A stretch of DNA of 64,000 bases from Aromatoleum diolicum. GTDB taxonomy: Bacteria; Pseudomonadota; Gammaproteobacteria; Burkholderiales; Rhodocyclaceae. The stretch spans positions 1 to 64,000 of the forward strand of contig NZ_WTVQ01000013.1 in NCBI RefSeq assembly GCF_012910955.1, in the 5' to 3' direction. The notes under the pieces are model-generated. The model had not been told where the DNA came from, made no database searches, and saw nothing but the letters and a program-made list of their open reading frames with translations. Of the stretch, positions 1-64,000 are shown one piece after another (positions within the stretch are counted from its first letter, which is position 1; the number at the start of each line of letters is the position of its first letter). A program made the translations under genes and the position numbers.

Positions 1-1
1 C

Positions 2-106
2 CGCCTGGCCGAAAAGCCGGAGCAGGTCGTGGTCGTGGGGGGCGGCTACCCAAAGCGTGGCGGCGTCGCAGTAGTGCCTGAAGCTTTGCAATACCGGGTA
101 AATTAG
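2..106 (+). CDS. 3' end of an unidentified gene (partial)
   Basis: An open frame enters from the left edge and ends at TAG 104-106. It gives about 34 residues with a run of valines followed by GGGYPKRGGVAVV and the ending LQYRVN. Its third codon positions are GC-rich at first, and it points the same way as the restriction operon downstream. I do not recognise the family. The opposite strand is also open here (about 151 down to 1, reading IYPVLQSFRHYCDAATLW after a possible GTG) and looks equally coding-like. The strand is therefore not settled and only one of the two can be right. Confidence 0.35.
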   Translation, partial: RLAEKPEQVVVVGGGYPKRGGVAVVPEALQYRVN

Positions 107-165
107 CGCCCTTGGCCCATTCTCGGCCGACTCCCGGCCGATCCGCACGGAATCGCGAAGCACCC

Positions 166-1620
166 ATGTTCGAACAAGCTTTCAAGAATATCGACGACGC
201 CCTCTGGAAAGAGAGCGGTTGCACCACCGAACTCGACTACACCGAGCAAACCTCCTGGCTGCTGTTCCTCAAGTATCTGGACGGGCTGGAACAGGACAAG
301 GCCGCCGAAGCCATGCTCGAAGGCAAGGCTTACCGCTACATCCTCGACACCCCCTACCGCTGGGAAGCCTGGGCCGCGCCCAAGGACGAACACGGCAAGC
401 TCGACCACAACAAGGCGCTCACCGGCGACGACCTCGTCGACTTCGTCGATCGCAAACTCTTCCCCTACCTGCATGGCTTCAAGCAGCGTGCCAGCGGCCC
501 GAACACCATCGAATACAAGATCGGCGAGATCTTCGGCGAGATCAAGAACAAGATCCGCAGCGGCTACACCCTGCGCGACATCATCGACCACATCGACGAG
601 CTGCGCTTCCGCTCGCAGAGCGAGAAGCACGAGCTGTCGATGCTGTACGAAGAGAAGATCAAGCGCATGGGCAACGCCGGGCGCAACGGCGGCGAGTACT
701 ACACCCCGCGCCCGCTGATCCGCGCCATGGTGCAGGTGGTGCAGCCCAGAATCGGGGAACGCATCTACGACGGCGCCTGCGGCTCGGCCGGCTTCCTCTG
801 TGAAGCCTACGATTACCTCGCCGCCAGCAAGAGGCTCGGCACCGCCGACCTCAAGACCCTGCAAGTGCGCACGTTCTACGGCAAGGAGAAGAAAAGCCTC
901 GCCTACGTGATCGCGATCATGAACCTGATCCTGCACGGCATCGAAACGCCCAACATCATCCACACCAACACGCTCGCCGAAAACCTCGCCGACATCCAGG
1001 ACAAGGACCGCATGGACGTGGTCCTCGCCAATCCGCCCTTCGGCGGCAAGGAGCGCGCCGAGGTCCAGCAGAACTTCCCCATCCGCACCGGCGAAACCGC
1101 CTTCCTGTTCCTGCAGCACTTCATCAAGATGCTCAAGGCCGGCGGCCGCGCCGGCATCGTCATCAAGAACACCTTCCTGTCGAATTCCGACAACGCCTCG
1201 GTGTCCCTGCGCAAGCTGCTGCTGGAGTCCTGCAACCTGCACACCATCCTCGACTGCCCCGGCGGCACCTTCCAGGGCGCGGGCGTAAAGACCGTGGTGC
1301 TGCTCTTCGAGAAAGGCGCGCCGACGCGGAAGGTTTGGTACTACCAACTCGATCCCGGCCGCAGCCTGGGCAAGACCAACCCGCTCAACGACGCGGATCT
1401 GGCCGAGTTCGTGGAACTGCAGAAGACCTTTGCGGATTCGCCGAAGAGTTGGAGCGTGGAGGCCGCGCAGATCGATACGGCGAGCTATGACCTGTCGGTG
1501 AAGAATCCCGATGGTGGCGAGGCGGTGACGCATCGCAGTCCGCAGGAGATCATGGACGAGATCGCCGCGCTGGATGCCGAGAGCGCGGAGGTGCTGGCGC
1601 AGATCAGGGCGCTGCTATGA
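166..1620 (+). CDS. hsdM: Type I restriction-modification system, methyltransferase subunit HsdM
   Basis: HsdM is the N6-adenine methyltransferase subunit of a type I restriction-modification complex; with HsdS it methylates host DNA and with HsdR it forms the nuclease. The 484-residue protein has an N-terminal HsdM helical domain (about residues 5-150), then an N6_Mtase domain with the SAM-binding motif DGACGSAGF (202-210) and the catalytic motif NPPF (289-292). The ATG at 166 is chosen because the protein then begins MFEQAFKNIDDALW, as family members do; an in-frame ATG at 112 would add 18 unlike residues. The stop overlaps the hsdS start as ATGA at 1617-1620, so the two are translationally coupled. 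Confidence 0.95.
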   Translation: MFEQAFKNIDDALWKESGCTTELDYTEQTSWLLFLKYLDGLEQDKAAEAMLEGKAYRYILDTPYRWEAWAAPKDEHGKLDHNKALTGDDLVDFVDRKLFPYLHGFKQRASGPNTIEYKIGEIFGEIKNKIRSGYTLRDIIDHIDELRFRSQSEKHELSMLYEEKIKRMGNAGRNGGEYYTPRPLIRAMVQVVQPRIGERIYDGACGSAGFLCEAYDYLAASKRLGTADLKTLQVRTFYGKEKKSLAYVIAIMNLILHGIETPNIIHTNTLAENLADIQDKDRMDVVLANPPFGGKERAEVQQNFPIRTGETAFLFLQHFIKMLKAGGRAGIVIKNTFLSNSDNASVSLRKLLLESCNLHTILDCPGGTFQGAGVKTVVLLFEKGAPTRKVWYYQLDPGRSLGKTNPLNDADLAEFVELQKTFADSPKSWSVEAAQIDTASYDLSVKNPDGGEAVTHRSPQEIMDEIAALDAESAEVLAQIRALL

Positions 1621-2915
1621 GATCGGCAGAGCTGCGAATAACCGAGACAGGTGGGCGCGACGCGACCACTCGGCATATACCACCGAAGCTTGCACTCGCC
1701 GTGGGCATGCCACGCACACCGGCACCCGTCGGTTGGCGTTGGACTCGGCTGACAGAAATCGCCCGGCTTGAATCAGGGCACACGCCGAGCCGGAAACATC
1801 CTGAATATTGGGGTGGCCAAGTACCTTGGATCGGGATTCAGGATGCAAGAAGAAACAATGGAAAACGGATTCAGGAAACACACGAGACGACCAACGACAT
1901 TGGAATTGCGAACTCGTCCGCTCGAGTGCTGCCTGCGAATACGGTCTGCCTGACTCGCACTGCGTCAGTAGGCTATGTCTTGGTGATGGGGCGTCCGATG
2001 GCAACCAGTCAGGACTTCTTGAACTGGGTTTGTTCCAGCGAGCTTGATCCTGATTTCCTGAAATACTTGTTCATTGCAGAGGGAAAAGAGATTCTCAGGT
2101 TTGCCAGTGGTTCGGTGCACCAGACCATCTACTTTCCCGAGGCCAAGGCTTTTCATATCAGTCATCCGCTGCTCCCCGAACAGCAGCGCATCGTCGCCAT
2201 CCTCGACGAAGCCTTTGACGGCATCGCCGCCGCCCGCGCCAACGCCGAACAGAACCTCCGGAACGCCCGCGCGCTGTTCGAAAGCCACCTGCAGGCTGTG
2301 TTCAGCCAGCGGGGCGAGGGGTGGGAGGAGAGGCGTTTGGGTGATGTGGTTTCGCGCCTCACAAATGGCTACGTCGGACCAACGCGGAACATCTACCAGG
2401 ATTCAGGAATCCCCTATCTTCTCGCTCGCCATGTTAAGAACAACCGGCTATTTTTCGACGGAAAGACATTCATTACCAATGAATTCAATCAAAAAAACAA
2501 GAAATCGATATTGAAATTCAATGATGTGCTTTTGGTTCAAAGCGGACACATCGGCCACTCGGCAGTAGTCACTAAAGAACATGATGGGCATAACTGCCAC
2601 GCAATGATTGTGATTACCTCTGCGGAAGGTGCTTTTATTGGTCCTTATCTTTCGTTGTTCTTCAGTTCATCTGGAATGCAACAGAAGTTTCAGGAAATCA
2701 GGTCAGGCTCAACGGTCCCGCACCTGACCTGCGGAGAGGTAAAGGAGCTTCTGGTCCCTCTGCCTGATCTGGCTACTCAACAACGCGTTGTGGATCGCTC
2801 ACAGGAGTTAGGAACCGAAACCCAACGCCTTGAATCCCTCTACCAGCGCAAGCTCGACGCGCTGGATGAACTGAAGAAATCCCTGCTGCATCAGGCCTTC
2901 GCCGGTCAGTTATGA
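1617..2915 (+). CDS. hsdS: Type I restriction-modification system, specificity subunit HsdS
   Basis: HsdS recognises the bipartite DNA target and holds the methylase and translocase subunits together. The 432-residue product shows the usual two-fold plan: a first target-recognition domain (about residues 35-195), a conserved helical spacer beginning LLPEQQRIVAILDEAF, a second target-recognition domain (about 240-390), and a closing helix ending in KSLLHQAFAGQL, typical of the family. The parts encoding the recognition domains (about 1770-2160 and 2350-2750) are clearly richer in A and T than hsdM or hsdR, as expected for the fast-exchanging part of such systems. The start overlaps the hsdM stop. 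The gap to the next gene is 23 bp. Confidence 0.93.
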   Translation: MRSAELRITETGGRDATTRHIPPKLALAVGMPRTPAPVGWRWTRLTEIARLESGHTPSRKHPEYWGGQVPWIGIQDARRNNGKRIQETHETTNDIGIANSSARVLPANTVCLTRTASVGYVLVMGRPMATSQDFLNWVCSSELDPDFLKYLFIAEGKEILRFASGSVHQTIYFPEAKAFHISHPLLPEQQRIVAILDEAFDGIAAARANAEQNLRNARALFESHLQAVFSQRGEGWEERRLGDVVSRLTNGYVGPTRNIYQDSGIPYLLARHVKNNRLFFDGKTFITNEFNQKNKKSILKFNDVLLVQSGHIGHSAVVTKEHDGHNCHAMIVITSAEGAFIGPYLSLFFSSSGMQQKFQEIRSGSTVPHLTCGEVKELLVPLPDLATQQRVVDRSQELGTETQRLESLYQRKLDALDELKKSLLHQAFAGQL

Positions 2916-2938
2916 TATTGACTTGAACGGAGGCAGTC

Positions 2939-3940
<1,002 letters not shown>

Positions 3941-3941
3941 G

Positions 3942-6281
3942 ATGAACGAAGCCGAAACCCGCGCCGAACACATCGACCCCGCGCTGGCCGCGGCGGGCTG
4001 GGGCGTGGTCGACGGCAGCCGCATCCGGCGCGAATACCCGATCACGCTGGGTCGGCTGGAAGGCGCGGGCAAGCGCGGCAAGGCGCTGACGGCGGACTAC
4101 GTGCTGGAGTATCGCAACACCAAGCTGGCGGTGGTGGAGGCCAAGGCCTGGGACAAGCCGCTGACCGAAGGCGTCGGTCAGGCCAAGGACTATGCCGGCA
4201 AGCTCGCGCTCCGCTTCACCTACGCGACGAACGGGCAGGGCATCTACGGCATCGACATGCACACCGGGGAGGAGGGCGAGCATCCGGCCTTCCCGACGCC
4301 GGAAGCCCTGTGGCAGGCCACCTTCGCCACCGAGAACGCGTGGCGCGACCGCTTCGCCGCCGTGCCCTTCGAGGACAAGGGCGGTCATTTTCAGGGGCGC
4401 TACTACCAGGACCTCGCTATCGAGCGCGCACTGGCCGCGCTGGCCGAGGGGCGCGACCGCATCCTGCTGACGCTGGCCACCGGCACCGGCAAGACCTTCA
4501 TCGCCTTCCAGATCGCGTGGAAGCTGTTCAAGAGCCGCTGGAACCTGAGCGACTGGAAGCGCGAGGGCGAACCCACGCGGCGCCCGCGCATCCTGTTCCT
4601 GGCCGACCGCAACATCCTTGCCGATCAGGCCTACAACGCCTTTTCGGCCTTCCCCGAAGACGCGCTGGTGCGCATCGCGCCGGACGACATCCGCAAGAGG
4701 GGCAAGGTGCCGAAGAATGGCAGCATCTTCTTCACGATCTTCCAGACCTTCATGAGCGGGCCGCCATTGAACGCCAATGAGGATGGCCACCCGTCGCCAT
4801 ACTTCGGCGAGTATCCGCCGGATTTCTTCGATTTCATCATCATCGACGAGTGCCACCGCGGCGGCGCGAACGACGAGAGCAACTGGCGCGGCATCCTCGA
4901 ATACTTCGCCCCCGCCGTGCAGCTGGGGCTGACCGCGACCCCGAAGCGCCAGGACAACGCCGACACTTACGCTTACTTCGGCGAGCCGGTGTTCATCTAC
5001 TCGCTCAAGGACGGTATCAACGACGGCTTCCTGACGCCCTTCCGCGTGAAGCAGATCGCCACCACGTTGGATGACTACGTCTACACGTCCGACGACACGC
5101 TGGTGGAAGGCGAGATCGAGGCCGGCAAACGGTACGAGGAAGCGGACTTCAACCGCATCATCGAGATCAGGGAGCGCGAGAAGAAACGGGTCGATATCTT
5201 CATGGCCGACATCGACCAGAAGGAAAAGACCATCGTCTTCTGCGCCACCCAATTGCACGCGCTGGCGGTGCGCGACCTGATCAACCAGGCCAAGACAAGC
5301 AAGGACCCGAACTACTGCCAGCGCGTCACCGCCGAGGACGGCGTGCTGGGCGAGCAATGGCTGCGCGACTTTCAGGACAACGAAAAGAGCATCCCGACCG
5401 TCCTGACGACCTCGCAGAAGCTGTCGACCGGCGTGGATGCCCGCAATGTGCGCAATATCGTGCTGATGCGGCCGGTGAATTCGATGATCGAATTCAAGCA
5501 GATCATCGGGCGCGGCACGCGGCTCTACGACGGCAAGGACTACTTCACGATCTACGATTTCGTGAAGGCGCATCACCATTTCAGTGACCCGGAGTGGGAC
5601 GGCGAGCCGATTGCGCCCGAGCCGCGCGAGCCACGCGCGACGCCGGAACCGAAAGTGCCGCCCGAAGTGCGCGAACCTGCGAGCGAATACGCGCCGCGAC
5701 AGAAGGTGAAGGTGAAACTCGCCGACGGCAAAGAGCGCCAGATCCAGCACATGAGCGCCACCAGCTTCTGGCACCCGGACGGTACGCCGATGTCCGCGGC
5801 GCAGTTCATGGAAGCGCTGTTCGGCAAGTTACCGGAGTTCTTCGGGGACGAGGACGAACTGCGCGCCCTGTGGAGCGAGCCGGGGACGCGCAAGAAACTG
5901 CTGGAAGGCCTCGCCGAAAAAGGCTTCGGCCGGGATCAGCTGGCGGAGATGCAGTCGATCATCGACGCCGAGAAGAGTGATCTCTTCGACGTGCTGGCCC
6001 ACGTTGCCTACGCCGAAGTCCCGCTCACCCGCGAGGAGCGCGCCGAACGCGCGCGAGCGGTTATCGGCGTCGAGTTCAACAGCAAGCAACAGGTGTTTCT
6101 GAGTTTCGTGCTTTCACACTACGTGAGCGTCGGCGTCGAGGAGCTGGACGAGGACAAGCTCGGCCCCCTGCTCAAGCTCAGGTACAACAACGCGATCGCC
6201 GACGCGTTCGCGGATCTGGGCTCGCCGGATGTGGTTCGCAAGGCGTTCGTCGGCTTCCAGCGTTACCTGTATCAGGGGTAG
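3942..6281 (+). CDS. hsdR: Type I restriction-modification system, endonuclease/translocase subunit HsdR (EcoEI type)
   Basis: HsdR is the ATP-driven translocase and nuclease of the type I complex. The 779-residue protein carries an N-terminal HSDR_N nuclease fold with the PD-(D/E)XK-like residues D52, E66 and K68 (VVEAKA). The SF2 helicase core follows, with Walker A ATGTGKT (179-185), DECH box (302-305), GLTATPKR and a C-terminal helicase half (IIGRGTRLYD). A C-terminal EcoEI-type domain ends in VGFQRYLYQ. The length suits the shorter EcoEI-like class rather than the roughly 1,000-residue or longer EcoKI/EcoR124 types. It starts 1 bp after the RhuM/Fic stop, so all four genes form one operon. 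No motif is visibly lost. Confidence 0.94.
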   Translation: MNEAETRAEHIDPALAAAGWGVVDGSRIRREYPITLGRLEGAGKRGKALTADYVLEYRNTKLAVVEAKAWDKPLTEGVGQAKDYAGKLALRFTYATNGQGIYGIDMHTGEEGEHPAFPTPEALWQATFATENAWRDRFAAVPFEDKGGHFQGRYYQDLAIERALAALAEGRDRILLTLATGTGKTFIAFQIAWKLFKSRWNLSDWKREGEPTRRPRILFLADRNILADQAYNAFSAFPEDALVRIAPDDIRKRGKVPKNGSIFFTIFQTFMSGPPLNANEDGHPSPYFGEYPPDFFDFIIIDECHRGGANDESNWRGILEYFAPAVQLGLTATPKRQDNADTYAYFGEPVFIYSLKDGINDGFLTPFRVKQIATTLDDYVYTSDDTLVEGEIEAGKRYEEADFNRIIEIREREKKRVDIFMADIDQKEKTIVFCATQLHALAVRDLINQAKTSKDPNYCQRVTAEDGVLGEQWLRDFQDNEKSIPTVLTTSQKLSTGVDARNVRNIVLMRPVNSMIEFKQIIGRGTRLYDGKDYFTIYDFVKAHHHFSDPEWDGEPIAPEPREPRATPEPKVPPEVREPASEYAPRQKVKVKLADGKERQIQHMSATSFWHPDGTPMSAAQFMEALFGKLPEFFGDEDELRALWSEPGTRKKLLEGLAEKGFGRDQLAEMQSIIDAEKSDLFDVLAHVAYAEVPLTREERAERARAVIGVEFNSKQQVFLSFVLSHYVSVGVEELDEDKLGPLLKLRYNNAIADAFADLGSPDVVRKAFVGFQRYLYQG

Positions 6282-6389
6282 GCTACCAACCCGTCGCCGA
6301 TCAGCGGCAATGAAGACGACGATACCAAGACGGGTCCGCCCCGAGCAGTTTCAAGACTCTGGAATCGGCAAGTTACGCCCAGCGAACTT

Positions 6390-8483
6390 TCAAGAGTCCG
6401 CCATAGTTACGGGCCGGTGCTGAATTTCCTCTGCGCCGCGCACCGGGATGAGCCGGGCGGGAGCAGGCCATACGCCGCGCTCGACAAGCCGCGCGTCCTC
6501 GAACACCAGCCAGCTCTGCGCGCCGTAATGAGGCAGAGGGCGCAGCAGCGCCCGCAGCGATTCTGCGTCCCGCGCCGAAACCACCGCCACCGGCGCGCCC
6601 GCCGGGACCGGGACGGTCCACACCTGGGCGCTGCCGCGACCGGCGAGACGCTCGGGCCGGGGCGGCAGGCCGGCACGCTCCAGCGCGGCATCCACGTCCG
6701 CGTGCAGACCCGCCAGCAGCACCGGCGCGCTTCCCTGGGTCATCTCGGCCAGCGCGATGGCTTGCGGCTTAAGCTCGAAGAAGCGCTGGGCCAGCGCGGC
6801 GGCCGCTTCGCGCACATCCGGGGCAGCGGAGGCCTGCGCCAGACTCGGAGCGCGGGCGATGATCCACTGCCGCAGGATGGGCGGCAACTGCTCCTGCCCG
6901 AGCACGCGCCAGACCTGCAGCTCGGGGTCCAGGCGCACGCCTGTGGGCATCGCCCCCACATCCATCGTCACCGCCTGGCGCTCCCCCTCGACGTCGATCC
7001 AGCGCATCTCCGCCCGGTCAGGGAAGACAAGCTGCACCGGAAGGTGCAGGGCATAGGCCGGGGCGTTCTGCTCCACCGTGAGCGTCAGTCGCGCGCCCTC
7101 CGCCGTGCGGCGGGCACCGGCTCCCGCGATCCTGACCGCGGGGCCACCAGCACGGTCGCCCCACTGTTCGAAGAAGGCATTCAGAGACCGACCCGAGGCG
7201 CGTTCGAAGGCCGTCCGGAGGTCTCTCCAGGAGGCGGTGCGGAACTTCTGCGCCTGCCAGAACGCGCGGATGCCGCTCCGGAAGGCATCCTCGCCGATGG
7301 CGTCGCGAAGCATCACGAACAGCATCGCCGCCTTGCCGTAACCGACCGCCGCCGCAGCGCCGTGGGTGCGGGAGCGGAAATCGGCCAGCGACTGCTGATC
7401 ACCGGCGGGCACGGCGGCAAAATCGCGCAGCCATCCCAGCCGCATCGCGCGCGCCGCCTCGGCGGACTCGGATTCCTTGTAGGCGTAGTCCGCCATGAAG
7501 GTGGTCAGCCCCTCCGCCCAGTTGCCGTGAGCATAATCGACGTAGACGCCGTTCCCCCACCAGTTGTGTAGCACCTCGTGCCCGAGCGAGGTGGCGCGGA
7601 TGAACGGCAGCTTCAGCACGTCGGCGCCGAGGTAGGTCAGCGTTGGCATGCCGAAGCCGGTCGGCAGCGGGCTCGCCACCACCGAGAACTCGGTGAACGG
7701 ATAGCTCCCGATCTCCTCGCCATAGCGCTCGAGGTAGCGCTGGCTGTCGTCCAGGTAGCCATCGGCAAGGCCGGGGATGGCGTCCAGATCCCGGAAGAAG
7801 TAGGTGCGCAGGCGCACCGGTTCCGCTGACGCCCGCGGCATCATCCGCTCGCGGACGACCCAGGGGCCCGCCATCAGGTCGATGCCCTCGGCGGGCTGCG
7901 CGAACTCGATGCGTGCCCGGTAAGGGCCCGACCCGTCGGCAGAAATTTCCTCGGACTGCTGCCGTCCGGGCACCAGCGCCCGCTGGTCCCCCGGCACGGT
8001 CACTGTCACCCGGTATGTGAACAGCGCTGCCGGCCGCGGATACCAGGCGCCTCCGGACGGCAGGAAGCTCCCTTCCGGCGAGGCCACTGGCGACAGGCCT
8101 TGCAGCACGTCGCGATGATCGAGCGTGGGGTCCAGGGCGGGCAGGGTACCGGTATATTCGAGATGCAGCCTGTCCGCAGCCGGAGGCAGCGCCACCTGCC
8201 AGGCGCGAATCAGACCGCGGCGTCCCGCCGGGCGGACCGCCAGTGGCTTGCCGTCGGCTGTGGCGGCGGTCACTTCCAGGGCTTCGTGCAGCTCAAAACG
8301 GAAATCGCGGGAGGCTGGGACGATGTCCGCGCGCACCGCGAGGCGGCGAGTGCCGGGGTCGAGTTCGATAGCGAGTTCCAGCGTCGGCGACGCCGCCCGC
8401 GCCGCGGACGGGAAAAGGACCAGGATAGGGGCCAGGACAGCCATGAGGGCTAATGCCACCCCCGCGAGGGAACGCGCCTTCAT
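6390..8483 (-). CDS. Exported M1-type zinc metallopeptidase (aminopeptidase-like)
   Basis: This 697-residue protein has an N-terminal signal sequence (hydrophobic stretch about 6-27, likely cleavage after SAARA) and an M1-family catalytic domain with HEVLH at 302-306, followed by NWWGN and the third zinc ligand in NWAEG (E324). By my count 17 residues separate the second histidine from E324, whereas textbook M1 enzymes have 18; this may be a feature of this bacterial subgroup. The N-terminal beta domain (about 35-215) resembles M1 enzymes in general. The expected site is the periplasm. The substrate is unknown. Its start overlaps the stop of the upstream ChaN-like gene by 4 bp (ATGA), so the pair is co-translated. 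Confidence 0.85.
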   Translation of the reverse strand: MKARSLAGVALALMAVLAPILVLFPSAARAASPTLELAIELDPGTRRLAVRADIVPASRDFRFELHEALEVTAATADGKPLAVRPAGRRGLIRAWQVALPPAADRLHLEYTGTLPALDPTLDHRDVLQGLSPVASPEGSFLPSGGAWYPRPAALFTYRVTVTVPGDQRALVPGRQQSEEISADGSGPYRARIEFAQPAEGIDLMAGPWVVRERMMPRASAEPVRLRTYFFRDLDAIPGLADGYLDDSQRYLERYGEEIGSYPFTEFSVVASPLPTGFGMPTLTYLGADVLKLPFIRATSLGHEVLHNWWGNGVYVDYAHGNWAEGLTTFMADYAYKESESAEAARAMRLGWLRDFAAVPAGDQQSLADFRSRTHGAAAAVGYGKAAMLFVMLRDAIGEDAFRSGIRAFWQAQKFRTASWRDLRTAFERASGRSLNAFFEQWGDRAGGPAVRIAGAGARRTAEGARLTLTVEQNAPAYALHLPVQLVFPDRAEMRWIDVEGERQAVTMDVGAMPTGVRLDPELQVWRVLGQEQLPPILRQWIIARAPSLAQASAAPDVREAAAALAQRFFELKPQAIALAEMTQGSAPVLLAGLHADVDAALERAGLPPRPERLAGRGSAQVWTVPVPAGAPVAVVSARDAESLRALLRPLPHYGAQSWLVFEDARLVERGVWPAPARLIPVRGAEEIQHRPVTMADS

Positions 8484-9700
8484 GGCGCGGGGGGAAATTT
8501 GACGACGAGATCGAGCGTCTCGTCGCCCCGCTTCACGCGCACCGGCAGCCAGGTGCCCGTCGGCTGCCCGCGCACCGATGCGATCGCAGACCGCGCCTGC
8601 TTCACCGCGTGGCCTGCTACCTCCACCAGGCGGTCGCCGTTCTTCAGACCCGTCTTGTCGGCCAGACTGCCGACGGTTACTTCGGCGATGCGCACGCCGC
8701 CGTCCTCATCTTCCAGGCGCACGCCAAGCCGCGGCGGCTCCGGCTTGGCCATCGCGTGCGTCGGCAGCGCGAACACGGCGTCCGCCAGGCCGGTGCGAAC
8801 TTCCGCGCAGTTGACGCTCGCCGGCAGGGGCAGCAGGGTGCCGATGCGGGTGATGCCGAGGTCGCGCAACTGGTGCGGCACGCCATAGCCGAAGCGGATA
8901 TGGCCGCTGCCCATGATGCCGACCACCAGGGGTTTGTCCGCCGCCGGGCCCGGGGTCAGGTATCGCGTCAGGGCCTCTGCCATGGCTCGGTCCCAGGTGG
9001 TCTGCGACTCGACGAAATAGCGGAACGCGGCATCGCTCCGCGCTACCTCCGTGCCCTCCTTGCCTTTCCAGACACCGTGTTCGCGATACACCTGGAACAA
9101 AAGATCGCGATAGGCCTCGGCTGGTGCCGCGGGGCGGCCCACGCCTTCCCGCTCCGCCGGCGGGATCGCGTCCCAGCCCTTCTCCGCGATGGCATGGTTG
9201 AGCTTTCCGTCGACATTCAGCGCCACCATGCGGATGCGGTTGATGCGGGCGAATTCGAACAGCGGCAGATACAACTCCGCCGGCATGCTCCATATCTTGT
9301 CCCACTGGGACTGCTGCAGAAACTCCTTGACCGTGAGTTCGCCCGCTACCCAGCGGTCCAGTGCCGGCTGCACACGGCGCGGGAACATCTCGAAACCCAT
9401 GACCATGTTCGGCCGTTGCGCATGGAGCGCGGCCAGCACCTGCACCTGCCAGCGGTGGTGGTCGTCGTCGTCGTGGTGCTCCCCCAGCAGGACCACGTCG
9501 CGCTTCGCCATCTCCGCCAGCAGGGCCATGGCGCCGGTGACGCGCGGCCGCTCGCCGTCAAGGCTGTTCCAGGCGGCGGGCGTGAGACAGGCGGGGGCGG
9601 CGGTCGCGGCGTGGACTTCCTGGGCGACGGCCACGCCGTCGAAACCGGACATCGCGAGGGCGATGGCGGTAGTGAACAGGCGCGCGAAGTTCGAGTTCAT
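8480..9700 (-). CDS. ChaN-like (haem-binding uptake) domain protein with C-terminal PDZ domain
   Basis: The mature part is a ChaN/DUF399-like domain (about residues 30-300), starting with the family signature DVVLLGEHHDDDD and including GIMGSGHIRFGYGVPHQL. ChaN proteins bind haem and are linked to iron uptake at the outer membrane. A PDZ domain follows (about 320-406: GLKNGDRLVEVAG), as seen in longer members, which suggests contact with another envelope protein. The ATG at 9700 is chosen because it begins a clear signal sequence (MNSNFARLFTTAIALAMS) with GGAAAG just upstream; an ATG at 9739 would put 13 residues before it. There is no lipobox cysteine in the first 30 residues. It is coupled to the downstream metallopeptidase. 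Confidence 0.8.
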   Translation of the reverse strand: MNSNFARLFTTAIALAMSGFDGVAVAQEVHAATAAPACLTPAAWNSLDGERPRVTGAMALLAEMAKRDVVLLGEHHDDDDHHRWQVQVLAALHAQRPNMVMGFEMFPRRVQPALDRWVAGELTVKEFLQQSQWDKIWSMPAELYLPLFEFARINRIRMVALNVDGKLNHAIAEKGWDAIPPAEREGVGRPAAPAEAYRDLLFQVYREHGVWKGKEGTEVARSDAAFRYFVESQTTWDRAMAEALTRYLTPGPAADKPLVVGIMGSGHIRFGYGVPHQLRDLGITRIGTLLPLPASVNCAEVRTGLADAVFALPTHAMAKPEPPRLGVRLEDEDGGVRIAEVTVGSLADKTGLKNGDRLVEVAGHAVKQARSAIASVRGQPTGTWLPVRVKRGDETLDLVVKFPPAP

Positions 9701-9896
9701 CGCTTTCCGGGAGAGTTGCGGGCCTAACTCCGATTGCATTGCGGGCGCCGAGTTCCGGAGCAGGGGGCACCGCGTTGCCTTCCTTGCTCAGAGCAGCCTG
9801 CCGTCGCCCCTCGGCCGCGCCAGGAACGGAATATAACGCGCGGCCACGGCAGAAGGCCTGGGCGGCGATACGGGCAGCATCTGCATTGCCGTCAGC

Positions 9897-10328
9897 CTAG
9901 TTCGGCAACCACTCGTCCGCGAGCACCTCATCGGCCAGTGACCAGGGACATGTGGCCGGAAGTCCGTCGAGGCCGGTCTCTGTGACGACCTCGGTGACCG
10001 CGCTGCTCCACACCACGTCAAGCCAGCGTGGTTCCTGCAGTTTCCCGGCCAGGCTCGGCGATTCGTTCAGCAGGTGCCGAATCTCTCTCCGCTGGGCGTG
10101 GATCGTGGCATGCCAAACCGCAGATCGGCGCTCAGGCTGATATTGTCCCGCAAGGAGTTGCGCAAGCATGCCCGACATGCAGGTCGCCAGCGTACGTAAC
10201 TCGCTGCGGCCCACGGCCTCGAGCTCTTCGGCGATGTGCTCGGTGTCCAACTGTGTGAACCTCCGCTCTCGCAGCAACTGAGCCTGCTCGGCCGCCCAGG
10301 CCGCGCGGTCTTGATCGTAGGCAGGCAT
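9897..10328 (-). CDS. DUF29 family protein
   Basis: This 143-residue protein begins MPAYDQDRAAWAAEQAQLLR and contains HIAEELEAVGRSELRTL and RREIRHLLNESPSL, the hallmarks of the DUF29 family, which is widespread in cyanobacteria and proteobacteria and has no proven function. The start at 10328 has a GGAG ribosome-binding site 7 bases upstream; the same frame is open another 84 codons but that part is low in family-like sequence. It stands alone, with 196 bp before the ChaN-like gene. Confidence 0.85.
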   Translation of the reverse strand: MPAYDQDRAAWAAEQAQLLRERRFTQLDTEHIAEELEAVGRSELRTLATCMSGMLAQLLAGQYQPERRSAVWHATIHAQRREIRHLLNESPSLAGKLQEPRWLDVVWSSAVTEVVTETGLDGLPATCPWSLADEVLADEWLPN

Positions 10329-10733
10329 GATGGGTCTCCATAGATTTGCCGCACACAAAACAAGTTCGACGTCGCTCGGCCGCGAAATTCGAGAGTTCTG
10401 ACCATCCGCATCTTTGCCGCCTGAGCCCTGCCATGGCGGCCGTCGGGGCGCCCTGAAGCAGGCAGTCTTGCAAGATCGCAGGGCAGGCTCCCTCCATTGG
10501 GCCGCGCCGGCATCGTTAAATTCAGATTTCTCTTGAATCCCTTCGTTCAAATTCCAGCGGGCCCTTATCGTGATGGGCAAGGATCGCTACGCAATGCGCT
10601 CGCCGGTGCTGCTCGAATCGCTGCAGGTCTGGCGCGGGGGCGCCAGTGCCCCGGGTTCGACATTCAATCGATTGCGACCTGGGCTGGTCGACTCAAAACG
10701 CGGCCCGTGACGCACACGATCGGCGAATCTCCT
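10329..10733. other. Intergenic stretch without a convincing gene
   Basis: About 400 bases lie between the start of the DUF29 gene and the end of the DUF938 methyltransferase gene, both leftward. Short open frames exist on both strands but none has family-like sequence or a good ribosome-binding site. The one structured element is the GC-rich hairpin at 10629-10646, listed separately. Confidence 0.5.
10629..10646. terminator. GC-rich hairpin downstream of the DUF938 gene
   Basis: CTGGCGC at 10629-10635 pairs perfectly with GCGCCAG at 10640-10646 around a GGGG loop. It lies about 90 bases past the leftward methyltransferase stop. No T-run follows on either strand, so intrinsic termination is uncertain. 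Confidence 0.3.
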
Positions 10734-11378
10734 TCATGCCGGTGAAGCAAATCGCCACGTAATGCAGCGGTTGTTGGCGGGCATTTCGGCGTCTTCGAGC
10801 TTCGTCATCCCCGCCCCATGCGCCAAGGCATCGACCGCCTCGAAGTCGCGGATGCCGCGTTGCGGGTTCTCGCTTTTCAGCGACGCATCGAACTGCGCGT
10901 TACTTTCACTACTGAAGCGGCCGTGGTAGTTGAAGGGACCGTAGCAGCAGAGCAGCGCGCCGGGGGTCATGAGGCCGGGCAGCACGGCGAACAGGCGTTC
11001 CACCTCGGGCCAACTCATGATATGCAAAGTGTTGGCGCTGAAGATCGCGTCGAAACGTGTGCTCAGGTCGGGGGGCGCATTGACGTCCAGCGCAATCGGC
11101 GCGGGCGTGTTGGGCAGTCCGGCTTCGTCGAGCCACAGACGAATTCCGGGCAGGTACTGTGGCCGATCCGACGTTTGCCAGGTCAGATGCGGGAGCGCGG
11201 CAGCGAAGTGGATCGCGTGCTGGCCGGTTCCGCTACCGATCTCGAGCACGTGGCGACGGTCGGCAAAGTGCAGCCGCAGCACCGCGAGGATCGGATCGCG
11301 GTTGCGGTCGGTCGCTGGCGCATGCGGCTTTTCCATCGCCGGGTGGGCTGTCGATGCAAGGGACGTGTGCACGGTCAT
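10734..11378 (-). CDS. DUF938 family SAM-dependent methyltransferase-like protein
   Basis: The 214-residue product contains a class I methyltransferase glycine loop (VLEIGSGTGQHAIHFA), an acidic strand-2 end and the family's conserved stretches NTLHIMSWPEV, CCYGPFNYHGRFSSESN and FDASLKSENPQRGIRD, which identify the DUF938 family. Its substrate is unknown. The ATG at 11378 is chosen because it overlaps the stop of the upstream FemAB-like gene as ATGA (11375-11378), implying translational coupling; the open frame extends much further but into the coding region of that neighbour. Confidence 0.85.
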   Translation of the reverse strand: MTVHTSLASTAHPAMEKPHAPATDRNRDPILAVLRLHFADRRHVLEIGSGTGQHAIHFAAALPHLTWQTSDRPQYLPGIRLWLDEAGLPNTPAPIALDVNAPPDLSTRFDAIFSANTLHIMSWPEVERLFAVLPGLMTPGALLCCYGPFNYHGRFSSESNAQFDASLKSENPQRGIRDFEAVDALAHGAGMTKLEDAEMPANNRCITWRFASPA

Positions 11379-12535
11379 GCGAGGCTGGCTACCGATTTGC
11401 GAAACGGGAGGTGGGTCGTTGCATCGTCGCGATAGGCGGCGACTCCGGATTGCTGGCGCTCGAGGTGCGGGGCGATGATCCGGCGCATTCCCGGATCGGG
11501 AATCCAGTGTGCGGAGCGAACGATCTGCGGCGTGAAGCCGCGGGCGATCTTGTGCTCGCCGCCGGCGCCCGGCTCGAAGCGCGTCAGGCCTTCGCGCAGG
11601 CAGTAGTCGATGCCCTGATAGAAACAGAGTTCGAAGTGCAGGCTGTCGACCTGCCTCCGCGCGCCCCAGTAGCGTCCGAACAAGGTGTCGTTGCTGCGAA
11701 AACACAGCGACAGCGCGACCGGTTCGACGCCGTCGCTGGCCGTAAAGACCACCATGCGATCACCCAGTGTTGTCGCGAGTTCGGCGAAACACTCGGGGCT
11801 GAAAGCCGCATAATTGCCGAAGCGGTCGAAGGTCGACTTGTAGATCGCATGCAGGGCCGGCCATTCGTCCGCACCGATGTCGCCACCATGCCGGACGGTG
11901 ATGCGCAAGCCGGATTCGACCGCGCGCCGCCGTTCTGCGCGCACCTTGCGGCGCTTTTCCGCCGAGAATGACTGCAGGAAACCATCGAAGTCGCCGAAAT
12001 CCGCATCGTTCCAATGGAACTGCACGTCGTGGCTGACGAGCAGGCCGGCGGCTTCGAGCGTTTCGATGTCGGCAGGGGATGCCAGCGCGGCATGCCAGCT
12101 CGAGAAGCCGTTGTCGGTGACGACCTGCCGGGCCGCATCGACCAGCGCCTGTCGGACCTGATCGCCGTTCGTGCACCGTTTCGAAATCAGCAACCGTGAT
12201 CCCGCGACCGGCGTATAGGGAAGGCCCGATACCAGGCGCGGGTAATAACGGTGGCCGAAGCGCTCCCAGACCGACTTCCAGTTCCAGTCGTAGATGAAGT
12301 CGCCGTGGGAATGCGTTTTCAGGTAAAGCGGCAACAGCCCGACGACGGACTGAGCCTGCGTCGCGACCAGGTGCAAGGGCTGCCAGCCGGCCGCCGGAAT
12401 GGCGACACCGCTCTCCTCGAGGATGCGCAGGAAGTCGCCGTTCAAGAACGGGTGGCCGGGCTCGCCAATCTCGTTCCAGGTGTCTTGCGAAATCTCGGCA
12501 GCACTGCTGGCGATGCGGACTTTCAGATCTCTCAT
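11375..12535 (-). CDS. FemAB-like / GNAT-fold acyltransferase (DUF482, peptidoglycan biosynthesis/recognition type)
   Basis: The 386-residue protein matches the PF04339 family, which has a double GNAT fold: HPFLNGDFLRILEESG near the start, YYPRLVSGLPYTPVAGSRLL in the middle, FSAEKRRKVRAERR, and FEPGAGGEHKIARGF near the end. Members are annotated as FemAB-like aminoacyl or acetyl transferases; the real substrate is not known. The ATG at 12535 gives a typical beginning (MRDLKVRIASSA). An in-frame ATG at 12571 is possible, and neither has a good ribosome-binding site. It is coupled to the DUF938 gene downstream and lies 123 bp after iorA, so it may be read from the same promoter. Confidence 0.8.
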   Translation of the reverse strand: MRDLKVRIASSAAEISQDTWNEIGEPGHPFLNGDFLRILEESGVAIPAAGWQPLHLVATQAQSVVGLLPLYLKTHSHGDFIYDWNWKSVWERFGHRYYPRLVSGLPYTPVAGSRLLISKRCTNGDQVRQALVDAARQVVTDNGFSSWHAALASPADIETLEAAGLLVSHDVQFHWNDADFGDFDGFLQSFSAEKRRKVRAERRRAVESGLRITVRHGGDIGADEWPALHAIYKSTFDRFGNYAAFSPECFAELATTLGDRMVVFTASDGVEPVALSLCFRSNDTLFGRYWGARRQVDSLHFELCFYQGIDYCLREGLTRFEPGAGGEHKIARGFTPQIVRSAHWIPDPGMRRIIAPHLERQQSGVAAYRDDATTHLPFRKSVASLA

Positions 12536-12658
12536 GAGCGAACGCGAGTGGCAGTTGGTCGGCGGTCCCATTGGACAGCGGCCCCATCAATCGTTCCGAT
12601 TCCTTTGAAGGATGGGCTCGGCTGCCCGAAGTTCGCGCTCAAGCCGGGGCCGCTTGTC

Positions 12659-13120
12659 CTACACGATATTCGCAGCAGCCTGGTGGATGGCGGCGCGAAT
12701 CCGCGGGTACGTGCCGCAGCGGCACAGGTTGCAATCCATCGCTGCATCGATTTCCGCATCCGTCGGTCGCGGCGATTTTTTCAGCAGTGCGCAGGCACTC
12801 ATCAACTGACCGCTCTGGCAGTACCCGCACTGCACGACATCGACCGCCGTAAAGGCTTTGCGCAGCGCATCGGCTTCGCGCCCGGCCACACCCTCGATGG
12901 TGGTGATGGCGTGCTGCCCGGCGATCGCATCCGCGAGCGTCGTGGTACAGGCGCGAACTGCAAGTCCGTCGAGGTGGATGGTGCAGGCGCCGCAAATCCC
13001 GACGCCGCAGCCGTACTTGGTCCCGGTGAGTTTCAGTTCGGCGCGCAGCACCCACAACAGGGGCGTGTCCGCATCCGCCGCGACGTCGAAAGTCTTACCG
13101 TTGATCAGGAGTCTGGGCAT
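12659..13120 (-). CDS. iorA: Isoquinoline 1-oxidoreductase-type alpha subunit, [2Fe-2S] protein
   Basis: This 153-residue protein is the small electron-transfer subunit of a molybdenum hydroxylase. It carries the plant-type ferredoxin motif CGVGICGACTIHLDG with a further cysteine in RACTT, and the second [2Fe-2S] cluster motif CGYCQSGQ...CNLCRCGTY in the C-terminal helical domain. It passes electrons from the molybdenum subunit to an acceptor that is not encoded here. The start lies 26 bp inside the end of iorB, and GGAG sits upstream of the ATG, so the two are translated together. Isoquinoline itself need not be the substrate; family members hydroxylate many N-heterocycles and aldehydes. Confidence 0.9.
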   Translation of the reverse strand: MPRLLINGKTFDVAADADTPLLWVLRAELKLTGTKYGCGVGICGACTIHLDGLAVRACTTTLADAIAGQHAITTIEGVAGREADALRKAFTAVDVVQCGYCQSGQLMSACALLKKSPRPTDAEIDAAMDCNLCRCGTYPRIRAAIHQAAANIV

Positions 13121-15410
13121 GGCAACTCCACTCCGGGGCGGGTTTGAAGCTGAGCGGCAGTGATCGCAAGCGCTCTCCGGTCAGCGCAAACAAGGCGTTG
13201 GCCAATGCCGGCGCGACCGGCGGTGTGCCTGCCTCGCCAACGCCTGCGGGAGGTTCGCTGCTGGGCATGATGTCGGTTTCGATCAGCGGGCACTCACTGA
13301 TGCGCAGGATGTGCTGGTCGCCAAAAGTACTCTGCTTCACTCTCCCGTTCTCAATCGCGATTTCCCCATGGAGCGCGGCACTGAGGCCAAAGACGATCCC
13401 GCTTTCCATCTGCTGCCGGATCAGGTTGGGATTGATCGCAAAGCCGCAGTCGATGACGCACACCACGCGATGCACCCGGATCTGCCGATCCGCATCGACC
13501 GACGCTTCGATCACCTGCGCGACGATGCTGCCGAAGCTCTCGTGCACGGCGACGCCTCGGGCCCTTCTTGGCTCGGGGGGCGCGGAAGCGAGGGGCGTTC
13601 GCCAGTCCGCGAGCGCCGCCGCGCGCTCCAGCACCGCACGATGCCGCGGATGGCGTTTCAGCAAGGACAGACGGAAGTCCACCGGATCCTGGCCGATCGT
13701 TGCGGCCGCTTCATCGAGAAAGGATTCCGTGAAAAAGGCGTGGTGCGAGTGCCCGACGGAACGCCAGAAGCCGATCGGCACCGGCAGATCGACCTTTGCG
13801 TAAGCAACGCGCACGTTCGGCCATTCGTAGGGCAGATCGAAAGCCCCCTCGGATGTCGTCTTGTCCCGGAACGGCCACGGCAGGCCATAGGTGCGCTCGA
13901 GCACCTGCGGAATGATCGACTGCCCGGCCGAAGCATTCCACCACGCCACCAGCCTGCCTTCGCTATCGAAACCGGCCTTGAAGCGCGACACACACGCCGG
14001 GCGGTAGAAGTCGTGCGTGGTGTCTTCCACGCGCGACCACATGGTGTGTACCGGAAGCCCGTCCGCCGCACGGGCAATCGCCGCCGCCTGGGCGATGTAA
14101 TCCACCTCGAGACGGCGCCCGAGGCCGCAGCCGAGCAGCATCACCTGGATGTCGACCCGTTCGGGCCGAAGGCCCAGCACTTTGGCGACCGCGTGCCGCG
14201 CCATCGTCGGCACCTGCGTCGACACCCACACGCTAGCGGCGCCGTCCTTCACCTGGACGGTGCAGTTCATCGGCTCCATCGTCATGTGAGCGAGATACGG
14301 GGCGCGATACTCGGCCTCGATGCGTTTCGTGGCGCCCGCCAACGCGGTCTCGATGTCGCCGGTCTGGTAGTAGGCGCGGCCGTCATGGCTGTCCAGAGTC
14401 CGCGCCAGCTGTTGAAGCACGTCGGCGCTGTTGACGCCGGCCATCGCGCCCTCGTGCCAGGAGATCGGGACGGCATCCAAGGCCTTGGCGGCATGCCAGG
14501 GGCTGTCCGCGATGACGGCGATGCCGGCGGTGCCGCCATGGTAGCCATCGACGGCGAGCACCTTGCGTACGCCGGGAAGGCTGGTCGCACCCGCAGGATC
14601 GAAGCTCGCGACGGTGCCCCCAAGCACCGGGCACATGCGCACGCTCGCGTACAGCAGCCCGTCCGGCAAGGCGTCGATGCCGAACGCCGCACTTCCGTCG
14701 AGCTTGCCCGGACCGTCGATGCGCGGCAGCGGCTTGCCGATCAGCGTGAAGTCCTTGATGTCCTTGAGCGGCGGATGGTCCGGAAGCGGTTGGCGTGCTG
14801 CAGCCCCGGCCAGTTCGCCGAAACCTGCCGACCTTCCCGAAGAGTGGAGGACACGGCCGGACGAAGCGCGACACTGTGCGACCGGCACCCGCCATTGCTC
14901 AGCGGCAGCCGCAATCAGCATGGTGCGTGCGGCCGCGCCCGCTTCGCGCATCGGCAGCCACAGGTCCTTCATGCTGGAGGAACCGCCTGTCGCCATGATG
15001 CCGAACTCGCGCGCGACTTTCGCGGTCATCCAGTCCGCAACGCGTTTGACCGTGCCCGGGTCGTCCGGCCGAAAAGGCAGGCTTTCGACGACGGCGGTGA
15101 TGTTGTTGTAGATCGCGTCGATCGGCGCCATCTCGGTGCGCACGGTCGACCAGTCCGCGTCCATCTCGTCGGCCAGCAGCATCGCCAGCGAGGTCATGAC
15201 GCCCTGCCCCATCTCGCTCTTGGTCAGCATGACGATCACCGCCCCATCCGGGGCGATCTTGACCCAGCCGTTCATGGGCAACTCGCCGCGAGCGCTGGCG
15301 AGCGGTGAAGAGGGGATCATCCGCTGCCTGGGCGGCAAGACGGACCAGCCCACGACAAGGGAACCAACCACCCCGGCTGTTCCGAGAATGAACCGGCGTC
15401 TGCTGACCAT
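13095..15410 (-). CDS. iorB: Isoquinoline 1-oxidoreductase-type beta subunit, molybdopterin-binding, Tat-exported
   Basis: This 771-residue catalytic subunit of a xanthine-oxidase-family enzyme begins with a twin-arginine signal (SRRRFILG followed by a hydrophobic stretch), so the enzyme is probably periplasmic or membrane-attached. Seen motifs include GCGLGRRLEVDYIAQA (cofactor binding), GFWRSVGHSHHAFFTESFLDE and, near the end, the catalytic-glutamate region GVGEAGTPPVAPALANAL. This single-chain form without a cytochrome domain matches IorB rather than the CoxL or XdhB types. GGAG lies 8 bases before the ATG, and a good promoter is seen about 70 bp upstream. The order is large subunit first, then iorA. 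The substrate is unknown. Confidence 0.9.
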   Translation of the reverse strand: MVSRRRFILGTAGVVGSLVVGWSVLPPRQRMIPSSPLASARGELPMNGWVKIAPDGAVIVMLTKSEMGQGVMTSLAMLLADEMDADWSTVRTEMAPIDAIYNNITAVVESLPFRPDDPGTVKRVADWMTAKVAREFGIMATGGSSSMKDLWLPMREAGAAARTMLIAAAAEQWRVPVAQCRASSGRVLHSSGRSAGFGELAGAAARQPLPDHPPLKDIKDFTLIGKPLPRIDGPGKLDGSAAFGIDALPDGLLYASVRMCPVLGGTVASFDPAGATSLPGVRKVLAVDGYHGGTAGIAVIADSPWHAAKALDAVPISWHEGAMAGVNSADVLQQLARTLDSHDGRAYYQTGDIETALAGATKRIEAEYRAPYLAHMTMEPMNCTVQVKDGAASVWVSTQVPTMARHAVAKVLGLRPERVDIQVMLLGCGLGRRLEVDYIAQAAAIARAADGLPVHTMWSRVEDTTHDFYRPACVSRFKAGFDSEGRLVAWWNASAGQSIIPQVLERTYGLPWPFRDKTTSEGAFDLPYEWPNVRVAYAKVDLPVPIGFWRSVGHSHHAFFTESFLDEAAATIGQDPVDFRLSLLKRHPRHRAVLERAAALADWRTPLASAPPEPRRARGVAVHESFGSIVAQVIEASVDADRQIRVHRVVCVIDCGFAINPNLIRQQMESGIVFGLSAALHGEIAIENGRVKQSTFGDQHILRISECPLIETDIMPSSEPPAGVGEAGTPPVAPALANALFALTGERLRSLPLSFKPAPEWSCHAQTPDQR

Positions 15411-15479
15411 GCGGCCATCTCCGTCTTGAGTGCGGGACGAATTGCGCTCGCTACGTTGCTTCGCTGCTGGGTCTCACTA

Positions 15480-15508
15480 TTGATAGATCTCGCGCTACGG
15501 TGGGTCAA
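15480..15508 (-). promoter_or_regulatory. Sigma-70-type promoter for the iorB-iorA operon
   Basis: Read leftward, TTGACC (15508-15503) is separated by 17 bases from TATCAA (15485-15480). The predicted transcript begins about 65 bases before the iorB ATG. The match is by eye only. Confidence 0.5.
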
Positions 15509-15699
15509 CTCGGCTTACATGGCAGCCAGGCAATTGTGCGGGCTATCCACGAATCCCCTGCCGGCGCGCTTTTCCGTTTATAGCGCATGAAACCTGGGAT
15601 CAGGTCTTTCAATGCAACATCCCCCCTCCCGGAATTTTCATCGCTTCGCGGCGCCCGTCATTGCGAGAACCTGCCCCCATGGTGCTGAAGCTTTGCGGA

Positions 15700-15728
15700 T
15701 TGACTTCGGGTTCGTTGTGCCACAATTC
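15700..15728 (+). promoter_or_regulatory. Possible promoter of the PaaI-like thioesterase gene
   Basis: TTGACT (15700-15705), 17-base spacer, then a weak -10 CAATTC (15723-15728), 39 bases before the ATG at 15768. The rest of the 15411-15767 gap shows nothing beyond this and the iorB promoter. Confidence 0.35.
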
Positions 15729-15767
15729 CTGCCACAACCGCCAAATCTACAAAAACCCGGAGGCATT

Positions 15768-16211
15768 ATGACCCGTCTTGCAAACCCCGATTTTGCCGAA
15801 GCCGTCTCCGCCAGTTTCGACAAGCAAACCGCAATGCATCTGATTCGAGCGACATTGCCGGTTGTCGAACACGGGCTTACCGAAATCCATGTCCCCCATT
15901 GGGACGGCATAGAGCAGCAGCATGGCTTCGTTCATGGCGGTGTGGTCGGAATGATTGCTGATTCTGCCGCCGGTTATGCAGCAATGACCATGGTGCCTGC
16001 CAGTGCTTCGGTGTTGACGGTCGAATACAAGATGAATCTTGTTGCTCCAGCGGATGGCGAGAAGCTGATTGCTCGGGGACAGGTTGTCCGACCAGGCAGA
16101 ACGCTGATTGTGACCAAGGCTGAGGTTTTCGCTATTAAAGATGGTAAGGAATCTCTTTGCGCCCTCATGCAGCAGACCATCATGGTCATGCACGGAAAAA
16201 CAGAGAAATAG
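15768..16211 (+). CDS. PaaI-family hotdog thioesterase
   Basis: This 147-residue single-domain hotdog protein has the family signature QQHGFVHGGVVGMIADSAAGYAA in its central helix and VLTVEYKMNLVAPADGE after it. Such enzymes hydrolyse acyl- or aryl-CoA thioesters in the cytoplasm, often as a release valve for CoA in aromatic or fatty acid metabolism. The ATG at 15768 is fixed by a strong GGAGG five bases upstream; the frame is open for 52 more codons without another good start. It is alone on this strand, between the leftward ior genes and the leftward AhpD-like gene. Confidence 0.88.
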   Translation: MTRLANPDFAEAVSASFDKQTAMHLIRATLPVVEHGLTEIHVPHWDGIEQQHGFVHGGVVGMIADSAAGYAAMTMVPASASVLTVEYKMNLVAPADGEKLIARGQVVRPGRTLIVTKAEVFAIKDGKESLCALMQQTIMVMHGKTEK

Positions 16212-16348
16212 GTCTTCCCGACGAACGCTGATCCGGATGACCCGGCCAAATGCGCTGAAATCGCCCCGCGCCGGTGCCGTCCCGCGTTGCGCGGTGCTCG
16301 TCGGCGATAAGGAAGTTCCGCATCCGACGGCAACCGGGGTGGCTTGCG

Positions 16349-16963
16349 TCACGCGAGCACGTTGAGTGTTTCCGGTGTCCGCCGATCGAGCGGCCTGCCG
16401 ACCGTCAGCGCCTCCCGAAGCACGGCATCCATCGCGCCGAAAGGCGAATCGCCGAGTACGCCTAGCGCATCAAGCAGCTTGGTGAAGAAGGCTCGCCCGG
16501 CGGAGGTCGCGACGATGTCGAAGATCTCCGGATCGCTCATGCCGCAGGCGCGCAGTTCGTCGATGTCGCTCTGCGTGACGGTGGTCGCGTCCCGCGCCAC
16601 CTTGCGCGAAAAATCCATCATGGCCCGCTCGGCAGGGCTCAAGCCGGGCGCATCGCCGCCCTCGGCCATCGCCTGCACTTCGGCCGGCGGGAAGAACTGG
16701 GTGAGCGCTTTGCCGTGGGCCAGAGCGCAGGCACTGTTGCGCAATTCGTGCGCGGCAGCGAAGGTGACGAGCTCGAAGCGCCGGGCGTCCATGGGGCGGC
16801 GGATCTCCGCCAGCAGGCGGCCCCAGCGCGCGAGCACTTCGGGTCGGTGGCTGAACACCTTGGCGTAGTTCGGCACGTACCCCCACGAGCCCTGCTGGCG
16901 CTCGTACATCGCACGCACTTCGTCCTGCGCGTCGTCCGGGGCAATGGTCTCGATGTAGGCCAT
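16349..16963 (-). CDS. AhpD-like / carboxymuconolactone decarboxylase family protein
   Basis: The 204-residue all-helical protein has the AhpD-like core ELVTFAAAHELRNSACALAHG, with E73, C79 and H83 in the places used by the family's proton relay. The first cysteine of the classic CxxC pair is replaced (N76), leaving a single cysteine, as in the so-called peroxidase-related subgroup. A disulfide-based peroxidase activity is therefore doubtful. It starts 12 bp after the stop of the dioxygenase gene and is the last gene of the leftward cysteine synthase-dioxygenase arm, so a shared pathway is likely. The exact reaction is unknown. Confidence 0.82.
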   Translation of the reverse strand: MAYIETIAPDDAQDEVRAMYERQQGSWGYVPNYAKVFSHRPEVLARWGRLLAEIRRPMDARRFELVTFAAAHELRNSACALAHGKALTQFFPPAEVQAMAEGGDAPGLSPAERAMMDFSRKVARDATTVTQSDIDELRACGMSDPEIFDIVATSAGRAFFTKLLDALGVLGDSPFGAMDAVLREALTVGRPLDRRTPETLNVLA

Positions 16964-16975
16964 GATGGCGTCTCC

Positions 16976-17923
16976 TTAGAGGGTGTAGTCGGCGAGCTGC
17001 ACTTCCTCGCCCAGATCGGTGTAGTCGCCGGCCGCGCGCCGTGACCGAAACTCGCCCCAATTGATGGCGCGGTAGCGTGGGGGATGTGCGGCATCGACGG
17101 TGCTCTGCAGCGGCGCATAGTCGGTGGCGTACGCCGGGCAGTAGAAGAAGGGGGCGCTATAGCGCGGCCGGCTCGTGTTCGCGAGCACGCGGTGCAGGGC
17201 TGCGGGGTAACGGTCGTTCGACCAGACCTGCACCACGTCGCCGATATTCACCACGAGGGCGCCTGCGAGCGGCTCGACGAGGTACCAGCGCCCGTCGCGA
17301 AAGACTTCCAGCCCGGGTTGTTCGTCCTGCAGCAACAAGGTGAGGGCGCCGGAGTCGGTGTGGTGATTGACGCCCAGGTAGCCGTGTTCGGGCGTGTGCA
17401 CGCCTTCGGGCCGCGCCGGCTCCGGGCACGGAGGGTAATAGTTCAGGCGCACGAAGCTCGTCTGCAAGGCGCCGAAGGCGGGACGGAGTTGCCCCGGTGC
17501 CATCCCCAGATTCACGCCGATCGCGTCGATGAGGCGTGCCGCCAGCGCGGCGCAGGCGGCGTAGTAGCGGCGCACGGCGAGTTCGAAACCGGGGAGTTCG
17601 GCAGGCCACTGGGGGCGTTGCCGGGCGCCGTCGGGCGGTCCGAAATCGAAGATCTGCTTCCAGTCGCGGGTGTTCTTGGTCAATTCGCGGTCGAAGAAGC
17701 CCCACGGGTTGTCGGCGCTGCGGGCGATGCGCTGCTTGTCCGCTGCGGGCAGGGCAAAGAGGCGATGCGCGGCGTCGAGCAGGTCGCGGAGCAGGCGCTC
17801 GTCGATGCCGTGGGCGGTGACCTGGAAGAAGCCCCATTCGCGGCAGGCGCAGTCGAGCGCGCGCAGGGTCGCGGGGTCGTCGAGCCGCGTCAGGTCGAGG
17901 ACGGGTACATGCATGCCATTCAT
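16976..17923 (-). CDS. Isopenicillin-N-synthase-like 2-oxoglutarate/Fe(II) dioxygenase
   Basis: This 315-residue protein has both parts of the IPNS/2OG oxygenase family: the N-terminal DIOX_N region (VPVLDLTRLDD, REWGFFQVTAHGI) and the C-terminal double-stranded beta-helix. The iron ligands are H188 and D190 in NHHTDSG and H244 in ALHRVL, and the oxoglutarate-binding pair R254 and S256 in SRPRYSAPFFY. It therefore should be an active hydroxylase/oxidase acting on a small molecule; the substrate is unknown. The ATG at 17923 has AAGGAG 8 bases upstream. It lies 17 bp downstream of the cysteine synthase fusion and 12 bp before the AhpD-like gene. The frame is open far upstream, but that part is antisense to its neighbour's code. 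Confidence 0.9.
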   Translation of the reverse strand: MNGMHVPVLDLTRLDDPATLRALDCACREWGFFQVTAHGIDERLLRDLLDAAHRLFALPAADKQRIARSADNPWGFFDRELTKNTRDWKQIFDFGPPDGARQRPQWPAELPGFELAVRRYYAACAALAARLIDAIGVNLGMAPGQLRPAFGALQTSFVRLNYYPPCPEPARPEGVHTPEHGYLGVNHHTDSGALTLLLQDEQPGLEVFRDGRWYLVEPLAGALVVNIGDVVQVWSNDRYPAALHRVLANTSRPRYSAPFFYCPAYATDYAPLQSTVDAAHPPRYRAINWGEFRSRRAAGDYTDLGEEVQLADYTL

Positions 17924-17940
17924 GTCGGCGCTCCTTCTTT

Positions 17941-19434
17941 TCAGGCCGTCTTGCGCGGCTGTAGCCACTTGGGGAACAGGCTGTAGGGGTCGATATCGAC
18001 GTTCGCGTCGTAGCCGATCGCGTGTGCCGCGAGCCGCCGTTGCAGCGAACCGTCGCGCACGGCATCGAACAGTTCGGTGCATCCGCCGATGTGCTCGCCG
18101 CCCACGTAGATCTGCGGGATGGTCGGGCTGCCGGTGCGCTGCGCCAGCACGGCGCGGATCTTTCCACCCAGGTCGCCGCCCTGGTATTCGACCGAGTCGA
18201 GATCGACGCTTCGATAGGCGATCCCCATGCGCTTGAAGAGCTTGCGCACCGACCAACAGAACTCGCACCACTCCAGCGCGAAGAGGAGCACCGGCTCGTC
18301 CCGGACGAGCGCCGTGACCATCGCGTCTGCCGCGGGGTCGAGCGCGGGCGCGGGCCGCACCGGCCGGGGTATGGCCGGGCAGGCGGCCGGGCTGTCGAAG
18401 CGGTAACCCGGCGTCGAGCGCGAGAGTTCGATCTCCGCTTCGTCCATCTCCTCGCCGATGCCCTCGAACAGCGGGGTCGACAGGTAGCGTTCGCCGGTAT
18501 CCGGCAGCATGCACACGATGTTGCTCCCGGCCGGCGCCCGCTGTGCGACCGCGAGGGCGGCGGCGAGGGTTGCGCCGCTCGACGTGCCGACGAAGATGCC
18601 TTCGCGCCGGGCGAGGGCGCGTGCGGTGCGGATGGCGTCGTCGCCCGCCACCGGGACGATCTCGTCCACGAGGCACTCGGCCACGGCCGATTCGGTCAGC
18701 CGTGACACGAAATCCGGGCTCCAGCCCTGCATCAAGTGCGGGCGGAACTTGGGATGGCTGCCCGACGGCGCGCCGTCGGCCGCGCGCGGCTGCGGGATGC
18801 CGCTCGCCAGGACGGGCGAGTTGTCCGGTTCTGCGACCACGATGCGCGTGGATGCGCCTGCGCCCTTCAAGCCGCGCGCCACCCCGAGCAGGGTGCCGCC
18901 CGTGCCGAATCCGGAGACGAAGTAGTCGAGCGATTCGTCGCGGAAATCGTCCAGCAGCTCGCGGGCCGTCGTGCGGGTATGGACTTCGGCATTGGCGTCG
19001 TTGTCGAACTGGCGGCAAAGGTAGTAGCCATGCGCCCTGGCCAGTTCCACGGCCTTGTTGAGCATGCCGGTGCCCTTCTCTGACGCCGGGGTCAGGACCA
19101 CTTTCGCGCCCAGGAAGCGCAGCATCTTGCGCCGTTCGACGCTGAAGTTCTCCGCCATGACGATTACCAGCGGGTAGCCGCGCTGTGCGCACACCATCGC
19201 CAGGCCGATGCCGGTGTTGCCGCTGGTCGCCTCGATGACGGTTTGGCCGGGCTTGAGTTCGCCGCTGCGTTCCGCGTGCTCGATCACCGCCAGGGCCATG
19301 CGGTCCTTTACCGAGCCCATGGGGTTGAAGGACTCGACCTTGACGTACAGGTTGACGCCAGCCGGTGCCAGCTTCTGCAAGCGGACGAGCGGGGTGCGCC
19401 CGATCGTCTGCAGGATGTTGTCGTACTTTGCCAT
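17941..19434 (-). CDS. Cysteine synthase (CysK-like) fused to a C-terminal glutaredoxin domain
   Basis: Residues 1 to about 350 form a PLP-dependent cysteine synthase/cystathionine beta-synthase fold: the lysine that binds PLP is K43 in NPMGSVKDR, the substrate loop is TSGNTG (70-75), and GTGGTLLGVARGLK and GIFVGTSSGA bind cofactor phosphate and nucleophile. Residues about 370-475 form a glutaredoxin-like domain with C390 and C393 (WCEFCWS), a TIPQIYVGGEHIGG cis-proline and glutathione region, and a short tail. Such a protein would make cysteine or a cysteine analogue and directly reduce or transfer a thiol. The ATG at 19434 has GAGGAGAG upstream. First gene of the leftward arm, divergent from the BTAD regulator. 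Confidence 0.9.
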   Translation of the reverse strand: MAKYDNILQTIGRTPLVRLQKLAPAGVNLYVKVESFNPMGSVKDRMALAVIEHAERSGELKPGQTVIEATSGNTGIGLAMVCAQRGYPLVIVMAENFSVERRKMLRFLGAKVVLTPASEKGTGMLNKAVELARAHGYYLCRQFDNDANAEVHTRTTARELLDDFRDESLDYFVSGFGTGGTLLGVARGLKGAGASTRIVVAEPDNSPVLASGIPQPRAADGAPSGSHPKFRPHLMQGWSPDFVSRLTESAVAECLVDEIVPVAGDDAIRTARALARREGIFVGTSSGATLAAALAVAQRAPAGSNIVCMLPDTGERYLSTPLFEGIGEEMDEAEIELSRSTPGYRFDSPAACPAIPRPVRPAPALDPAADAMVTALVRDEPVLLFALEWCEFCWSVRKLFKRMGIAYRSVDLDSVEYQGGDLGGKIRAVLAQRTGSPTIPQIYVGGEHIGGCTELFDAVRDGSLQRRLAAHAIGYDANVDIDPYSLFPKWLQPRKTA

Positions 19435-19555
19435 CGCTCTCTCCTCGCCATTCGGGGTCTTGCTGGAGGCCATGCTGGTGGGGCACCGATGGAGCGAGCG
19501 TTGAAACAAGCGTGGTTTTTTGCGGGGGAGGGGCATCGCGGGGCTGTCGGCTTGC

Positions 19556-19583
19556 TTGTAGTGTCTGCAGCGACTCCTATAGT
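19556..19583 (+). promoter_or_regulatory. Possible promoter of the BTAD regulator gene
   Basis: TTGTAG (19556-19561), 16-base spacer, TATAGT (19578-19583), 36 bases before the ATG at 19620. It lies in the 185-bp gap shared with the divergent cysteine synthase gene, where a common operator would be expected. No clear inverted repeat was found there. Confidence 0.4.
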
Positions 19584-19619
19584 GGGAATCGTCGGAAGGT
19601 TTTTCCACGCGCAGGGCTC

Positions 19620-22598
19620 ATGCTTGAACTCAAATTCCTCGGCGAATTCGGAGTGATCCGCGACGGGCTGGCCTTGCCTTTGCCGCCGTCCAAGAAGACA
19701 CGCGCCTTGCTTGCCTACCTGAGCCTGCATGGCAGGCGGCTGCGCCGCGAGAGCCTGTGCGAGTTGTTGTGGGAGGTTCCCGACGACCCGCGCGGCTCGC
19801 TGCGCTGGAGCCTGTCAAAACTGCGCCGGCTACTGGAGGATGGCGACCGGGAACGCATCCGCGCCGACCGCAGCCATGTGGAAATCGACCCGGAAGGGAT
19901 CGACGTGGACGCCGTGCGGCTGCAGGCCCTGGCGGCTGATGATCCGAACCGGCTGTCCACCGAATCGTTGGAGCAAGCGGCGGCCGACTACGCCGGCACC
20001 TTTCTCGAGGGCCTGGAGTTTTCGGATTTCCACAACTTCCACGCGTGGTGCATCGCGGAGCGCGAGCGCATCACGCGGGCGCAGACGACCGTGCTGCGGG
20101 AACTGGTACGCCGTCTCGCTGGCGAACCGGAGCGCGCGTTGGCTCATGCGCGCGAGCTCGTGTGCCTGTCACCCTATGACGAGGCGGCGCGCGCGGCCTT
20201 GATTCGCCTGCTGGTGGCAGCCCACCACATCGATGAAGCGGACCGTCAACTCCAGCTCGGCATGCGCATGCTGAAGGAAGCCGGGATCACGTCCACGGGC
20301 GCCTTGCGCGAGGCTCGGCAGGGGAGCGGAAATGCGCCCGATGCGGCTGCGGACCGGGCGGCGGCGGTCGCGCCCGTGCGCACGGCTCGTCCGCTGTCCG
20401 CGGATCGCCGGCTCGTCGGACGTCGCGAGGAGCAGGCGATACTCGCTGCTGCATGGGAGGAGGCCGCGGCCGGTCGTGGGGAACTGGTCCTTCTGCGCGG
20501 CGACCCTGGCCTGGGCAAGTCCTGCCTGATGGACTGCATGCGCGCCCGCGTGCGTGAGGAGGGGGCGCTGGTGCTGTCCGCGTGCGCCTTCGAGGCCGAT
20601 CAGATCCGGCCCTTTGCCCTGTGGATGGACGCGCTCCGCACCGGTCTGCCGGACGCCGCCGAGAGCGTGTTCGGCAGCGGCATTGCGCAGAATCGCGAGT
20701 CGCTGCTGGCCCGGATCGGCGAGCTCGTCGCTGCCGAGGCGGGGCGCCGGCCGGTCATGCTGCAGTTCGACGATGTGCATTGGGCCGACGAGTCGAGCGT
20801 CGCGGCCTTGCACTACGTGCTGCGCCTGAACCGCGAGCGGCCCGTGCTCGCCGTTCTCGCGGCCCGCGAATCGGAGATGCGCGACAACGTGGCGCTGCAG
20901 CAGGCCCTGCGGAGCCTGCGTCGCGAGGGGGTGCTGCGCGAATTGCGTCTCGGGCCGATGCCGGCCGAAGACATCGAGGCACTCGTCCGCGTGAGGGCGG
21001 CTGGTGTAGATGGTGCGCGCCTGAGCCGGGAGTGCGGGGGCAATCCGCTGCTGGCCCTGGAACTCGCGCGCGCGGAAGCCGACGGCGGCGGGGAGACGGG
21101 CGGTTCGATCCTCGAACTGGTGCAGGAGCGTCTGGCGCGCTTCGACCCCGATGGCGCCGACGTGCTGCGGTGGGCCGCCGTCCTGGGATGCGTCGTGAAT
21201 GTTCCGGCCTTGCTGAGCGTCAGCGGACTGGATGCGAGCGTGGTCAGCCGGGCGCTGGAGGAGGCGGAGCGGCAGGCCATTCTCGTGTCGGGCGAGCGTG
21301 GCCTGCGTTTTGCCCATGAACTCATCGTGCGAGCGATTTACACCGACATCTCGCCGGTGCGCCGGCAGATCATGCATCGCAAGGTGGCGAGTTGGCTCGA
21401 ACAGGACGAGAGCTTCGAGCTTGCGCGCGCGGCCGACCTCGCCCATCACGCGTCCCTGAGCGGGGATGCCGGTCTTGCGGCGCGGGCGATGGTGTCGGCG
21501 GGCAAGCTGTGCCTCAGGTTCTTTGCCAACGAGGACGCCCAGTCCCTTGCCCGCAAGGGACTGCAGCTGGCCGAGCAATTGCCCGCAGCCGAACAGGTTC
21601 GTGTCGTCATCGATCTGCACGACGTGCTGCTGTCGGCGGCGCCCCTGCAGGACTGGGAGGGCGAGGCGGAGCGCTACACCCGGTTGGCCGAATGCGCCCT
21701 CGACCACGGCGCTTCGGCGCACGCCCGGCGGGCCTACTACATGGCCGCCTCCGTGCGCTGGCAGCACGGCCAATGGGCGGAGGCCCGGGAGCAATCGCTG
21801 CAGTCGGAGCGGGTCGCACGCAGCGGTGGAGATCACGAACATATCATCGGCCTGGCCGAAACCGCGAAATGCCTGGTGCTGCTGGAGCGCGACCTGTCGC
21901 AGGCCGACGCGATGCTGATGGAGGCCCAGGCGCGCGCCAAGCGCGGACAGTTCGCCCATCATGCGATTCCCGCGGGAATCGGCATGCTCCGTTTCTACGA
22001 GAATCGCATGGACGAAGCGGAAGAACTGCTCAAGCACGCCCGCACGCTGTGCAAGTGGGCCGGCGACCGCCTCGTCGAGTATCAGGTGGACGAATACCTG
22101 GCGATGATCGACATCCAGCGCGGCCGCTTCGAGGACGCCACGCGCCGTTGCCAGGATCTGGTGACGCTCGGCAACAAGATTCGCGATGGCAGCGAAGCCC
22201 CCTTCGCGCGTGCCTTGCTCGGGCTGTGCACGTTCGCGCGCGACGACGACCCGGCCCCGCTGGATGCGGCCCTGGTGGATCTGCGGCTGGCTGATGCCAA
22301 GCATCGTCTCGCGTACGCGCAGACGCGCGCGGCGATGCTCGATTGCCAGCGCGGCCGGCACGACCGCGGCGCGGTGCGCGCGCAGGAGGCGCTCGCCTGT
22401 GCGGAAGTCCTCGAGCGGGCGACGGAGATGCTGCTTGCACATGCCGTGCTGGCGCAGTGCTGTAGCGCCGAGGGCGAAAACGCGACGGCGCGCCTGCATG
22501 CCGACGCGGTGGCGAGGCTGCAGGCCGCGGGGGTGGCTGCCTGGGCGGAGGACATCGCCCGGCGCGTGACCGGACCGGCGGAGGCCGCCGATGGTTGA
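19620..22598 (+). CDS. BTAD-domain / AAA-ATPase transcriptional regulator (SARP/MalT-like, STAND type)
   Basis: The 992-residue protein opens with a winged-helix DNA-binding region (1-100; MLELKFLGEFGVIRDG, RGSLRWSLSKLRRLLED), then a BTAD helical-repeat domain (about 105-235), an AAA/NACHT-like module with Walker A GDPGLGKS (294-301) and Walker B VMLQFDDVHWAD (about 379-390), and a long helical TPR-like C-terminus rich in alanine, leucine and glutamate. The layout fits STAND signal-switch regulators that sense a ligand and activate nearby genes. These are best known from actinomycetes and less common in proteobacteria. It is divergent from the cysteine synthase fusion gene and overlaps the next gene by 8 bp. 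The target and ligand are inference. Confidence 0.87.
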   Translation: MLELKFLGEFGVIRDGLALPLPPSKKTRALLAYLSLHGRRLRRESLCELLWEVPDDPRGSLRWSLSKLRRLLEDGDRERIRADRSHVEIDPEGIDVDAVRLQALAADDPNRLSTESLEQAAADYAGTFLEGLEFSDFHNFHAWCIAERERITRAQTTVLRELVRRLAGEPERALAHARELVCLSPYDEAARAALIRLLVAAHHIDEADRQLQLGMRMLKEAGITSTGALREARQGSGNAPDAAADRAAAVAPVRTARPLSADRRLVGRREEQAILAAAWEEAAAGRGELVLLRGDPGLGKSCLMDCMRARVREEGALVLSACAFEADQIRPFALWMDALRTGLPDAAESVFGSGIAQNRESLLARIGELVAAEAGRRPVMLQFDDVHWADESSVAALHYVLRLNRERPVLAVLAARESEMRDNVALQQALRSLRREGVLRELRLGPMPAEDIEALVRVRAAGVDGARLSRECGGNPLLALELARAEADGGGETGGSILELVQERLARFDPDGADVLRWAAVLGCVVNVPALLSVSGLDASVVSRALEEAERQAILVSGERGLRFAHELIVRAIYTDISPVRRQIMHRKVASWLEQDESFELARAADLAHHASLSGDAGLAARAMVSAGKLCLRFFANEDAQSLARKGLQLAEQLPAAEQVRVVIDLHDVLLSAAPLQDWEGEAERYTRLAECALDHGASAHARRAYYMAASVRWQHGQWAEAREQSLQSERVARSGGDHEHIIGLAETAKCLVLLERDLSQADAMLMEAQARAKRGQFAHHAIPAGIGMLRFYENRMDEAEELLKHARTLCKWAGDRLVEYQVDEYLAMIDIQRGRFEDATRRCQDLVTLGNKIRDGSEAPFARALLGLCTFARDDDPAPLDAALVDLRLADAKHRLAYAQTRAAMLDCQRGRHDRGAVRAQEALACAEVLERATEMLLAHAVLAQCCSAEGENATARLHADAVARLQAAGVAAWAEDIARRVTGPAEAADG

Positions 22599-23124
22599 AC
22601 TCTTCCTGGAACGGGATTTCTTTCCGCCGGTGAGCCACGCGAACCTCCACGCGGCGTGGAGCGGCGCACTGGATTGTTCCCGCATGCATCGGGTCGAATG
22701 GCGCGGCAGCCTGCTGTCGCTAGATGGCCGCAAACTGGTGTGCAACTTCCGCGCGCCGGATGCGGAGTCGGTGCGGATCGTCTTGCGCAGCGGCGGTGCC
22801 GACGTTCGCCGCTTGTGGCCGGGAACCGTGCACGATGCGCCGACCCTTGAACGCTTCACCGCGGACTCCGCCAACGTACTCGTGCGCCGCTCGTTCGCCC
22901 AGCCCGTCGAGGTCGCCGACATCCAGGCCAGGGAGGACGCAGCGGCTTGGTGCCTCGACGTGCGCCATGTGAAATTCGTGCGCACCTGCTTCTCCACGGA
23001 CCGCACGCGCATGCTGTGCCTCTACCGCGCACCCGATGCCGAGTCGGTGCGCGAAGCGCAGCGCACCGCCGCGATGCCGATGGACGACGTCTGGGGCTTT
23101 ACCGCGCTGCTGCCGGACGCCTGA
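22591..23124 (+). CDS. Protein with two tandem DUF4242-like domains
   Basis: The 177-residue product is an internal duplication. The first half (about 1-85) contains CSRMHRVEWRGSLLSLDGRKL and CNFRAPDAESVR; the second (about 95-177) contains DVRHVKFVRTCFSTDRTRML and CLYRAPDAESVR. Both match the small ferredoxin-fold DUF4242 family, whose studied member (SCO4226) binds nickel. The exact repeat of RAPDAESVR shows the duplication directly. No catalytic role is known, so a ligand or metal carrier is a guess. It overlaps the regulator's stop by 8 bp, so it is made together with it and may be a sensor partner. A 159-bp gap follows before the OsmC-like gene. Confidence 0.72.
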   Translation: MVELFLERDFFPPVSHANLHAAWSGALDCSRMHRVEWRGSLLSLDGRKLVCNFRAPDAESVRIVLRSGGADVRRLWPGTVHDAPTLERFTADSANVLVRRSFAQPVEVADIQAREDAAAWCLDVRHVKFVRTCFSTDRTRMLCLYRAPDAESVREAQRTAAMPMDDVWGFTALLPDA

Positions 23125-23283
23125 GGCGGCGTTCCGCAGTTGCGCGCGGATTCCACGCGCCTCGTGTCCTGCCGGCTGCAAATACCACGGCCGTTCTCAC
23201 GCTGTCTCCAACGTCACGGGCGGAAAGTCCGTCTTGCCTGATGTGCGATCGGGCAAACCCAACAGACTTTCAGGAGACAGGAA

Positions 23284-23847
23284 ATGGACGCTCAAACACA
23301 ACTGCGTGTCGACAACGGCATCAACGTCGAAGCCTTGCTCGGTGCCCGCGAAGCGCTCAGCAAAATGCCGGAAGCGGCCCGCTTCAACTGGCGTGCCACC
23401 TGCGAGTGGGTCAACGGCACCCACGCGCGTTCGACCATCGACAGCTTCTTCGGCCTGGGTGAGGAGCAGATGCACCGCATGGCGCACCGCATCGACAGCG
23501 ATCACCCGGAGCTCTTCGCCGCCGAAGATCATGGCGCGACACCGGTCGAGATCGTTCTGGCGGGGCTGGCCGGCTGCCTGACGGCGGGGATCGCGGCAGT
23601 CGCCCAGAACCGCAACATCCAGCTCCGTTCGGTGAAGGCCACCCTGGAGGCCGGCATGGACCTGCAGGGGATCCTGGGCATCGACGGCGACGTGCGCAAC
23701 GGCTTCGACGGCGTAAAGGTGATTTTCGACATCGACGCGGACGCCACCCGCGAGGAAATCGAAGCCCTGGTGGCGCAGTCGCAGAAGCGCTCGGCGGTGT
23801 TCGACATCTTCACCAATCCGACCGACGTATCGGTCATGGTGTCATGA
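23284..23847 (+). CDS. OsmC-family protein
   Basis: The 187-residue protein shows the OsmC/Ohr fold: a strand-rich N-terminal half with the long helix DHGATPVEIVLAGLAGCLTAGI carrying the reactive cysteine C98, and the C-terminal motif QKRSAVFDIFTNPTDV. In peroxide-reducing OsmC/Ohr proteins a second cysteine sits in the latter motif; here the place is S170, so a standard two-cysteine peroxidase cycle is not available. It may use an external thiol such as the glutaredoxin domain encoded nearby, or do something else. AGGAGA lies upstream of the ATG. It overlaps the next gene as ATGA, so the pair is coupled. Confidence 0.85.
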   Translation: MDAQTQLRVDNGINVEALLGAREALSKMPEAARFNWRATCEWVNGTHARSTIDSFFGLGEEQMHRMAHRIDSDHPELFAAEDHGATPVEIVLAGLAGCLTAGIAAVAQNRNIQLRSVKATLEAGMDLQGILGIDGDVRNGFDGVKVIFDIDADATREEIEALVAQSQKRSAVFDIFTNPTDVSVMVS

Positions 23848-25154
23848 ACGCGGCGGCCTTTGCCGCCGGATCGCTGCAGGTCGGCGCCGTCGATGTCGTC
23901 ATCGTCGGTGCCGGCCATAGCGGCTTGGCGATGAGCCACTGTCTCGCAGGGCGTGGCATCGACCACGTGGTCCTGGAACGCGGGGAGGTTGCGAACGCGT
24001 GGCACCACGAGCGCTGGGACTCGCTGCGCCTCCTCACACCCAACTGGCTCACTCGCTTGCCGGGGATGGCCTATGACGGCGAGGATCCGGACGGATACAT
24101 GGGGCGTGACGAAGTGGCGGCCTTCATCACCCGCTACGCCCGGACCAGCGGGGCACCGGTGCGCACGGGCACGACGGTCACGGCGATGACAGCCGAGGGC
24201 ACGGGCTACCGTGTCGAGACCGATCGCGGGCGCTGGCGCTGCCGCGCGGTGGTCGTGGCGAGCGGCGCCTTTGGGCGGCCGTGTGTGCCGCGGCTCGGTG
24301 CCGCACTGCCCGAGGGCGTTGCGCAGCTCACGCCCTACCAGTACCGCAATCCGGATCAGATCGAGCCGGGCGGGGTGCTGGTGGTCGGCGCATCGGCGAC
24401 CGGCTTGCAGTTGGCCAACGAACTGCAGCGCGCAGGACACCCGGTCACGCTCGCCGTCGGCGAGCACGTGCGCATGCCGCGGGTCTATCGCGGGCGGGAC
24501 ATCCAGTGGTGGATGCATGCGGCGGGCATTCTCGATCAGCGCTACGACGCACAGGACGACCTCAGCCGCGCCCGCGGCGTCGCCTCGCCGCAACTGATCG
24601 GATCCCGCGAGCGGGCAATCATGGACCTCAATGCGCTCACCGCCGGCGGCGCGCGCCTCGTCGGTCGCGTGGCCAACGTCAACGACGGAAAGGTGCAGTT
24701 CTCCGGGTCGCTACGCAACGTGTGCGCCCTGGCCGACCTGAAGATGGGGCGCCTGCTCGCGACGATCGATGCGTGGGCTGCCGCTCATGCGGACGGCGGA
24801 TCGCTCCCGCCCGCCGAACGCTTCGACGCGACTCACCTGCCGGACAAACCGACCCTCGGCCTGGACCTGAAGCGGGACGGCATCCGCACCGTGGTCTGGG
24901 CGACCGGCTTCAAGCCGGATTACTCGTGGCTGAAGGTGCCCGTCCTCGACCCCAAAGAGAACATCCGTCACAACGGCGGTGTCGCCGACGCCCCAGGCCT
25001 GTATGTGATGGGGCTGCCTTTCCTGCGGCGGCGCAAGTCGAGCTTCATCCACGGTGCCGGGGATGACGCTAATGACTTGGCAACGCACCTGTCCGGCTAT
25101 CTCGATGCCATCTCGGACCAATGCGGACGGACGCGTTTCGAATGCACCTCCTGA
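23844..25154 (+). CDS. FAD/NAD(P)-dependent oxidoreductase, flavin monooxygenase-like
   Basis: The 436-residue protein has two dinucleotide-binding sites, GAGHSG (22-27) for FAD and GASATG (182-187) for NAD(P)H, and the ATG motif VVWATGFKPDY near residue 355, the standard set of group B flavin monooxygenases (CzcO/FMO-like). The canonical FMO signature FxGxxxHxxxF is not obvious, so an S- or N-oxygenase, a Baeyer-Villiger type or a plain oxidoreductase are all possible. Its ATG overlaps the OsmC stop. It is the last gene of the rightward arm. Given the cysteine synthase and thiol-type neighbours, oxidation of a sulfur compound is a reasonable but untested guess. Confidence 0.85.
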   Translation: MNAAAFAAGSLQVGAVDVVIVGAGHSGLAMSHCLAGRGIDHVVLERGEVANAWHHERWDSLRLLTPNWLTRLPGMAYDGEDPDGYMGRDEVAAFITRYARTSGAPVRTGTTVTAMTAEGTGYRVETDRGRWRCRAVVVASGAFGRPCVPRLGAALPEGVAQLTPYQYRNPDQIEPGGVLVVGASATGLQLANELQRAGHPVTLAVGEHVRMPRVYRGRDIQWWMHAAGILDQRYDAQDDLSRARGVASPQLIGSRERAIMDLNALTAGGARLVGRVANVNDGKVQFSGSLRNVCALADLKMGRLLATIDAWAAAHADGGSLPPAERFDATHLPDKPTLGLDLKRDGIRTVVWATGFKPDYSWLKVPVLDPKENIRHNGGVADAPGLYVMGLPFLRRRKSSFIHGAGDDANDLATHLSGYLDAISDQCGRTRFECTS

Positions 25155-25272
25155 TATAGCGGCATCGCCCTTAGTCCCCGCACGCGCAAGGGCAAGTGGC
25201 CGATCGCGACATGGCGACGAGACGTCGAAATTACCTCCATCTGATTGCGATGTTTGGGAAATACCTTGCCGT

Positions 25273-25710
25273 TCACCCAACGCCATGCTGGCTTTGACCG
25301 GGACTATCGTGCTCAGTGGTCGTGGTATTGCCTGTGGCCGAAATACTCGGCGTGCTGGCGTTGACGTGCGACCCGCTCTGTTTCCATGCGGCCACGCCAT
25401 GTTGAAGTGCAAAGGTCAGCACCCGAGCGCCATATACCGAGGCGAACGTTCGCACAAGGCTACGGCTGGACGCTCTGATTGCGTAGCCAGCGCTGTTCGG
25501 CCCGCTTTCGACGGAGGGGCGACGCCGAGCTGAGAACAAAGACGCCGAAATGCCGAACGCGACCGCAACAAACACCAACGTTGATGGCCGCGCTATGACA
25601 GTACGTAAGGCTGACCGAGTACGATCAACACTCTGCCGGATGTTGCGTTTGGATTGAAACAGGCGCAATTCGGCAGCATTAATGGCAGCCGATGTAGTAA
25701 CTCGCGTCAT
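25273..25710 (-). CDS. YqjK-like small envelope protein (third gene of the yqj trio)
   Basis: The 145-residue product begins MTRVTTSAAINAAELRLFQSK and holds one hydrophobic segment (PSTLVFVAVAFGISASLFS), followed by a long serine- and alanine-rich tail with low family similarity. Position and the first 70 residues fit the YqjK-like protein that commonly follows yqjD and yqjE. The ATG at 25710 overlaps the stop of the holin-like gene as ATGA, which fixes the start. The tail beyond about residue 75 is unusual in length and composition, and a frame error cannot be ruled out. Confidence 0.6.
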   Translation of the reverse strand: MTRVTTSAAINAAELRLFQSKRNIRQSVDRTRSALRTVIARPSTLVFVAVAFGISASLFSARRRPSVESGPNSAGYAIRASSRSLVRTFASVYGARVLTFALQHGVAAWKQSGSHVNASTPSISATGNTTTTEHDSPGQSQHGVG

Positions 25711-26126
25711 GGCGCTGATGGCTTGACCAAGGAAATGCCTGTCAACTGCCGCCGCGTCGCCGCGAAAAGCAGGTGACGGCTCAGGTAGAAGCAGCAGTAC
25801 AGCATCCCAGCACCGGCAATCAGGTTGACGGCTGCCACTACAATTACCGCCGCGAGGGGAAGCATTCCAAGTGAAACAAGGTACATCGCAAGCACCGCCA
25901 TCAAACCCGCCCATGCCGTTAAGATGAAGATGGTTGCAACCAGCCCGCTCACGATCATCCATACCAGACTTAACCCAGCGCGACGAGTTTCAAGTGACAC
26001 TAGTTCGAGAAAGTCGGAGAGTGTTTCTCGCGCGAAAGCCAGCAGTTTCGACAATTCGTCAAACACACCCAAAGGCGGTGGTGGCGTCGCCACGTGAGGA
26101 TCGCCCATTTGCGAATCTGCCCCCAT
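25707..26126 (-). CDS. yqjE: Phage-holin-superfamily membrane protein (YqjE-like)
   Basis: This 139-residue protein has an N-terminal cytoplasmic helix (FDELSKLLAFARETLSDFLELV) and two strong membrane segments (LVWMIVSGLVATIFILTAWA and, after MAVLAMYLVSLG, LAAVIVVAAVNLIAGAGMLY). It belongs to the Phage_holin_3_6/YqjE family, which has housekeeping copies in many proteobacteria and is not a phage mark here. Function is unknown, linked to stress and inner-membrane/ribosome association through its partner yqjD. It lies 87 bp downstream of the yqjD-like gene and is coupled to the yqjK-like gene. Confidence 0.8.
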   Translation of the reverse strand: MGADSQMGDPHVATPPPPLGVFDELSKLLAFARETLSDFLELVSLETRRAGLSLVWMIVSGLVATIFILTAWAGLMAVLAMYLVSLGMLPLAAVIVVAAVNLIAGAGMLYCCFYLSRHLLFAATRRQLTGISLVKPSAP

Positions 26127-26213
26127 TGCCTACCCCTACAAATGTTGCTGTAACGATGCTTAAGGGATTAACGCCGCCAGTGAAGTCGGCGTGGAAACTC
26201 TACCGTGCCTAAT

Positions 26214-26606
26214 TTAGCGACGAATTATGCGGCCTATCAAAAAACCCGCGAGAACGGCCATACCCACAGACATGAGTGGATTCGCCGCAATATAGGCAGA
26301 AGTATCTGTAACCAGCTTCTTTTGTGTGGCATTCAGACTTTCGCCCTGTTGACCCAGCCAATCGACAGCTGGGGCGGCTGATGCAGCCGCCTTATCCACC
26401 ACCTGGTGTGCCATTGCGGCAACCTGGTCAATTGTGGGCTTCGCCTTGCGTGCCGCGACATCCGCGGCATCTGCGATGGAGTTGACGGCCGCGTGAGCAC
26501 CCGCCGTTGTCTTGGTCAGAACATCGTCGTCAGGAAGTGAGTTGCCAAGGGCATTGGAAGCATTTCCAAAAGTATTGGAAGCATTTCCAGAAGTCGTATT
26601 TTCCAT
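26214..26606 (-). CDS. YqjD/ElaB-like (DUF883) membrane-anchored protein
   Basis: The 130-residue product has a low-complexity Asn/Gly/Ser start (GNASNTFGNASNALGN), a helical middle rich in Ala and Lys (DAADVAARKAKPTIDQVAAM, a possible coiled coil) and a single C-terminal membrane segment LMSVGMAVLAGFLIGRIIRR, the hallmark of YqjD/ElaB tail-anchored proteins. These bind ribosomes to the inner membrane in stationary phase in E. coli; the same role here is inferred. GGAG lies 8 bases before the ATG. Local GC is lower than in the neighbours. The DNA at the start contains the repeat GGAAGCATTTCC twice. Confidence 0.78.
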   Translation of the reverse strand: MENTTSGNASNTFGNASNALGNSLPDDDVLTKTTAGAHAAVNSIADAADVAARKAKPTIDQVAAMAHQVVDKAAASAAPAVDWLGQQGESLNATQKKLVTDTSAYIAANPLMSVGMAVLAGFLIGRIIRR

Positions 26607-26704
26607 ATCGTTACTCCAGTAAAAGGATAAGAACTGAAAGCGACGGTGACGGTTTTGGGTCGCAAAATTGAGCGTCGTACTCAGCGGCGTACGGAAGCAT
26701 TTCC
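26556..26704. repeat. Three copies of the palindrome-like 12-mer GGAAGCATTTCC
   Basis: Copies lie at 26556-26567, 26577-26588 and 26693-26704. Each contains GGAA and TTCC around a four-base centre. Two are inside the start of the yqjD-like gene (encoding GNAS repeats) and one is 87 bases upstream of it. The outer copy suggests more than protein-coding repetition, but its meaning is unknown. Confidence 0.5.
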
Positions 26705-26831
26705 ATAAACGACGACCTGACTCTCTGATGATCGCGCTACTTCAAACGCATCTGTTTCTTCACGGATTTGACGCCGCCAGCCCTGCGTGCCACCTGAATG
26801 GCTGGCCAACGCATTCATTCGATCCGACAAA

Positions 26832-27068
26832 TCATGCCATCGAGACAGATTGCAGATGTCGGCGAATAGTATTGGGCAGACGTATGGCTGTCGGTGCGTT
26901 GGCGCACACAAATCGGATGCGCAGGAGGGCTCGGTCCTGCGCAGTTACAACTGCCGCCACGACTTCCACCGAAGGTTCTATGCCCGTTTCGCCGAGGCGC
27001 CCGGTGTACCATTCGCGAACAATGTGTCGCACGATCCGGCTGACGCCGGAATTGGCGACGCTGCGCAC
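26832..27068 (-). CDS. Possible small hypothetical protein upstream of the GAPDH-like gene
   Basis: A 78-codon leftward frame fills part of the 487-base gap between yqjD and the GAPDH-like gene. It reads MRSVANSGVSRIVRHIVREW and further on contains VEVVAAVVTAQDRALLRIRF. Third-position GC is high in its first half only. No ribosome-binding site or family match is apparent, and it may be a gene remnant or chance. The rest of the gap (26607-26831) shows nothing but one GGAAGCATTTCC copy. Confidence 0.25.
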   Translation of the reverse strand: MRSVANSGVSRIVRHIVREWYTGRLGETGIEPSVEVVAAVVTAQDRALLRIRFVCANAPTAIRLPNTIRRHLQSVSMA

Positions 27069-27093
27069 TTCCTGAACAACAGGCTGGGTTTAC

Positions 27094-28119
27094 ATGACTT
27101 TCCGCATTGCCATTAACGGCTACGGTCGCATCGGGCGCTGCTTCTTGCGCGCCCTGCACGAATCCCCCCTCCGCGAGAAGCTTGCCGTTGTCGCCATCAA
27201 CGAGCCGGCCGATATCGAAAGCATGGCTTACCTGACCCGCTTCGACTCCACTCATGGATGCTTTCCCGGCACGGTTGAAGTCCGCGATGAGCACCTCCTC
27301 ATCGACGGCGCCGCAATCTCCGTTTCGCACGCCACGTCGCCGAATGAAGTCGACTGGAAGGGACTGGACATCGACCTGATGATCGAAGCCTCCGGACGCT
27401 ACAAATATCGCCATCAACTCGAGGCTTTCCTCGCCGCTGGATGCCCGCGTCTGCTGCTTTCCCACCCCGGCCACGGTGTCGAGGACGTCGATCGCACGAT
27501 TGTGTTCGGCATGAATCACGAATCGCTGACCGGCACGGAGCGCGTCGTTTCGGCCGCTTCCTGCACCACCAACGCAATCGTTCCAATCCTCGCGATGCTG
27601 GACGAGGCGTTCGGGATCGACCATGCGATCCTCACAACCCTGCATTCCGTCATGAACGATCAACCCTTGATCGATGGCTACCACCATACCGATTTACGCA
27701 TGACGCGCTCGGCGATGCAGTCGATGATCCCTGCCGACACCGGTCTGGCCAGAGGGGTGACTCGGCTCTTGCCTGCGCTCGCCGAACGCATTGAGGCCAA
27801 GGCAATCCGGATACCTGTACCGAATGTTTCGGCCATCGACTCGGTGCTCACCCTGAAGCAGAGTGCGACGTCGGCGGATATCAACGCGCTCTTCCGCCGC
27901 GCGGCGAGCGATGTTGCGTTTCCGCACCTTTCCTATTCGGATGCTCCGCACGCCTCGATAGATTTCAATCACAGCAGGCATTCGGCCATTGTCGATGGCA
28001 GTCAGACACGCATGAGCGGCGACCGCCTGGCCAATCTGCTGGTCTGGTTCGATAACGAGTGGGGCTTCTCCAACCGCATGCTGGACGTTGCGGCGTTCTG
28101 GGCGCGACGCATAGCCTGA
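27094..28119 (+). CDS. Erythrose-4-phosphate / glyceraldehyde-3-phosphate dehydrogenase-like protein
   Basis: The 341-residue protein has the NAD-binding start INGYGRIGRCFLRAL, the catalytic cysteine C157 in ASCTTNA and the general base H184 in TLHSVMNDQ. The latter stretch, with IDGYHHTDLRMTRSAMQSMIP, resembles Epd (erythrose-4-phosphate dehydrogenase of pyridoxal-phosphate synthesis) more than glycolytic GapA. Annotations in related genomes vary between the two. The residue after the conserved CTTN is alanine instead of the usual cysteine, which is not catalytic. It stands alone, rightward, with no clear promoter or ribosome-binding site seen. Confidence 0.8.
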   Translation: MTFRIAINGYGRIGRCFLRALHESPLREKLAVVAINEPADIESMAYLTRFDSTHGCFPGTVEVRDEHLLIDGAAISVSHATSPNEVDWKGLDIDLMIEASGRYKYRHQLEAFLAAGCPRLLLSHPGHGVEDVDRTIVFGMNHESLTGTERVVSAASCTTNAIVPILAMLDEAFGIDHAILTTLHSVMNDQPLIDGYHHTDLRMTRSAMQSMIPADTGLARGVTRLLPALAERIEAKAIRIPVPNVSAIDSVLTLKQSATSADINALFRRAASDVAFPHLSYSDAPHASIDFNHSRHSAIVDGSQTRMSGDRLANLLVWFDNEWGFSNRMLDVAAFWARRIA

Positions 28120-28253
28120 CGATCTGGAGACGGAGGGTGGTGACTGATGTTTGATTGGAACCCTGGAATCAGTCGAGTTACCCGCCAGTGAGCGGGGCGT
28201 TCCTGCGTTCGTGTCGCGCACCCGCGGTGCCGTCGCACAGGCGCGCCCCCAGC

Positions 28254-29045
28254 TCAAGGGGCAGCGTGCGAATGACCCAAGATCAAAGCAAACAACTCGT
28301 TTCGGTGGTGAATCCCAAGGCGCTCGAAGGCCCTGTCGCGATAGGTTTTCACAGTCGCCGGAGACACCTGCAGATCCGCTGCGATGCCCTCATGGGTCCA
28401 CCCTTTGAGGATGCGGTCGCACACATCTCTCTCACGCCCGGTAAGCGCACATAGTGGTGAACCACCAACACTGGCCTTTCCGCAGAGGGACAGGTGGCGG
28501 TTGACCGAGGCGAGGAGCGGGCGTCCGAGCTTCCGGATGGCGTCGATTTCCTTGTCGGAAAAGGCCTGCTGCCCTTCGTTGCGATAGAAATTGATCGACG
28601 TCAGCCCGCATTCGTCATGTGCGGAAACAATCGACAGCCGTTCACGCAGCCCGTGGCGAGAGTAGATCGCCTCGCGGTGACGTGCGGAAAATTCAGTCGC
28701 ATGCCAGTGTAGAAGGGCCGCGTCAGCTTCACGCAGATGCTCTTTGGCGAGAAAGAACGTTTCATCCCTTCGATACAGCGACGCCCGGTATACACGCCAG
28801 CATTCCTGAGTGCCGTCCGACACGCCGAAGCTGCCGGAGGCATGCAGCGTCGGGGGCTGGTCGTCAAAGAGGCGATAGACAGACCACCAACAAAGGGGCA
28901 TCCACCGGTTGAGTTGCGCCAGAGCCTCCCGCCCAAACGTCGCGTCCCCGATCGAGCCGATGATGCCCACGAGCGCTTCCTGCCCCGCGCTGTCGTCGGT
29001 GCGGCAATCAGAAGCCACTGATTCCTGAAGCGAGATCAATTGCAT
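28254..29045 (-). CDS. LuxR-type transcriptional regulator
   Basis: The C-terminal 65 residues form a LuxR/FixJ helix-turn-helix: LTGRERDVCDRILKGWTHEGIA followed by DLQVSPATVKTYRDRAFERLG. The N-terminal 190 residues have no family I can name; they contain many aromatic residues (RWMPLCWWSVYRLF) and could be a ligand-binding fold. The start is uncertain: ATG 29045 is used, with in-frame ATG 29195 also possible, and neither has a good ribosome-binding site. It is divergent from the solute-binding protein gene that follows, so it likely controls that operon in response to its substrate or a CoA derivative (inference). Confidence 0.8.
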   Translation of the reverse strand: MQLISLQESVASDCRTDDSAGQEALVGIIGSIGDATFGREALAQLNRWMPLCWWSVYRLFDDQPPTLHASGSFGVSDGTQECWRVYRASLYRRDETFFLAKEHLREADAALLHWHATEFSARHREAIYSRHGLRERLSIVSAHDECGLTSINFYRNEGQQAFSDKEIDAIRKLGRPLLASVNRHLSLCGKASVGGSPLCALTGRERDVCDRILKGWTHEGIAADLQVSPATVKTYRDRAFERLGIHHRNELFALILGHSHAAP

Positions 29046-29218
29046 AAGGGGAAGGGCCCGCGAAACGTGTCCCCATCGCAGGGGACAGACAAACCTCTGT
29101 GCTCGACTTAGTCTTGCGCTGTGAGACCGCTCAATGCCGCAACTGCGGCGACCATCGACGATTGCGCCGACGAACGCGGTCTCATTGACTGCCATTCTAA
29201 TAACAGTAGGAGACAAGG

Positions 29219-30397
29219 ATGATGAAAACAGTTCCAGGCTGGGCCGTTGTAGCTACCACCGTTACCATTCTAGGTCTGTCGATCGCCGGCTCGGCGGCGG
29301 CTCAGATCAAAGTCGGGATCACCTTGTCGACGACGGGGCCCGCTGCGTCCCTGGGTATCCCGGAGAAAAATACGGTAACGCTGTTCCCGAAGGAAATTGC
29401 CGGGCAGAAGGTCGAGTACATCGTGCTGGACGATGCGTCCGATCCGTCTACGGCGACCAAGAATGCGCGGCGCTTCGTCGACGAGGACAAGGTCGATGTG
29501 ATTATCGGTTCGACGATTTCCCCGAATTCGCTCGCGATGATCGACGTCGCTGCCGAGAAAGGAACGCCGATGATCAGCATCGCCGGCGCTTCGCGAATCG
29601 TGGAACCCATGGATGCCAAGCGCAAGTGGGTATTCAAGACGCCGCAGCACGATTCGCTGATGGCCCAGGGGATCATCGATCATTTCGCAGGCGCAGGGGG
29701 CAAGGCATTGGCAGTGATTGCCCAATCGGACGCATACGGCGATGGCTGGCTGGCCGAACTGCAGAAGTTCGCGGCTGCGCGGGACGTGAAAATCGTAGCG
29801 CTTGAGCGGTACAACCGTGCCGACACGAGTGTCACGGCCCAGGCGTTGAAGGTAATGGCGGCCAAGCCGGATGCGGTGGCTGTCGTCGGCGCGGGTACAC
29901 CCGCTGCGCTTCCGCAAAAGACCTTGCGTGAGCGTGGCTACAACGGAACCGTCTACCAGACCCATGGCGTTGCCAACAACGATTTTCTGCGAGTCGGCGG
30001 CAAGGACGTGGAGGGCACGATTCTCCCCGCGGGACCGGTACTCGTTGCAGCACAACTCCCCGAGTCGGCGACCAAGACCACCGCGATGGACTATGTAAAA
30101 CGCTATGAAGAGGCCTTCGGCAAGGACACTGTCACCACCTTCGGCGCCCATGCTTGGGATGCGATGCTGCTGCTGCGCAATGCAGTCCCCGGTGCCCTCG
30201 CGAAGGCAAAGGCCGGTACGCCCGAGTTTCGGACTGCGCTGCGAGATGCCCTTGAAGGCACCAAAAACGTGACGGTTTCGCACGGCATCATGAGCATGAC
30301 TCCTGACGATCACAATGGCATGGATGCTAGATCGCGCGCGATGGTGAAGATCGAGAAGGGCCGGTGGACGCTCATTCCCGTAGGCAAGGCGCAGTAA
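29219..30397 (+). CDS. Branched-chain amino acid-type ABC transporter substrate-binding protein
   Basis: This 392-residue periplasmic protein has a signal sequence (hydrophobic segment about 9-22, likely cleavage after GSAAA) and a type I periplasmic-binding fold: KVGITLSTTGPAASLGIPEKN at the start, DDASDPSTATKNARRF, and VIIGSTISPNSLAMID. The family (LivK-like, Peripla_BP_6) binds branched-chain amino acids, amides or aromatic/aliphatic acids. AGGAGA lies before a double ATG (29219/29222). No permease or ATPase genes follow; the next gene is an acyl-CoA synthetase only 2 bp away, so the ligand is probably a carboxylic acid that is then activated with CoA. Confidence 0.88.
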   Translation: MMKTVPGWAVVATTVTILGLSIAGSAAAQIKVGITLSTTGPAASLGIPEKNTVTLFPKEIAGQKVEYIVLDDASDPSTATKNARRFVDEDKVDVIIGSTISPNSLAMIDVAAEKGTPMISIAGASRIVEPMDAKRKWVFKTPQHDSLMAQGIIDHFAGAGGKALAVIAQSDAYGDGWLAELQKFAAARDVKIVALERYNRADTSVTAQALKVMAAKPDAVAVVGAGTPAALPQKTLRERGYNGTVYQTHGVANNDFLRVGGKDVEGTILPAGPVLVAAQLPESATKTTAMDYVKRYEEAFGKDTVTTFGAHAWDAMLLLRNAVPGALAKAKAGTPEFRTALRDALEGTKNVTVSHGIMSMTPDDHNGMDARSRAMVKIEKGRWTLIPVGKAQ

Positions 30398-30399
30398 GC

Positions 30400-32229
30400 A
30401 TGAATACGTTCCACATTTCAGCGGCGCGCGACATTGCGCGCATTGCGGCCGAGCCGTATGAGCAGTTCATGCGTCACGGCAGCGTATTCGACGCTCTGGC
30501 GGACTCGGCGGAGCAGCATTCGGACCGGACCGCGCTCACCTTCATCAGCGAGCCGGATCCCGCGGTTCCACCGCGCAGCTGGACCTATGCGGAACTGATG
30601 ACGGAGATCAGGCGGACCGCAAACCTCTTCCACAAGCTTGCAGCGGGCGAGGAGCCACGCATTGCGATGCTCCTCCCACCCATTCCGGAGGCGTACTTCA
30701 CATTGTGGGGGGGCGAGACGGCCGGTGTGGTCTGTCCGATCAATTACCTGCTGAATGCAGAACACATCGGCGAACTGATACGTGCCGCGCGAGCCAACAT
30801 CCTCGTGACACTCGGGCCCAACCCCGATCTCGATATCTGGTCGCGAGTGCCGCGATTGCTGGCGGAGTGCCCGGGTTTGCGCGAGGTGCTGGCGGTCGGC
30901 GGAGCGGCGGGCGCCGCCGTTCTTGCCGCCGAAGTCGCCTCGATGCCGGGCGATGCACTCACGTTCGAGCGCCAGGTCGGGCCGACAACGCTCGCGGCCT
31001 TGTTTCATACCGGTGGCACCACCGGCGCACCCAAGCTTGCCCAGCACACCCATGGCAACCAGCTTCATGCGGCGTGGGGCGCCGCCCAGATGTATGCCAT
31101 GACAGAGCGCGACGTCATGCTGAACGGCTTCCCGTTGTTCCATGTCGCCGGGGCGTTTGTTTTTGGTCTGTCAACGCTGCTTTCTGGCGGCGAGGTCGTG
31201 TTGCCCACGCTGCTCGGCATGCGCAACGCCGGTTTCGTCCAGCGCTACTGGACCTTTGTGGAGCGTCACCGCGCCAGTTTGCTTGCGGCGGTTCCCACCG
31301 TCATCGCGTCCCTTATGAACACGGATCCCGGCGCGGCTCGCATCGACAGCGTCCGTGCGCTGCTCACTGGCGGGTCACCGCTGCCGACCGAGCTCGCGAC
31401 GGCTTTCGAGCGACGCTTCGACATACCGGTGAGAAACATTCTCGGCATGACCGAGTGCGCCGGCGTTATCAGCATCGAGCCGTTCAATGCACCGCGTACC
31501 CCCGGATCCTGCGGGCTGCCTTTGCCCTTCACCGAGGTCATGGCGGTGGCCGACGACGGGCGAGCTTGTGTTGCAGGAGAAACGGGCATTCTTCGCGTGC
31601 AGGGCCCTAACGTCGGCCCCGGCTACACCGATGCGCGACGTAACACGGGCACGTTCACCGAAGACGGCTGGCTGATTACCGGCGATATCGGTCATGTCGA
31701 TGGCGAAGGGCGCGTCTTCGTCACGGGTCGGGCCAAGGACGTGATCATCCGCAGCAGCCACAACATCGATCCGCGCGTGATTGAGGATGCGCTGCTGATG
31801 CACCCCGACGTCCTGATGGCCGCAGCGGTCGGCGAACCCGACGAATATGCGGGGGAAATGCCGGTGGCCTTCGTGTCACTCAAACCGGGGGCGACGGTCG
31901 ACTCGGGAGCGCTGGCCGCATTCATCGAGCAGCGCATTCCGGAACGGCCTGCTTTCCCGCGGCGGATCGACATCATTCCCGCCATCCCGGTCACGGCAAT
32001 CGGCAAGGTGTACAAGCCGGCACTGCGCGCACTGGCGACGGAGCGGGTGATCCAGGATCGTCTGGCGGATGCAGGACTTGCCGGCAAGGTCAAGGCAATG
32101 GCCGTGGAAACCGCGTCGGGGCCTTCAGTTCGGTTCGTGATTGGGGACAAGGCGTTGCGGCCCGAACTCGAAGCGCACGTACGCGAGGTCATGGGGCCAT
32201 TCGCGATTCCTTTTGATTTTCAGGCGTAA
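30400..32229 (+). CDS. Acyl-CoA synthetase (AMP-forming)
   Basis: The 609-residue protein is an ANL-superfamily enzyme that couples a carboxylic acid to CoA through an acyl-AMP. Visible motifs are the phosphate loop FHTGGTTGAPKLAQHTH, the adenine-binding GMTECAGV, the hinge region GWLITGDIGHVDGEGRVFVTGRAKDVII, and the catalytic lysine near the end (AIGKVYKPAL). It resembles the group annotated as acyl-CoA synthetases of degradation pathways; chain length or aromatic preference cannot be read from sequence. ATG 30400 comes 2 bp after the binding-protein stop. An extra tail of about 65 residues follows the catalytic lysine. Confidence 0.9.
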   Translation: MNTFHISAARDIARIAAEPYEQFMRHGSVFDALADSAEQHSDRTALTFISEPDPAVPPRSWTYAELMTEIRRTANLFHKLAAGEEPRIAMLLPPIPEAYFTLWGGETAGVVCPINYLLNAEHIGELIRAARANILVTLGPNPDLDIWSRVPRLLAECPGLREVLAVGGAAGAAVLAAEVASMPGDALTFERQVGPTTLAALFHTGGTTGAPKLAQHTHGNQLHAAWGAAQMYAMTERDVMLNGFPLFHVAGAFVFGLSTLLSGGEVVLPTLLGMRNAGFVQRYWTFVERHRASLLAAVPTVIASLMNTDPGAARIDSVRALLTGGSPLPTELATAFERRFDIPVRNILGMTECAGVISIEPFNAPRTPGSCGLPLPFTEVMAVADDGRACVAGETGILRVQGPNVGPGYTDARRNTGTFTEDGWLITGDIGHVDGEGRVFVTGRAKDVIIRSSHNIDPRVIEDALLMHPDVLMAAAVGEPDEYAGEMPVAFVSLKPGATVDSGALAAFIEQRIPERPAFPRRIDIIPAIPVTAIGKVYKPALRALATERVIQDRLADAGLAGKVKAMAVETASGPSVRFVIGDKALRPELEAHVREVMGPFAIPFDFQA

Positions 32230-32280
32230 TGGGCAGGTCGCGATGACTACGCCTGTGCGTCCAACGATAGGGACTGTTGA

Positions 32281-33090
32281 ATGACTCTTCCGATCACATT
32301 TCAATGCCACGGCGCAATTGCCACGATCACGCTGAACGCGCCGCAAACGCGTAACGCGCTCACGCCCGAGATGCTGTGTCGCTTGAGTGATGCCGTGAAG
32401 GCATTCGCGGGCGATCCTGCGTTGCGTGTGGCAATCATCACTGGTAGCGGCGACCGCGCCTTCTGTGCCGGGGGCGACCTGGCACGGACGATCCCGCTCT
32501 TGAGCGGCGAACGCGCTCCCACGGACGAGTGGGACCATCGACTGCTATCGGATCACGAGATCCTTGCGGCGTCTGGCTTGCGCGAGTACCCGCTGCATAA
32601 ACCGGTGATCGCCGCAATCAACGGCGCCTGCATGGCGGCGGGGTTCGAGCTGATGCTCGGGACGGATTTGCGAATCGCCGCCGAACACGCTGTCTTTGCG
32701 CTGCCCGAAGTAAAGCGGGCGGTGATCCCGTTTGCGGGATCGATGGTCCGTTTGCCGCGGCAGGTGTCGTACTGCCATGCGATGGAGATCATGCTCACCG
32801 GCGACGCCCTCGCGGCCGACGAGGCCTATCGCATGGGCTTGGTGAATCGAGTCGTGCCCGCCTCGCAGGTCATGCCGGAAGCGCTTGCACTGGCCGAGCG
32901 AATCGCGAGAAACGGGCCCCTGGCGGTGCAGGCCGTCAAGCGCACTGTCATCGAGTCCAGCGGGGTTTCGCTCATCGATGGGTATCGCCTCGAGAACGAG
33001 CGCAAGCGAAGCGTCTTGTCGAGCGAGGATGCCCGCGAAGGCCCGCGCGCATTCTTGGAAAAGCGCGAGCCGCATTATCACGGTCGCTGA
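32281..33090 (+). CDS. Enoyl-CoA hydratase/isomerase family protein
   Basis: The 269-residue crotonase-fold protein shows RNALTPEM, the oxyanion-hole stretches [10 protein letters not shown] and [21 protein letters not shown], and [19 protein letters not shown]. The catalytic glutamate expected in the latter segment appears as E in LPEVKR. It likely hydrates an enoyl-CoA formed after activation by the preceding synthetase. It lies 51 bp after that gene and 118 bp before the SDR, in the same direction. Confidence 0.88.
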
Positions 33091-33208
33091 GTTGTCGAGC
33101 GGGGTCGGCGAGCGATCGCAGCGACACGAATTCAGATTCAAGCGCGGGGGCGTTCGCGGGGGGGCCTTGCCAGGCACGCATCCGTTTGAAGCATTCAAGG
33201 AGAACATC

Positions 33209-33949
33209 ATGCGAATGAAGGACAAGGTTTCGATCATCACCGGTTCGGCCAACGGCATCGGTCTGGCGGCGGCGCGCAAGTTCGCGGCGGAGGGGGCGGT
33301 GGTCATCGTCTGCGACCTCAACACCGAGCTGGTGGAGAGTGTGGTCGCGGAACTGCGCGCGGCAGGCGGACAGGCTGATGGCTACGTCGTAAACGTTGCG
33401 GACCGCGTGACGATCAACGCGATGGTCGCGGCGGTCAAAGGCAAGTACGGCCGTATCGACGTGCTCGTCAACAACGCCGGCATCACCAAGGATGCACGCC
33501 TTGTGAAGATGACCGAGGCCCAGTTCGACGCAGTGATCAACGTAAACCTCAAGGGCGTGTTCAACTGCACCCAGGCGGTCGCCGAAACGATGCTCGCGCA
33601 GGGCTCAGGTTCGATCATCAACACCTCGAGCATCGCCGGCACCTACGGCAATTTCGGGCAGGGTAACTATGCGGCGTCGAAGGCTGGGGTGATCGGCCTT
33701 ACAAAAACCTGGGCGCGCGAACTCGGTCCCAAGGGGGTACGCGTCAATGCCGTGGTACCCGGTACGGTCGCCACCCACATCCTCGACACCGTACCCGAGG
33801 AGATCCTGAACCAGATCAAGCAGGCGTGCTGGCTGCGCCGTGTCGGCAGGCCCGAGGAGCTCGCAAACGTCTACGCATTTCTGGCAAGTGATGAGGCCAG
33901 CTACGTCAATGGCGCAACCCTCGAAGTGAGCGGCGGGGTTTCCCTTTGA
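33209..33949 (+). CDS. Short-chain dehydrogenase/reductase, FabG-like
   Basis: The 246-residue enzyme carries the NAD(P)-binding motif TGSANGIG (11-18), NNAG (88-91), and the catalytic set S140/S141, Y154 and K158. D36 in IVCDLNTE favours NAD over NADP. It ends in the usual [16 protein letters not shown]. In this operon it would oxidise a hydroxyacyl-CoA to a ketoacyl-CoA following the enoyl-CoA hydratase. The start at 33209 is set by a GGAG ribosome-binding site 8 bases upstream; the frame extends into the previous gene. A 204-bp gap without features follows. Confidence 0.9.
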
Positions 33950-34153
33950 GAGAATTCGCGAAGTAACAAATTGGCGCACGATGCGCGTCCTGCCGATGGA
34001 TCGTTAAGTGCTATTAAGTACAGGCCGGTCCATATGTGCTGCCGGACTGATCGACCGAGATGACAGGTGCGCCGTTTGGCGCCTATTCGCCTGAAGCGGG
34101 TCGTCGGCACCCGACCCGGCCACCACTTCGCCGATTGGTAGTAGTCTCTTCAA

Positions 34154-35494
34154 ATGGTCACAAAAACAAGAGAGGACTGCTTGCCCGAATTCGTCGATCT
34201 GCTCCTCGACACGGTCTTCCTCGTCGACGCACGTGGGCGCATCGTGTACGTGAATGCGGCGTGCGAGCGCATGTTCGGTTACACGCCGGAGGAGCTGATG
34301 GGTCAGTCGTTGCTCGACTTCGTCGTACCTGAAGACCGCGCCAGGACCCTGGAAGAAGCCAAACAGGTCATCGCGGGGCATTCGCGGATCGGATTCGAAA
34401 ATCGCTATATCCGCAAGGACGGGCGCCGGGTGCACATCATGTGGTCCGCCCGGTGGTCCGAAAAGGACCAGTTGCGGATCGGAGTCGCTCGTGATGTGAC
34501 CGAGCAGAAGCACGCGGAGGCAATGCAGCTGGCGACCTACGCGATTTCGGAAGCGGCGCACAACGCCACCGACCTGGACGTCCTGCTGCGAGAAGTCCAC
34601 CGGATCATCGCGACCTTGGTGCCGGTGGCGGGACTGGCCATTGCCACATGCGATCGGCGGACAAAACAGCTCAGTTTTTCCTATCAGATGGACCGGCATG
34701 GGAATTCGCCGGTCCTGCACGAACCGATCGCGTGTCAGTTCTGTGCCCAAGTCATATGCAACGCTCGTCCGATGCTGTCGCACGATGCCGCGCTGGCTGC
34801 GCTGTCCGGCAATGTCGCATCGGGTGACGACAGCGGCCCCTGGCTCGCAGTGCCGCTCATCACCCAGCAAGAGACGATCGGGGCCTTGGTTGTGAAGGGC
34901 GATCCGGGCACCCACTACTCGGACAAGGACAAGGAACTGCTGCATTTTGTCTCGGGCCAGGTTGCGATCGCCATCGACCGCGCCCAATTGAAGACCGAAC
35001 TGCTGCGTGCCGCCCGCTACGACGAACTGACCGGGCTGCCAAACAGACGCCTGTTCCAGGACCGCATCAGATCTGCGGTCGCCCGATGCGTCCGGAAGCA
35101 AAGCCTCATGGCGGTGCTATACATCGACATCGACGATTTCAAACAGGTCAATGACTCGTTCGGACACGCAACCGGAGACCTGTTGCTGCGGGAGGTCGCA
35201 CGACGATTGCAGCTTTGCGTGCGCGAGGCGGACACCGTTGCGAGACTCGCAGGCGACGAATTCGTGGTGCTGCTCGAAGACGTCCAGACACTGGAGGACG
35301 CGCGGGCTGTCGCAGACAAAATCCGGGGTGCGATGAGTCACCCGATCGATGTCGACAGCCGCATGCTACGCACACTGGCGAGCATCGGCATTGCGCTTTA
35401 TCCCGAGCACGGCCAAGGGATCGAACAGCTCCTGCAGCATGCCGACGAGGCCATGTACGCGGATAAACGAAACAAGGCCCGTGTGCCCACATAG
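34154..35494 (+). CDS. Diguanylate cyclase with PAS and GAF sensor domains
   Basis: The 446-residue cytoplasmic protein has a PAS domain (about 8-125: VNAACERMFGYTPEELMG, GVARDVTEQK), a GAF domain (about 140-275) and a GGDEF domain (about 285-446) with the active-site variant AGDEF (366-370), which is commonly functional. The inhibitory-site motif RxxD (READ) lies five residues before it, so product inhibition is expected. It should make cyclic di-GMP from GTP in response to a small ligand or redox signal. No membrane segment or EAL domain is seen. The neighbouring 86-residue protein may be linked. Confidence 0.92.
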   Translation: MVTKTREDCLPEFVDLLLDTVFLVDARGRIVYVNAACERMFGYTPEELMGQSLLDFVVPEDRARTLEEAKQVIAGHSRIGFENRYIRKDGRRVHIMWSARWSEKDQLRIGVARDVTEQKHAEAMQLATYAISEAAHNATDLDVLLREVHRIIATLVPVAGLAIATCDRRTKQLSFSYQMDRHGNSPVLHEPIACQFCAQVICNARPMLSHDAALAALSGNVASGDDSGPWLAVPLITQQETIGALVVKGDPGTHYSDKDKELLHFVSGQVAIAIDRAQLKTELLRAARYDELTGLPNRRLFQDRIRSAVARCVRKQSLMAVLYIDIDDFKQVNDSFGHATGDLLLREVARRLQLCVREADTVARLAGDEFVVLLEDVQTLEDARAVADKIRGAMSHPIDVDSRMLRTLASIGIALYPEHGQGIEQLLQHADEAMYADKRNKARVPT

Positions 35495-35550
35495 CCCTCG
35501 CCGGTGTCCTCGACTTTGCAGCGATGCTGCTCAACAGATTGGATGGATCC

Positions 35551-35811
35551 ATGAACGAAGAGAAAATCAAGGTACGCGTCAGCAGCAGCGGCCAGGATCT
35601 CCAGGTCGTCGTCTTGAACAAGAGTCTGGACAGGATCGAAGTCGTGCTGGGCGAGGGCGTCCATAGCGTGCGATGCACCTTGTTGCCAACGCGCAACGGC
35701 GCCGCGTACGTCGGCAGTGCGATGGGGCGCGAGATCATGTATGAGCGCAGCCGCGACCAAGTAAAGGCCGATCTCGCGCGCGCCGCAGGCTTCCGCGAAT
35801 TCCGGCGGTAA
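35551..35811 (+). CDS. Small hypothetical protein downstream of the diguanylate cyclase
   Basis: The 86-residue product (MNEEKIKVRVSSSGQDLQVV) looks like a compact mixed alpha/beta protein with no signal peptide, membrane segment or cysteine. I do not recognise a family. Its codon use is like that of its neighbours, and it starts 56 bp after the GGDEF gene in the same direction, which suggests cotranscription. An ATG at 35524 in the same frame is possible but less likely. Confidence 0.6.
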   Translation: MNEEKIKVRVSSSGQDLQVVVLNKSLDRIEVVLGEGVHSVRCTLLPTRNGAAYVGSAMGREIMYERSRDQVKADLARAAGFREFRR

Positions 35812-35941
35812 CGTTTGCGTCCGACGCGCAAGCAACCCGTTCACGCGGCCCAGACGCGAGCGCCGAGAAGTTGCGCTTGAGACGGTGAAGGTGTTGGTGC
35901 GGGTCAAGAATTGTCGAGAGTGAAGACGGGGAGGTTTTCCA

Positions 35942-36250
35942 ATGCTTGCAGTGCCCGATATCGAATCCGTGAAGGCAGTCCTCCGCCAGGTGATTGATCC
36001 TGAGGTCGGCATCAATATCGTCGACCTTGGATTGATTTACGGCATTGAGGTCACGCCGGAGGAGGTGTCGATTCAGATGACCATGACGTCACCGGCTTGC
36101 CCCATGGGCGACATGATCATGGGCGACATCGATGCGGCACTCGACACTGCCTTGCCGCCGGACATGCGGGTAGTCGTGAATCTGGTCTGGGACCCGCCGT
36201 GGAGCCCGAATATGATGAACAAGGATGCTCGCGGTCATTTCGGGTGGTAG
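35942..36250 (+). CDS. DUF59/MIP18-family metal-sulfur cluster assembly protein
   Basis: The 102-residue protein has the DUF59 signature VLRQVIDPEVGINIVDLGL and the conserved cysteine in TSPACPMGDMI. The family includes SufT and PaaD-like factors that help load Fe-S clusters into target enzymes. GGGAGG precedes the ATG. It is 45 bp upstream of the NnrS-like gene. In many denitrifying betaproteobacteria a DUF59 gene sits near nitric-oxide-related genes, so a role in repair or assembly under nitrosative stress is possible but inferred. Confidence 0.85.
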   Translation: MLAVPDIESVKAVLRQVIDPEVGINIVDLGLIYGIEVTPEEVSIQMTMTSPACPMGDMIMGDIDAALDTALPPDMRVVVNLVWDPPWSPNMMNKDARGHFGW

Positions 36251-36295
36251 CGTCGGCGTCATGAAGTCTGAACAGCGTCGGTTGATAGGAACCTT

Positions 36296-37408
36296 ATGCG
36301 TACGGCCGTGAGCACTGATCTCAAACCGGTGGCACGCGTTCCGTTGCTCGTGATGGGAATGCTCGGCCTGCTCGTGGGAGTGCTCGCCGGCATGGCGCGA
36401 CTTGCCTTCGATGTACCCCAGTTCGCATCTGTACAGGCTGCCTGGCATGCCGCCTTGATGGTGTGTGCCTTCTTCGGAACGGTGATCAGCCTGGAAAGAG
36501 CGGTAGCGCTCGCTCGCGGGTGGGCCTACCTCGCACCGGCGAGTGCCGGCGCAGGAGGTCTCGCACTGCTGTCCGGTCTGCCACTGAGCGTGGCACAGGC
36601 GATGTTTGTCGCCGCCGCCGCGGTGCTGGTGCTTGGCAGCGTAAAAGTCATGCAGCGCCAGTTTGCGCTGTTTACGGCAACGCTCTGCGTTGGCGCCTCG
36701 TGCTGGCTTTTGGGCACTCTTGCCTGGATTGTCGACGGGGCAATACAGACGGCTGTGCCCTGGTGGTTAGCGTTTCTGGTTATCACCATCGCAGGCGAAC
36801 GCCTTGAGTTGACGCGCTTCTTGCCCGTACGGGCTGCCTCGGCGCCGTTGTTCATGCTCGTCACCGGCGTCGTTGTTGCGGGCGCGGTGACAAGTCTCTG
36901 GTGGGTGCAGAGCGGGCTGATGATCTTTTCAGCGGGTTTGCTGGCGCTCGCGATGTGGCTGCTGCGTTACGACATCGCGCGGCATAACGCCCGGCAGAAG
37001 GGACTCACCCGTTACATCGCGCTCTGTCTGCTGTCGGGCTACGTATGGCTTTCAATCGGCGCCGTGATCGGCCTGAATGGCGGCTTCGTTCTGTCACATC
37101 CGTGGCGTGACGCGGGCTTGCACGCAATCGCGCTGGGTTTCGTGTTCGCGATGGTGTTCGGTCATGCGCCGATCATTTTCCCGGCAATTTCGCGAGTCCG
37201 GATTCCCTATCATCCCGTGTTCTACCTTCCGCTACTGATGCTGCACATTTCTCTGGCGGTGAGAGTGCTCGGCGGTGGAGGCGATGGCGCCGGGCTGCGT
37301 CAGCTCGGCGCGCTAACGAATGCCGTGGCATTACTGCTGTTCATTGTCACGATGGTGGCAAGCATCGTGCGCGGTCGAGATCAAGGTAAAGGCCAAGGCA
37401 GAAAATAG
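36296..37408 (+). CDS. NnrS-like multi-pass membrane protein
   Basis: The 370-residue protein is almost entirely hydrophobic, with roughly ten to twelve membrane helices. The late segment DAGLHAIALGFVFAMVFGHAPII matches the hallmark of NnrS family proteins, which contain haem and relieve nitric oxide stress in denitrifiers. Histidines in this segment could be haem ligands. It is shorter and more diverged than classical NnrS. It follows the DUF59 gene closely in the same direction. The assignment is family-level only. Confidence 0.7.
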   Translation: MRTAVSTDLKPVARVPLLVMGMLGLLVGVLAGMARLAFDVPQFASVQAAWHAALMVCAFFGTVISLERAVALARGWAYLAPASAGAGGLALLSGLPLSVAQAMFVAAAAVLVLGSVKVMQRQFALFTATLCVGASCWLLGTLAWIVDGAIQTAVPWWLAFLVITIAGERLELTRFLPVRAASAPLFMLVTGVVVAGAVTSLWWVQSGLMIFSAGLLALAMWLLRYDIARHNARQKGLTRYIALCLLSGYVWLSIGAVIGLNGGFVLSHPWRDAGLHAIALGFVFAMVFGHAPIIFPAISRVRIPYHPVFYLPLLMLHISLAVRVLGGGGDGAGLRQLGALTNAVALLLFIVTMVASIVRGRDQGKGQGRK

Positions 37409-37441
37409 ACAGGGTTGCCCAATCCGGCGACGGCGCGCAGC

Positions 37442-38203
37442 TTAATCTTGGCTATCCTCGCTCCCGGGAAACACGGCGCGGTAGAGCGATTCGGTCGCGA
37501 ACGCCACGATTGGCAGCACGATCGTCAAAAGCAAGGGCACGATGATCGAAAAGATTACGCTTGTCGCGAGAATCAGACTCCATAAGGCGTTAGCCGCGAT
37601 ACTGCGAAATACTGCACGCACGCTTGCCGTCACTGCAGTGACGAGGTTCGCGCGACGCTCGATGAGCAGTGGAACCGCATAGGCGGTAATGCAGAAGACG
37701 ATCAGTGCAAACAGGCTTCCCGCCACTGCCGCACCTAGATGGAACCGCAGCAAGGTGGCAGACAATGGAAACAGCATCTCCCACCCGGCATAGTTTCGTC
37801 CCAGCATGAAACTGTAGAGGATGCCGGCGTCGGTCATCCAGATCACGAACAGAAAGGCGCATACGAGCAGCAGTCCCCAAAGGGCACGCGGCGTGTTCAG
37901 TATCCCTTTTGCCACATCGCGCCACGCAGGTTTGCGGCCGCTTCGCTGCACAGCCGAAATCGCAAAGAATCCAGGTAGCAGCGCGGGGGCGACGAGCAGG
38001 AATCCTCCAACGAGTGGCAGCCCCATTGGCGCCAGTCCCGCAACGGACAGCAACCAGATCAGCACCATCCCGAGCAGCGCGAACGTTCCGGCGTACACAA
38101 TGCAAACCTGGGCGGTCCGTGCGAAAAGCCGGAGCCCATGCGACAACGCCGTGATCACGTGCGCGGGGCGAATGTGCTGCGGTTCCGGGCGGCGGGCAAT
38201 CAT
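37442..38203 (-). CDS. DUF2189-family membrane protein
   Basis: The 253-residue protein has about six membrane segments (for example YAGTFALLGMVLIWLLSVAG and LWGLLLVCAFLFVIWM) with a short cytoplasmic N-terminus. The pattern fits the DUF2189 group found in proteobacteria, often next to cytochrome oxidase or denitrification genes. Function is unknown. It converges on the NnrS-like gene, with 33 bp between the two stops. Confidence 0.7.
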   Translation of the reverse strand: MIARRPEPQHIRPAHVITALSHGLRLFARTAQVCIVYAGTFALLGMVLIWLLSVAGLAPMGLPLVGGFLLVAPALLPGFFAISAVQRSGRKPAWRDVAKGILNTPRALWGLLLVCAFLFVIWMTDAGILYSFMLGRNYAGWEMLFPLSATLLRFHLGAAVAGSLFALIVFCITAYAVPLLIERRANLVTAVTASVRAVFRSIAANALWSLILATSVIFSIIVPLLLTIVLPIVAFATESLYRAVFPGSEDSQD

Positions 38204-38343
38204 TGATTTATCTCGCGTCGGAGGGAGTAGGTCCGCACATCGTAAGCCCGGTCGCCGCGCCGTGACACGACGCGTATCAAGTCCTGCATGAGGAGCGCTT
38301 CGCGTCGCGAATGTGATCCTGCCTCACACGCCGGCCGGAGTGG

Positions 38344-38550
38344 ATGGGGCACATCAGCTTCTCCGATCAGAAGATCAAACTGATCGGTTCGATCGTCGCG
38401 ATATCCGGGATCGAGTTGCTCAAGGCCTTCATGAATGTCGGGAATCTGAGCGATCGCCATCTCGCCTGGATGGTGGGCATTCATCTGACCTTCATCATCT
38501 CCGGATTGTTGTATGCCTTGATGGACCGTTTGCAGGGCAAGGGGCACTGA
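38344..38550 (+). pseudogene. Remnant of a YqhA/UPF0114 membrane protein gene (C-terminal part only)
   Basis: The 68 codons encode IKLIGSIVAISGIELLKAFM, then HLAWMVGIHLTFIISGLLYALMDRL, which aligns with the last third of the roughly 160-residue UPF0114/YqhA family. The first 100 or so residues, with two membrane helices, are missing: an in-frame TGA lies about 34 bases upstream of the ATG, and further left is the DUF2189 gene on the other strand. The gene therefore appears to have lost its 5' part. A short functional protein cannot be excluded but has no supporting ribosome-binding site. Confidence 0.65.
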
Positions 38551-38571
38551 CAGCCGGCCCAACGTTTTTGC

Positions 38572-41151
38572 CTAGACCTGCAGGCGCTCGAGCAACTCGC
38601 GCTCTATCTGCAGCACTCTTGAATCGAGTGCGAGACCTTGGCCGCTCACAAGGAAGGTATCCTCGACGCGCTCGCCCAGCGTGGCAATCTTGGCGGTATG
38701 GAGGCGGATTTCGTGGCGCGCAAGGACTTCCGCCACCGAAAAGAGCAGACCGGGTCGGTCTGCAGCAACCAGTGACAGGATGAAATGCTTGCCCGAGTCG
38801 TCCGGGTGGATGCTGATCTGCGGCGTGATCGGAAAGTGTCGCACCTGCCGTGACAAACGCCCCGGTGCCGGGCGATCCGGCGGTCCGGGATGCTTGAGGC
38901 GCTCCGTCAAGTCATGTTCGATCAGCGTGATGACATCGCGGTAATGCGCGGTGTTGCCGGGATCCTGCAGAATGAAGCTGTCGAGCGCGTAGCCGTGGCG
39001 CGTCGTATGGACCTTGGCATCGAGAATCGAGAAGCCGAGGCGGCCGAAGAACCCGGTTAGTCGAACGAATAAATCCTTCTGGTCGCGGGTGAAAACCATT
39101 ACCTGAACGCCCTGGTCCTCTTCGGAGACTCGTGCCTTCACCACGGGTTCTTCCGCGTCCGGCCGGAAATACAGCACGCGCGAGTGCCAGGCAATTTCTT
39201 CCGCCGAGTGCCGCATGAAATAGACAGCGTCGAGTTGCACCCAGAATGCGTCTTCCACCCCAGGTCGCAGGCCATGGTAGCGCAGCAGTCCGCGCGCGTT
39301 TTCCTGCCGATCGTCCAGCCCCAGCGCCTGCTGGGGAGTCGCTCCGCGCAGCAGGCGTTGAGTGGCGAAGAACAGATCCTCAAGCAACTTGCCTTTCCAG
39401 CCGTTCCAGACCTTTGGGCTGGTGCCGCGAATGTCGGCGTGAGTCAGCAAGTACAGCCCGGTCAAGCGCCGCTCCGTCTGTACGACGTCCGCAAAGCGCC
39501 TGATCACGACAGGGTCTGAAGTGTCTTCCTTCTGCGCGACCTGCGACATGGTGAGATGCTGGGCGACCAGCCAAACTACCAGATCCGTGTCTTCGGGCGA
39601 CAGGTCGTGGTGTTCGCAAAATTCGCGCGCATCGCTCATGCCGAGTTTGGAATGATCGCCACCACGGCCCTTGGCGATATCGTGGAACAGGGCTGCGATG
39701 TAGAGAAGCCAGTGGCGGTCGAAGCCGAGGATGAGTCGCGTCATCAGCGGATACTCGTGCGCGTGCTCCCCCATGGTAAAGCGACGCGCGTTGCGCAGCA
39801 CCATCATGATGTGCTGATCGACGGTGTACACGTGAAACAGATCGTGCTGCATCTGTCCGACGATGCGTCGCCACGGCGGCAGATAACCACTCAGGATGCC
39901 GTACTGGTTCATCCTGCGAAATTCGTGCACGATGCCGCGCTTCTGTTTCAGGATCGCGAGAAATAGTGCGCGATTTACGGGGTCCGCTCGAAAGCCTGCA
40001 TTGATCCGTTTGCGATTCAGCCACAAGGCACGCAGCGTACGCGCAGTCATTCCTTTCAGTTCAGACCGCTGCTGCAGAAGGAGAAAACACTCGAGCAGGG
40101 CTGACGGGTAGCGCTCGAAGGTGTCATCGTTGCGGATGTCCAGCAACTCGCGCACCGCCTGGAAGCGGTCGTTGATGACGAAGGCCGGGCCGCCGCGATT
40201 GGGGAAGATTTCCGCGCCATAGTTCTGCAGCAGAATGGTATTGGTCTGCGTGACCTTCTTCGCGTTGACGTAATAGCGCTGCATGAACACTTCGGAAGCG
40301 CGCTTGGCGGCCGTGGATTCGATCCCAAGCGCCAGTGCAAGCTTCTCCTGATGGTCAAACAGCAAACGGTCTTCCGCGCGACCGGTCAGGTAGTGCAAGC
40401 GAATGCGCACGTGCTGCAAGAAGCGTTCGATGCTGCGCAGGTCGCTTGCTTCGGCCCCCGTAATCAGTCGCCGTCGCGCGAGATCGCGCCAGTTGCGCCC
40501 GAGGCCCGCCGCACGCGCGATCCATCCCAGCATCTGCAGATCACGCAGGCCTCCGGGGCTTTCCTTGCAGTTGGGTTCCAGCGCGAACGGTGTGTCGTTG
40601 AACCGCGCGTAGCGATTCTCCTGTTCAAGCTGTTTGGCCTTGAAGAAGGCACGAACGTCCAGTTGCTCGCGATAGCGCTTGCAGAAGTCGTCGAACAAGG
40701 CCTTGTTGCCGTCAAGGAGCCGTGCTTCGAGCAGGTTCGTCTGTACCGTGATGTCCTGGTCCGCGGCCTCCAGGCATTCGTCCAGCGTGCGCACACTCTG
40801 GCCAATCTCGAGTCCGACGTCCCACAGAGCGCCGATCAATGTCGCCAGTTGGGCCTGCAAACTGCCGTCTGCCGACGACGGAAGCAGCACCATCAGATCA
40901 ACGTCGGAGTGCGGGAACAGCTCGCCGCGCCCGTACCCGCCGACCGCGATCAGTGCGGCGTCGCGCGAAATTCCGCACACCCGCCACAGGTGAATGATCG
41001 CCTCGTCCACAAGACGAGCGCGCCCCCTGAGGACCGTGGTGGTGGCTGGATGAGCCTCGTAGGCCGAGCGAATTCGCGCACAGCCGCTCGACAACTGCTC
41101 GCGCGCGTGCGCAATCGTCGCCTGGATCTCGTCGATGGAAATGACACTCAT
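38572..41151 (-). CDS. glnD: Bifunctional [protein-PII] uridylyltransferase/uridylyl-removing enzyme
   Basis: GlnD senses glutamine and adds or removes UMP on PII proteins. The 859-residue protein has the nucleotidyltransferase motif GGYGRGELFPHSDVDLMVL near residue 90, the HD-domain motif HDIAKGRGGDHSKLG near 490 for de-uridylylation, and two C-terminal ACT domains (about 700-859; QVMVFTRDQKDLFVRL, FILSLVAADRPGLLF) that bind glutamine. Length and domain order are typical. It is the gene after map in the leftward direction, with 22 bp between them, an arrangement common in betaproteobacteria. Confidence 0.97.
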   Translation of the reverse strand: MSVISIDEIQATIAHAREQLSSGCARIRSAYEAHPATTTVLRGRARLVDEAIIHLWRVCGISRDAALIAVGGYGRGELFPHSDVDLMVLLPSSADGSLQAQLATLIGALWDVGLEIGQSVRTLDECLEAADQDITVQTNLLEARLLDGNKALFDDFCKRYREQLDVRAFFKAKQLEQENRYARFNDTPFALEPNCKESPGGLRDLQMLGWIARAAGLGRNWRDLARRRLITGAEASDLRSIERFLQHVRIRLHYLTGRAEDRLLFDHQEKLALALGIESTAAKRASEVFMQRYYVNAKKVTQTNTILLQNYGAEIFPNRGGPAFVINDRFQAVRELLDIRNDDTFERYPSALLECFLLLQQRSELKGMTARTLRALWLNRKRINAGFRADPVNRALFLAILKQKRGIVHEFRRMNQYGILSGYLPPWRRIVGQMQHDLFHVYTVDQHIMMVLRNARRFTMGEHAHEYPLMTRLILGFDRHWLLYIAALFHDIAKGRGGDHSKLGMSDAREFCEHHDLSPEDTDLVVWLVAQHLTMSQVAQKEDTSDPVVIRRFADVVQTERRLTGLYLLTHADIRGTSPKVWNGWKGKLLEDLFFATQRLLRGATPQQALGLDDRQENARGLLRYHGLRPGVEDAFWVQLDAVYFMRHSAEEIAWHSRVLYFRPDAEEPVVKARVSEEDQGVQVMVFTRDQKDLFVRLTGFFGRLGFSILDAKVHTTRHGYALDSFILQDPGNTAHYRDVITLIEHDLTERLKHPGPPDRPAPGRLSRQVRHFPITPQISIHPDDSGKHFILSLVAADRPGLLFSVAEVLARHEIRLHTAKIATLGERVEDTFLVSGQGLALDSRVLQIERELLERLQV

Positions 41152-41173
41152 GACCGGGACGCCTGGCCGGTCT

Positions 41174-41989
41174 TCAAGATAGCAAGGGTGCGACCAGCGG
41201 TGGGGGAGGCGGGCTGCCAGCCGAAAGGGTCAATACTTCGACCCCCGAATCGGTCACGAGTATGGTGTGCTCCCACTGGGCCGACAGGCTGCGATCCTTG
41301 GTCACGATGGTCCAGCCGTCTGGCAGTTCGGAAATGGCGGCTTTGCCCGCATTAATCATCGGCTCGATCGTGAAGATCATTCCGGGGAGCAGTTCCGGTC
41401 CGCTTCCTGCCTTGCCGTAATGCAGCACCTGTGGCTCCTCGTGAAACTTCGATCCGATACCGTGGCCGCAGAATTCACGCACGACCGAGAAACCGCTGCC
41501 TTCGGCATGCTTCTGAATGATGTGGCCGATGTCGCCGAGCCGTGCCCCGGGGCGTACTGCAGAAATCCCCAGCCACAGGCATTCGAGCGTTACCTGGCAC
41601 AGGCGCTTGGCGAGAATGCTGGCATCTCCGCCGACGAGGAACATGCGACTGGTGTCCCCGTGATAGCCGTCCTTGATGACGGTGATGTCGAGGTTGACGA
41701 TGTCGCCCTTCTTTAGCGCCTTCTCGCCGGGTATGCCATGGCAGATCTGGTGGTTCACCGAGGTGCAGATCGATTTCGGATAGGGCGTGTACCCGGGCGG
41801 CGCATAGTTGAGCGGCGCCGGGACGGTTTGCTGCTCGTTGACCATGTAGTCGTGGCACAAGCGATCGAGTTCTCCGGTCGTTACACCCGGCTTCACATAC
41901 GACGTGATGTAGTCGAGGACTTCTGCGGCCAGTCGTCCGGCAACGCGCATTTTTTCGATTTCTTCGGGCGTTTTTATGGTGATGCTCAT
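41174..41989 (-). CDS. map: Methionine aminopeptidase, type I
   Basis: Map removes the N-terminal methionine from new proteins. The 271-residue protein carries the five metal ligands in the usual context: NLDITVIKDGYHGDTSRMF (two aspartates), EFCGHGIGSKFHEEP (histidine), FTIEPMI (glutamate) and QWEHTILV (glutamate). It has a short proline-rich tail (GSPPPPPLVAP). ATG 41989 gives the family start MSITIKTPEEIEKMR; the frame is open 84 codons further into the rpsB promoter region, which is not coding. It is divergent from rpsB. Confidence 0.96.
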   Translation of the reverse strand: MSITIKTPEEIEKMRVAGRLAAEVLDYITSYVKPGVTTGELDRLCHDYMVNEQQTVPAPLNYAPPGYTPYPKSICTSVNHQICHGIPGEKALKKGDIVNLDITVIKDGYHGDTSRMFLVGGDASILAKRLCQVTLECLWLGISAVRPGARLGDIGHIIQKHAEGSGFSVVREFCGHGIGSKFHEEPQVLHYGKAGSGPELLPGMIFTIEPMINAGKAAISELPDGWTIVTKDRSLSAQWEHTILVTDSGVEVLTLSAGSPPPPPLVAPLLS

Positions 41990-42084
41990 TTTCGTGGGGT
42001 TGAGGCAGTCAAAAGGCAAGGCTATCGCATGGCGAATGCCGCGGCAAATCGGATGCGCCCGCGCATCGAGTCTGCATGCCGACC

Positions 42085-42114
42085 TTGAGTCACCGAGTCC
42101 GAACCTGCTATCAT
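42085..42114 (+). promoter_or_regulatory. Sigma-70-type promoter of the rpsB operon
   Basis: TTGAGT (42085-42090), 18-base spacer, TATCAT (42109-42114). Transcription would begin near 42121, giving a leader of about 160 bases before rpsB. The map-rpsB gap (41990-42280) otherwise holds only the leader hairpin below. Confidence 0.55.
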
Positions 42115-42121
42115 CTTGGGC

Positions 42122-42145
42122 TTGTCTGCCAATGGTGGCAGGCAA
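42122..42145 (+). promoter_or_regulatory. 5'-terminal hairpin in the rpsB mRNA leader
   Basis: TTGTCTGCCA (42122-42131) pairs with TGGCAGGCAA (42136-42145) through ten base pairs including one G-U, around a four-base loop. It lies directly at the predicted transcript start. The rpsB leader is known in E. coli to mediate autoregulation by S2; whether this hairpin takes part, or only protects the mRNA end, is not known. Confidence 0.4.
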
Positions 42146-42280
42146 AATCCACACGCCCGACAGAGCACCGAAAGGGTCCGTCGGCTGGAGCATGCGCTCT
42201 GCGACGGTTGGGGTTGCCACGAATACAGCGTGATCAGCCATGTCGGGCGGCGGTTCAACCCTTAAAGTTCGGAGTTACAC

Positions 42281-43033
42281 ATGTCTGTCACGATGCGTCA
42301 GATGCTCGAAGCTGGCATCCACTTTGGTCACCAGACCCGCTTCTGGAACCCGCGCATGGCCCCCTACATCTTCGGCCAGCGCAACAAGATTCACATCGTC
42401 AACCTCGAAAAGACGATGGTCAAGTACACCGAAGCGATGAGCTTCGTGCGCAAGCTCGCTGCCAATCGCGGCACGATCCTGCTGGTCGGGACCAAGCGCC
42501 AGGCGCGTGAAATCGTAGCCGAAGAAGCTCGCCGTGCCGGTATGCCGTTCGTTGACGAGCGCTGGTTGGGCGGCATGCTGACCAACTTCAAGACCGTCAA
42601 GCAATCGATCAAGCGCCTGAAGGAAATGGAAGTTATGGTCGAGGATGGCTCGATCGAGCGTCTGTCCAAGAAGGAAGCGCTGATGGCTTCGCGCGAAATG
42701 GACAAGCTGCAGAAGAGTATCGGTGGCATCAAGGATATGGGCGGCCTGCCCGATGCGCTGTTTGTCATCGACGTCGGTTACCACAAGATCGCGATTACCG
42801 AAGCGAAGAAGCTGGGTATTCCGGTTGTCGCCGTGGTCGACACCAATCATTCGCCGGAAGGCATCGATTACGTGATTCCGGGTAACGACGACTCCTCGCG
42901 CGCAATTCGCCTCTACGCTCGCGGCGTTGCCGATGCAGTGCTGGAAGGTCGCAGCCAGGTGTTGCAGGAAATCGTTGCGGCGGGTTCCGACGAATTCGTC
43001 GAAGTTGATGAAGGCTCTGGCGAACAGGCCTGA
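42281..43033 (+). CDS. rpsB: 30S ribosomal protein S2
   Basis: The 250-residue protein matches S2 along its length: [20 protein letters not shown] at the start, [33 protein letters not shown], and [20 protein letters not shown]2 sits on the back of the small subunit and is needed for binding of S1. GGAG lies 7 bases before the ATG. It is first in the operon with tsf, pyrH and frr, 52 bp before tsf. Confidence 0.99.
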
Positions 43034-43085
43034 GTCGCGCCGTCCCTCGATGGCATCGAATTGAACACGAGATTCAGGAGTTAGC

Positions 43086-43973
43086 ATGGCGGAAATTACC
43101 GCAAGCATGGTCAAGGAACTGCGCGAGAAGACTGACGCGCCGATGATGGAGTGCAAAAAGGCGCTCACCGAAGCTGCTGGTGACATGGCCAAAGCCGAAG
43201 AGATTCTGCGCGTCAAGCTCGGCAGCAAAGCCAGCAAGGCCGCTTCCCGTGTGACCGCGGAAGGCATCGTTGCCACGTATCTGTCCGCTGATGGCAAGCT
43301 CGCTGCGATGGCCGAAGTGAACTGCGAAACCGACTTCGTTGCCAAGAACGACGATTTCCTTGCGTTCGCAGCCTCCGTTGCCGAACTCGTGGCAACGCGC
43401 AATCCGGCCGACGTCGATGCGATTTCGGCGCTCGAACTCGGCGGTCAGACCGTCGAGCAGGTGCGCACCGCTCTCGTCGGCAAGATCGGCGAAAACATCA
43501 CCGTTCGTCGTTTCGTTCGCATCGATGCCAAGGGTGTCGTGGCCAGTTACATCCATGCCGGCGCCAAGATCGGCGTGTTGGTGGACCTGGTCGGTGGCGA
43601 CGAGTCGCTCGGCAAGGATCTGGCGATGCACATCGCTGCTGCCAAGCCGAAGGCTCTGGCTGCCGCTGAAGTGTCGGCCGAATTGATCGATACCGAACGC
43701 CGCATCGCCATCGAGAAGGCGCGCGAAGCCGGCAAGCCGGATGCGATGCTGGAAAAGATCGCCGAAGGTACGGTGCAGAAGTTCCTGAAGGAAGTCACGC
43801 TGCTCGGTCAGCCCTTCGTCAAGGACGACAAGCTCACCATCGAAGCACTGCTGAAGTCCCGCAGCGCCTCGGTTGCGAGCTTCACGCTGTACGTCGTCGG
43901 CGAGGGCATCGAGAAGAAGGTGACCGACTTCGCGGCGGAAGTGGCGGCCCAGGCCGCTGCGGCCAAGAAGTAA
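43086..43973 (+). CDS. tsf: Elongation factor Ts
   Basis: EF-Ts exchanges GDP on EF-Tu. The 295-residue protein shows the N-terminal UBA-like start [20 protein letters not shown] and the core signature [15 protein letters not shown]. Full length and collinear. A GGAG ribosome-binding site precedes the ATG. Its stop is 10 bp from the pyrH ATG. Confidence 0.99.
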
Positions 43974-43983
43974 GAGGTCTGTG

Positions 43984-44700
43984 ATGAGTGTCGCCGCCTA
44001 CAAGCGCATCATGTTGAAACTGTCCGGCGAAGCCCTCATGGGCGACGACGCGTATGGCATCAACGAAGAGGTGGTCAGCCGCATCGTCGCCGAAATCGCC
44101 GAGGTCACGCGCCTCGGCGTGCAAGTCGGCGTGGTGATTGGCGGCGGCAACATTTTCCGCGGCATGAAGGGCGCGTCATCCGGCATGGATCGCGCCACCG
44201 CGGACTATATGGGCATGCTTGCGACCGTGATGAATGCGATGGCCCTGGCTGACGCGTTCCGCCGTGCTGGTGTCGAGGCGCGCGTGCAGTCGGCACTGCG
44301 CATCGACCAGGTTGTGGAACCCTACATCCGCGGACGCGCTATCCGGCACATGGAAGAAGGGCGTGTCGTGATTTTTGCCGCCGGTACCGGCAACCCGTTT
44401 TTCACTACCGATACTGCGGCAGCCCTGCGTGGCTCTGAAATGGCTGCACAGATCGTGTTGAAGGCTACCAAAGTCGATGGCGTGTATACCGCCGATCCCC
44501 ACAAGGATCCCAGCGCGCAGCGCTACCATCGCATCAGTTTTGATGAAGCCATCGGCCGCAATCTCGCGGTGATGGATACCACCGCTTTCGCGCTGTGTCG
44601 CGATCAGAAACTGCCGATCAACGTGTTCTCGATCTTCAAGCCGGGCGCACTCAAGCGCGTCGTGCTGGGTGAAGACGAGGGCACGCTGGTTCATTCCTGA
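43984..44700 (+). CDS. pyrH: Uridylate kinase
   Basis: UMP kinase phosphorylates UMP to UDP and is the bacterial amino-acid-kinase-fold type, controlled by GTP and UTP. The 238-residue product carries [26 protein letters not shown] and [20 protein letters not shown] 43984 is used; a GTG one codon earlier could also serve. It lies 10 bp after tsf and 7-10 bp before frr. Confidence 0.98.
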
Positions 44701-44710
44701 GGACTCGATG

Positions 44711-45268
44711 ATGATTGCCGAACTCAAGAAAACGACCGAGCAGAAGATGCAGAAGTCGATCGACGTGCTCAAGGCTGACCTGGCCAAGGTCCGCACGGGC
44801 CGTGCCCACACCGGCCTGCTCGATCATGTGATGGTCGAGTACTACGGCAACATGGTGCCGATCAGTCAGGTCGCCAACGTGACTCTGGTCGATGCGCGCA
44901 CCATTGGTGTGCAGCCCTGGGAGAAGCCCATGGTTCAGAAAGTCGAAAAGGCGATCCGCGACAGCGATCTCGGGCTGAATCCGGCCAATCAAGGCGACAT
45001 TATCCGCGTTCCGATGCCCGCGCTCACGGAAGAGCGTCGCCGCGATCTGACGAAGGTAGTGCGCCATGAAGGCGAGAATGCCAAAATCGCGGTGCGCAAC
45101 CTGCGTCGCGACGCCAATCAGCAGCTGAAGGACGCGATAAAGGACAAGACGATTTCCGAGGACGACGAACGTCGTACTCAGGATGACATCCAGAAACTGA
45201 CCGACAAGCACATCAACGAAATCGACAAACTGCTCGCACAAAAAGAGCAGGAACTGATGCAGATCTGA
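44711..45268 (+). CDS. frr: Ribosome recycling factor
   Basis: RRF splits post-termination ribosomes together with EF-G. The 185-residue protein ([18 protein letters not shown]) has the conserved [15 protein letters not shown] and ends [14 protein letters not shown]; length equals the E. coli protein. Two ATGs in a row (44708 and 44711) follow a GAGG; the second has the better spacing (8 bases). Confidence 0.98.
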
Positions 45269-45316
45269 TCCGCGAGGATCTGTATGCACAACCGGACGGG
45301 ACGCGGGAGACGCATT

Positions 45317-46126
45317 ATGGCGGGTTCGCCCTTTACCAGTTCCACGCGCGACGTCCCCGAAGTGTCCGGCATTCCGCGACATATCGCTATCATCATGGAC
45401 GGCAACGGGCGGTGGGCGCGCAAGCGTTTCATGCCTCGAGTTGCCGGCCATGGGCGCGGTGTCGAGTCGGTGCGCTGCGTCATCCGCGCGTGCATGGAGC
45501 GCGGCGTTTCCCATCTCACGCTGTTTGCATTCAGTTCAGAAAACTGGCGCCGGCCTGCCGACGAAGTTTCGTTCCTGATGCAACTGTTCATGCGCTCGCT
45601 GCAGAAGGAAGTCGACCGTCTGCACGAGAACGGAATCCGCTTTCGTGTCATCGGGGATCTCTCGCGTTTCGATCCCGCGCTGGTCGACATGATTCGACGG
45701 GCGGAAGTCCGCACCGCTGCAAACGAAAAGCTCACTTTGACGATCGCAGCAAACTATGGCGGACGGTGGGACATTCTGCAGGCCGTGACCCGAATGCTGG
45801 AAAGAAATCCGGATCGGCGCAGCGGCTTCACTGAGGAAGAACTGAGCGCCGAGCTCTCGCTGAACTACGGCCCGGAACCGGATCTGTTCATCAGGACAGG
45901 GGGCGAGCAGCGCGTCAGCAATTTTCTGCTGTGGCAACTGGCCTATTCGGAACTGTACTTTACCGACACGCTCTGGCCGGATTTCGATGAGAACGCCCTC
46001 GATTTGGCGATTCGTTCCTATCAGGCGCGCGAACGGCGCTTCGGTCGCACCAGCGAGCAGTTGAGCGACACGGAAAGCGTGGCGACACCTCGCCCGACGG
46101 ATCGTGCAACGGGCGACCATGCTTAA
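45317..46126 (+). CDS. uppS: Undecaprenyl diphosphate synthase
   Basis: UppS is a cis-prenyltransferase making the C55 carrier for peptidoglycan and O-antigen. Motif MDGNGRWA (27-34) includes the catalytic aspartate D28; FSSENWRRP and [20 protein letters not shown] are the other substrate-binding regions. The start at 45317 has GGGAGA 8 bases upstream; an in-frame ATG at 45284 is possible and would add 11 residues. The tail after the catalytic domain is about 20 residues longer than in E. coli. It overlaps cdsA by 8 bp. Confidence 0.96.
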
Positions 46127-46946
46127 AACCCGGGTCATCACGGCACTCGTTCTCCTCGCCGGCCTACTTGCAGCGATATTCCTTCTTCCACCGCTTGGCT
46201 GGCTCGTGCTCGTGAGCTTCGTTTGCGCCGGTGCTTCGTGGGAGTGGGGCGGTTTAGGCGGCTTCTCATCCTGGCAGCGCGGCGTTTTCGCGGCCATGAT
46301 GGGTGCAGCCTGCCTGCTCATTGGGGCAGTAAGCGGCTTGTCGCAAACCCTTCAGTTTCCGCCGGTTCGGCTCACCGGATTTTATCTCGTCAGCGGCTTA
46401 TTCTGGCTTGCTGTCGTGCCATTCTGGCTCGGCAGCAAATGGCGTATCAGCGGTAGCGCGAGCGCGGTAGCGGTCGGCCTGGTCGTTCTGGTACCGCCCG
46501 CCCTCGCGATGGCGCATCTACGCCTGGTCAGCCCCTGGCTCCTCCTCGCGGCGATCGCCTCCGTATCGGTGGCCGATATTTCGGCATACTTTACCGGTCG
46601 CGCCTTCGGGCGCCACAAGCTGGCGCCGGGAATCAGCCCTGGCAAGACGTGGGAGGGTGCAGCCGGAGCCGTCGCCGGCGTGATGGCCTTCGGGTTGATG
46701 CTCGTGCTTACCAGCAGTTCGGAATTGGTGCGCGGTTTTTCGCTGCCAATTCTATTACCCCTGCTTGTCGCCTTCACCGCTGTAAGCATTCAGGGCGATC
46801 TGTTCGAGTCATTGCTCAAGCGGCAAGCCGGTGTAAAGGATAGCGGTGCCCTGCTGCCCGGGCATGGCGGCATACTCGACCGCATCGACAGTCTCACTTC
46901 CACTCTTCCGCTGGTGGGCCTGGCGGCTCTCTGGTTCGCATATTGA
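46119..46946 (+). CDS. cdsA: Phosphatidate cytidylyltransferase
   Basis: CdsA makes CDP-diacylglycerol, the branch point of phospholipid synthesis. The 275-residue integral membrane protein has about eight hydrophobic segments and the family signature near the end ([20 protein letters not shown]) with [15 protein letters not shown] before it. ATG 46119 overlaps the uppS stop by 8 bp. It is 3 bp ahead of dxr. Confidence 0.96.
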
Positions 46947-46949
46947 TCG

Positions 46950-48152
46950 ATGCCTGAAACGAATTTTCAACGGATAACCGTGTTGGGCGCGACGGGCTCT
47001 ATTGGCATGAGCACGCTCGATGTGATCGCCCGTCACCCGGACCGCTTCCAGGCCTTCGCACTGACCGCGCAGGTCCAGGTCGAGCGAATGTTCGAGCTGT
47101 GCGTACGCTTTGCGCCGCGATATGCAGTGATGGTCAATCTGGCGGCAGCATCCGAACTTCGAGAGAAATTGCGGGCGCACGGCGGGGTAACCGAGGTGCT
47201 GGCGGGAGCGGATGCGCTGTCCATGGTCGCCACCCACGACGAAGTGGATGCGGTGATGGCGGCAATCGTCGGCGCAGCCGGTCTGGTGCCAACATTGGCT
47301 GCAGCGCGTGCAGGCAAACGGATTCTGCTCGCCAACAAAGAAGCTCTGGTCCTTTCCGGAGCTCTGTTCATGGAGGCCGTTGCGGCGAGCGGCGCACAAT
47401 TGCTGCCTATCGACAGCGAGCACAATGCCGTGTTTCAGGCGCTTCCCGGCAGCTATGTGCGCAATCCCGACGAACGCGGGATTCGGCGCATCCTGCTGAC
47501 GGCCTCAGGAGGGCCGTTCCGCGAGCGTTCGCTCGAAAGCCTTGAGGGTGTGACGCCCGATCAGGCCTGCGCGCATCCGAACTGGGTGATGGGACGAAAG
47601 ATCTCGGTCGATTCGGCAACGATGATGAACAAAGGGCTAGAGGTCATCGAAGCCCACTGGCTGTTCGGTGTTCCCGCCGAACGTATCGACGTCGTCGTGC
47701 ATCCGCAGAGCGTAATCCACTCGATGGTCGAATATGCGGACGGCTCAGTGCTTGCGCAATTGGGTAACCCCGACATGCGTACGCCGATCGCGCATGCGCT
47801 TGCGTACCCGGAGCGGATCGATGCGGGAGTGAAGTCGCTGGACCTCTTCGAGATCGCCCGCCTGAGTTTCGAGCGACCGGATTTCCAGCGTTTCCCCTGC
47901 TTGGCACTTGCCTACCAGGCTCTGCGCGAAGGGGGGGCAGCCGCCGCGGTGTTGAATGCAGCGAACGAGGAGGCCGTGGCAGCCTTTCTCGAAGGGCGCC
48001 TTGGTTTCAGGCGCATCGCCGATGTTATTTCCGCTTCGCTGGAACGAGCTGTCGGCTTGCCGGTCGACTCGATCGAGTCAATCATCGATACGGATGCCCG
48101 CGCACGCGACATTGCGCGTAGCGAAATTCTCGTCCGCCAGACGCGCCAATGA
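46950..48152 (+). CDS. dxr: 1-deoxy-D-xylulose-5-phosphate reductoisomerase
   Basis: Dxr converts DXP to MEP in the isoprenoid pathway, supplying UppS. The 400-residue protein has the NADPH motif [24 protein letters not shown], the metal- and substrate-binding region [11 protein letters not shown] and the flexible loop with [21 protein letters not shown]. Full length. Its stop overlaps the rseP start as ATGA. Confidence 0.98.
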
Positions 48153-49513
48153 ATTTACTTGAATACCTGATCCCGTTCGTTCTCGCCTTAGGCCTGCTGA
48201 TCCTCGTTCATGAACTGGGCCACTACCTCGTGGCACGCTGGTGCGGCGTCAAGGTATTGCGCTTCTCGATCGGCTTCGGTCGTCCGCTGCTGAGCTGGAC
48301 CGCCGGCGCCGATCGCACGGAGTGGGCGCTGGCGGCGTTTCCGCTTGGCGGCTACGTCAAGATGCTTGATGAGCGGGAAGGGGAGGTGCCGGCGGCGGAG
48401 CTTCATCGCGCCTTCAATCGGCAGGTCGTCGGACGGCGCTTTGCGATTGTCGCTGCCGGGCCGATTGCCAATTTTCTGCTTGCGATCGTGCTCTACTGGG
48501 GCCTGTTTGTCACCGGAACGGAAGAACTGAAGCCACAGCTAGCCCTGACGGGAGCGCAGAGCATCGCGGCTGACGCAGGGATCCGGGAAGGCGATCTGGT
48601 CGTGGCGGTTGACGATGAGCCGGTACGAAGCTGGCCCGAACTGCGCTGGGTTTTGCTCCGCCACGCTCTCGACGCACGTGAAGTGACGCTCAGGGTGCGG
48701 ACCGCGGAAGGCGTCGATGCATTTCGTGCCTTGAATCTGAGTGGTATCGCCATCGAGGATGGCGAAAACGATCTCATCACGAATATCGGTTTGCGCCCTT
48801 GGCGTCCAATAATTGAGCCGGTAATCGGCAAGATCGTGGAAGGAGGGGCCGGCGCTCGGGCGGGTTTGATGGCGGGCGATCGCTTTGTTTCGCTGGACGA
48901 CAAACCGCTTGATTCGTGGGTCGATCTCGTCGAGCGCGTTCGCAATAATCCTGGTCGTCCACTTCTCGCCGGGATTCTGCGAGACCAGCGCCCCATGGAG
49001 ATCAAACTGACTCCCGACGCGGCGGACGAGAAGGGCGTTCAGGTCGGGAGAATCGGGGTGGCCGTTGCCGAACCCAAAGGCGGCCGTGAAGCGATGTTTG
49101 CCGTGGTGCGTTATGGTCCCGTCGACGGCCTGGTCAAGGCGCTGACACAGACTTGGGAGACCAGCGTGCTGAGCCTGAAGATGATCGGGCGCATGATTAC
49201 CGGCGAAATATCCTGGAAGAATCTCTCGGGACCCGTAACGATTGCGGATTACGCTGGCCAGTCGGCAAGGCTCGGTCTTGACCACTATCTCAAGTTTGTC
49301 GCGCTGATCAGCATCAGTCTCGGTGTGCTGAACCTGCTCCCCATCCCGGTGCTGGATGGCGGGCATTTACTGTATTATGTGATAGAGATTATCAAGGGCG
49401 GTCCCATCCCCGAGCGCATCATGGAGATCGGTCAGCAGATCGGTCTGGTTGCACTTGCGATGCTGATGGCATTTGCCTTTTACAACGACATAAATCGTCT
49501 CATTTCCGGCTGA
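48149..49513 (+). CDS. rseP: Site-2 intramembrane zinc metalloprotease RseP
   Basis: RseP cleaves anti-sigma-E factor RseA inside the membrane to trigger the envelope stress response. The 454-residue protein has the zinc motif HELGH (21-25) in the first membrane helix, two central PDZ domains (about 115-290), and the second active-site motif [11 protein letters not shown] in a late helix. Gene order dxr-rseP-bamA is the usual one. Confidence 0.97.
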
Positions 49514-49520
49514 ATCCCTG

Positions 49521-51821
49521 ATGAAACACAAGCTTATTTCCGGGCTCATCGCGGCCCTGTTCGCCGCTGCCCCGGTGTTCGCCTTTGAGCCCTTCACGGT
49601 CAAGGATATCCGTGTCGAGGGCATTCAGCGCACCGAGGCTGGCACCGTGTTCAATTATCTGCCTGTGCGCGTAGGTGAAACCTTCACCGAAGCGCAGGCG
49701 GCCGAAGCCATTCGGGGCCTGTTTGCGACGGGCTTCTTCAAGGATGTGCGCATCGAGGTCGAAGGCGATGTGCTGGTCGTGCTCGTCGACGAGCGTCCCG
49801 CAATTGCGCAGATCGACTTCGTCGGAGTCAAGGAATTTGACAAGGACGCGCTGAAGAAAGGGCTGCGCGAAGTTGGCTTGTCCGAATCGCGCATCTTTGA
49901 TCGCGCGCTTCTTGAACGTGCCGAGCAGGAGCTCAAGCGCCAGTATCTGAGCCGCGGCAAGTACGCAGCGGTGATCGAAACGACCGTGACCCCGCTTGAA
50001 CGAAATCGCGTTGGCATCAACTTCAAAGTGGAAGAAGGAGATGTTGCGAAAATTGCCCAGATCAACATCATAGGCAACAAGGCGTTCAAGGAATCCGAAC
50101 TGCGCGGGCTGTTCCAGCTCACTACGCCGGGCTGGCTGACCTGGTACACGAAAAACGACCAGTATTCGCGCCAGAAACTGTCGGCGGATCTGGAAAATCT
50201 TCGCTCGTATTATCTGAATCGCGGCTACCTCGATTTCAATATCGATTCGACCCAGGTTTCGATCACGCCCGACAAGAAGGATATCTACATCACCCTCAGC
50301 ATCACCGAGGGGGAGCGTTATACGGTGTCGGCGGTACGTTTTGCCGGCGATCTGGTGTTGCCCGAGACCGAGTACCACAAGCTTGTGGCGATCAAGCCCG
50401 GTGAGATTTTTTCGCGTGAAAAGCTCACCGAGACAACGAAAGCGGTTGCCGATCGTCTGGGCAATGAAGGTTACGCATTTGCCAACGTTAATGCCGCACC
50501 CGAGGTAGATAAGGAAAAGCGTGAGGTGGCGTTTACCATCTTCGTCGATCCGGGTCGTCGGGTATATGTGCGGCGAATCAACGTCGGCGGCAATACGAAG
50601 ACGCGCGACGAAGTCGTACGGCGCGAAATGCGGCAGATGGAAGGCGCCTGGTATGACGCGGCGCAGATCAACCGGTCGCGCACGCGCATTGACCGCCTGG
50701 GGCACTTCGAGGAGGTCAACGTCGAGACGCCGGCGGTGACGGGTACGACCGATCAGGTGGACGTGAATTTCAACGTCAAGGAACGGGCCACCGGCAATCT
50801 CTCGCTGGGTGCGGGATTTTCGAGTTCCGAGAAGGTGGTGCTGTCAGCGTCGGTGTCACAACAGAACCTGTTTGGTAGCGGCAATGCGCTGACACTCGCC
50901 GTGAACACCAGCAAGTCGAGCCGGACCTACGCGCTGTCCTTCACGAACCCTTACTACACGCTCGATGGCGTGAGCCTGGGCTGGGATCTTTACCATCGCA
51001 CTTACGATCCTTCGGATTCGCTGTCGGTGGCGCGCTACAAGACCGTGTCGACCGGTGCGGGCGTGCGTGTCGGATTCCCGATCGGCGAGGACGACTCGAT
51101 CAATTTCGGCCTTGCTGCGGATCGTACCGTCATCACGACGTTTGATGACAGTCCCCAGCAATACCTGGATTTTTGCGATCCCAACAAGGACGATTTCAAC
51201 TGCGATGCCGTGACCAGTCTCATGGCATCGGCCGGATGGGCGCGGGACACGCGGGATAGCGTCATTTACCCGCGCAAGGGCAGTTACCAGCGCGTGTTTG
51301 GTGAAGTTGCCGTGCCGCCGGGCGCGCTGAAGTATGCCAAGGTGAATTATCAGTACCAGCACTGGTTCCCGTTCGGTCGTGACTACGCGTTGATGCTCAA
51401 CACCGACCTCGGCTGGGCCAAGGGGTACGGCGGCAAGCCGCTGCCGTTCTACAAGAACTTCTATGCTGGCGGCATCGGTTCGGTGCGTGGTTTTGAGCAG
51501 AGCTCGATCGGCCCCAAGGATGAGGTCAGTGAGGACGCGCTCGGGGGCAACCGGCGCCTGATCGGTAATGCCGAATTTTATTTCCCGCTCCCGGGATCGG
51601 GTATGGACCGCTCGTTCCGCATGTCGGCCTTCGTCGACGTCGGCACGGTGTGGGGCTCCGGCGACAAGGCGAATTTTGGCGACCTGCGCTACAGTACAGG
51701 TTTGGCGTTCTCTTGGAGTTCGCCGATCGGACCGCTCAAGTTCAGTCTCGGCATTCCCCTCAAGAAGCAGGATGGCGACGAACTTCAGAAGTTCCAGTTC
51801 CAGCTCGGCTCGGTTTTCTGA
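49521..51821 (+). CDS. bamA: Outer membrane protein assembly factor BamA
   Basis: BamA inserts beta-barrel proteins into the outer membrane. The 766-residue precursor has a signal sequence ([21 protein letters not shown]), five POTRA domains (about 22-420, first with [20 protein letters not shown]) and a C-terminal 16-strand barrel ending in phenylalanine, with the conserved GGIGSVRGF of the lid loop. It is 7 bp downstream of rseP. Confidence 0.98.
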
Positions 51822-51855
51822 TCGGCCATACAGCCCGATTCCGTTGGAGATATAC

Positions 51856-52359
51856 GTGAAAGTTACGACCCTGTCCGTTCTCGCGGTTGCAATTCTGAGC
51901 ATCGCCGCACCTGCCGCATCCGCCGAGTCGAAGATCGGCTTCGTCAACTCCGATCGGGTGATGCGCGAAGCGGCACCTGCGGTGCGTGCGCAGCAGCGCC
52001 TCGAAAAGGAGTTTGAAAAGCGGGATCAGGAATTGCAGCGTCTGGGCAAGGAATTGCAGACTTTGCAGGAAGACCTCGAGCGCAACGGTGTGACGATGGC
52101 CGAAGCCGACCGTCGCACCAAGGAACGCAACTTTAATGATCTGAATCGTGATTTTCAGCGCAAACAACGCGAATTTCGCGAGGATCTGAATCAGCGTCGC
52201 AATGAGGAACTCGCTTCAGTGCTGGAGCGCGCCAATCGTGCAGTCAAGCAGATTGCCGAGGCGGAGAAGTACGACGTGATCCTGCAGGAAGCCGTGTATG
52301 CCAGCCCGCGTATCGACATCACCGACAAGGTGGTCAAGGCGCTTGCTGACGGTAAGTAA
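51856..52359 (+). CDS. skp: Periplasmic chaperone Skp (OmpH family)
   Basis: Skp holds unfolded outer membrane proteins on the way to BamA. The 167-residue precursor has a signal sequence ([20 protein letters not shown], cleavage near SAES), then [17 protein letters not shown] and a long coiled coil rich in Glu, Arg and Gln. No ATG fits: the start is taken as GTG 51856 with GGAGA 7 bases upstream. It lies 34 bp after bamA. Confidence 0.93.
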
Positions 52360-52366
52360 GGCTCAC

Positions 52367-53398
52367 ATGGACGTGAGGTTCCGGCTGGACGAGCTCGTCG
52401 CCCGATTGGGGGGCGAATTGGTGGGGGAGCCCGCCACGACGGTGCGGCGGGTTGCAACGCTGGATCAGGCGGGCGAGGGCGATCTGGCCTTTCTGGCGAA
52501 TCCGAAGTATCAGTCGCGCGTCAAGAGTTGTCGTGCCTCGGCCGTCATCCTGGCTCCCGCAGCGCGAGATCTGTCGGATCTGCCACGCATCATCGTGGGG
52601 GATCCTTACAGTTATTTCGCCCGTGTGGCGCAGCTTTTCAATCCCCCTGAAGTCTTCGCTCCCGGCGTTCATCCCGGCGCGAGCGTGGCCAGCCCCATTC
52701 CGTCTTCGGTAACGGTCGCTGCAGGCGCGTCGATAGATACCGACGTCGAACTGGGTGAGCAAGTAGTGATAGGTGCGGGATCCCGGATCGGTCGCGGTGT
52801 ACGCATCGGCTCGGGGACGCGTATCAATGCAAACGTGACCGTCTATCACGACTGCGTGATCGGCGCTGGCTGCATCGTGCATGCCGGGGCCGTGATCGGA
52901 TCCGACGGATTCGGGTTTGCGCGTGAGCGTGACGGCAGCTGGATCAAAATTCCGCAGGTCGGCAGAGTCGTGGTCGGTGATGACGTGGAGATCGGAGCCA
53001 ATACGACGATCGACCGCGGTGCGCTCGACGACACGGTGATCGGAAACGGCGTCAAGCTCGACAACCAGATCCAGATCGGCCATAACGTGCGCGTCGGAGA
53101 CAACACTGCGATTGCGGGCTGCGTAGGGGTGGCCGGAAGTACGACAATCGGCGCACGCTGCATGATTGGTGGGCAGGCGGGCATCATCGGCCACCTCAGG
53201 ATTGCTGACGATGTGGTGGTTTCGTCCGGGACACTGGTGACCAAGTCGATCACCCGTGCCGGCGTGTACACCGCCAACTTGCCGGTCCAGGGCCACGGCG
53301 ACTGGGTGAAAAACTTTGCCCACCTGCGCCATCTGGACGCACTCGTCGATAGAATACGCGCCCTCGAACAACGCCTTGAAGAATCAACGCCTGAGTGA
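52367..53398 (+). CDS. lpxD: UDP-3-O-acylglucosamine N-acyltransferase
   Basis: LpxD adds the second acyl chain in lipid A synthesis. The 343-residue protein has an N-terminal uridine-binding part ([16 protein letters not shown]) and a left-handed beta helix of hexapeptide repeats, with [21 protein letters not shown] and the catalytic histidine in QIGHNVRVG. The start is 7 bp after skp. The next gene starts within a few bases of its stop. Confidence 0.97.
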
Positions 53399-53403
53399 GC
53401 TCC

Positions 53404-53841
53404 ATGGACATCAACGAAATTCTCCAGTATCTGCCGCATCGTTATCCGTTCCTTCTGGTGGACCGGGTGCTGGAACTGGAAGAGGGCAAGCGCATCCTCG
53501 CGCTGAAGAACGTGACGATGAACGAACCGTTCTTTCCGGGACACTTTCCGCATCATCCGGTCATGCCGGGGGTGCTGATCGTCGAGGCCATGGCGCAGGC
53601 TGCGGCCTTGCTGTCATTCAAGACGATGGGTGTGAAGCCGGACGAAAACTCGGTGGTCTATTTTGCCGGTATCGACAATGTGCGCTTCAAGCGGCCGGTG
53701 GTGCCGGGAGACCAGCTGCTGTTCGACGTGTCGATCACGCAGAGCAAGCGCAATATCTACAAGTACAAGGGGGTCGCGCGGGTGGGTGACGAGGTGGCGA
53801 CCGAGGCTGAACTGATGTGCGCGCTCAAGACCCTGTCATGA
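53404..53841 (+). CDS. fabZ: 3-hydroxyacyl-[ACP] dehydratase FabZ
   Basis: FabZ dehydrates 3-hydroxyacyl-ACP and competes with lipid A synthesis for the same substrate. The 145-residue hotdog enzyme has H47 in [12 protein letters not shown] and E61 in IVEAMAQ, spaced as in E. coli. ATG 53404 is used; an in-frame GTG at 53395 is possible. The stop overlaps lpxA as ATGA. Confidence 0.97.
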
Positions 53842-54608
53842 TTCACGCGACTGCCATCGTCCATCCTGGTGCGAAACTGGGGGCGAACGTTGCCATCGGA
53901 GCGTACTCGCTCGTCGGCGAGCATGTCGAAATTGGCGACAACACCCGCATCGGACCGCACGTAGTCGTCGAGGGGCATACGAAGATCGGTCGTGACAACG
54001 AGATCTTCCAGTTCTGTTCGATCGGCGCGGTGCCGCAGGACAAGAAGTATGACGAGGAGCCGACCCGGCTGGAGATCGGCGATCGCAATACGATCCGCGA
54101 GTTCTGCTCGTTCAACGTCGGCACCAGCCAGGATGCCGGTGTGACCCGAATCGGCAACGACAACTGGATCATGGCCTACGTGCATGTGGCCCATGACTGT
54201 CACGTCGGGGATCACACGATTTTCGCGAACAATGCGACACTCGCGGGTCACGTCCATGTTGGCGACTGGGCGATCCTCGGGGGGTTTACCGGGGTGCATC
54301 AATTCGTGCGCGTCGGGGCACACAGTTTCTGCGGTGTCGGTACCGTGTTGCTGCAGGACTTGCCGCCGTATGTGACGGTGGCGGGCAATCCCGCCAAGCC
54401 GCACGGCATCAACAGCGAGGGCTTGCGTCGGCGCGGATACTCCGCCGAAGGCATCGCGGCGATCAAGCGTGCCTACCGTGCCCTGTACCGTTCCGGTCTG
54501 AGTCTCGACGAAGCGCGCTCGCGGATCGCGGAAATCGCTGCAGAGCATGCGGAAGTGTCGGCATTTGCGGCGTTCGTGGCATCGTCTGCGCGCGGTATCG
54601 TTCGCTGA
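53838..54608 (+). CDS. lpxA: UDP-N-acetylglucosamine O-acyltransferase
   Basis: LpxA performs the first step of lipid A synthesis. The 256-residue protein has an N-terminal hexapeptide-repeat helix ([20 protein letters not shown]) with the active-site region [20 protein letters not shown], and a helical C-terminal domain ([18 protein letters not shown]). ATG 53838 overlaps the fabZ stop. Confidence 0.98.
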
Positions 54609-54612
54609 TTGC

Positions 54613-55788
54613 ATGGCACCCCGAATTGCGATGGTGGCAGGCGAGGCGTCCGGAGACTTGCTTGCCAGTCACCTGATCCGCGCACTCAAGCAGCAAATGC
54701 CGGATGCCGAGTTTTTCGGCATCGGCGGGCCAAAGATGCAGGCCGAAGGCTTCAATGCGCTCTGGTCGTGCGAACGGCTCGCGGTCCATGGCTATGTCGA
54801 CGCTCTCAAGCGCTATCGGGAATTGTCGGGGATCCGCAGGAGCATGTTGCGGCGCGTGCGGCGGGAACGTCCCGATGCCTTCATCGGGGTCGATGCACCG
54901 GACTTCAATCTCTGGCTGGAAGGGAAGATCCGTTCGTCCGGGATTCCGGCGATCCATTTTGTCAGCCCGTCGATCTGGGCGTGGCGGGGCGGGCGGATCA
55001 AGGGCATCGCGCGCTCCGTGTCGCACATGCTGTGCCTGTTTCCCTTTGAGCCCGCGCTATATGAGAAGGCGGGGATCCCGGTTAGCTATGTCGGGCACCC
55101 GCTCGCGGATGTTTTCCCGCTGCAGCCGAACCGCAGTGCTGCACGCGAACTTCTGGGGCTAAGCGATTGCCCGCGCGTGATCGCCTTGTTGCCAGGCAGT
55201 CGGCAATCCGAGGTGGGCAATCTAGCGCCGATCTACATTGCGACCGCTCGGATACTTGCGGAGCGTCATCCGGACATTTCTTTCGTCGTACCGCTGGCGA
55301 CGCGCGAGACACGGCTGCTGTTTGCCGAAGCCTTGCGGGTTGCGGACGCCGAGGACTTGCCCATCCGGATGCTGTTTGGTCATGCCGTGGATGCGATGAC
55401 GGCGGCCGATGCGGTGCTGGTGGCGAGCGGCACGGCCAGCCTGGAGGCGGCCCTGCTCAAGCGGCCGATGGTCATCAGTTATCGCATGGGGAAGTGGCAG
55501 TACCGACTAATGAAACGCATGGCCTATCTGCCGTGGGTGGGCTTGCCGAACATCCTGTGCAATGAAAGCGTGGTGCCAGAACTGTTGCAGGACGATGCGA
55601 CACCCGAGGCCCTGGCTGATGCGCTGGATCGCTGGCTGAGTGACCCCGACGCATGCGCGCAAGTGGCGCAACGTTTCGATGTACTGCACCGACAATTGCG
55701 TCAGAACACCGCTGAAAAGGCGGCCGCGGCGATCCTGCCGTATCTCAACCGGACTCCCGAATGGAAGCCGTCCCGTCAACCGGCCTGA
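54613..55788 (+). CDS. lpxB: Lipid-A-disaccharide synthase
   Basis: LpxB joins two acylated glucosamines to make the lipid A disaccharide. The 391-residue GT19-family glycosyltransferase shows [34 protein letters not shown] and [10 protein letters not shown]. It starts 4 bp after lpxA and overlaps rnhB by 28 bp. Confidence 0.98.
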
Positions 55789-56375
55789 TTTGCGGCGTCG
55801 ATGAAGCCGGGCGCGGGCCATTGGCCGGCTCGGTGGTCGCCGCCGCGGTAATTCTCGATCCGGCCCGGCCGATCGAGGGCCTGAACGATTCCAAGAAGCT
55901 GAGCGAACGCGCGCGCGAACGCCTGGCCGGGCTGATCCGCGAGCGGGCGCTGGCGTGGGCGGTCGCGGAGGCCAGTGTCGAGGAGATCGACCGACTCAAC
56001 ATTCTGCATGCGACGATGCTGGCGATGCAGCGTGCGGTGATGGGGCTTGCATGCGTGCCGGATTTGGTGCGGGTCGATGGCAACCGCTGTCCGGCGCTGG
56101 CTGTTGCGTGCGAGGCGGTGGTGAAGGGCGATGCGACGGTGCCGGCGATCGCGGCGGCGTCGATCCTCGCCAAGACGGTGCGCGATGCCCAGATGGTGGC
56201 GCTCGACGCGGAATTCCCGGCATACGGTTTTGCGGGTCACAAGGGCTATCCTACGGCGGCGCATTTCGCTGCGTTGCGCCGGCATGGCGTGATCGATTGC
56301 TATCGGCGCAGTTTTGGTCCGGTACGTGATCTTTTGAATAATCCGGAACTCTGGCCCGCGGGAACGCTTGTATGA
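55761..56375 (+). CDS. rnhB: Ribonuclease HII
   Basis: RNase HII removes ribonucleotides from DNA and RNA-DNA hybrids. The 204-residue protein has the catalytic start [12 protein letters not shown] (D14, E15), [12 protein letters not shown] and [14 protein letters not shown]. The ATG lies 28 bp inside lpxB. Its stop overlaps the CopD-like gene as ATGA. Confidence 0.97.
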
Positions 56376-56827
56376 CGTTTCATCACTTGATGCTATTCGT
56401 GCATCTGCTGGGCGTGGTCGTGTGGGTCGGTGGGATGGCTTTTGCCTATCTGTGCCTGCGCCCGGCGATGATGGTCCTGCCGCCCGCGCAGCGCTTGCCC
56501 GTGTGGGCGGGTGTGTTTGCGCGATTTTTCCCGCTGGTATGGGGTTCGGTCGTGTTGATTCTCGGCGCTGGCATCACCATGCTGCTGGACACCGGGTTCG
56601 CGCGCGCACCGACGGCCTGGCATGTGATGCTGCTGACCGGTTTGGTAATGATCGGCGTTTTCGTATCGATCTGGTTCGGACCGTGGCGTCGCTTGCGCGC
56701 TGCTGTGGCGCGTGAGGACTGGGCGGCGGGGGCCTTTGCCCTCAATCACATTCGTCAGCGCGTGGGTTTCAACCTGGCGCTGGGGATTGCGACAATCGCA
56801 ATTGCGACGCTGGGTCTGGGTGTCTGA
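56372..56827 (+). CDS. CopD-domain integral membrane protein
   Basis: The 151-residue protein has four predicted membrane helices, starting [18 protein letters not shown], and histidines (H4/H5, H11) near the membrane edge that could bind metal or haem. It resembles small CopD-like proteins. The function is unknown; copper handling is inferred from the family only. It is coupled to rnhB by ATGA. Confidence 0.75.
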
Positions 56828-56846
56828 CGCGTCGTCGGGTTCTGTC

Positions 56847-57641
56847 GTGAGATCCATCACTTCGCGGGACAATCCCGCGGTCAAGCGACTGCATGGCTTG
56901 GCCACCTCGGCGCGCGACCGGCGCAGCGTTGGCCAGACTCTACTGGATGGCGCTCATCTGGTGCGCGCCGCTCTCGATGCCGATTGGCCGCTGCGCGAGC
57001 TGGTGGTGAGCGATCAGGGCTTGGCACGTGAAGAGGTTGCCGCTCTGGTCCGCCGCTGCGAAAAGCTGGCGCAACTGCACCTGACGGACGCGTTGTTTGC
57101 GCATGTCAGTCCTGTCGACACGCCGTCAGGTGTGCTTGCCGTGATCGACCTTCCGGAATCTGCGCCGCTCGAGGTGTTCGATGATTCGCTCCTCGTGCTC
57201 GACGGGGTGCAGGACGCCGGCAATCTTGGGACGATTTTGCGTACCGCGGCCGCTGCAGGTTTGCGCGACGTGCTGCTGACGGCCGGCTGCGCGCAAGCCT
57301 GGTCGCCGCGCGTATTGCGGGCCGGCATGGGCGGACATTTCTGTCTGCGTATCCACGAGCAGGTTGAGGTCGCGCAGGTGCTGAAAAACTACGCCGGCCA
57401 GATTCTGGCGACCGGGCTCGGAGCCGGCGCCCGCATAGTGTATGACTGTGATCTGCGCGGGCCGGTGGCGTGGCTGTTCGGGGCCGAAGGGCGGGGTCTG
57501 TCAGCGGAAGTGGCGGCACTGGCGCGCGGCATGGTGGTGATTCCGATGCCGGGTGCCGTCGAGTCCTTGAATGTCGGCGCGGCGGCGGCGATCTGTCTGT
57601 TCGAGCAGGTGCGGCAGCGTCGCACGTCCGGCCCGGCATAA
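56847..57641 (+). CDS. TrmH/SpoU-family RNA 2'-O-methyltransferase
   Basis: The 264-residue SPOUT protein has a short N-terminal substrate-binding part (RSITSRDNPAVKRLHGL) and the three SPOUT motifs: DAGNLGTILRTAAAAG, LFGAEGRGLS and IPMPGAVESLNVGAAAAICL. It should methylate a ribose in rRNA or tRNA; the site is not readable from sequence. No ATG fits; GTG 56847 gives the usual family beginning, and GTG 56820 is an alternative that overlaps the CopD-like gene. Confidence 0.88.
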   Translation: MRSITSRDNPAVKRLHGLATSARDRRSVGQTLLDGAHLVRAALDADWPLRELVVSDQGLAREEVAALVRRCEKLAQLHLTDALFAHVSPVDTPSGVLAVIDLPESAPLEVFDDSLLVLDGVQDAGNLGTILRTAAAAGLRDVLLTAGCAQAWSPRVLRAGMGGHFCLRIHEQVEVAQVLKNYAGQILATGLGAGARIVYDCDLRGPVAWLFGAEGRGLSAEVAALARGMVVIPMPGAVESLNVGAAAAICLFEQVRQRRTSGPA

Positions 57642-57671
57642 GGGGAAGTATGCGTTATCCACCCGTTAGTC

Positions 57672-57696
57672 GCCCCGTCGTCCGCGCAGACGGGGC
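57672..57696. terminator. Hairpin between the convergent TrmH-family and bioD genes
   Basis: GCCCCGTC (57672-57679) and GACGGGGC (57689-57696) form an eight-pair stem around a nine-base loop, one base past the bioD stop and 30 bp past the methyltransferase stop. The position suits a two-way terminator, although neither side has a clear T-run. Confidence 0.45.
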
Positions 57697-57697
57697 C

Positions 57698-58375
57698 TCA
57701 GGCTGGCAAGCGCAGGGCCTGCGCGGCGATTGCCGGATCGCGGTCCGCGACATGAGGAATTGTCCCCAGTAGCGGGGCCGGTACGCGCGCCTGCAGCGCG
57801 GCGAGGTTTTCCTCGAAGCGGAGCATCCCCGGGTCAATCCGGTTCGCGATCCAGCCGGCCAGGCGGAGTCCGCGCGTTGCAATCGCCTCGACTGTCAGTA
57901 GCGCATGGTTGATACAGCCGAGCCGCATGCCCACGACGAGAATCACAGGCAGGTCGAGGTCGACGGCGAGATCGGCGGTGTCATAGTCAGCCCCCAGCGG
58001 TACGCGAAAGCCGCCGACGCCTTCGACGATGACGACGTCCGCCCGGGCGCGCAGATTTTCAAAGGCAGCGCGGATACGCGTCGGGTCGATGTTGACGCCC
58101 TCTTCGGCGGCAGCGATGTGCGGTGCGACGGGATTCCGCAGGCAGTATGGATTGAGGTCCTTCAGCCCGGGGTCGAAGCTGCCGGCCGCGCGCAGGCGTG
58201 CGGCGTCCTCGTTGACCCACTCGCCATCGATATGTTCGGCGCCGGCGGCGACCGGTTTCATGCCAAGTGCGCTGCAGCCATTTGCACGTGCCGCATGGAG
58301 CAGGGCGCAGGTGACGAAGGTCTTGCCGATTTCGGTATCGGTTCCGGTGAGGAACCAGGCGCGGCGTTCAGTCAT
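57698..58375 (-). CDS. bioD: Dethiobiotin synthetase
   Basis: BioD closes the ureido ring of dethiobiotin from DAPA, CO2 and ATP. The 225-residue protein has the P-loop GTDTEIGKTFVT and EGVGGFRVPLG. It is last in the leftward operon, and its ATG overlaps the bioC stop by 8 bp. Confidence 0.96.
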   Translation of the reverse strand: MTERRAWFLTGTDTEIGKTFVTCALLHAARANGCSALGMKPVAAGAEHIDGEWVNEDAARLRAAGSFDPGLKDLNPYCLRNPVAPHIAAAEEGVNIDPTRIRAAFENLRARADVVIVEGVGGFRVPLGADYDTADLAVDLDLPVILVVGMRLGCINHALLTVEAIATRGLRLAGWIANRIDPGMLRFEENLAALQARVPAPLLGTIPHVADRDPAIAAQALRLPA

Positions 58376-59186
58376 TGGCGGTTTCCGGCTTCTTCAGAGC
58401 GAGGAGAATCAGATCGTAGGTTGCGGGGAACATTCCGTCGTCGCGTCGGTGGGCCTCATAGCAGGCTTCGAGCGCGCGCCACGCGGCACGTCCGAGCGGC
58501 TGGCGACGGCGTTCTTCGCCAACGTGGTGCGCGCCGATGGCCTTGATGTCGCGCAACAGGCTGCGCAGGTCGGCGGCTAGCGCGAAGGCGGGGCGTTGGT
58601 CTTGTGAACGGAGGGAAAAGCCGGCCCGCCGAGCGTGCTCGATCCACTGCTCGGCGGGGTGAAAACGGATCACATGCTCGGCCTGATCGACGGTGGCGAA
58701 GGCCTCGCGGAGTTCCCATAGCGTACGCGGACCAAGGGTTGCTATCCACGCGATGCCGCCGGGGCGCAATACGCGCGCCAGTTCGGCAAGGGTGAGTGAT
58801 GGATCGCACCACTGCAGCGCGAGACTGGACCAGATCGCGTCGATGGCGCCGGATGCAAGCGGCAGCGCTTCGAGGTCGGCGCACAAGGGGACTATCGCGC
58901 GATGGCCTTCGGCGGCACTCGTCACGCGGGCGAGCATCGCCGGTGCAAAGTCGAGTGCGATCAGTTCGGCATCGGGATACTCGCCGGCGAGCAGATGCAG
59001 TCCGTAGCCGGTTCCGCAGCCGGCATCGAGCACGCGCCTGACCGGAGTGGCAGGGCGCTGCGCCGACGAGAGCGCTGCAAGCCGGTGGCAGATTTCGCGT
59101 TGTACCGCGGCCGCGCTGTCGTAGCTCTCGGCTGCGCGGTCGAAAGCCTTGCGTACGGACTGCTTGTGACGGGTTCGTTCAGTCAC
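58368..59186 (-). CDS. bioC: Malonyl-[ACP] O-methyltransferase BioC
   Basis: BioC methylates malonyl-ACP so that fatty acid synthesis can build the pimelate chain. The 272-residue protein has RKAFDRAAESYDSAA, the SAM motif VLDAGCGTGYGLHLL and SSLALQWCDPS, characteristic of BioC. The start is GTG 59186, 8 bp inside bioH, giving the family-like MTERTRHKQS; the frame is open further upstream in the neighbour's code. Confidence 0.94.
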   Translation of the reverse strand: MTERTRHKQSVRKAFDRAAESYDSAAAVQREICHRLAALSSAQRPATPVRRVLDAGCGTGYGLHLLAGEYPDAELIALDFAPAMLARVTSAAEGHRAIVPLCADLEALPLASGAIDAIWSSLALQWCDPSLTLAELARVLRPGGIAWIATLGPRTLWELREAFATVDQAEHVIRFHPAEQWIEHARRAGFSLRSQDQRPAFALAADLRSLLRDIKAIGAHHVGEERRRQPLGRAAWRALEACYEAHRRDDGMFPATYDLILLALKKPETAND

Positions 59187-59934
59187 GCAGGGCTCCGGCG
59201 ATGAGCGCGGCACAGTCGTCGGGGCGCGAGAGGAATGGCACATGTCCGCAATCGTCGAACAGCGTGAGTTGCGAATGTTCACAGTGATCGGCGAGCCATC
59301 GGGCCGCTGTCGCCGTCATCAACGCATCGCCCGCGCCGTGAATGATATGCACCGGCTGGCGAATATCGCGCACGATGGGGCGCAGATCGGTGTTCGCCAG
59401 GAGCTGGAGTCCATCGGCCAAGGATTTTGCCCGATCGCCGTCGAGCGTGGTCAGCGCGGCGTTGAGCCCCGCACCGACGGTGCGTCGGCGCGCGTCGCCG
59501 AGCGCCTGCAGCGCGATGAAGCGGCGTAGCGTGATCGCGGGATCGGCGGCGAAGCTGGCGATGAAGCCGTCGACGGTATCGGCGTCGAGTCCGTGCGGCC
59601 AGGGGGCGGCGTCCTCGCCTGAGCGGGAGACGAAACATGGCGAGCTACCGATCAGGATGAGGCGCTCGACCCTTTCCGGGTAGCGGTGCGCGAGGTCGAG
59701 TGCGATCAGCCCGCCTAGTGACCAGCCGCATAGTACGGCGTGCTCCGGCAGGTCCGGGAGGAGCGTATCGCTCCATCCGGCAATGTCGGCGCGCGCGGCA
59801 GGCGGGGCGGCGCCGTGCCCGGGCAGTTCGGGGGCGAGGACGCTCAGGTCGGGCGGGAGCGCGTCACGAAGTCGGGACCATACCTGTGGTCCCAGCCCCC
59901 ACCCATGGAGCAGAACGAGGTTGTGAGTGCTCAC
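59179..59934 (-). CDS. bioH: Pimeloyl-[ACP] methyl ester esterase BioH
   Basis: BioH removes the methyl group to end the pimelate stage. The 251-residue alpha/beta hydrolase has LLHGWGLGPQVW, the nucleophile elbow CGWSLGG, and the acid-histidine pair in HGAGDALM and DDCGHVPFLSRP. Together with BioC it makes the operon self-sufficient for pimeloyl-ACP. It is coupled to bioF by ATGA. Confidence 0.94.
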   Translation of the reverse strand: MSTHNLVLLHGWGLGPQVWSRLRDALPPDLSVLAPELPGHGAAPPAARADIAGWSDTLLPDLPEHAVLCGWSLGGLIALDLAHRYPERVERLILIGSSPCFVSRSGEDAAPWPHGLDADTVDGFIASFAADPAITLRRFIALQALGDARRRTVGAGLNAALTTLDGDRAKSLADGLQLLANTDLRPIVRDIRQPVHIIHGAGDALMTATAARWLADHCEHSQLTLFDDCGHVPFLSRPDDCAALIAGALRD

Positions 59935-61094
59935 GCACCGTGCTCCAGTTGCATGAGCGTCTGGGCGAGGCGATGCACGTCGTCACTGCTGTGTGCCGCC
60001 GTCAGCGAGATCCGTAAGCGTGCGCTACCCTGCGGCACGGTCGGCGGACGGATCGCGGGCACCCATAGCCCGGTGTCCCAAAGCGCTCGAGCAGCCGCGA
60101 CGGCTTCGGCGTTGTCACCAATCAGCACGGGCTGGATTGGCGTGCGCGAGGGCATCAGTTGCCAGCGTTCCAGTTTCAGCTCGGTATGCAGCTGGGCGAT
60201 CAAGCCGGCAAGCTGCGCGCGACGGGACTCGCCGTTCTCGATCAGTTCGAGGCTTTTCAGCAAAGCGGCGGCCAGTGCAGGGGACGCGCCGGTGGTGAAA
60301 ATGTAGGTGCGTGCCTTCTGCATCAGCCATTCGACGACATCGGCCTGTCCGGCGACAAAGGCTCCCGATACGCCGGCCGCCTTGCCCAGTGTGCCGACGT
60401 AAATCAGGCGCCACGAGGCGAGGCCGGCTTCGCGCAGCGCTCCGCGCCCTTCGGGACCGAGTACGCCGAAGCCGTGGGCGTCGTCGACCATCAGCCAGGC
60501 ATCGAAGCGTTCTGCGAGTTCGAGCAGTGCTGCGAGGGGGGCGACGTCGCCGTCCATGCTGAACACCGAGTCGGTGACGATCAGCTTGCGTTTCGCGCTA
60601 CTGGCGGCGAGTGCGCGTTCGAGCGCCGCGACATCGGCGTGCGGGTAACGATGAAGCTCGGCACGCGATAGCAGGGCACCATCGACCAGCGAGGCGTGGT
60701 TGAGGCGGTCCGCGAAGATGGCGTCGCCGCGACCGACCAGCGCGGGAATCGTGCCGGTGTTGGCCATGTAGCCGGTCGAGAAGTAGAGCGCCCGTTCGCA
60801 GCCGACGAAGACGGCGAGGCGTGCTTCAAGCGTGTCGTGGATCGTGTAGTGACCGCTGACGAGGTGCGAGGCGCCAGAGCCGCTGCCCCAGCGTTTCGCG
60901 CCAGTCTGCAATGCCCGCGCGAGCTCAGGTTCGGCGGCAAGGCCGAGGTAGTCGTTGCTGCAGAAGGCCAGCATGTCGCGGCCGTTTACCCGCGCATGCG
61001 GCCCGCAGGGCGTATCGAGGCCGCGCCGGACCCGTTTGAGCGAACGGGCATCGAGTTCGGCCAAGTCGGCCTTGAGTGCGTCAAGCAGCATCAT
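59931..61094 (-). CDS. bioF: 8-amino-7-oxononanoate synthase
   Basis: BioF condenses pimeloyl-ACP (or -CoA) with L-alanine. The 387-residue PLP enzyme shows FCSNDYLGLA, GSGSGASHLVSGH, VDDAHGFGVLG and the PLP lysine in VGTLGKAAGVSG. The start is 2 bp after bioA. Confidence 0.96.
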   Translation of the reverse strand: MMLLDALKADLAELDARSLKRVRRGLDTPCGPHARVNGRDMLAFCSNDYLGLAAEPELARALQTGAKRWGSGSGASHLVSGHYTIHDTLEARLAVFVGCERALYFSTGYMANTGTIPALVGRGDAIFADRLNHASLVDGALLSRAELHRYPHADVAALERALAASSAKRKLIVTDSVFSMDGDVAPLAALLELAERFDAWLMVDDAHGFGVLGPEGRGALREAGLASWRLIYVGTLGKAAGVSGAFVAGQADVVEWLMQKARTYIFTTGASPALAAALLKSLELIENGESRRAQLAGLIAQLHTELKLERWQLMPSRTPIQPVLIGDNAEAVAAARALWDTGLWVPAIRPPTVPQGSARLRISLTAAHSSDDVHRLAQTLMQLEHGA

Positions 61095-61096
61095 GG

Positions 61097-62416
61097 TCAG
61101 GCCAGAGCTTTGACAAGCGCGGCGGTAGCGCCGTCGACCAGGTGACGGACTTGTAAGTCGTCGAGCACATAGGGGGGCATGAAATAGACGGTGTTGCCGA
61201 TCGGGCGCAGCAATACGCCATGCTCGAGACCGGCTGCGAAGAAGCGACGGGCGAAGTCCGGGCGCTCGGTGGCGACGTCGAACGCGAGGATCATGCCGCG
61301 TTGGCGCAGGTGGCGCACCATTGGATGATCGCCAAACTTTTCGCGCACTGCGTCGCCGATACGCTGTGCGAGCCCGCGATTAGCTGCGAGTACGTTGTCC
61401 TGTTCGAAGATGTCGAGCGTCGCGAGTGCCGCGCGGCAGGCGAGCGGGTTGCCCGTGTAGGAGTGCGAATGCAGGAAGCCGCGGCTCGTGGCGTCGTCAT
61501 AGAACGCGGCGTAGATCGTGTCGGTCGTCAGTACCAGCGACAGTGGCAGGTAGCCGCCCGAGATGCCCTTCGACAGGCAGATGAAATCGGGCCAGATGCC
61601 GGCCTGTTCGCAGGCGAAGAAGGTCCCCGTGCGTCCGCAACCGACCGCAATCTCGTCGGCGATGAGATGCACTTCGTAACAGTCGCATAAGCTGCGCGCG
61701 AGACGCAGGTATTCCGGGTCATACATCACCATGCCGGATGCGCCCTGCACCAGAGGTTCGACGATCAGTGCTGCGGTGTCGCGGTGATGGTCCGCGAGAT
61801 ATGCTTCCAACACGGCAGCGGCGCGGCGGGCGACGTCGGCGGGTGACTCGCCGTCCTGTGCCAGGCGTGAATCGGGTGTCGGCACGAGGCTGCCGGCACG
61901 CACGAGCGGCGCGTAGGCATCGCGGAAGATCGCGACGTCGGTGACGGCCAGCGCACCGACGGTCTCGCCGTGGTAACTGCCGGAAAGACTGACGAAGCGG
62001 GATTTTTCCGGACGGCCGAGATTGCGCCAGTAATGGACGCTCATCTTCAGTGCGATTTCGGTGGCGGACGCACCATCCGAAGCATAGAAGGCATGGCCGA
62101 GACGCTGGCCGGTAAGGGTGGCAAGGCGCTCCGATAGTTCCACCACAGGTTCGTGCGTGAAACCGGCGAGCATCACGTGTTCGAGCCGCTCGAGCTGATC
62201 GCGCAAAGCGGCGTTGATGCGCGGATTGCAGTGCCCGAAGAGATTCACCCACCACGAACTGATGCCGTCGAGAAGGCGTCGGCCGTCCGCATCGATCAGC
62301 CACGGTCCTTCGCCGCGCACGATTGGAATCAGCGGCAGCGTTTCGTGCTGCTTCATCTGCGTGCAGGGATGCCAGACGGCCTTTAGGGATCGGTCGAGCA
62401 GGGTGTTTGAGGACAT
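61097..62416 (-). CDS. bioA: Adenosylmethionine-8-amino-7-oxononanoate aminotransferase
   Basis: BioA uses SAM as amino donor to make DAPA. The 439-residue class III aminotransferase shows [12 protein letters not shown] at the start, [12 protein letters not shown], the PLP site [15 protein letters not shown] and [13 protein letters not shown] with the Schiff-base lysine. First gene of the leftward operon. A TTGACA lies at 62474-62469 on the same strand but a good -10 is not seen. bioB is not in the window. No BirA-type operator was recognised. Confidence 0.96.
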
Positions 62417-62561
62417 CAGGGGTTCCGGCGGCGTGCGACCGGCAAATGTCGCGCAAGTGAGCGGGCCGTGTCAAACGCGACACTGTCCTGACTTTGTCGC
62501 GGACCCGGAGGAGGGTGATTTGTTACCATGTGCCGTCCCCCAACGCAAAGAACGAATCCGT

Positions 62562-63347
62562 ATGATTTTCGTCATTTCCCCGGCCAAGGCACTCGATTTC
62601 GATACCCCTCCCGTAGTCGATGCATTCACGCAGCCCGATTACCTGCAGGAAGCAGGCGAACTGATCGGCATCATGCGACAGAAGTCGCCAGCGGAGGTCG
62701 CCGCCTTGATGCATCTATCGGATCAGCTCGCGACGCTGAACGCGGCCCGTTACGAGACCTGGGCGCCACCGTTTTCGCTGGCGAATGCGAAGCAGGCGGT
62801 GCTGGCGTTCAACGGCGACGTGTATGAGGGGCTGGATGCCGCGAGCCTGTCGCCGGTGGAACTGAAGTGGGCGCAGGGGCATTTGCGCATTCTGTCCGGG
62901 CTTTACGGGGTCTTGCGACCGCTCGATCTGATGCAGCCCTACCGCCTGGAGATGGGCACGCGACTGCCCAATCCACAGGGAAAGAATCTCTACGCCTTCT
63001 GGGGCGACAAGCTGACCGTGGCGCTGAATCAGTTACTTGTGGCGGAGCGCGGGGCGGGCAAGGAGGGAATCCTGGTGAATCTGGCGTCGGACGAGTACTT
63101 CAAGTCGGTCAAGGCGACGAAGCTCGCTGGCCCGGTGGTAACGCCGGTGTTCGAGGACTGGAAGGGCGGACGTTACAAGATCATCAGCTTCTACGCAAAG
63201 CGCGCGCGCGGCCTGATGAGCCGCTATGCGATCCACAACCGGGTGGAGGATGTGGAAAGCCTGAAAGGCTTCAACCTCGAGGGTTACGCCTTTGCGCCGG
63301 AAGCGTCGGACGGGACGACGCTGGCGTTCAGGCGGCGTATCGACTGA
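62562..63347 (+). CDS. yaaA: Peroxide stress protein YaaA (UPF0246)
   Basis: YaaA binds DNA and lowers free iron during peroxide stress in E. coli. The 261-residue protein has [17 protein letters not shown], the signature [37 protein letters not shown] and [11 protein letters not shown], and [20 protein letters not shown] 62562 is the family start; the frame is open for 116 codons upstream, antisense to bioA. Confidence 0.93.
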
Positions 63348-63375
63348 AACCCCTATGATCATCCCGGGAGGGAGC

Positions 63376-64000
63376 ATGAAGATCAGCCACAATTTCGACG
63401 CCGGTGCGATCGAGGTCGTCAGCATCGCCGACCCGCAGGACGTTCGCCTGCGCCTGCGTGCGGACAATGCGGCGGAATTCCGCCAGTGGTTTTATTTCCG
63501 TCTGCAGGAAGCGGCAGGCGTGCGCGTGCGCATGGTGTTCGAGAATGCCGCGGAGGCGGCGTACCCGGATGGCTGGCCGGGGTACCGATGCGTGGCTTCG
63601 TACGACCGACGCAACTGGTTTCGCGTGCCGGCAACGCGCTTCGAGGACGGCCGGTTGATCGTCGAGCACACGCCCGAGCGCAACAGTGTTTATTACGCCT
63701 ATTTCGAACCGTATTCGTACGAGCGTCATCTGGATTTGCTCGGCTGGGCCGAGATGTCGCCATTTGCACAGGTGGATTGTTTGGGCTCGACGGTGGAAGG
63801 GCGCGACCTGGACCGAATCACAGTGGGGCGCATGGCGCCGGAGCGCAAGCCGGTGTGGATCATTGCGCGCCAGCATCCGGGCGAAACGATGGCGGAGTGG
63901 TTCATCGAAGGCCTGCTGGAGCGTCTGCTCGACGCGTCCGATCCGGTGGCGCGCCGGATTCGCGAGCACGCAGTGCTCTACATCGTGCCGAACATGAATC
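63376..64000 (+). CDS. M14-type zinc carboxypeptidase, cut by the window edge
   Basis: The first 208 residues are present. Residues 1 to about 120 form the beta-rich N-terminal domain typical of the cytosolic carboxypeptidase group (MKISHNFDAGAIEVV, RNSVYYAYFEPYSYERH). The catalytic domain then begins with the first zinc-ligand pair H167 and E170 in ARQHPGETMAEW. The C-terminal third, with the third zinc ligand and catalytic glutamate, lies beyond the edge. GGAGGGAG precedes the ATG. In bacteria the substrate of this group is unknown. No signal peptide is seen, so it should be cytosolic. Confidence 0.88.
   Translation, partial: MKISHNFDAGAIEVVSIADPQDVRLRLRADNAAEFRQWFYFRLQEAAGVRVRMVFENAAEAAYPDGWPGYRCVASYDRRNWFRVPATRFEDGRLIVEHTPERNSVYYAYFEPYSYERHLDLLGWAEMSPFAQVDCLGSTVEGRDLDRITVGRMAPERKPVWIIARQHPGETMAEWFIEGLLERLLDASDPVARRIREHAVLYIVPNMN

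Follow-up and report, generated by a model that had tools for sequence, protein, structure and literature searches.

Gene content and borders of the locus

Seven genes in two divergent arms occupy positions 16349-25154 (about 8 kb) of the window, the whole 64,000-nucleotide stretch of Aromatoleum diolicum DNA that was analysed. Their products were assigned with a Pfam/NCBIfam profile scan.

16349..16963, minus strand: AhpD/CMD-like protein, 204 aa (Pfam CMD, 7.6e-06)
16976..17923, minus strand: Fe(II)/2-oxoglutarate (2OG) dioxygenase of the IPNS/DIOX_N class (2OG-FeII_Oxy, 1.4e-31)
17941..19434, minus strand: CysK-type PLP enzyme fused to a glutaredoxin (CysK-Grx; PALP, 8.9e-77; Glutaredoxin, 1.8e-15)
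19435..19619, no strand: shared promoter gap of 185 bp, measured between the arms
19620..22598, plus strand: BTAD/STAND regulator, 992 aa (AAA_16, 3.7e-20)
22591..23124, plus strand: double DUF4242 (SCO4226-like) protein, 177 aa (8.7e-23, two stretches)
23284..23847, plus strand: OsmC-family protein (2.8e-16)
23844..25154, plus strand: flavin-dependent oxidoreductase (FMO; Pyr_redox_3, 6.9e-25)

This layout agrees with an earlier sequence-only reading, which had placed seven genes around a 185-bp divergent gap: all seven are present across the span, and the gap measures exactly that length. The tight packing ascribed to both arms does not extend to the plus arm, which is split by an internal gap of 159 bp (23125-23283) that carries its own putative operator. 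Because DNA similarity to three relatives stops at the borders of the gene block, the block looks like a portable cassette. An RNA element or a tRNA insertion site was considered and set aside: nothing in Rfam matched at gathering score, and the 64-kb window contains no tRNA. A literature search returned no paper on this gene set, and the DUF4242 papers, judged by title, include none on it.

Conserved features of the enzymes

The core proteins of the set belong to thiol- or redox-type families. The glutaredoxin part of the CysK fusion is of the dithiol type (CEFC), and the AF2 model of CysK-Grx has a mean pLDDT of 85.8. The CysK tree was built from 84 rows, with partial rows dropped; the 48 rows of A2 are all CysK-Grx. 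The reading frame of the dioxygenase was translated from 17929, with its first Met at 17923, and all 19 aligned rows retain both the HTD...H and the RxS motifs. The AhpD relative falls just short of the TIGR01926 cut-off (78.1 versus 81.8 bits). Across its 35 aligned rows, C79 and H83 are invariant and E64 is present in 32, residues that we take to fit the AhpD pattern. Position 76 is Asn, Ser or His in every row and Cys in none: the first Cys of CxxC, and with it the disulfide of a true AhpD, has been lost. In the plus arm, OsmC has one conserved Cys residue (C98, 38 of 38 rows), and the N-terminal half of the FMO resembles SMFMO/ArsO (4usq/4a9w).

The regulator and the double DUF4242 protein

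The regulator consists of an N-terminal wHTH-BTAD region, an AAA_16 domain (73.5 bits versus a cut-off of 32.6) and a TPR-like part. Its earlier description as a BTAD regulator fits four of the six orthologues scanned, which have the domain at gathering score (L024, L029, L031 and L037; not L011 or L012), but in the A. diolicum protein itself (P0004) the BTAD Pfam domain was not reached even at an E value of up to 1.

The gene for the double DUF4242 protein and the BTAD gene share 8 bp, and the former was never seen without this regulator gene. In an alignment of 27 rows, C29 and C51 are invariant, and C121 and C143 are nearly so; the DUF4242 protein of one locus, L043, lacks the second Cys pair and was left out of one count of relatives, from which sequences with <38% identity or <60% coverage were dropped. 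The protein (P0005) has a ferredoxin-like fold, and a PDB sequence search gave no match up to an E value of 0.1. The double DUF4242 protein is a candidate sensor partner of the BTAD regulator.

A putative triple-repeat operator precedes both arms

Two putative operators of the same kind were found, each a triple direct repeat of CACG type with a 12-bp period.

19485..19519, minus strand: putative operator 1, upstream of cysK-grx
23181..23215, plus strand: putative operator 2, upstream of osmC

A matrix was trained on 26 cysK-BTAD gaps of 60-420 bp (A. diolicum and 25 other loci). In leave-one-out scans, the repeat was detected in all 26 gaps, each time with a score higher than any of 200 base shuffles, and in none of five non-BTAD gaps. 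The cysK-side site is also present in three loci with longer gaps that lay outside the training set (L014, L017, L025). The same matrix recovers the repeat upstream of osmC in 25 of 25 BTAD loci, A. diolicum included, and the osmC-side repeat is found in five of five further loci with scores of 15.6 to 32.8, where 99% of random 200-bp stretches score below -1.4; two of these loci (L193 and L194) lie below the set threshold but, scored without it, reach 16.5 and 15.6, and the repeat is present in both. Conservation is higher in the repeat columns (0.80) than in the flanks (0.39 and 0.47), and this partly reflects descent, the loci being orthologous. Control loci (49 loci, 859 kb) gave one match at the set threshold, in L027; the genome of L027 also holds BTAD and OsmC.

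At the whole-genome level, both sites were found in 24 of 24 genomes, which were picked for carrying the locus and were searched with a pattern built from the sites of the same loci. No further site occurs in 20 of the 24, and a reversed control pattern gave six matches across all 24. Operator 2 of A. diolicum has two mismatches to the strict pattern, which two other places in that genome match equally well.

In four of four loci with two tandem Trans_reg_C-type regulators, the CACG motif is absent and a TGAAG triple repeat with 11-bp spacing is present: a regulator swap accompanies an operator swap. One locus with another BTAD-type regulator (L033) has no operator match. The locus L035 has both operators in a genome with no BTAD match. 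Given the same repeat at both arms, the few sites elsewhere and the exchange of operator with regulator, it is very likely that the two arms are a single dedicated regulon. The earlier proposal that the arms belong together, probably under joint control of the BTAD protein, thereby gains a predicted operator common to both.

The BTAD-arm promoter contains a −35-like CTTGTA and a −10-like TATAGT 17 bp apart (19555-19583), by resemblance to the consensus only. The pair was rejected as a conserved promoter: it is exact in A. diolicum and L009, has one mismatch in L045 and at least three in the remaining relatives, in which the TATAG part alone looks kept.

Distribution among genomes

The gene set is found again, in conserved order, in Rhodocyclales, Halomonas, Marinobacter, Parahaliea and one myxobacterial MAG, so the grouping is more than chance. 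The host is a proteobacterium of the Azoarcus type, and an actinomycete origin is rejected, the named relatives being proteobacterial. Counts of set genes were made with tblastn, a separate ORF-based neighbour scan having missed genes, and the loci sampled are the best 80 of 566 confirmed loci. The core comprises OsmC, the FMO, CysK-Grx and the one-cysteine AhpD relative. The expectation that genomes would keep CysK-Grx, dioxygenase, BTAD and DUF4242 together describes the recurring set but not the dioxygenase, which is optional: among the best 80 loci, it is present in 13 of the 34 with OsmC and FMO and absent from 21, including two (L042 and L064) in which the fetched DNA stops at that place. 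In the same best 80 of 566, BTAD and DUF4242 occur together in all 26 loci whose contig extends beyond BTAD and are both missing from all 10 other OsmC+FMO loci. OsmC and FMO lie in the fetched DNA of 24 of the 26 BTAD+DUF4242 loci, the other two (L010 and L015) being cut by the contig end.

Of 369 genomes drawn evenly from the class, nine have full CysK-Grx fusions, G000 included. Within this draw, a close OsmC relative was found only in G000 and G274, and the gene set is therefore rare. The OsmC-FMO pair is also found without an adjoining CysK-Grx (G274, G473, G475, L197 and L198), from which it follows that the enzymes need not act together. Arms lying in unrelated places, named beforehand as evidence against their unity, do occur in two genomes (G473 and G475), neither of which has BTAD, DUF4242 or an operator beside its OsmC; in many others the arms are kept together. 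Two Lysobacter loci (L047 and L069) fall inside the CysK clade of the set, yet neither OsmC nor BTAD was matched in their genomes. OsmC was likewise not matched in the assemblies of four set-type loci that are cut (L009, L015, L025 and L030).

A proposed function in thiol defence

The best explanation of the locus, to which we assign a probability of about 0.5, is that it would be a portable, dedicated stress regulon that protects cytosolic thiols, most likely triggered by an electrophile or a reactive sulfur species. As comparative sequence analysis suggests, the BTAD/STAND regulator would act on two operators, one before cysK-grx(-dioxygenase)-ahpD and the other before osmC-fmo. The DUF4242 protein, whose gene was found only alongside that of the regulator, may sense the trigger or gate the regulator, perhaps via its paired cysteines, and the activated regulator would turn on both arms. 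The CysK domain would convert O-acetylserine to cysteine (or S-sulfocysteine), and the fused glutaredoxin would reduce S-sulfocysteine or mixed disulfides with glutathione; reduction of S-sulfocysteine by glutaredoxins is described in an excerpt of PMC3528435. Peroxides or thiol adducts may be the substrates of OsmC and the one-cysteine AhpD relative, and the FMO may oxygenate a sulfur- or carbonyl-containing product. The 2OG dioxygenase and the FMO do not clearly point to thiol defence. More tentatively, and with the odds somewhat against it, the DUF4242 protein and the BTAD/STAND ATPase could form a new proteobacterial two-protein signalling unit, in which a Cys-paired sensor gates a SARP-like activator and which drives a distinct, undescribed class of electrophile/reactive-sulfur defence. 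Other large regulators could replace this unit, in which case the same gap would hold a different repeat operator.

Alternative explanations

Thiol/electrophile or reactive-sulfur defence fits better than synthesis of a small molecule, an unlikely alternative in which CysK would make a β-substituted alanine (compare O-ureidoserine, made by DcsD), the dioxygenase and the FMO would tailor it and the glutaredoxin would keep a thiol intermediate reduced. The closest solved structure to the CysK part is O-ureido-L-serine synthase (DcsD, 304.8 bits; best cysteine synthase, 272.9 bits), and the two have in common the CysK fold with its SGNTG and NPxGSVKDR stretches. However, the CysK of the set has a C-terminal glutaredoxin and two inserts (about 16 and 4 residues) that DcsD lacks, and it scores above the cysK equivalog cut-off (TIGR01139, 362 versus 350.95 bits). 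The two oxygenases of the set are consistent with synthesis, as are the PLP decarboxylase that CysK-Grx adjoins in other contexts and the BTAD/SARP regulators, under whose control secondary metabolism often stands. An MFS transporter gene recurs in eight Halomonadaceae loci, but on the opposite strand and adjoining the set in only four. The profile scan revealed no core assembly enzyme, ligase, carrier or transporter among the seven genes (the neighbour ORF scan missed genes), and a single biosynthetic pathway is weakened by the optional dioxygenase (13 of 34 loci) and by the separate OsmC-FMO pair. From the sequence-only proposal of a thiol-derived small molecule, thiol chemistry survives as the common theme; its biosynthetic part is opposed by these same points.

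An inducible response to the sulfur source, in which CysK would form S-sulfocysteine from thiosulfate and the glutaredoxin would release cysteine and sulfite, accords with the logic of the fusion and with E. coli glutaredoxin chemistry in an excerpt of PMC3528435. Such a route is improbable: it leaves no place for OsmC, the FMO or AhpD, the seven genes include no sulfur transporter or sulfate-assimilation gene, and the CysK part, CysK-type by score, reaches only 246.9 bits against the CysM (S-sulfocysteine synthase) cut-off of 394.2 (TIGR01138).

Detoxification of cyanide or nitriles, with CysK as cyanoalanine synthase and a flavin enzyme of the MSMEG_0569 type, presumably like those encoded in nit1C nitrilase clusters, is very improbable. 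The FMO does match TIGR04046 (MSMEG_0569 family) over its full length, but at 344.4 bits it lies below the cut-off of 498.35, and no nitrilase or nitrile hydratase gene is among the seven. The word OsmC is absent from the main text, as excerpted, on cyanide-using CECT5344 (PMC8567248). Finally, a response to nickel or another metal with the DUF4242 protein as sensor is remote, as the protein scores 19.7 bits against the NCBIfam SCO4226 cut-off of 125, which disfavours a nickel sensor in particular, Cys and acidic residues are among its most conserved side chains, and the seven genes include no metal transporter or metallochaperone.

Implications and comparison with known systems

Reading the locus as a thiol-defence regulon turns an odd list of neighbours into a testable regulon: a single regulator with two operators, and five target genes besides the regulator pair. 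Strains that carry it and can be cultured belong to Halomonas, Marinobacter and Parahaliea. On this reading, actinomycete-style activators may control a dedicated response to stress in proteobacteria, the DUF4242 family, still poorly understood, gains a proposed role, and the widespread CysK-glutaredoxin fusion is given a setting for functional testing. The joint exchange of regulator and operator, while the enzyme core stays constant, is a compact case of regulatory rewiring.

The regulator resembles the SARP/BTAD-STAND proteins of actinomycetes (AfsR type) in its AAA_16 domain, in the BTAD domain of its orthologues and in the direct repeats at both predicted target promoters. In contrast to these, it is proteobacterial, apparently dedicated to two operators and paired with a double DUF4242 protein, and the repeat period is 12 bp rather than the 11 bp of SARPs. 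The DUF4242 protein shares a ferredoxin-like unit with the nickel-binding protein SCO4226 but has two such units per chain, conserved Cys pairs and a score below the family cut-off.

In gene content, the set has a parallel in the allicin/thiosulfinate clusters (Pseudomonas PfAR-1 islands, Pantoea alt), which an excerpt of PMC7119367 describes as compact accessory sets on genomic islands in which osmC and ahpD accompany genes for thiol-redox enzymes and for a flavin enzyme (Oye); when the genes of one resistance clone were assayed individually, the effect of ahpD was by far the strongest. The likeness of the OsmC and AhpD proteins in the alt/alr clusters is at the family level, not a comparison of sequences. 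The seven genes here lack dsbA, trx, oye, sdr, gor and kef, whereas CysK-Grx, the FMO and the double DUF4242 protein are features of this set. Control also differs, with a TetR-type AltR and an inverted repeat there (excerpt of PMC13178969) and a BTAD/STAND regulator and direct repeats here. In the reading that fits better than small-molecule synthesis, the set would work like the allicin-tolerance clusters while being a system distinct from them.

Architecture of the locus

The locus comprises seven genes in two arms that diverge from a 185-bp shared gap, as the sequence-only reading had described. The tight packing that it also reported holds for the BTAD/DUF4242 and OsmC/FMO pairs, which overlap by 8 bp and 4 bp, respectively, but not for the whole plus arm, which is interrupted by a 159-bp gap before osmC.

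16349..25154, both strands, seven-gene cassette
Minus arm: cysteine synthase-glutaredoxin fusion (CysK-Grx), Fe/2OG dioxygenase (start at 17923), AhpD relative
Plus arm: BTAD regulator, double DUF4242, OsmC, flavin oxidoreductase (FMO)
19485..19519, predicted operator 1, cysK side of the 185-bp gap
23181..23215, predicted operator 2, before osmC
23234..23256, imperfect inverted repeat in the operator 2-osmC interval
13095..15410, outside the cassette, molybdopterin-binding large subunit (xanthine dehydrogenase family)

The regulator's BTAD domain exceeds the Pfam threshold in four of the six orthologues scanned but falls under it in the window protein itself; AAA_16 is found in all seven proteins (window plus orthologues). 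The host is a proteobacterium. The inverted repeat is largely retained in relative G010 and is a possible hairpin or second control site.

Conservation of the gene set

Scanning for CysK-Grx yielded at least 590 stretches, at least 566 of them confirmed, and the best 80 of 566 loci were kept. Among these 80, several of which are cut contigs, OsmC and FMO both lie within the fetched DNA at 34 loci and the AhpD relative at 36. BTAD and DUF4242 occur together at 26 of the best 80. The dioxygenase is present at 13 of the 34 OsmC-FMO loci and absent from 21 (at two, L042 and L064, the fetched DNA ends there). Within the same 80 loci, BTAD stands without DUF4242 only at L009, L025 and L028, whose contigs all end inside BTAD; DUF4242 was never seen without BTAD, and ten other OsmC-FMO loci have neither. 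A further DUF4242-like stretch lies downstream of FMO at L012, L013, L042, L045 and L059. In Halomonadaceae, an MFS transporter gene on the strand opposite the AhpD gene lies beside it (L018, L023, L046, L073) or at a greater distance (L016, L019, L020, L021).

In the CysK-Grx tree, set-linked sequences group together (6 changes, compared with 28.3 on average after shuffling; none of 500 shuffles reached a count that low), with L006 and L024 near the base. Of the exceptions, L047 and L069 have no OsmC or BTAD match in their genomes, and L087, L034 and L027 have both elsewhere. OsmC is present in 8 of 19 genomes searched for it; those without a match include the assemblies behind four set-type loci on cut contigs (L009, L015, L025, L030). 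The two arms are separated in G473 and G475, where OsmC-FMO lies roughly 270 and 160 kb from CysK-Grx (record coordinates), which speaks against strict linkage. No operator was found at either separate OsmC-FMO pair; in G475, the AhpD relative adjoins it. OsmC-FMO also occurs without CysK-Grx in the fetched stretches of G274 (none in a whole-genome search), Nonomuraea L198 and Rhodobacter plasmid L197, where the genes for OsmC, FMO and a second FAD monooxygenase diverge from that of a Trans_reg_C-TPR regulator (8172-13421).

Other arrangements around CysK-Grx were observed. A second module consists of a Trans_reg_C-TPR regulator, a DsrE-like protein, a group II PLP decarboxylase and CysK-Grx (L113 6132-11449; L062; L081), and both modules occur in congener G011 and Marinobacter G477. 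Novosphingobium plasmid pLA3 (L006 1968-14912) unites both themes adjoining arsenic genes, with OsmC, two flavin enzymes, a truncated haemoglobin, a cyclase, a kinase-like ATP-binding protein, a response regulator, CysK-Grx and a PLP decarboxylase.

Predicted operators and their scope

Alignment of the cysK-BTAD gaps revealed one conserved block. Starting from the window site, an iterated 40-bp matrix detects a predicted operator in 26 of 26 gaps, which ends 40-60 bp ahead of the cysK start in 21; on leave-one-out, the true gap exceeded all 200 base shuffles every time. At five loci lacking this BTAD, the gap scores lie far below zero; for random 200-bp stretches, the best score has a median of -19 and a 99th percentile of about -1.5. 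Trained on cysK-BTAD gaps alone, the matrix also places a second site 59-106 bp upstream of osmC in all 25 BTAD loci, the window included, and 69-96 bp upstream in five of five later-fetched loci (scoring 15.6 to 32.8, with two falling short of the threshold of 18 set earlier). Both operators are triple direct repeats, with a self-identity of 0.577 at lag 12 versus 0.15-0.34 at other lags from 6 to 17. ACG occupies the first position in every cysK (26) and osmC (25) site. It also fills the second position of every cysK site and of 92% of osmC sites, and the third of every osmC site; no cysK site has ACG at the third position, where tCG predominates. The commonest base averages 0.80 in motif columns versus 0.39 and 0.47 in flanking ones, a difference that common descent of the gap does not fully account for.

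In the window's genome, the only exact match to the strict pattern is the cysK gap; the osmC site lies at two mismatches, equal to two places elsewhere, and up to three mismatches give 37 matches versus 40 for the reversed control. Across 17 genomes of the genus, exact matches are confined to the three bearing the locus. A widened pattern, built from the same loci to cover both site types and run on genomes selected for holding the locus, finds both sites in 24 of 24, with no further site in 20 and one or two extra in four (one inside the locus, L045, and another about 10 kb away, L017); its reversed control gives six matches over all 24. These comparisons give good support to the BTAD protein as the probable regulator at the two predicted operators, and co-regulation of the two arms is assigned a probability of about 0.9. 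From co-occurrence, gene overlap and conserved Cys residues, DUF4242 is proposed to be its sensor partner.

L017 carries a third strong operator copy (20361-20395) at a distance of about 9 kb from the set. The gene next to it resembles, on visual inspection, an alpha/beta hydrolase carrying a BTAD-like remnant at its N terminus. L035 (9923) and G450 keep both operators, yet a genome search turned up no BTAD regulator of this type.

Apparent regulator exchange

At L041, L056, L066 and L078, both arms are kept, BTAD/DUF4242 is absent and a tandem pair of regulator genes comes after the AhpD relative; all four gaps carry TGAAG three times at 11-bp spacing. In L078, one regulator is Trans_reg_C-NB-ARC (Pfam) and its partner has matches to OmpR-type and AfsR models. 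A different BTAD protein is found at L033, cyclase-type genes lie close by at L006 and L064, and no regulator was identified at L026, L035, L044 or L049. Regulator and operator change together, and such swaps suggest that large signal-transduction proteins replace one another around a constant enzyme core.

Apparent portability and rarity

The window was aligned with 19.9-21.5 kb stretches around the loci of three relatives, covering a few kilobases of flank. Single matches that stop at the locus borders were obtained for G010 (16349-25112), G011 (16383-25109) and L011 (16382-25109), and the cut contig of L010 gave one partial match. GC content is 0.683 within the cassette versus 0.642 and 0.615 on its sides. 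The cassette thereby appears portable. Its contig positions are identical in G011 and the genome reached through L012. Within the genus, 3 of 17 genomes have OsmC of the cassette type. Among 369 genomes drawn evenly from the class, a close OsmC relative occurs only in the window's genome and G274, which marks the cassette as rare and scattered.

Function and relation to known systems

The sequence-only reading had proposed a function around a cysteine- or thiol-derived small molecule. That the cassette is biosynthetic is considered unlikely. Judged from its protein families and by analogy with allicin resistance, the cassette would defend thiols, and a role in thiol, electrophile or reactive-sulfur defence has roughly even odds. 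Every family in the cassette is already known. No description of this gene set was found in the open-access literature, outside which most subscription papers lie, and as far as that search reaches, neither the combination nor the operator nor the BTAD-DUF4242 pairing appears to have been described. In allicin resistance, osmC and ahpD are found with thiol-redox genes, and among the single genes of the clone examined, ahpD acts most strongly, by a mechanism called unclear (PMC7119367). The cassette resembles that system in that the osmC and ahpD families occur together in it too.
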